Below are positions 1 through 16,959 of a DNA stretch of 16,959 nt, in pieces. The stretch comes from Singulisphaera sp. GP187 (lineage in GTDB: Bacteria; Pseudomonadota; Gammaproteobacteria; Burkholderiales; Burkholderiaceae_C). Where the stretch lies: positions 1 through 16,959 of the forward strand of contig CALPYQ020000002.1 of assembly GCA_943327965.2 (NCBI GenBank). The letters are read 5' to 3'. Every line of letters begins with the position of its first letter. The stretch's first letter is position 1. The translations under genes and the position numbers were made by a program. A model generated the notes under the pieces. It was not told where the DNA came from. It worked only from the letters and a program-made list of their open reading frames with translations, and searched no databases.

Positions 1-1
1 A

Positions 2-595
2 GTACCTATGTTGGTATTGGTAAGCGACACATCGCCTGCCAAAAACTTGAATGATCTCATTGAAATGGCCAAAGCGCGTCCCACTGATTTGAATGCGGGA
101 GGCCCTGCCACAGTCACGCAATTGTTGCTAGAGCAATTTGCACGGCAAGCCAAAATCAAATTCACTTGGGTACCTTACAAAAGCGGCCCAGACACCACCA
201 AGGCACTGATGGGTGGTGAAATTCAAGTGGCCATAGATGCCGTACCCAACAATTTGCCTTTCATTCAAAATGGTAAATTCAAAGCCTTGGCTGTGACCAC
301 CCCCAGCCGCTTGAGCACCTTGCCCAATGTGCCAACCTTGTTAGAACTTGGAATGAAGGATCAGCGAGTCAACCTTTCGCACATCATGCTTGCGCCGCGT
401 GGCATGTCGCCTGTATTACTTAAAAAGATTCAATCAGATGTTCAAGCGTCAGTCACTTCCGATGCAGTCAAAGAAAAATTATTGAGTTTAGGTGTTCAAA
501 CAAATTGGCGTGATGGTATTGAACTAGCAAAATCAGTTCAACTTGAGAGCCCAGTCACAGCAGCTTTGGTACAAGAACTCGGTCTTAAGCCTTAA
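2..595 (+). CDS. Bug/TctC-family solute receptor, C-terminal part (5' end outside window)
   Basis: C-terminal ~198 residues of a periplasmic receptor of the tripartite tricarboxylate transporter (TctC/Bug) family, which binds carboxylates or similar small solutes outside the inner membrane. The frame is open to the window edge, so the ATG at 8 is probably internal. The first visible part (TSPAKNLNDLIEMAK) lines up with about residue 130 of the complete Bug protein at 8774-7809 (SSPIKSMSDLAKVAK), so roughly 125 N-terminal residues and the signal peptide are missing. Family-like segments follow: GGEIQVAIDAVP, LPNVPTLLELG and LAPRGMSPVLLKKIQ. The aldehyde dehydrogenase begins 36 nt downstream on the same strand, so the two may be co-transcribed. 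No TctA or TctB gene is in the window, as is usual for the many orphan Bug receptors of Burkholderiales. The family is clear; the ligand is unknown. Confidence 0.85.
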   Translation, partial: VPMLVLVSDTSPAKNLNDLIEMAKARPTDLNAGGPATVTQLLLEQFARQAKIKFTWVPYKSGPDTTKALMGGEIQVAIDAVPNNLPFIQNGKFKALAVTTPSRLSTLPNVPTLLELGMKDQRVNLSHIMLAPRGMSPVLLKKIQSDVQASVTSDAVKEKLLSLGVQTNWRDGIELAKSVQLESPVTAALVQELGLKP

Positions 596-631
596 ACTGT
601 TTTGCAAAAATTTTTAATTGATTGAATTGAC

Positions 632-2119
632 ATGCGCACTGAATTGAGCCCCTTTCAACTTGCACACCCAGACAAGCTCTTCATTGGGGGTCAATGGATT
701 GCGCCCGCGGGTTCGCGAAGAATTCAGGTCATTGATTCGGCCACTGAAGATCCATTTTTGAGTGTGCCCGAAGCAGAAGAGGCCGACATCGATCGCGCTG
801 TGACTGCTGCTAGAAAAGCGTTTGACGAAGGCCCATGGCCCCGCATGAAGCCTGCAGAGCGGGCTGTTTATATGCGTGCTATCGCGGATGAGTTGGACAG
901 GCGCAGTGTTGATTTAGCTCGGGTCTGGACCACTGAATCTGGGGTAGTGAACAGCGCTGCCCGTGTGACGGCCATGACACTGGGTGAGGCTTATCGCTAT
1001 TACGCCAATTTGGCAGAGACGTTTCCATTCATAGAGCAACATCACCCTAAAGGCGGGGGCAATTTTGGTTTATTGGTTCGTGAGCCTGTTGGGGTGGCGG
1101 CATGTATTATTCCTTGGAATGGCCCCCTGCGCTTGATGACTTTCAAAGTGGCGCCTGCACTGATGGCGGGCTGTGCTGTCGTTTTGAAAGCATCACCAGA
1201 GGCACCCAGTTCACCCTATTTGATGGCTGAAATTTGTGAAGCAGCTGGAGTGCCGCCAGGTGTTTTCAATGTGCTAACGGCAGACCGGCAAGTGTCTGAA
1301 TACTTGGTGCGCCATCCAGGGGTCGATAAAGTTTCCTTCACGGGCTCAACGCTGGCCGGTAAGCGAATTGCCGCCATCTGCGGCGAACGAATTGCGCGGG
1401 TCACTTTAGAATTAGGTGGAAAATCTGCGGGTATTGTGCTGGATGACTATGATCTTGATTTGGTGGCGCAGTCACTGTCCAAAAGCGCAACTTACCTCAC
1501 GGGTCAAGCCTGTTCTTCGTTGACCCGTATCATTGTCTCCAAACATCGGCAGTCTCAATTGCTTGAAGCCCTTGCACATCACTTTGGTCAAATCAAAGTG
1601 GGCGATCCTTTTGATGCCCAGACTGGCATGGGACCTTTGGCTACAGCCAAACACCGTGAGCGGGTAGAGGGCTTCATTGCAAAAGGGTGCGATGGCGGTG
1701 GGACGCTAGTGACTGGCGGCAAACGACCTTCTCACACCCCACGCGGTCATTTTGTCGAGCCCACTGTATTCGGCAATATTTCCAACAATTCAGTCATTGC
1801 GCGGGAAGAGATTTTTGGACCTGTGTTGTCTGTGATCCCCGTGGAGGATGAGCAAGCCGCAGTCGTGACTGCAAACGATTCAATCTATGGACTGAATGCC
1901 TCGGTGTTCACCCATGATGCAGAGCGTGCCTATGCCATTGGCCGTCAGCTTCGCACGGGTACTGTAGGACAAAACGCTTTTCGAAGTGATTTCAGCATAG
2001 CCTTTGGTGGCTTCAAGCAATCGGGCCTAGGCCGCGAAGGCGGTGTCGAGGGTATCTTGCCTTATCTAGAAACCAAGACGCTCATCTTGGACGAGCTCCC
2101 CGCCTTTTTGCGAACATAA
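632..2119 (+). CDS. NAD(P)-dependent aldehyde dehydrogenase
   Basis: Cytoplasmic ALDH-superfamily enzyme of 495 residues, the usual length, oxidising an aldehyde to a carboxylate (or thioester). Expected active-site features are present: Asn163 in PWNGP, Lys186 in VLKASP, FTGST at 236-240, general base Glu260 in LELGGKSAG, nucleophile Cys294 in GQACSSLTR and Glu393 in EEIFGP. Cys294 lies in GQACSS, with TYLTGQAC where many ALDHs have N.GQ.C. No clear Shine-Dalgarno sequence precedes ATG 632, so translation may depend on the upstream Bug gene 36 nt away. The stop is 1 bp from the stop of the convergent LysR gene. In context it could oxidise an aldehyde released after BVMO and hydrolase action, but the substrate is an inference. 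The family is certain, the specificity is not. Confidence 0.93.
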   Translation: MRTELSPFQLAHPDKLFIGGQWIAPAGSRRIQVIDSATEDPFLSVPEAEEADIDRAVTAARKAFDEGPWPRMKPAERAVYMRAIADELDRRSVDLARVWTTESGVVNSAARVTAMTLGEAYRYYANLAETFPFIEQHHPKGGGNFGLLVREPVGVAACIIPWNGPLRLMTFKVAPALMAGCAVVLKASPEAPSSPYLMAEICEAAGVPPGVFNVLTADRQVSEYLVRHPGVDKVSFTGSTLAGKRIAAICGERIARVTLELGGKSAGIVLDDYDLDLVAQSLSKSATYLTGQACSSLTRIIVSKHRQSQLLEALAHHFGQIKVGDPFDAQTGMGPLATAKHRERVEGFIAKGCDGGGTLVTGGKRPSHTPRGHFVEPTVFGNISNNSVIAREEIFGPVLSVIPVEDEQAAVVTANDSIYGLNASVFTHDAERAYAIGRQLRTGTVGQNAFRSDFSIAFGGFKQSGLGREGGVEGILPYLETKTLILDELPAFLRT

Positions 2120-2120
2120 A

Positions 2121-3008
2121 TCAGGCCGTTAAAACTTCGATGCACATGTCTACAAAGCGTTGAGATGCCGTCGAAAGTGAATGGCCCCGCATGGTGATGA
2201 TGGCGATCTTTCGTGACATGACAGGCCGAACAATATTGACTGTCCGAAGATTGGTTTGTCGGGGCACCGCCACTTTAGGCAGAATACCAACGCCAAGGCC
2301 TGCTTCCACCATGGCCGCCATGGTGCTGACATGTGTGAAGTCGTAGTTGCGTTCGCTGTTGATTTTGTTTTTCTTCAGAACATCGTCCAATTGTTGTTGG
2401 AATTGAGACGATCCAAGCATCAAAATGGACGGCGATATCTTGGTCAATTCTCTTAATGAGATGCCTTTTTTGTCTGCCAGCGGATGGTCCTGCGGCAGCA
2501 AAGCCACATAAGGATCTTCAAACAGTGGCGTGCATTGAAACTCGCCTATTTTTTCTGGCATGGGGGCGATGCCAAAGTCAACCTCATTTTTTCGAATGGC
2601 TTCCAACAACTCAGGTTGAGCTGTTTCTCTGATGCCCACAGAAATACCTGGATAGGTTCTTGCAAACTCAGTGACCAGCGTGGGCAGGCGAGTGCTAGCC
2701 ACAGTGGGCACACAGGCAAAAACCAGATTGCCCTGCTGGGCATTGGCCGCTTGCTCAATGCTTAAGAGAGCAGCATCAATTTCAGCCATCGCTTTGCGAG
2801 TGCTGATCATCAGCTTCTTGCCTTCATTGGTTAGCACCACTTTCCGAGTAGTGCGCTGCAGCAAGGCCACCCCCAAGCGTTCTTCCAACTGTTTGATTTG
2901 CATGCTGACCGCTGGCAAAGAGATGTTGGTTTGATCGGCGGCCTTGCGAAAGCTCTCGTTTTCTGCCACGGCCAGAAAGGTCGATAACACCTTGAGATTC
3001 ACACGCAT
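2121..3008 (-). CDS. LysR-type transcriptional regulator
   Basis: A 295-residue LysR-type regulator of normal length. The N-terminal winged helix-turn-helix spans about residues 3-60 (AVAENESFRKAADQTNISLPAVSMQIKQLEERLG region, followed by LLQRTTRKVVLT). The rest is a LysR-substrate effector domain from about residue 90. Start ATG 3008 has a good Shine-Dalgarno sequence, AAGGAAA at 3020-3014 on the minus strand, 5 nt upstream. The gene is divergent from the lyase operon, and a T-N11-A box (3032-3044) lies 24 nt from its start, against its own leader, which fits negative autoregulation. The same box recurs before the Bug/crotonase and Liv operons, so it probably controls the whole cluster in response to a pathway metabolite. 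The inducer is unknown. Confidence 0.93.
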   Translation of the reverse strand: MRVNLKVLSTFLAVAENESFRKAADQTNISLPAVSMQIKQLEERLGVALLQRTTRKVVLTNEGKKLMISTRKAMAEIDAALLSIEQAANAQQGNLVFACVPTVASTRLPTLVTEFARTYPGISVGIRETAQPELLEAIRKNEVDFGIAPMPEKIGEFQCTPLFEDPYVALLPQDHPLADKKGISLRELTKISPSILMLGSSQFQQQLDDVLKKNKINSERNYDFTHVSTMAAMVEAGLGVGILPKVAVPRQTNLRTVNIVRPVMSRKIAIITMRGHSLSTASQRFVDMCIEVLTA

Positions 3009-3022
3009 TCGAATTTCCTTTT

Positions 3023-3074
3023 AACAATTGCTCAGATTATTTGACTTGTTATTGGGCATTCACCGACATAGGAT
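3023..3074 (+). promoter_or_regulatory. LysR-type box and candidate promoter for the lyase operon (and LysR autoregulation)
   Basis: TCAGATTATTTGA at 3032-3044 has the T-N11-A form of LysR-type binding sites and is an imperfect palindrome (10 of 13 positions match its reverse complement). It is flanked by AACAAT (3023-3028) and TTGTT (3046-3050), which form an outer inverted repeat. A -10-like TAGGAT (3069-3074) starts 37 nt after the first base of the box. The same 13-mer, AACAAT and TAGNAT recur at identical spacing before livH (8942-8993). If TAGGAT is the -10, transcription starts near 3081, just upstream of the Shine-Dalgarno sequence at 3091. There is no convincing separate -35, which is common at LysR-activated promoters. 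This is pattern evidence only. Confidence 0.6.
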
Positions 3075-3090
3075 GAGTCAAATAAAAGAC

Positions 3091-3096
3091 AGGAGG
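3091..3096 (+). promoter_or_regulatory. Strong Shine-Dalgarno sequence that sets the TTG start of the lyase gene
   Basis: AGGAGG, a full Shine-Dalgarno consensus, lies 6 nt before an in-frame TTG at 3103. The upstream in-frame ATG at 3073 has no such site and overlaps the proposed -10 element. This favours translation from the TTG, giving a protein that begins MARKHKS. Confidence 0.75.
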
Positions 3097-3102
3097 CCAA
3101 GA

Positions 3103-3900
3103 TTGGCACGCAAGCACAAGAGTATACGAACAGACATTGGTTGGAGCGATGCTTCTAGTATTACGCTGTTTGGCAAGGATTTCCCCAATGAAATTTTAGG
3201 TCATCTAAATTTAGGCGATATGGGATTCCTGGAGCTGACAGGCCGATTCCCCAACCCTCATGAATCTCGCATGTTCAATGCCATGGTCGTTACTTTGGTT
3301 GAACACGGTATTACCCCCAGCGCATTGGTGGCCCGTATGACATATTTGGGTGCGCCAGAGTCCTTGCAAGGCGCCGTGGCCGCTGGCCTGAATGGTTTGG
3401 GTACGGTGTTTGTGGGAAGCATTGAAGGCGCCGCCAAGCTCTTGTACGAGGTCATGCCCTCCAAAGAGCCGCAACAAGATCTCAATGCATTGGCAGTGAC
3501 GGTGGTCGATTCTTTCAAAAGTCGAGGCGCTATTGTGCCGGGCATTGGCCATCCCTTTCACAAGCCTATTGACCCACGCACACCCCGATTGAAGCAGATT
3601 GCCGCTGAAACCGGTTTTGACGGTCCTTATCTCAAATTGATGGAGGCAGTAGCCACCCAAGCCAGCTTGGTTTCTGGCAAATCAATGCCCATGAATGCCA
3701 CCGGTGCCATTGGTGCTTTGTGTTGCGAGATGGGGTTTGATTGGAAGATTTGCCGAGGTCTGGGTGTGATGGCACGTGCGGTAGGTTTGGTAGGCCACAT
3801 TTTGGAAGAGTCGCGCAACCCCATGGCACAGGAAGTCTGGCATCGCATCGAAGAGGTTGCCACAGAACACATGCGACCCAAGCAGGATGAAGAAAAATGA
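3103..3900 (+). CDS. Short citrate-synthase-fold lyase (citryl-CoA lyase-like), TTG start
   Basis: A 265-residue protein resembling the citrate-synthase-like lyase part of ATP-citrate lyase and stand-alone citryl-CoA lyases, which cleave a 3-hydroxyacyl-CoA by a retro-aldol/Claisen-type step to acetyl-CoA and a keto compound. Landmarks are VEHG (His68) and GIGHPFHKP (His150), matching the two catalytic histidines of the family, with the PRTPRL segment after the second. The third catalytic position, an Asp in NVDGLIG of ATP-citrate lyase, aligns with Thr200 in NATGAIG, a change that may alter the chemistry. The TTG start at 3103 is chosen because of AGGAGG 6 nt upstream; the longer ATG form (3073) is less likely. 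The stop overlaps the SDR start as ATGA. Citryl-CoA is only one possible substrate; a branched 3-hydroxyacyl-CoA fits this operon better. Fold confident, substrate unknown. Confidence 0.85.
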   Translation: MARKHKSIRTDIGWSDASSITLFGKDFPNEILGHLNLGDMGFLELTGRFPNPHESRMFNAMVVTLVEHGITPSALVARMTYLGAPESLQGAVAAGLNGLGTVFVGSIEGAAKLLYEVMPSKEPQQDLNALAVTVVDSFKSRGAIVPGIGHPFHKPIDPRTPRLKQIAAETGFDGPYLKLMEAVATQASLVSGKSMPMNATGAIGALCCEMGFDWKICRGLGVMARAVGLVGHILEESRNPMAQEVWHRIEEVATEHMRPKQDEEK

Positions 3901-4814
3901 CGCCAGGTTTTGTTCAAGATAAAGTGGTCCTGGTGACAGGCGCAGGCGGGGGCATTGGTCGTGAATTTGCACTGGCCCTTGGCAGGGAAGGCGCAAAGGT
4001 CGTGGTCAATGACTTAGGTGCATCCTTGGATGGTGTAGGTCGCGACAGTGAACGCGCCCAAAGTGTGGTCGATGAGATCAAAGCGGCAGGTGGAGAAGCC
4101 ATTGCCAATGGAGAGAGTGTCGCCGATTGGGACGCTGCAGCCCGTATGGTGCAGCTTGCCGTGGACACTTACGGTCGCATTGATTGCGTCATCAACAATG
4201 CTGGCATTTTGCGCGATCGCTTTTTCTTCAACATGACCAAAGATGATTGGCATCAAGTGATTGACGTGCATCTGCATGGTGCATTTTATGTATCGCGCGC
4301 TGCTGCAACATTTTTCAAAGCGCAGCAGTCTGGATCTTATGTGCACATGGTTTCGACGTCAGGCTTAATTGGCAATTTAGCCCAGGCCAATTATTCGGCA
4401 GCCAAGTTGGGTATTGCGGCACTGTCTAAATCCATTGCCATGGACATGGCCAAGTTCAATGTGCGTTCTAACTGTATTTCTCCGTTTGCATGGAGCCGAA
4501 TGATTAGCTCCATTCCAACCGAGACGCCAGAACAACAAGCGCGCGTGGAACGTCTGCAAAAAATGGCATCTTCCAAAATTGCCCCTTTGGCTGTTTATTT
4601 GGCCAGCGATCAAGGTGCAGGTGTCAGCGGTCAATTGTTTGCAGTACGCGCCAATGAAATATTTTTGATGAGTCAAAGTCGACCCATTCAAGCCATGCAC
4701 ACCGATCAAGGGTGGACGCCAGAGTCCATTGCCAACAGGGTCATGCCTGCATTCAAACCCTCCTTCTATCAGTTGGATCGGTCGCAGGATGTCTTTGACT
4801 GGGATCCTGTTTAA
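3897..4814 (+). CDS. SDR oxidoreductase, probably (R)-3-hydroxyacyl-CoA dehydrogenase type
   Basis: A 305-residue short-chain dehydrogenase. It has the cofactor motif TGAGGGIG (14-21), Asp39 at the end of strand 2 (suggesting NAD rather than NADP), NNAG (100-103), and the catalytic set Ser153, Tyr166 and Lys170 (YSAAK). It resembles the dehydrogenase domain of peroxisomal multifunctional enzyme type 2 (17beta-HSD4), including the NDLG segment after strand 2 and a C-terminal extension of about 60 residues beyond a minimal SDR. Its neighbour is a hydratase-2 protein, so the pair looks like a split version of that bifunctional enzyme, hydrating and then oxidising an enoyl-CoA through the (R)-3-hydroxy intermediate. 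It starts inside the lyase stop codon (ATGA), indicating translational coupling. Steroid or other alcohol substrates cannot be excluded. Confidence 0.88.
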   Translation: MTPGFVQDKVVLVTGAGGGIGREFALALGREGAKVVVNDLGASLDGVGRDSERAQSVVDEIKAAGGEAIANGESVADWDAAARMVQLAVDTYGRIDCVINNAGILRDRFFFNMTKDDWHQVIDVHLHGAFYVSRAAATFFKAQQSGSYVHMVSTSGLIGNLAQANYSAAKLGIAALSKSIAMDMAKFNVRSNCISPFAWSRMISSIPTETPEQQARVERLQKMASSKIAPLAVYLASDQGAGVSGQLFAVRANEIFLMSQSRPIQAMHTDQGWTPESIANRVMPAFKPSFYQLDRSQDVFDWDPV

Positions 4815-4832
4815 TCCTAGAAGATTTTTTGC

Positions 4833-5732
4833 ATGATCAACGCGCAAGCTTTATTGGCAAGACCGTTTCCAGTTTTGAGACAGTCCTACACAGAAAAGGA
4901 CAGCATTCTGTATGCACTGTCATTGGGTTATGGCACCAATCCAATCGATCCAGAACAAATTCAGTTTGTGTATGAAAAAAATCTGCGTGTTGTGCCCTCG
5001 ATGGTCGCTGTCATGTGTGCGCCTGGTTTTTGGTTAGCCGATCCAAGCGTCGGTGCCAACACGGCCATGATTGTTCATGCTGAGCACGCTATTGAATTTC
5101 TCAGACCCTTGGCACCTGCTGGTCAGTTACGCGGTGAAATGTCCGTGATCAATGTGATAGATCGAGGCACTGGCAAGGGCGCCATGATTGTGTCCGAGCG
5201 AGTGATCAAGGACGATACCAACGGCGAACTGGTAGCCCGAATTGTTCAGCACACTTTGTGCCGCGGCGATGGTGGCTTCTCGGGTGTTGAGCCCGCATCA
5301 CGGTTAGAAACTTTCAAAGCCAAAACGACTGAGGCTGCGCCTGCTGACTGGGTTGTGACCTTACCCACCTTGCCTCAAGCAGCTTTGCTTTACCGATTAT
5401 TTGCAGATCTAAACCCTTTGCATGCGGATCCGTTGGTAGCGCAAAAAGCAGGATTTGATCGACCAATTCTTCATGGGCTTTGCACCTACGGTGTGGTGTG
5501 CCGTGCAGTCATGCAAGCTTGCCTAGGTGGCGATGCTTCTCGCATGCATTCCCTCGCAGGAAAGTTTACTGCGCCAGTAATGCCTGGCGACAACTTACTG
5601 ATAGAGATCTGGAAAGACAGCCAGAACCCAGCGCAGCAGTCAGGTCGACAAAGCCTGAGGATTCGCTGCTCGGTGCCCGAACGACAGTCTGTGGTTTTTT
5701 CAAATGCTACAGCCACGGTAGAAATGCCATGA
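4833..5732 (+). CDS. MaoC/hydratase-2 family enoyl-CoA hydratase (double hot-dog)
   Basis: A 299-residue two-hot-dog protein like the hydratase-2 domain of multifunctional enzyme type 2, hydrating trans-2-enoyl-CoA to (R)-3-hydroxyacyl-CoA. The N-terminal half starts with a typical YTEKDSILYALSLGYG segment (19-34). The C-terminal half carries the hydratase-2 signature YRLFADLNPLHADP, with catalytic Asp192 and His197 in D-x-N-P-x-H, followed by RPILHGLCTYG. It starts 18 nt after the SDR and ends in an ATGA overlap with a micro-ORF before the CoA-transferase. MaoC proteins can also hydrate itaconyl- or mesaconyl-type CoA esters, but the length and two-domain form fit the hydratase-2 group better. 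Confidence 0.9.
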   Translation: MINAQALLARPFPVLRQSYTEKDSILYALSLGYGTNPIDPEQIQFVYEKNLRVVPSMVAVMCAPGFWLADPSVGANTAMIVHAEHAIEFLRPLAPAGQLRGEMSVINVIDRGTGKGAMIVSERVIKDDTNGELVARIVQHTLCRGDGGFSGVEPASRLETFKAKTTEAAPADWVVTLPTLPQAALLYRLFADLNPLHADPLVAQKAGFDRPILHGLCTYGVVCRAVMQACLGGDASRMHSLAGKFTAPVMPGDNLLIEIWKDSQNPAQQSGRQSLRIRCSVPERQSVVFSNATATVEMP

Positions 5733-5803
5733 CACACAAACAGGAGTTAGAGATGGAGACGACTCAATTTTGCCCCTTGAACTTGGATGATTTCACGGCA
5801 TGA
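5729..5803 (+). CDS. Possible translated micro-ORF (24 aa, or 16 aa from ATG 5753) between hydratase and CoA-transferase
   Basis: The 67-nt gap between the hydratase stop and the CoA-transferase start is one open frame. It begins in the hydratase stop (ATGA at 5729) and ends in the CoA-transferase start (ATGA at 5800). Inside it, AGGAG (5742-5746) stands 6 nt before ATG 5753, opening METTQFCPLNLDDFTA. The CoA-transferase has no visible Shine-Dalgarno sequence of its own, so ribosomes loaded at 5753 and stopping at 5803 could re-initiate at 5800. I recognise no protein family in it. It may be a coupling leader, the remnant of a deleted gene, or chance. Confidence 0.35.
   Translation: MTHKQELEMETTQFCPLNLDDFTA
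5742..5746 (+). promoter_or_regulatory. Shine-Dalgarno sequence serving the micro-ORF rather than the CoA-transferase
   Basis: AGGAG lies 6 nt before ATG 5753 but 53 nt before the CoA-transferase ATG at 5800, too far to serve it directly. This is the main reason to suspect that the 16-codon frame 5753-5803 is translated. Confidence 0.5.
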
Positions 5804-6999
5804 CTCATTTACCTGCGCTCCATGGACTCAAGGTCATCGACTTATCGCGCGTATTGGCTGGCCCTCTGGCTGCGCAAATATTGGCAGACTTAGGTGCCGA
5901 TGTGCTCAAGATTGAACGGCCTGGAAAGGGTGACGACACCCGTGAATGGGCACCGCCATTCCTGACACCCAATAAAGATGGACCCCTCGAAAATTCAGCT
6001 TATTTCTGGTCCTGTAACAGAGGCAAAAAATCGCTGACAGCAGACATTGGCACAGATGCTGGACGTGATTTGGTTCTTCGTTTGGCATTGGATGCCGATG
6101 TCTTGATCGAGAACTACAAGGTGGGAACTTTGGCCCGATATGGCCTCGATTACGAGACTTTGGCAAAGGACAATCCGCGTCTTATTTATTGCTCCATCAC
6201 AGGTTTCGGCCAAACAGGGCCGTATCGAAAAAAACCTGGGTATGACACTATCGTTCAAGCAATGGGTGGCTTGATGAGTATCACGGGTTCTGCAGCAGAT
6301 GATGAGGCAGATTCTGGAGGTGGTGGGCCCACCAAATCTGGCGTCGCAGTAGCCGATCAGATGACTGCGCTTTACGCATCAGTGGCCATTCTTGCTGCGC
6401 TTCAAGAAAGGCAATCTTCCGGTTTGGGGCAGGCGATTGACATGTCCCTTTTGGATGTGCAAGTGGCCAGCCTGACCAACATAGGCTTGAACTTTTTGGC
6501 CACCGGCAAAGTGCCCGTTAGGCAGGGTAATCGTTTAGCAACGGTTTACCCAAGTGACACTTTCCGATGCAGCGACGGAGACATCATGTTGATAGTCGGC
6601 AATGACGCGCAATATAGGCGGTTCTGTGATGCGATGGGCGTTCCAGAATTGGCAATTGATACGCGCTTTGCAAGCAACGCATCCAGACTTCAGCATGTGT
6701 CCGAATTAGATCCCTTGCTCAGGCAAATCTTTGCGCGAATGTCACTGATTGATTGCCAGACTGCATTGGACGCAGTGGGTGTGCCTGCCGCACCCATCAA
6801 TGACTTGGCGGCAGTCTTCAAAGATCCACAGGTTATGGCGCGAGGCATGGTTCGAACAACAAAGCGCGAAGATGGTTCTGAGGTTCGCTCTCTTGCCAAT
6901 CCTATTCGGATGTCGCGTTCTAGGGTGATGGACAACCGAGGTGCGCCTAAGTTGGGTGAACACACTGATTTAGCGGCCGATGGTTGGCCGCAGTCCTAA
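5800..6999 (+). CDS. CaiB/BaiF family (class III) CoA-transferase
   Basis: A 399-residue class III CoA-transferase moving CoA between carboxylic acids through enzyme-bound anhydride and thioester intermediates. The N-terminus is typical (GLKVIDLSRVLAGPLAAQILADLGADVLKIE), followed by NRGKKSL, ITGFGQTGPY, PGYD (147-150) and a catalytic-region Asp, probably Asp186 in GVAVADQM. GLGQAIDMSLLD (208-219) and the C-terminal half of the family follow. Some family members are racemases (alpha-methylacyl-CoA racemase), which would also suit a branched substrate, but the usual racemase His is replaced by Tyr148 here, so a transferase is more likely. It starts in an ATGA overlap with a micro-ORF stop. The stop is 1 bp from the convergent crotonase gene. 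It probably activates the acid entering beta-oxidation; the donor and acceptor are unknown. Confidence 0.92.
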   Translation: MTHLPALHGLKVIDLSRVLAGPLAAQILADLGADVLKIERPGKGDDTREWAPPFLTPNKDGPLENSAYFWSCNRGKKSLTADIGTDAGRDLVLRLALDADVLIENYKVGTLARYGLDYETLAKDNPRLIYCSITGFGQTGPYRKKPGYDTIVQAMGGLMSITGSAADDEADSGGGGPTKSGVAVADQMTALYASVAILAALQERQSSGLGQAIDMSLLDVQVASLTNIGLNFLATGKVPVRQGNRLATVYPSDTFRCSDGDIMLIVGNDAQYRRFCDAMGVPELAIDTRFASNASRLQHVSELDPLLRQIFARMSLIDCQTALDAVGVPAAPINDLAAVFKDPQVMARGMVRTTKREDGSEVRSLANPIRMSRSRVMDNRGAPKLGEHTDLAADGWPQS

Positions 7000-7000
7000 C

Positions 7001-7771
7001 TTAAGTGGGCTGTCCCCAAACAGGTTTTCGCTTTTCAACAAATGCAAGCAACCCTTCAGCACAATCGGTTGTGCCAAAAACCGAGGACACCAAATCAACC
7101 GCATTGGCCGCGCCTTGTCTATAGCCATTGTCTGTAGCACGAATGAAACCAGCTTTACCCAATCGCATCAATTCGGGTGATTTCGCAGCAAACATTTTTG
7201 CCAATTCAATGGCCTTGTCGTGGACTTGATCTTCAGGTACCAAACTGCTTATCAAGCCTAAGGACAGCGCTTCTTGCGCATTGAACGCGCGGCCTGAGAG
7301 CAAAAGATCAAAGGCCCTTTGTTTGCCAACAAGACGGGGTAAATGATGAAAGTGGATTGAAGGCAAGAGGCCAATTTCTAATTCTGGGTAACCAAATGTG
7401 GCATTCTCAGCTGCCACCAGCATGTCGCAGGTAATTGCAATTGACATGCCGCCACCTCTAACGGCGCCGGTGATTGCACCAATGACAGGCTTGGGTAAAT
7501 TAGAGTTGACCTCATACAGCTGGTAGTAGAGTTTATTGACGACCTCATATGCTTCGCTGGGCGAGCTTTCTCTGAATTTGTGAAGGTCCAGCCCACCGCA
7601 AAACCGACCCGGAATAGCGCTTCCAATCACAATAGCGCGTACTTTGGGGTCTGAGCCTGCTTGGGAAAGTAGCGCCATCAGACGGTCTAACATCGCTGAA
7701 GTGATGCCATTCACCGGCGGGTTGTTGAGCAGAATTTCGGCGACGCCTTCTTCGGTCTTGTAGGTCAGCAT
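7001..7771 (-). CDS. Enoyl-CoA hydratase/isomerase (crotonase) family protein
   Basis: A 256-residue crotonase-fold protein of normal length. The oxyanion-hole segments are present (FCGGLDLHKF at 58-66 and GAVRGGGMSIAITCD at 102-116), as is FGYPELEIGLLP. Of the two catalytic glutamates of enoyl-CoA hydratase, the first (in GGGCE of the rat enzyme) is Ser110 here, and the second is kept as Glu130. A one-glutamate active site is more like isomerases or other crotonases than a standard hydratase, so the reaction should be left open. It lies 37 nt downstream of the Bug gene on the minus strand, likely in the same operon, with only a weak ribosome-binding site. Hydration in this locus may instead be done by the MaoC-type protein. 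Confidence 0.88.
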   Translation of the reverse strand: MLTYKTEEGVAEILLNNPPVNGITSAMLDRLMALLSQAGSDPKVRAIVIGSAIPGRFCGGLDLHKFRESSPSEAYEVVNKLYYQLYEVNSNLPKPVIGAITGAVRGGGMSIAITCDMLVAAENATFGYPELEIGLLPSIHFHHLPRLVGKQRAFDLLLSGRAFNAQEALSLGLISSLVPEDQVHDKAIELAKMFAAKSPELMRLGKAGFIRATDNGYRQGAANAVDLVSSVFGTTDCAEGLLAFVEKRKPVWGQPT

Positions 7772-7808
7772 TTCAATGTAATTTTCGTAAGTTGTGAAAG
7801 CGCTTCAA

Positions 7809-8774
7809 TTACTGAGGTTCGATACCTGCTTGAACCATGAGCTGAATCCAGCGGGGGTTGTCTGAGCGGAGTCGCTCTTGAAGCTGTTTGCTAGAGAGAG
7901 ACAAAACACTGGTATTTAAAGTCTGAAATTGGGCCTTTACTTCGGGTGTGCTCATGGCTTTCTGAAATGCAGCATCCAACTTTTCCACCACATTGGCGGG
8001 TGTTCCTGCTGGTGCCTGCACCGCAATGATGGTTTCTAGCGAGCCAGTGGCATTGGGAAAAATTTCTTGAAGCGTTGGCACTTGAGGGGCGCTAGCAGAT
8101 CTGTTTACGGCGGAAATGGCAAGAGCCCGCGCTTTCTGTCCATTGACCTGTGCCATGCCGCTGCCAATGTCAACAACAGCCACTTGCACTTGTCCGCCCA
8201 TCATGTCTGTGATGGCCTGCGGAATGCCACGATAACTAACAGCGATGGGTTCTGATTCTGTGACTGAAGAGAACAGTGCCACAGCCACTTGACCGCTTGG
8301 AGAACCGTAGGCCATGCTGACGGACTGTTTGGAAGATTTAGCCACCTTTGCAAGGTCTGACATGCTTTTTATGGGAGATGACTGCGCGACCAAGAACATC
8401 ATGGCCGTTGAGCCCAAACCTGCAACTGGTACAAAACTTTCCATAGGGTCGTAGGGAAGTGTCTTGAACATGCCCTTCGCCACAAACATACCGGAGGACC
8501 CTATCAACAAGGTATAGCCATCGGGCCTGGCGTTGGCCACAAAGGCGGCACCAATGGTGCCTTGGGCGCCAGCCTTATTTTCAACAATGACATTTTGTCC
8601 AATAGCCTCGGACAATGCTTTTGCCACGATGCGCGTCACGCTGTCAGTGACAGACCCTGCAGGAAATGGGGCTACAAGGCTGATTGGCTTTGAAGGGAAG
8701 TTCTGGGCCTGTACTTGAATCGATATCAAAGCAGCGGCTGAGCAGACAAGGCTGTAGAAAAATTGTTTGAGCAT
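7809..8774 (-). CDS. Bug/TctC-family periplasmic solute receptor
   Basis: A complete 321-residue receptor of the tripartite tricarboxylate transporter family. Residues 1-23 form a signal peptide with probable cleavage after VQA. The mature protein has the family pattern VAPFPAGSVTD (Asp44), VVEN-like VIVENKAGAQGTIGA, ARPDGYTLLIG and, near the C-terminus, QVPTLQEIFPN. It probably captures a carboxylate or other pathway substrate in the periplasm. No tctA or tctB gene is nearby, so it would need membrane components from elsewhere or act as an orphan sensor or receptor. It is the first gene of a minus-strand pair with the crotonase. A LysR-type box pointing toward it lies at 8851-8863, about 77 nt upstream of its start. 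Confidence 0.93.
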   Translation of the reverse strand: MLKQFFYSLVCSAAALISIQVQAQNFPSKPISLVAPFPAGSVTDSVTRIVAKALSEAIGQNVIVENKAGAQGTIGAAFVANARPDGYTLLIGSSGMFVAKGMFKTLPYDPMESFVPVAGLGSTAMMFLVAQSSPIKSMSDLAKVAKSSKQSVSMAYGSPSGQVAVALFSSVTESEPIAVSYRGIPQAITDMMGGQVQVAVVDIGSGMAQVNGQKARALAISAVNRSASAPQVPTLQEIFPNATGSLETIIAVQAPAGTPANVVEKLDAAFQKAMSTPEVKAQFQTLNTSVLSLSSKQLQERLRSDNPRWIQLMVQAGIEPQ

Positions 8775-8820
8775 GGTGATTCAATCTCTAGGCGTTTTTT
8801 CTTGATGGAGATGGGCTTTG

Positions 8821-8872
8821 AGGTTACTGCAAGGCGTAAAGAGAGACAAATTAAATTATCTGAACCACTCTT
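8821..8872 (-). promoter_or_regulatory. LysR-type box and candidate promoter for the Bug/crotonase operon
   Basis: On the minus strand, TCAGATAATTTAA (8863-8851) matches the box at 3032 and 8951 at 11 of 13 positions and keeps the T-N11-A ends. It is followed, as in the other copies, by one base and TTG. It is preceded at the same spacing by AAGAGT, 4 of 6 to AACAAT. A weak -10-like TAACCT (8826-8821) begins 37 nt from the first base of the box, the same offset as in the other two. It would place a start near 8816, giving a leader of about 40 nt. It is less certain than the two identical copies. Confidence 0.45.
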
Positions 8873-8941
8873 CACAAAGGAAGGGTTGTCGTCATTTGAA
8901 ATTCGTGCATCAGTTCAAAAAATCTAAAAATGCATTCATTG

Positions 8942-8993
8942 AACAATCCTTCAGATTATTTGATTTGATTTTGTAAAGGATCGAACCTAGCAT
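8942..8993 (+). promoter_or_regulatory. LysR-type box and candidate promoter for the Liv transporter operon
   Basis: TCAGATTATTTGA (8951-8963) is identical to the box upstream of the lyase operon. AACAAT lies at the same distance before it (8942-8947), TTG after it (8965-8967), and TAGCAT (8988-8993) stands at the -10 position found at 3069. Aligned over 35 nt (3020-3054 against 8939-8973), 28 positions match. The livH start at 9065 is about 65 nt beyond the predicted transcription start. The 290-nt divergent gap 8775-9064 holds this box and the one facing the Bug gene, and I see nothing else in it. Confidence 0.6.
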
Positions 8994-9064
8994 CGAAAGA
9001 AGAAATTGAAGTGGTGCAGGTCAGTACAAACCCTCATCAGCCTCATCACGATTAAACAGTCACT

Positions 9065-9937
9065 ATGGATTTATTTCAAAATTTTTCTGTCATCCAATTG
9101 GCCAACGCATTGGCCTTGTCATCGCTACTGACCATCTTGGCAAGTGGCTTGGCTCTTATTTTTGGTTTACGGGATGTCATGAATTTTGCCCATGGCGCTT
9201 TGTACATGCTGGGTGCATATCTTGGCTTTGCTGTAGCAGCCAAGTTCAATTTTTGGATTGCCTTGGCTGTCGTTCCATTTTTATTGGCAGGCGTTGGCGT
9301 TATTTTTGAATATGCAGTCTTGCGTCCCCTGCATCAAAGAGCGCACATGGATGTCGCCTTGATTACCTTCGGCATTGCGCTTATTTTGGGGCACTTGGTC
9401 AACACGACTTGGGGTACTTCGCCACTTTCTGTGGCCATGCCACCCTCACTGTCTGGCGCGGTAGATTTGTTTGGTCAACCTTATCCCGCATACCGAATAT
9501 TTTTGATCTTGGTGGGCTTCGGCACTTGTGCCATGTTGGCCGCTTGGTTGAAGTGGACTAAGTCAGGTATGCATGTTCGGGCCGTCAGCCAATTGCCATT
9601 GGTAGCACGCATGATGGGTGTCAATACAGACCGATTAAGCTTGTTTGTAGTTTGTTTGGGTACAGGCTTTTCAGGCTTGGCTGGTGTTTTGGCAGGGCCT
9701 TATCTGTCAGTTGATCCCAGTATGGGTGCAAATATTCTGATCAGTTGCCTCATTGTCGTCGTCGTCGGAGGCTTGGGGAGTATAGGCGGCGCAATTGTGG
9801 CTTCCGTGGTCTATGGTTTCATTCAAGTCATTGGTAGCATTGTGTCGCCATTGATGTCTGTGATGACACCTTACATGCTGTTGTTCTTCGTCTTGCTGTG
9901 GCGTCCGCAGGGTTTTGGAAAAGGCCGGGTTGCGTGA
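9065..9937 (+). CDS. livH: Branched-chain amino acid-type ABC transporter permease LivH
   Basis: A 290-residue inner-membrane permease of the HAAT (Liv) family, almost entirely hydrophobic with about eight membrane segments. It contains the family segment GLRDVMNFAHGALYMLGAY near residues 35-53, ISCLIVVVVGGLGSIGGAIVAS, and a C-terminal FVLLWRPQG. It pairs with LivM to form the channel. The first gene of a five-gene transporter set, it has no strong Shine-Dalgarno sequence before ATG 9065. Its stop overlaps the livM start as TGATG. Liv-type systems of Burkholderiales carry aromatic acids, amides and other compounds as well as amino acids, so the substrate here is probably the pathway compound (inference). 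Confidence 0.93.
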   Translation: MDLFQNFSVIQLANALALSSLLTILASGLALIFGLRDVMNFAHGALYMLGAYLGFAVAAKFNFWIALAVVPFLLAGVGVIFEYAVLRPLHQRAHMDVALITFGIALILGHLVNTTWGTSPLSVAMPPSLSGAVDLFGQPYPAYRIFLILVGFGTCAMLAAWLKWTKSGMHVRAVSQLPLVARMMGVNTDRLSLFVVCLGTGFSGLAGVLAGPYLSVDPSMGANILISCLIVVVVGGLGSIGGAIVASVVYGFIQVIGSIVSPLMSVMTPYMLLFFVLLWRPQGFGKGRVA

Positions 9938-10941
9938 TGAAAAAAACGCCCATTTATTCGGCCATTGGTTCTTCCAAAGTATTTTGGTATGTGGTCATTA
10001 TGGGCGTTGTGCTGGCGGGCTTAGCCGTACCTAGCATGGTCAAAAGCACCTTCTATTTGGGCCTATTGATCAATGCCATTACGCTGGGTATTGCGGCGCT
10101 GTCCATTGGATTTTTGGCACATCAATGTGGTCTCATTATGTTTGGCGCAGCAGGTTTTACTGGCGGTGCCACTTATTTATTTGGCATTGGTGTGATGCAC
10201 TTCAATTGGAGTGTCACCACCGCAGCTGTCTTTTGTCTAGTGGCTTCTACACTCATCTGTTTGCTCATTGGCATGGTGGTGGTGCGCGCCCGGCCCTTGC
10301 CATTTGCCATGATGACATTGGCCTTAGCTCAGATGCTTCGCTCAGTGGTCAAGATCACTTCTTACCGCGAGGTCACGGGAGGGGATGATGGTTTAACCAT
10401 GAATTGGAATGGCCACTTCTTTGGCTTGACTCAGGCTGAATTGGCGCGACCTGCTAACTTTTGGGTGGTAGCTTGGTTGGCGCTTTGCGGTGTGATGCTC
10501 TTGGCTTGGTGGGTAGGACAGTCTCGAACAGGTGAAATTTTGCGTGCGACCAAAGCCAATGAAGAGAGGATGCGCTTTTCTGGTTTCAATACCTATATAC
10601 CAAGGGTACTGGCTTTTGGACTGGCAGGTTTCATTGCCGCCGTTTCTGGTTTATTGGTGGGTCTGCACACTGCGTTTGCGTCTCCTGAGTTGCTTGACTT
10701 TACAACGGGTGCCAATTCATTGGTGTCCATGTTGATAGGGGGTGCCACTGTCGTTACTGGGCCTATTTTGGGTGCGCTTCTTTACACAATTGGACAGGAT
10801 CAGTTTGGTGCTAGTGGTCACCTAGAGTTGTTAACTGGCGTGGGTGTGGTAATCGTGGTGGTGGCATTTCCAAAGGGTGCTATTGGGTTTTTGCAGAGCG
10901 GCTTGGATCGCTTAACTGGGCGTCATCATGCTTCGAATTGA
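9937..10941 (+). CDS. livM: Branched-chain amino acid-type ABC transporter permease LivM
   Basis: A 334-residue membrane permease of the LivM group and partner of LivH. It shows many hydrophobic segments and the family segments FLAHQCGLIMFGAAGFTG, EVTGGDDGL, GFNTYIPRVLAFGLAGFIA and SLVSMLIGGATVVTGPILGA. The ATG at 9937 overlaps the livH stop (TGATG) and is preferred over an upstream GTG at 9898 inside livH. The 3' end overlaps livG by 14 nt, so the three genes are tightly coupled. Confidence 0.93.
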   Translation: MKKTPIYSAIGSSKVFWYVVIMGVVLAGLAVPSMVKSTFYLGLLINAITLGIAALSIGFLAHQCGLIMFGAAGFTGGATYLFGIGVMHFNWSVTTAAVFCLVASTLICLLIGMVVVRARPLPFAMMTLALAQMLRSVVKITSYREVTGGDDGLTMNWNGHFFGLTQAELARPANFWVVAWLALCGVMLLAWWVGQSRTGEILRATKANEERMRFSGFNTYIPRVLAFGLAGFIAAVSGLLVGLHTAFASPELLDFTTGANSLVSMLIGGATVVTGPILGALLYTIGQDQFGASGHLELLTGVGVVIVVVAFPKGAIGFLQSGLDRLTGRHHASN

Positions 10942-11626
10942 AGACCTCAGTGTGTCGTATGGCAGCGTCAAAGCCCTGGACAGAATCAATCTTGAGGTTT
11001 CGCAAAGGGGTGTTTTGCATGGTGTGATTGGCCCTAATGGCGCTGGTAAATCCACTTTAATGGACGCCATTACCGGAAGATGCAAGCCCACATTGGGGCG
11101 TGTTTTTATGAATGGCATTGACATTACCGCACGTCCAATTGAATGGCGTCGCAGAGCAGGCATGTCTCGCTCATTTCAGCGCACCAGTATTTTTCCTGGC
11201 ATCTCGGTAGGTCAACAACTTGAGATGGTCGCTTTGCACTTGGGTGAAAAAGATCTACCAAGTATTGTTGATACGCTTGAACTCAATGACATGTATGACT
11301 TGATGGCAGACAGCATCGCTTACGGCGATCAGCGCCGTGTTGACATTGCGCTGGCCTTGTTAGGACAGCCCAGTCTCATGTTGTTGGATGAACCTGCAGC
11401 AGGTTTATCGACAGCAGAGACCGTCAAACTCTTTGAGCATTTATTAGCGGTTGTTCGCCATCGCAACGTCACAGCATTGGTTGTTGAACATGACGTTGAA
11501 GCGGTTTTTAAATTTTGCGACACCATCACGGCGTTGGACTTAGGTAGATTGCTAACCACTGGAACGCCGTCAGAAGTACGGAGCCATCCTGAAGTCATTT
11601 CTGCTTACTTGGGGTCGAGTGCATGA
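10928..11626 (+). CDS. livG: ABC transporter ATPase LivG
   Basis: A 232-residue cytoplasmic ATPase subunit, slightly short for LivG. Walker A is GPNGAGKST (35-43), the Q-loop is Gln84 in RSFQRTSIF, the signature is degenerate (IAYGDQRR, 130-137, where LivG proteins usually have LSYG.Q), and Walker B is LMLLDEP with Asp154 and Glu155. The switch His lies in VVEHDVE. It starts 14 nt inside livM and ends in an ATGA overlap with a 26-codon open frame that fills the gap to livF. The C-terminus (PEVISAYLG) is the normal family ending, so the gene is complete. Confidence 0.93.
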   Translation: MLRIEDLSVSYGSVKALDRINLEVSQRGVLHGVIGPNGAGKSTLMDAITGRCKPTLGRVFMNGIDITARPIEWRRRAGMSRSFQRTSIFPGISVGQQLEMVALHLGEKDLPSIVDTLELNDMYDLMADSIAYGDQRRVDIALALLGQPSLMLLDEPAAGLSTAETVKLFEHLLAVVRHRNVTALVVEHDVEAVFKFCDTITALDLGRLLTTGTPSEVRSHPEVISAYLGSSA

Positions 11627-11703
11627 ACAATTTTAGAGATGACTTGTCGATTCAGATGTCGAAGCTTTCAGTGCACTTGACTCATCGAAGGGTTCTGTCA
11701 TGA
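11623..11703 (+). CDS. Possible micro-ORF (26 aa) bridging livG and livF
   Basis: The 73-nt gap between livG and livF is one open frame starting in the livG stop (ATGA at 11623) and ending in the livF start (ATGA at 11700). The product would begin MNNFRDDLSIQMSK and end THRRVLS. I recognise no family. Unlike the similar frame at 5729, livF here has its own reasonable Shine-Dalgarno sequence (AAGGG, 11688-11692), so coupling would be less necessary. It could be chance: a 25-codon stretch without a stop is not rare. Confidence 0.25.
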   Translation: MNNFRDDLSIQMSKLSVHLTHRRVLS

Positions 11704-12395
11704 GCTTTATCCGTGTTCAAGGATTGAGTGCTGGCTATGGCAAGTCAGTGGTTCTACGCAATGTCGATCTCGAAGTTCACGAAGGTGAATCAGTTGCAGT
11801 GGTCGGTAAAAACGGCGCAGGCAAGTCAACCCTCATCATGTCATTTTTTGGAGGTACCACCATCAGTCAAGGTGCCATTGAAGTGGACGGAAAAACCCTT
11901 AACAGCATGCCAGCCTTTATGGCGGCCAAGCAGGGGGTGACGGTTTCCCCTCAAGGGCGAATGATTTTGCCGCACCTTACCGTCGGAGATAACTTGCGAC
12001 TGGGCGCAGCATCGGGCCGCCAAGGTCGATGGGACGTGCGTTCTGTTTTCAAACTCTTCCCTGTTTTAGAGGAGCGTCAAGACAAGATGGGGACAGCCTT
12101 GAGTGGTGGTCAGCAACAAATGCTGGCAGTAGGGAGAGCCTTACTGGGAAATCCTCGCGTGCTGCTTTTGGATGAACCCTCAGAGGGCTTGTCGCCTGTG
12201 CTTGTTGATGAATTGGCTCGAGTTTTCAATGAAATTCGTGCTGAAGGTACTGGACTTTTGATGGTGGAGCAGCACTTGAATTTGGTACGCCGCGTCAGTC
12301 AGCGTTTTGTGGTGATGGCCAAGGGCGAAATCATCGATCGTGGCCTCACAGAGAACATAGATAAAGAGCAGCATCAAGCTGCCTTGGCTTTTTAA
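11700..12395 (+). CDS. livF: ABC transporter ATPase LivF
   Basis: A 231-residue second ATPase of the Liv system. Walker A is GKNGAGKST (36-44, where GRNGAGK is common in LivF), followed by SPQGRMILPHLTV, signature LSGGQ (134-138) and Walker B VLLLDEPSEGLS with Asp158 and Glu159. The switch His is in MVEQHL. AAGGG at 11688-11692 serves as ribosome-binding site. It ends 19 nt before the binding-protein gene. With LivG it forms the ATPase pair driving LivHM. Confidence 0.94.
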   Translation: MSFIRVQGLSAGYGKSVVLRNVDLEVHEGESVAVVGKNGAGKSTLIMSFFGGTTISQGAIEVDGKTLNSMPAFMAAKQGVTVSPQGRMILPHLTVGDNLRLGAASGRQGRWDVRSVFKLFPVLEERQDKMGTALSGGQQQMLAVGRALLGNPRVLLLDEPSEGLSPVLVDELARVFNEIRAEGTGLLMVEQHLNLVRRVSQRFVVMAKGEIIDRGLTENIDKEQHQAALAF

Positions 12396-12414
12396 TTTAA
12401 CAAAGGAGACTCTT

Positions 12415-13596
12415 ATGATTCGTAAGTTATTCACAGCAGCCATTGCCTCAGTGGTTTTACAAGGCAGTGCCATTGCACAGGAAACGGTCAAGCTAGGACT
12501 GATCAATTTTGACTCAGGTCCTTTTGCCGTGTTCGCGCCCTTCATTAGAGATGGCGCAACATTGGCCATTGAACACCTGAATGCCAGAGGAGGCGTGCTT
12601 GGCCGCAAATATGAACTTGTATCGCAATCACATGCAGGTACACCTGCAGCCGCATTGGCTGCAGCCAATAGATTGGTAGAGCAACAAGGCGCAAACATCT
12701 TTACGGGATTAAGTAGTTCAAGCACTTCATTGGCTCTGTCACCCAGACTGGCTGCAATGAATGCCATTTTTGTTGACACCACGTCGGCGGCAGATGATTT
12801 GACTGGCAAAAACTGCCAAGCTAATTATTTCCGTGTCGGTCACAATGACTCAGCATTTGTGAACAGCCTGCGCTCTTTGTTGAAAGAGAGTCCAACAAAG
12901 ACTTGGGATTTGTACATGGCTGACTATGCCTTGGGTCACGACTATGCCAAAAAATTTACACAACTCGTTGAAGAAAACGGTGGCAAAGTTCAGAAAGTGA
13001 TTTTTTCTCCACCAGGCGCACCTGATGTGGGTAGTTTTATCTCTCAATTATTGGTCAAACCTGCAGATGGACTGATGGTTCTTTATCCGGGCTCCGCAGG
13101 TGTTACGTTGGCCAAGCAGCAGCAACCCTTCGGTTTGTTTGCCAAGTACAAAACAGTGTTTTCCGTTTTTTCGACCAATGAAATGTTGATTGAAGCTCAA
13201 GGCGATACAACAGCCGGCATTATTTCTGCCCAAAGTTATTATTGGTCGATGCCAGGTGAACGAAATGCCGCATTTGTGAAAGCATTTGAAGCGCGATTTA
13301 AACGCAAACCAACTTTTGTCGATGCAGATACATATTTGTCGTTTGAGATGATTCACCAAGCCATTGCCAACGCTAAATCGACAGACACTGCCGCAGTTCG
13401 CACAGCACTGACAGGCTTGAAAGCATCCACCATTGCAGGTGATGTAGAAATGCGTGCTGCGGATCACCAAATTCTTCGCTCGATGGTCATCACGCGTGCA
13501 GTGAAGGTAGCAGAAGGCAAAGGTGACTTTGTTGTTAAAGAAATTCAAGCCATGAACAAGGTCGCGCCACCTGTAGGTTCAGATTGCAAGTTGTAA
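12415..13596 (+). CDS. Liv-type ABC transporter periplasmic substrate-binding protein
   Basis: A 393-residue periplasmic binding protein of the Leu/Ile/Val-binding (Peripla_BP_6) type. Residues 1-21 are a signal peptide with probable cleavage after AIA. The mature protein opens VKLGLINFDSGPFAVFAPFIRDGATLAIEHLN, the normal start of lobe 1. Cysteines in GKNCQA and near the end (VGSDCKL) may form a disulphide. A strong Shine-Dalgarno sequence (AAAGGAG, 12402-12408) lies 6 nt before the start, fitting the high expression such proteins need. It is the receptor for LivHMGF and, being the specificity part, the best handle on what the cluster imports. It is not close enough to any characterised ligand class for me to name the ligand. 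Confidence 0.93.
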   Translation: MIRKLFTAAIASVVLQGSAIAQETVKLGLINFDSGPFAVFAPFIRDGATLAIEHLNARGGVLGRKYELVSQSHAGTPAAALAAANRLVEQQGANIFTGLSSSSTSLALSPRLAAMNAIFVDTTSAADDLTGKNCQANYFRVGHNDSAFVNSLRSLLKESPTKTWDLYMADYALGHDYAKKFTQLVEENGGKVQKVIFSPPGAPDVGSFISQLLVKPADGLMVLYPGSAGVTLAKQQQPFGLFAKYKTVFSVFSTNEMLIEAQGDTTAGIISAQSYYWSMPGERNAAFVKAFEARFKRKPTFVDADTYLSFEMIHQAIANAKSTDTAAVRTALTGLKASTIAGDVEMRAADHQILRSMVITRAVKVAEGKGDFVVKEIQAMNKVAPPVGSDCKL

Positions 13597-13614
13597 TTTT
13601 GCAAATTTGATTCA

Positions 13615-13648
13615 GGATGCCGCATTGTCAATGAGACATGTGGCATCC
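13615..13648 (+). terminator. Stable hairpin between the binding-protein and hydrolase genes
   Basis: GGATGCC at 13615-13621 pairs with GGCATCC at 13642-13648. The stem continues with one G.T pair and CAT/ATG to 11 pairs, then, past a bulged T, GTC/GAC, closing a short AATGA loop. No run of T follows (ATTTCAGTTTG), so it is not a classical Rho-independent terminator. It may reduce read-through or protect the 3' end of the transporter mRNA, so that the binding protein is made in excess over the hydrolase and BVMO. Confidence 0.45.
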
Positions 13649-13676
13649 ATTTCAGTTTGAATAATGGAGTCACTCG

Positions 13677-14600
13677 ATGCCCCTGCATCCTTTCTTAGAA
13701 AAAATGCTGGCACAGCCTGGTCGACCACAAATATCTGCCGGTAGCCCATCTGATGCACGTGCGGTCGTTGCCGCCAGCCGAACAGCATTAGGTAAAGGCC
13801 CAGACTTGGCATCTGTCACAGAAGTCCAGATCCCCACTCGCTCTGGATCGGTTCCAGGGCGATTGTTTCTTCCTACGCAAAAGCCCTTAGGCGTTGTTGT
13901 TTACTTGCACGGAGGGGGATGGGTTGCTGGCGCGTTAGATGATTTTGATACTTTGGCGCGACATATTGCACATCGCAGCGAGTGTGCCCTCGTCTTGGTT
14001 GATTATCGATTGGCGCCAGAGTTTCCGTTTCCAGCTGGACTAGAGGATGCCGAAGACAGTTTGCGTTGGGCAAATGGCTTATGGTCGAATTACTCAACTA
14101 CACGTTTGCCCTTGATCGTTGGGGGGGACAGTGCAGGCGCGAACTTGGCCATTGTGGCTGCCAATACGCTGCGTTCAGAAATTGAAGTGGCCTTGCTTGC
14201 ATTGGTATATCCTGTGACGGATGCGCCACTGCGAACGAAAAGTTACGAAAGCTACGGAAGCAATTTTCCATTGACCAGCAGCGACATGATTTGGTTTTTT
14301 AATCATTATGCAAATGAGTCTTTGTGGTTAGACCCGCGTATTACGCCTTTGCAAGAAAAATCATGGTCAGGTTCTCCGCCAGTATGGATAGCAACAGCTG
14401 AATACGATGTCTTGCGTGACGAAGGAGAGATGTTTGCACAACGACTCCAGGAAGAAGGTATCTCAGTCAAGCTACGTCGTTATGAAGGGGTCACGCATGG
14501 ATTTATTCGGATGATGAACTTGCTAGACACCGCCGACACTGCTGTGAGTGATTTGGCTTTGGCGATTAAATCGGCATGCCAGAATGATCACAACCAATAA
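13677..14600 (+). CDS. Alpha/beta hydrolase of the hormone-sensitive-lipase (family IV) type
   Basis: A 307-residue esterase-type hydrolase. It has the oxyanion-hole motif HGGG (78-81), YRLAPE (110-115), nucleophile Ser152 in GDSAG, acid Asp244 in AEYDVLRDEG and His274 in VTHGF, so the triad is complete. No signal peptide is seen; it is cytoplasmic. ATG 13677 has GGAG 7 nt upstream. It lies 19 nt before a BVMO gene, an arrangement common in pathways where the BVMO makes an ester or lactone that the hydrolase then opens. Its natural substrate is probably that product (inference). Confidence 0.93.
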   Translation: MPLHPFLEKMLAQPGRPQISAGSPSDARAVVAASRTALGKGPDLASVTEVQIPTRSGSVPGRLFLPTQKPLGVVVYLHGGGWVAGALDDFDTLARHIAHRSECALVLVDYRLAPEFPFPAGLEDAEDSLRWANGLWSNYSTTRLPLIVGGDSAGANLAIVAANTLRSEIEVALLALVYPVTDAPLRTKSYESYGSNFPLTSSDMIWFFNHYANESLWLDPRITPLQEKSWSGSPPVWIATAEYDVLRDEGEMFAQRLQEEGISVKLRRYEGVTHGFIRMMNLLDTADTAVSDLALAIKSACQNDHNQ

Positions 14601-14619
14601 GTTTTTACGGAGATAAAGC

Positions 14620-16272
14620 ATGTCAGGTCAATCCAATGGCTCAAGCAAAGATTTAACTGCATTGAAATCCAATGTTGACGTGGTCGTGGTAGGCGCAGGG
14701 TTTGCAGGCCTTTACATGTTGCACCGCTTGCGCTGCATGGGGCTTTGCGTTCAGGTCATTGAGGCTGGCAGTGATGTTGGGGGTACTTGGTTTTGGAACC
14801 GTTACCCAGGGGCGCGTTGTGACGTAGAAAGCATGGAGTATTCCTATTCCTTTTCTGAAGATTTACAACAAGAATGGAATTGGACAGAGCGATATGCAAC
14901 ACAGCCAGAAATTCTTAAATACATCAACCACGTGGCCGATCGGTTTGACCTGAGGCGTGATGTTCTGTTCAATACCCGAGTCAGTTCTGCTTTGTTTGAC
15001 GAGGCCACCAGTCGATGGACTGTGTCCACTCAAAGCGGTGAAGTGATAAAGACCCAGTTCTGTGTGATGGCAACGGGTTGCTTGTCGGCGGCCAAGCCTC
15101 CTGAAATTATTGGGCGCGATCTCTTCAAGGGTGCCTCCTATCACACAGGTTTATGGCCTCACGAACCTGTTGATTTCACCGGTAAAACTGTTGGCGTTAT
15201 AGGTACAGGCTCTTCAGGCATACAGACAATTCCTGAAGTTGCAAAGCAAGCCGGCCATTTATTTGTCTTTCAAAGAACACCAACTTTTAGTCTTCCTGCA
15301 GGCAACAGGGCCTTGAAACACACTGAGGTTCAAGAGATAAAGCAAAACTATGTTGACCTTAGACAACGTGCCAGAGTCAGTCCGACAGGTGTCGCAAGCT
15401 ACCCATTGCCTACACTGTCTGCCTTAGAAGCGACACTTCAAGAACGTGAAGTGGCCTACGAATTTAGATGGCAGGCAGGGGGTACAGCCTACACCCGGAC
15501 TTACAAAGACATCATGCTTGTAGCCGAGTCGAATGAAACAGCGGCAGACTTTGCACGTCGCAAAATTCAATCGCGTGTTTCTGATCCTGTATTGGCTGAA
15601 AAACTGACACCCAGAGATATTCACATTGGCACCAAACGCTTGTGCTTAGACACGCAATACTTTGAAACTTTCAATAGAGATAATGTGTCACTGGTGGACA
15701 TTCGCAGCACACCCATTCAAGAGATAACCGAAGTAGGTGTGAAGACAAGCGATGCTGAATACAAATTGGATGCGCTTATTTTTGCAACCGGATTTGATGC
15801 CATGACTGGGGCCATCTTGAACATTGACATTCGAACCACCAGCGGATTGTCATTGGCAGAAAAGTGGCGTTCTGGTCCTTTGACTTATCTGGGTCTCATG
15901 ACAGCAGGATTTCCAAACTTATTCATGGTGACAGGTCCTGGCAGTCCTTCTGTCTTGAGCAATGTGGTCGTTTCCATTGAACAGCATGTGGAGTGGATCA
16001 GTGATTGCATTCAGCACTTGACTAAAAATTCATGCACTCAAATTGAAGCGACCCAGACAGCTGAAAACAATTGGGTGGCGCATGTCAACCAACTTGCAAA
16101 TGCCACTTTGTTTATGAATGCCAATTCTTGGTATTTGGGTGCCAATGTGCCAGGTAAACCCCGTGTGTTCATGCCCTATGTGGGCGGAGTTGGACGCTAC
16201 AGGGAGGAGTGCACGGCCATTGCGAACAATGGTTACACAGGCTTTCAAATTAGTGGGTCCACCAAGACTTGA
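14620..16272 (+). CDS. Type I Baeyer-Villiger monooxygenase (FAD, NADPH)
   Basis: A 550-residue flavoprotein. FAD-binding GAGFAG is at 25-30, WNRYPGARCD (with Asp68) follows, then the Baeyer-Villiger fingerprint FKGASYHTGLWP (169-180, F-x-G-x3-H-x3-W-P), and a second Rossmann motif GTGSSG for NADPH at 195-200. QRTPTFSLP, TKRLCLDTQYFETFNRDNVSLVD and the C-terminal NVPGKPRVFMPYVGGVGRYR also match the cyclohexanone/phenylacetone monooxygenase group. It converts a ketone to an ester or lactone using O2. It is the last gene of the plus-strand run, with a Shine-Dalgarno-like CGGAGA upstream of ATG 14620. The full fingerprint makes an N-hydroxylating flavin monooxygenase unlikely; the ketone is unknown. 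Confidence 0.94.
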   Translation: MSGQSNGSSKDLTALKSNVDVVVVGAGFAGLYMLHRLRCMGLCVQVIEAGSDVGGTWFWNRYPGARCDVESMEYSYSFSEDLQQEWNWTERYATQPEILKYINHVADRFDLRRDVLFNTRVSSALFDEATSRWTVSTQSGEVIKTQFCVMATGCLSAAKPPEIIGRDLFKGASYHTGLWPHEPVDFTGKTVGVIGTGSSGIQTIPEVAKQAGHLFVFQRTPTFSLPAGNRALKHTEVQEIKQNYVDLRQRARVSPTGVASYPLPTLSALEATLQEREVAYEFRWQAGGTAYTRTYKDIMLVAESNETAADFARRKIQSRVSDPVLAEKLTPRDIHIGTKRLCLDTQYFETFNRDNVSLVDIRSTPIQEITEVGVKTSDAEYKLDALIFATGFDAMTGAILNIDIRTTSGLSLAEKWRSGPLTYLGLMTAGFPNLFMVTGPGSPSVLSNVVVSIEQHVEWISDCIQHLTKNSCTQIEATQTAENNWVAHVNQLANATLFMNANSWYLGANVPGKPRVFMPYVGGVGRYREECTAIANNGYTGFQISGSTKT

Positions 16273-16284
16273 TCCTGGGATCAA
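16269..16284 (+). terminator. Weak hairpin at the end of the BVMO gene
   Basis: TTGATC (16269-16274) and GATCAA (16279-16284) can form a 6-bp stem with a CTGG loop, overlapping the BVMO stop codon and followed by the AT-rich TAATTTAT. It is short and has no true T run, so it is only a candidate terminator for the long plus-strand operon. Confidence 0.25.
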
Positions 16285-16329
16285 TAATTTATCCGCAGAT
16301 TGAACAAATAAATCCTATTTGCAAATCCA

Positions 16330-16354
16330 TAGGTTACAAGCGACCTACGTAGGT
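16330..16354. repeat. Perfect 12-bp palindrome with a third half-site
   Basis: ACCTACGTAGGT (16343-16354) is a perfect palindrome. A further TAGGT (16330-16334) lies upstream as an alternative partner of the left arm (TAGGT-N8-ACCTA). The site lies between the 3' ends of the convergent BVMO and mipA-like genes. It could be part of a termination or mRNA-end structure, or a protein-binding site; there is no evidence to choose. Nothing else is seen in the 123-nt gap 16273-16395. Confidence 0.35.
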
Positions 16355-16395
16355 GTGGAAGCAACGCTTTTCCAGTTCAACCGAGCAGCGAACTG

Positions 16396-16959
16396 TTAAT
16401 CTCGACCACGCTGTTCCGATCGCAACCAATTGTAAGAAACACCCATGCCAAAGGTTGTGCCTGTGGTCTGACGTACCAGTGGGCTTTGCTCGTTGGCTGC
16501 GCCGGCAACGGAGTCGACACGGGCAAACCCAAACAACCGCCAGTCACGGCTTAGGCTGCGCGAAAACGAGGAGCCCAGACGCCAGGCAACCAGGCCGCTA
16601 GAAGCGGCATATGCCGGCCGCAGTGCCGTGGCCTGCGTGCTGTTCACTTCGTAAAAGGTTTGTGCAAGTTTAGTATCTGCAAAGATTGCACCCACTGAAG
16701 CGTTGTAACTCCAGCCGCTTGTAGATTGGCGTTCATAAATCAGTTTGGGTTCAAAGCTTAGCCCCTTGTGATCAGCACGATTGCTCAGGTCGAATACCCC
16801 GCGCAATGGAATCTCTGCGCGCCATCGCCCGTTGCCCGGTGCTGCACCAAGGTTCCACTTCAGGCGCGGACCCAACTCCACCAAAGTTCCCAGTTCGGGC
16901 ATACCTTGGCGAGCATTAATCGACTCGCTGCCAGCGCCAAACGAACCAGCAACACCAAT
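16396..16959 (-). CDS. MipA/OmpV-family outer-membrane protein, C-terminal part (5' end outside window)
   Basis: The last ~187 residues of a gene entering from the right edge. The frame stays open for 19 codons upstream of the ATG at 16902 (reading GAGSESINARQG), so that ATG is internal. Alternating hydrophobic and polar strands and segments such as LVELGPRLKWNLG, SFEPKLIYER, ASSGLVAWRLGSSFSRSLSRDWRLFGFARVD and TTFGMGVSYNW are typical of the MipA/OmpV beta-barrel family, whose E. coli member links the lytic transglycosylase MltA with PBP1B. The protein ends about nine polar residues after the last aromatic (YNW), rather than on it as most barrel proteins do. The gene looks richer in G+C than the cluster and is likely unrelated to the catabolic pathway. 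Confidence 0.75.
   Translation of the reverse strand: MGVAGSFGAGSESINARQGMPELGTLVELGPRLKWNLGAAPGNGRWRAEIPLRGVFDLSNRADHKGLSFEPKLIYERQSTSGWSYNASVGAIFADTKLAQTFYEVNSTQATALRPAYAASSGLVAWRLGSSFSRSLSRDWRLFGFARVDSVAGAANEQSPLVRQTTGTTFGMGVSYNWLRSEQRGRD

Follow-up and report, generated by a model that had tools for sequence, protein, structure and literature searches.

A conserved 24-bp element, set at a fixed distance from promoter-like sequences, precedes three operons in the window (the whole stretch of DNA analysed, 16,959 nucleotides). The element itself, its position and geometry, its conservation, and its co-occurrence with one LysR subfamily are directly established. From the sequence comparisons, we consider it highly likely that the boxes are operator cores for the LysR-type protein encoded at 2121..3008 (minus strand), serving to activate three operons, with lysR itself in the regulon. 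The regulon is very probably a catabolic gene set, with a substrate that is perhaps ketone-like. The signal is a well-supported but ordinary kind of gene switch. LysR probably binds the 24-bp element, which adjoins a weak -35 (TTGT) and keeps a fixed distance to a TAnnnT hexamer, a weak -10. In the presence of an inducer, perhaps an acid or a CoA-pathway intermediate of a ketone, the protein would activate all three operons. Bound at the first site, it would likely repress its own gene, since only 12 bp separate that site from the start codon of lysR, which is read from the opposite strand.

The preliminary description had proposed a 13-bp box. Identical copies, TCAGATTATTTGA, were found at 3032-3044 and 8951-8963 on the plus strand, and the variant TCAGATAATTTAA at 8863-8851 on the minus strand, exactly as described. 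Alignment also bore out the promoter offsets of all three sites, +14 for TTG and +37 for the TAnnnT hexamer, as well as AACAAT before both identical copies at equal spacing, with AAGAGT at the third. The proposed length, however, was too short, the element actually spanning ~24-29 bp. Operator 1 (3021..3044, plus strand; TTAACAAT-TGCTCAG-ATTATTTGA) includes the box at 3032-3044, with a cross-validated matrix score of 47.6. It is followed by promoter 1 (3046..3074, plus strand), with a -35-type TTG at 3046, a -10-type TAGGAT at 3069-3074, and a predicted start at ~3081; the offsets from the 24-mer, +25 for TTG and +48 for TAGGAT, are common to relatives. Operator 2 (8851..8874, minus strand; TGAAGAGT-GGTTCAG-ATAATTTAA) includes the box at 8863-8851 and scored 36.8. 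Promoter 2 (8821..8849, minus strand) has TTG at 8849 and TAACCT at 8826-8821; a start near 8816 had been expected, but the same geometry places it at ~8814. Operator 3 (8940..8963, plus strand; TGAACAAT-CCTTCAG-ATTATTTGA), including the box at 8951-8963, scored 48.6, and promoter 3 (8965..8993, plus strand) has TTG at 8965, TAGCAT at 8988-8993, and a predicted start at ~9000. Sites like operator 1 precede citE in L005-L008, L011, L015 and others; operators 2 and 3 are kept in L006, before tctC (4143+) and livH (4075-), respectively.

The regulator carries both the N-terminal and C-terminal Pfam domains of LysR-type proteins (HTH_1, PF00126, 79.2 bits; LysR_substrate, PF03466, 153.1 bits). Its gene, read from 3008 on the minus strand, is divergent from operon 1, which begins at 3103 on the plus strand with the operator at 3021-3044 between them. 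Operon 1 (3103..6999, plus strand; presumed co-transcribed, as are the other two) encodes a citryl-CoA-lyase-type protein, an SDR, a MaoC-type hydratase and a family III CoA-transferase. The citryl-CoA-lyase-type gene has a TTG start at 3103, after AGGAGG; this start was preferred because it is kept in L005/L006, whereas the alternative ATG at 3073 is not. Operon 2 (7001..8774, minus strand) encodes a TctC-type binding protein and an enoyl-CoA hydratase. Operon 3 (9065..16272, plus strand) comprises ABC-transporter-type genes, an alpha/beta hydrolase and a Baeyer-Villiger type monooxygenase; the first of the five transporter genes is UrtB/LivH-type, below library cut-offs, and the other four were named by eye from their translations.

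Across 26 sites, the full element reads TGAAcAATcgtTCAgaTtATTTGAcTTGT-N19-TAncaT, with the 24-bp consensus TGAAcAATcgtTCAgaTtATTTGA. A first matrix was built after omitting L102, L084, L110, L019 and the L012 1078 palindrome and collapsing sites of at least 75% identity, which left 26. For ranking places in the window, a second matrix further omitted the window itself, L005, L006, L018, L106 and the L013 1066 palindrome, leaving 21 sites, so that neither the window nor the two loci most closely related to it took part in training. Both matrices, and the 28-site set used for dyads, contain only sites with TTG at +25 (39/52). Among 32 sites picked by operator alone (L005-L020), TTG at +25 was present in 27, TAnnnT at +48 ± 1 in 29, and both in 26.

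The genome scan proposed in the preliminary description was performed on the 2.0-Mb host assembly, which is 69% complete, so that further sites may be hidden. The composite element, at up to three mismatches, matched three times, each time at a named place, and equally good matches scattered elsewhere were not seen. On a different contig of the cluster, an alcohol dehydrogenase gene is preceded by a fourth, weaker site. The proposal of a three-operon regulon including lysR is supported, and with this weaker site the regulon is probably larger than three operons. Two other near-13-mers in the host genome (C69, C72) were set aside, no place scoring at least 16 in L003 or L004, as was a 24-mer with two mismatches on C151 that lacked both TTG and a -10 hexamer.

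In 18 genomes or records chosen for having a LysR relative, the composite pattern at up to three mismatches gave 51 matches, with at least one in each of the 18; 31 of these were at 0-1 mismatch, in 15 of the 18, and by inspection 43 of the 51 share a contig with the LysR relative. The reversed-pattern control gave no matches in the same set. The sensitivity of the pattern is partly circular, as many of these sites had also served to define it. A scan of 398 other genomes of the order gave no match at 0-1 mismatch, and at 2-3 mismatches there were 41 matches in 34 genomes, with 32 in 26 for the reversed control. Matches in G012, G014 and G015 weigh little, because they occur at 2-3 mismatches only and are near chance at 3. 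Among 249 other genomes of the family, the operator (at most one mismatch) was found in two and the LysR at E ≤ 1e-60 in none, and the order-wide LysR search gave no further genome; as these sample searches scored at most 9 or 6 candidates per genome, absence of the LysR is approximate. The element thus tracks the LysR gene across genomes, with its distance to the -10-like hexamer preserved.

Gene orders vary between these loci (one of the comparisons covered matches of at least 35% identity), and sites still precede citE, ech, tctC, livH and TauD-type genes; citE or its operon is preceded by a site in all 11 sources having citE. Plasmid L116 of Variovorax paradoxus VAI-C, outside the training set, has one site, scoring 50.0, before the LLM gene divergent from its LysR; even so, an LLM gene is shared, at 89% identity, with training locus L010. 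No place scored at least 16 in 62 distant-LysR loci, and the plasmid relatives L117-L119 (39-43% identity) had no element, while a further plasmid relative, L120, had two weak variants. The string PAVSMQIKQLEE of the recognition-helix region leaves the protein-side specificity unexplained, since the distant LysRs L021, L024, L038 and L049 carry the same letters without the element.

It would be possible for the element to belong to another regulator travelling with the cluster, such as the IclR-type protein encoded nearby on C27, but we regard this as improbable. A related IclR gene does occur in L005, L006, L009 and the host's own contig C27/L155, and an IclR is annotated in L116 too. However, a search for that particular IclR, at the thresholds applied, found it in 4 of 20 sources (L005-L020, L116, L155-L157), and L008, L010-L017 and L020 have elements without it in the available sequence, some contigs being short. 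Moreover, a site lies within ~150 bp of lysR in the window and, by inspection, in 14 of the 16 loci L005-L020, and near-palindromes, TGAACAAT-N7-ATTGTTCA, occur directly before lysR in L009, L012, L013 and L020. The near-fixed distance to TAnnnT and the frequency of TTG could also suggest an extended promoter, conserved for polymerase contact and containing no regulator site. This is very improbable given the lack of close matches in the 398 other genomes, the restriction to three matches within its own genome, and the absence of full promoter geometry at the lysR-proximal near-palindromes.

The bare 13-mer repeat was rejected as evidence, as the window contains 8 identical direct 13-mer pairs, near the shuffle mean of 4.1 (20 shuffles), and has further 11/13 box matches at 12790 (plus strand), 9740 (minus strand) and 8927 (minus strand). 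The significance of the sites rests instead on the longer element and promoter geometry. When the window was scanned with the matrix from other genomes, the three sites scored 48.6, 47.6 and 36.8 and the next place -1.0, a gap of ~38 bits; the maximum in 30 shuffles was 10.7. A chance match beside ordinary promoters, though the 13-mer count alone would allow it, is a negligible prospect for a longer element and geometry so far beyond chance, kept across genomes despite differing gene orders.

The T-N11-A form named in the preliminary description is present, its terminal T being found in 27 of 28 sites and its terminal A in 26, though support for it as the dyad is modest. It is overlapped by TGAA-N6-TTCA, and which ranks first depends on the frame: within the 24-mer (26 sites), TCA-N7-TGA was best (0.68, reached by 26 of 500 column permutations), but with flanks included (28 sites) TGAA-N6-TTCA came first (0.51) and TCA-N7-TGA second (0.46). 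AAyAAT-N7-ATTrTT was rejected as the main symmetry (0.47 at promoter sites, where the maxima of the permutations had a median of 0.55); it fits lysR-proximal copies only. Counted from the predicted starts, the T-N11-A dyad would centre at ~-43 and the second dyad at ~-53, within an element spanning ~-60 to -37, and among the 40 bases preceding the element no column exceeded 0.5 bit (28 sites). A compact operator is one tentative, rather unlikely arrangement: TGAA at 0, TTCA at 10 and TTTGA at 20 would alternate as TGA-type half-sites about one helical turn apart. The middle half-site would then be common to two overlapping dyads, offset by 10.5 bp and adjoining the -35, and this single conserved element would act in recognition as well as activation, without an additional site at -65.

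In the available part of PMC5603801, the T-N11-A site of LysR-type operators is usually near -65, and no conserved motif is said to be known for the ABS near -35. The present sites resemble the RBS/ABS operators of PnpM/PnpR, CbbR and OccR, described there as tetrameric activators of catabolic operons, in having a T-N11-A dyad beside an activated promoter, and share with LysR-type operators a lysR divergent from a controlled operon. They differ from that picture, as given in the same portion, in the predicted placement of element and dyad. The 22-bp PltR lys box (PMC3382589, as excerpted) is similar in length, T-N11-A form and position upstream of an activated promoter, but is a perfect 9-4-9 palindrome at -74 to -53 of the plt promoter. 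CynR (NF008416) was the best NCBIfam model for the LysR at 172.3 bits, against a cut-off of 277, so that the equivalog assignment fails. The CatR-like regulon of Comamonadaceae, in the accessible text of PMC6449761, likewise has a LysR related to CatR, ClcR and CynR, a T-N11-A motif and TctC-type (COG3181) targets; its targets there, however, are catechol genes (CatA, CatB and CatC homologues), none of which is among the families identified here. The two are set apart by targets rather than motif comparison, and may overlap. In the open-licence literature, in the portions available, the occurrences of the motif letters inspected were primers, and no description of an operator or regulon for this LysR subfamily was found.

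The cross-genome comparison defines an operator and regulon for a LysR subfamily, in which one signal joins transporter, CoA-pathway and Baeyer-Villiger genes. The element offers a direct route to further pathway members and to the identity of the substrate, and its predicted position is a test of the reach of the -65/-35 picture for LysR sites. Membership in the regulon is doubtful for the TctC-type protein, cut by the contig end, and the aldehyde dehydrogenase encoded at 8..2119 (plus strand); their weak upstream element scored 3.3 on the host's own contig C27 and 11.5 in L005/L006.

Inspection of the window sequence placed the 13-bp box at 3032-3044 (+), 8951-8963 (+) and 8863-8851 (-), as the preliminary description had it, and alignment of the three copies gave the TTG and TAnnnT offsets claimed there in every case. 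The transcription starts predicted from this geometry were retained, except that on the minus strand the same arithmetic leads to about 8814 (-) rather than the 8816 proposed. The identical 13-mer pair alone is unremarkable; the window holds 8 direct pairs of identical 13-mers, against an average of 4.1 in 20 shuffles. What gives the observation its weight is the sequence flanking the box, together with the geometry.

To define the element, 78 loci with LysR relatives were collected, the nearest being from Comamonadaceae and other Burkholderiales. In 16 of these (L005-L020), the LysR is 45-92% identical to that of the window (2121..3008, minus strand). At least one additional gene is in common with the window in 12 of the 16, though gene orders vary, and the intergenic regions have a common element longer than the box. 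The consensus of 26 non-redundant sites is TGAAcAATcgtTCAgaTtATTTGAcTTGT, followed by TAncaT at +48. Places matching 14 or more of the 17 operator positions numbered 35 in the window and L005-L020 (273,936 bases) versus 0 in Markov controls, while the 62 loci with distant LysR proteins (875,891 bases) gave 5 such places versus 4.5 in controls. When 32 sites in L005-L020 were picked on the operator alone, TTG was found at +25 in 27, TAnnnT at +48 ± 1 in 29, and both in 26. The six sites lacking the full geometry were three lysR-proximal palindromes and three sites in which TTG is replaced, by TTC in one and by TTA in two.

For cross-validation, a matrix was built on 21 sites, drawn from ten loci that did not include the window, L005 or L006, with TTG at +25 required. 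The top-ranking places in the window were 8940+ (48.6), 3021+ (47.6) and 8874- (36.8), with the fourth best at -1.0 and the best among 30 shuffled windows at 10.7. With the 26-site matrix, no score of 16 or more occurred in the 62 distant-LysR loci. A Variovorax paradoxus VAI-C plasmid locus outside the training set, L116, gave a single site (50.0), before an LLM monooxygenase gene divergent from lysR; this locus is not fully independent, because the LLM gene of training locus L010 is 89% identical to its own.

The genome-wide scan for further matches, suggested in the preliminary description, found the composite pattern (operator, TTG and TA, up to 3 mismatches) at three places in the own genome, all of them the reported ones. 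The set of 18 genomes or records carrying a LysR relative gave 51 matches, spread over 18/18, and none with the reversed-pattern controls. Matches with 0-1 mismatch made up 31 of the 51, in 15 of the 18; G012, G014 and G015 had only weaker ones. As inspected by eye, 43 of the 51 share a contig with the LysR relative. Two of the other eight, both on G001:C77, appear (nearly) letter-identical to the livH/tctC2 pair of L006, two stand before TauD genes (G004:C457 and G005:C720), and the remaining four, at 3 mismatches, look like chance. Among 398 other genomes of the order, 41 matches were found in 34 genomes, three at 2 mismatches, the rest at 3, and none at 0-1. The reversed control gave 32 matches in 26 genomes, so the 3-mismatch matches in this sample are near chance. 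Among 250 family genomes, LysR at E ≤ 1e-60 was detected in 1 (at most 9 candidates scored per genome), and among 399 order genomes at 1e-70 likewise in 1 (at most 6), in each case only the own; the operator alone, with up to 1 mismatch, occurred in 3 of the 250 family genomes, own counted.

In the window, the sites stand before citE-SDR-MaoC-CaiB, TctC-ECH, and a row of transporter, hydrolase and monooxygenase genes. All sources with citE (11/11) have a site upstream of citE or of the operon to which it belongs; in L009, the site is before the tctC that precedes citE. Elsewhere, sites stand before ech, tctC, TauD-type dioxygenase and LLM monooxygenase genes. The start kept for the citE-type gene is TTG 3103 behind AGGAGG (GTG in L005, L006 and L008; ATG in L007). 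ATG 3073, also considered, was rejected, not being conserved in L005/L006.

Another contig of the own genome, C27 (L155 1-7874), is an 80% match to the L006 stretch continuing the cluster past the window's left end, and carries alcohol dehydrogenase (ADH), IclR-type, methylmalonyl-CoA-mutase-type and TauD genes. A weaker site (27.5) begins 81 bp ahead of the ADH match; its counterparts score 31.7 in L005/L006 and 21.3 in L007. With the same matrix, chance composite matches score up to 25.0 among 29 loci taken from the order sample, so the case for this candidate fourth site is its conserved position, not its score. No site was found near the C27 TauD gene (best score 3.3). Upstream of the IclR-type gene, a TGAATAATTATTC-type repeat at L155 2549+ (15.8) is possibly that gene's own site. 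Phenylacetone monooxygenase is the nearest in sequence to the window monooxygenase among solved structures (677 bits), and a ketone route would be a guess from the monooxygenase and methylmalonyl-CoA-mutase-type families.

From the predicted starts, the element would span about -60 to -37, abutting the -35, whereas PMC5603801 puts the usual LysR recognition site near -65 and the activation site, without a known conserved motif, near -35. Over the 40 bases preceding the element, no column exceeded 0.5 bit. The -35 and -10 hexamers are weak, which suits activation. Within the 24-mer of the 26 sites, the T-N11-A dyad TCA-N7-TGA was strongest (0.68, reached by 26/500 permutations), ahead of TGAA-N6-TTCA (0.58); the two dyads are centred 10.5 bp from each other. 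For 28 sites with flanks, TGAA-N6-TTCA (0.51) exceeded T-N11-A (0.46). Which dyad ranks as the main symmetry therefore depends on whether flanks are included. A gap of 12 bp separates site 1 (3021-3044, +) from the lysR start codon downstream of it. Near-palindromes of the TGAACAAT-N7-ATTGTTCA type, without the full promoter geometry, stand directly before lysR in L009 (7528-), L012 (1078-), L013 (1066-) and L020 (9992-). These near-palindromes are likely autoregulatory sites. Together, these placements suggest autorepression, in which LysR bound at site 1 may repress lysR itself.

Neither operator nor regulon was found in the open-licence literature, searched by motif letters and gene set. 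The regulon described in PMC6449761, compared by regulator and target genes, is similar in its related Comamonadaceae LysR and TctC targets, but differs in its catechol genes.

L012 and L013 carry two different LysR paralogues, separated by about 9 kb and sharing 57% and 55% identity with the window LysR; each contig has seven composite matches. A diverged element with unchanged spacing occurs at L018 17431- (32.0) and L019 15054- (33.2), the latter before an aldehyde dehydrogenase gene, in clusters with a 45% identical LysR beside a Baeyer-Villiger gene. In L120, a Paraburkholderia plasmid locus, weak variants at 7940- and 8939+ (23 and 25) lie either side of a LysR of 38% identity.
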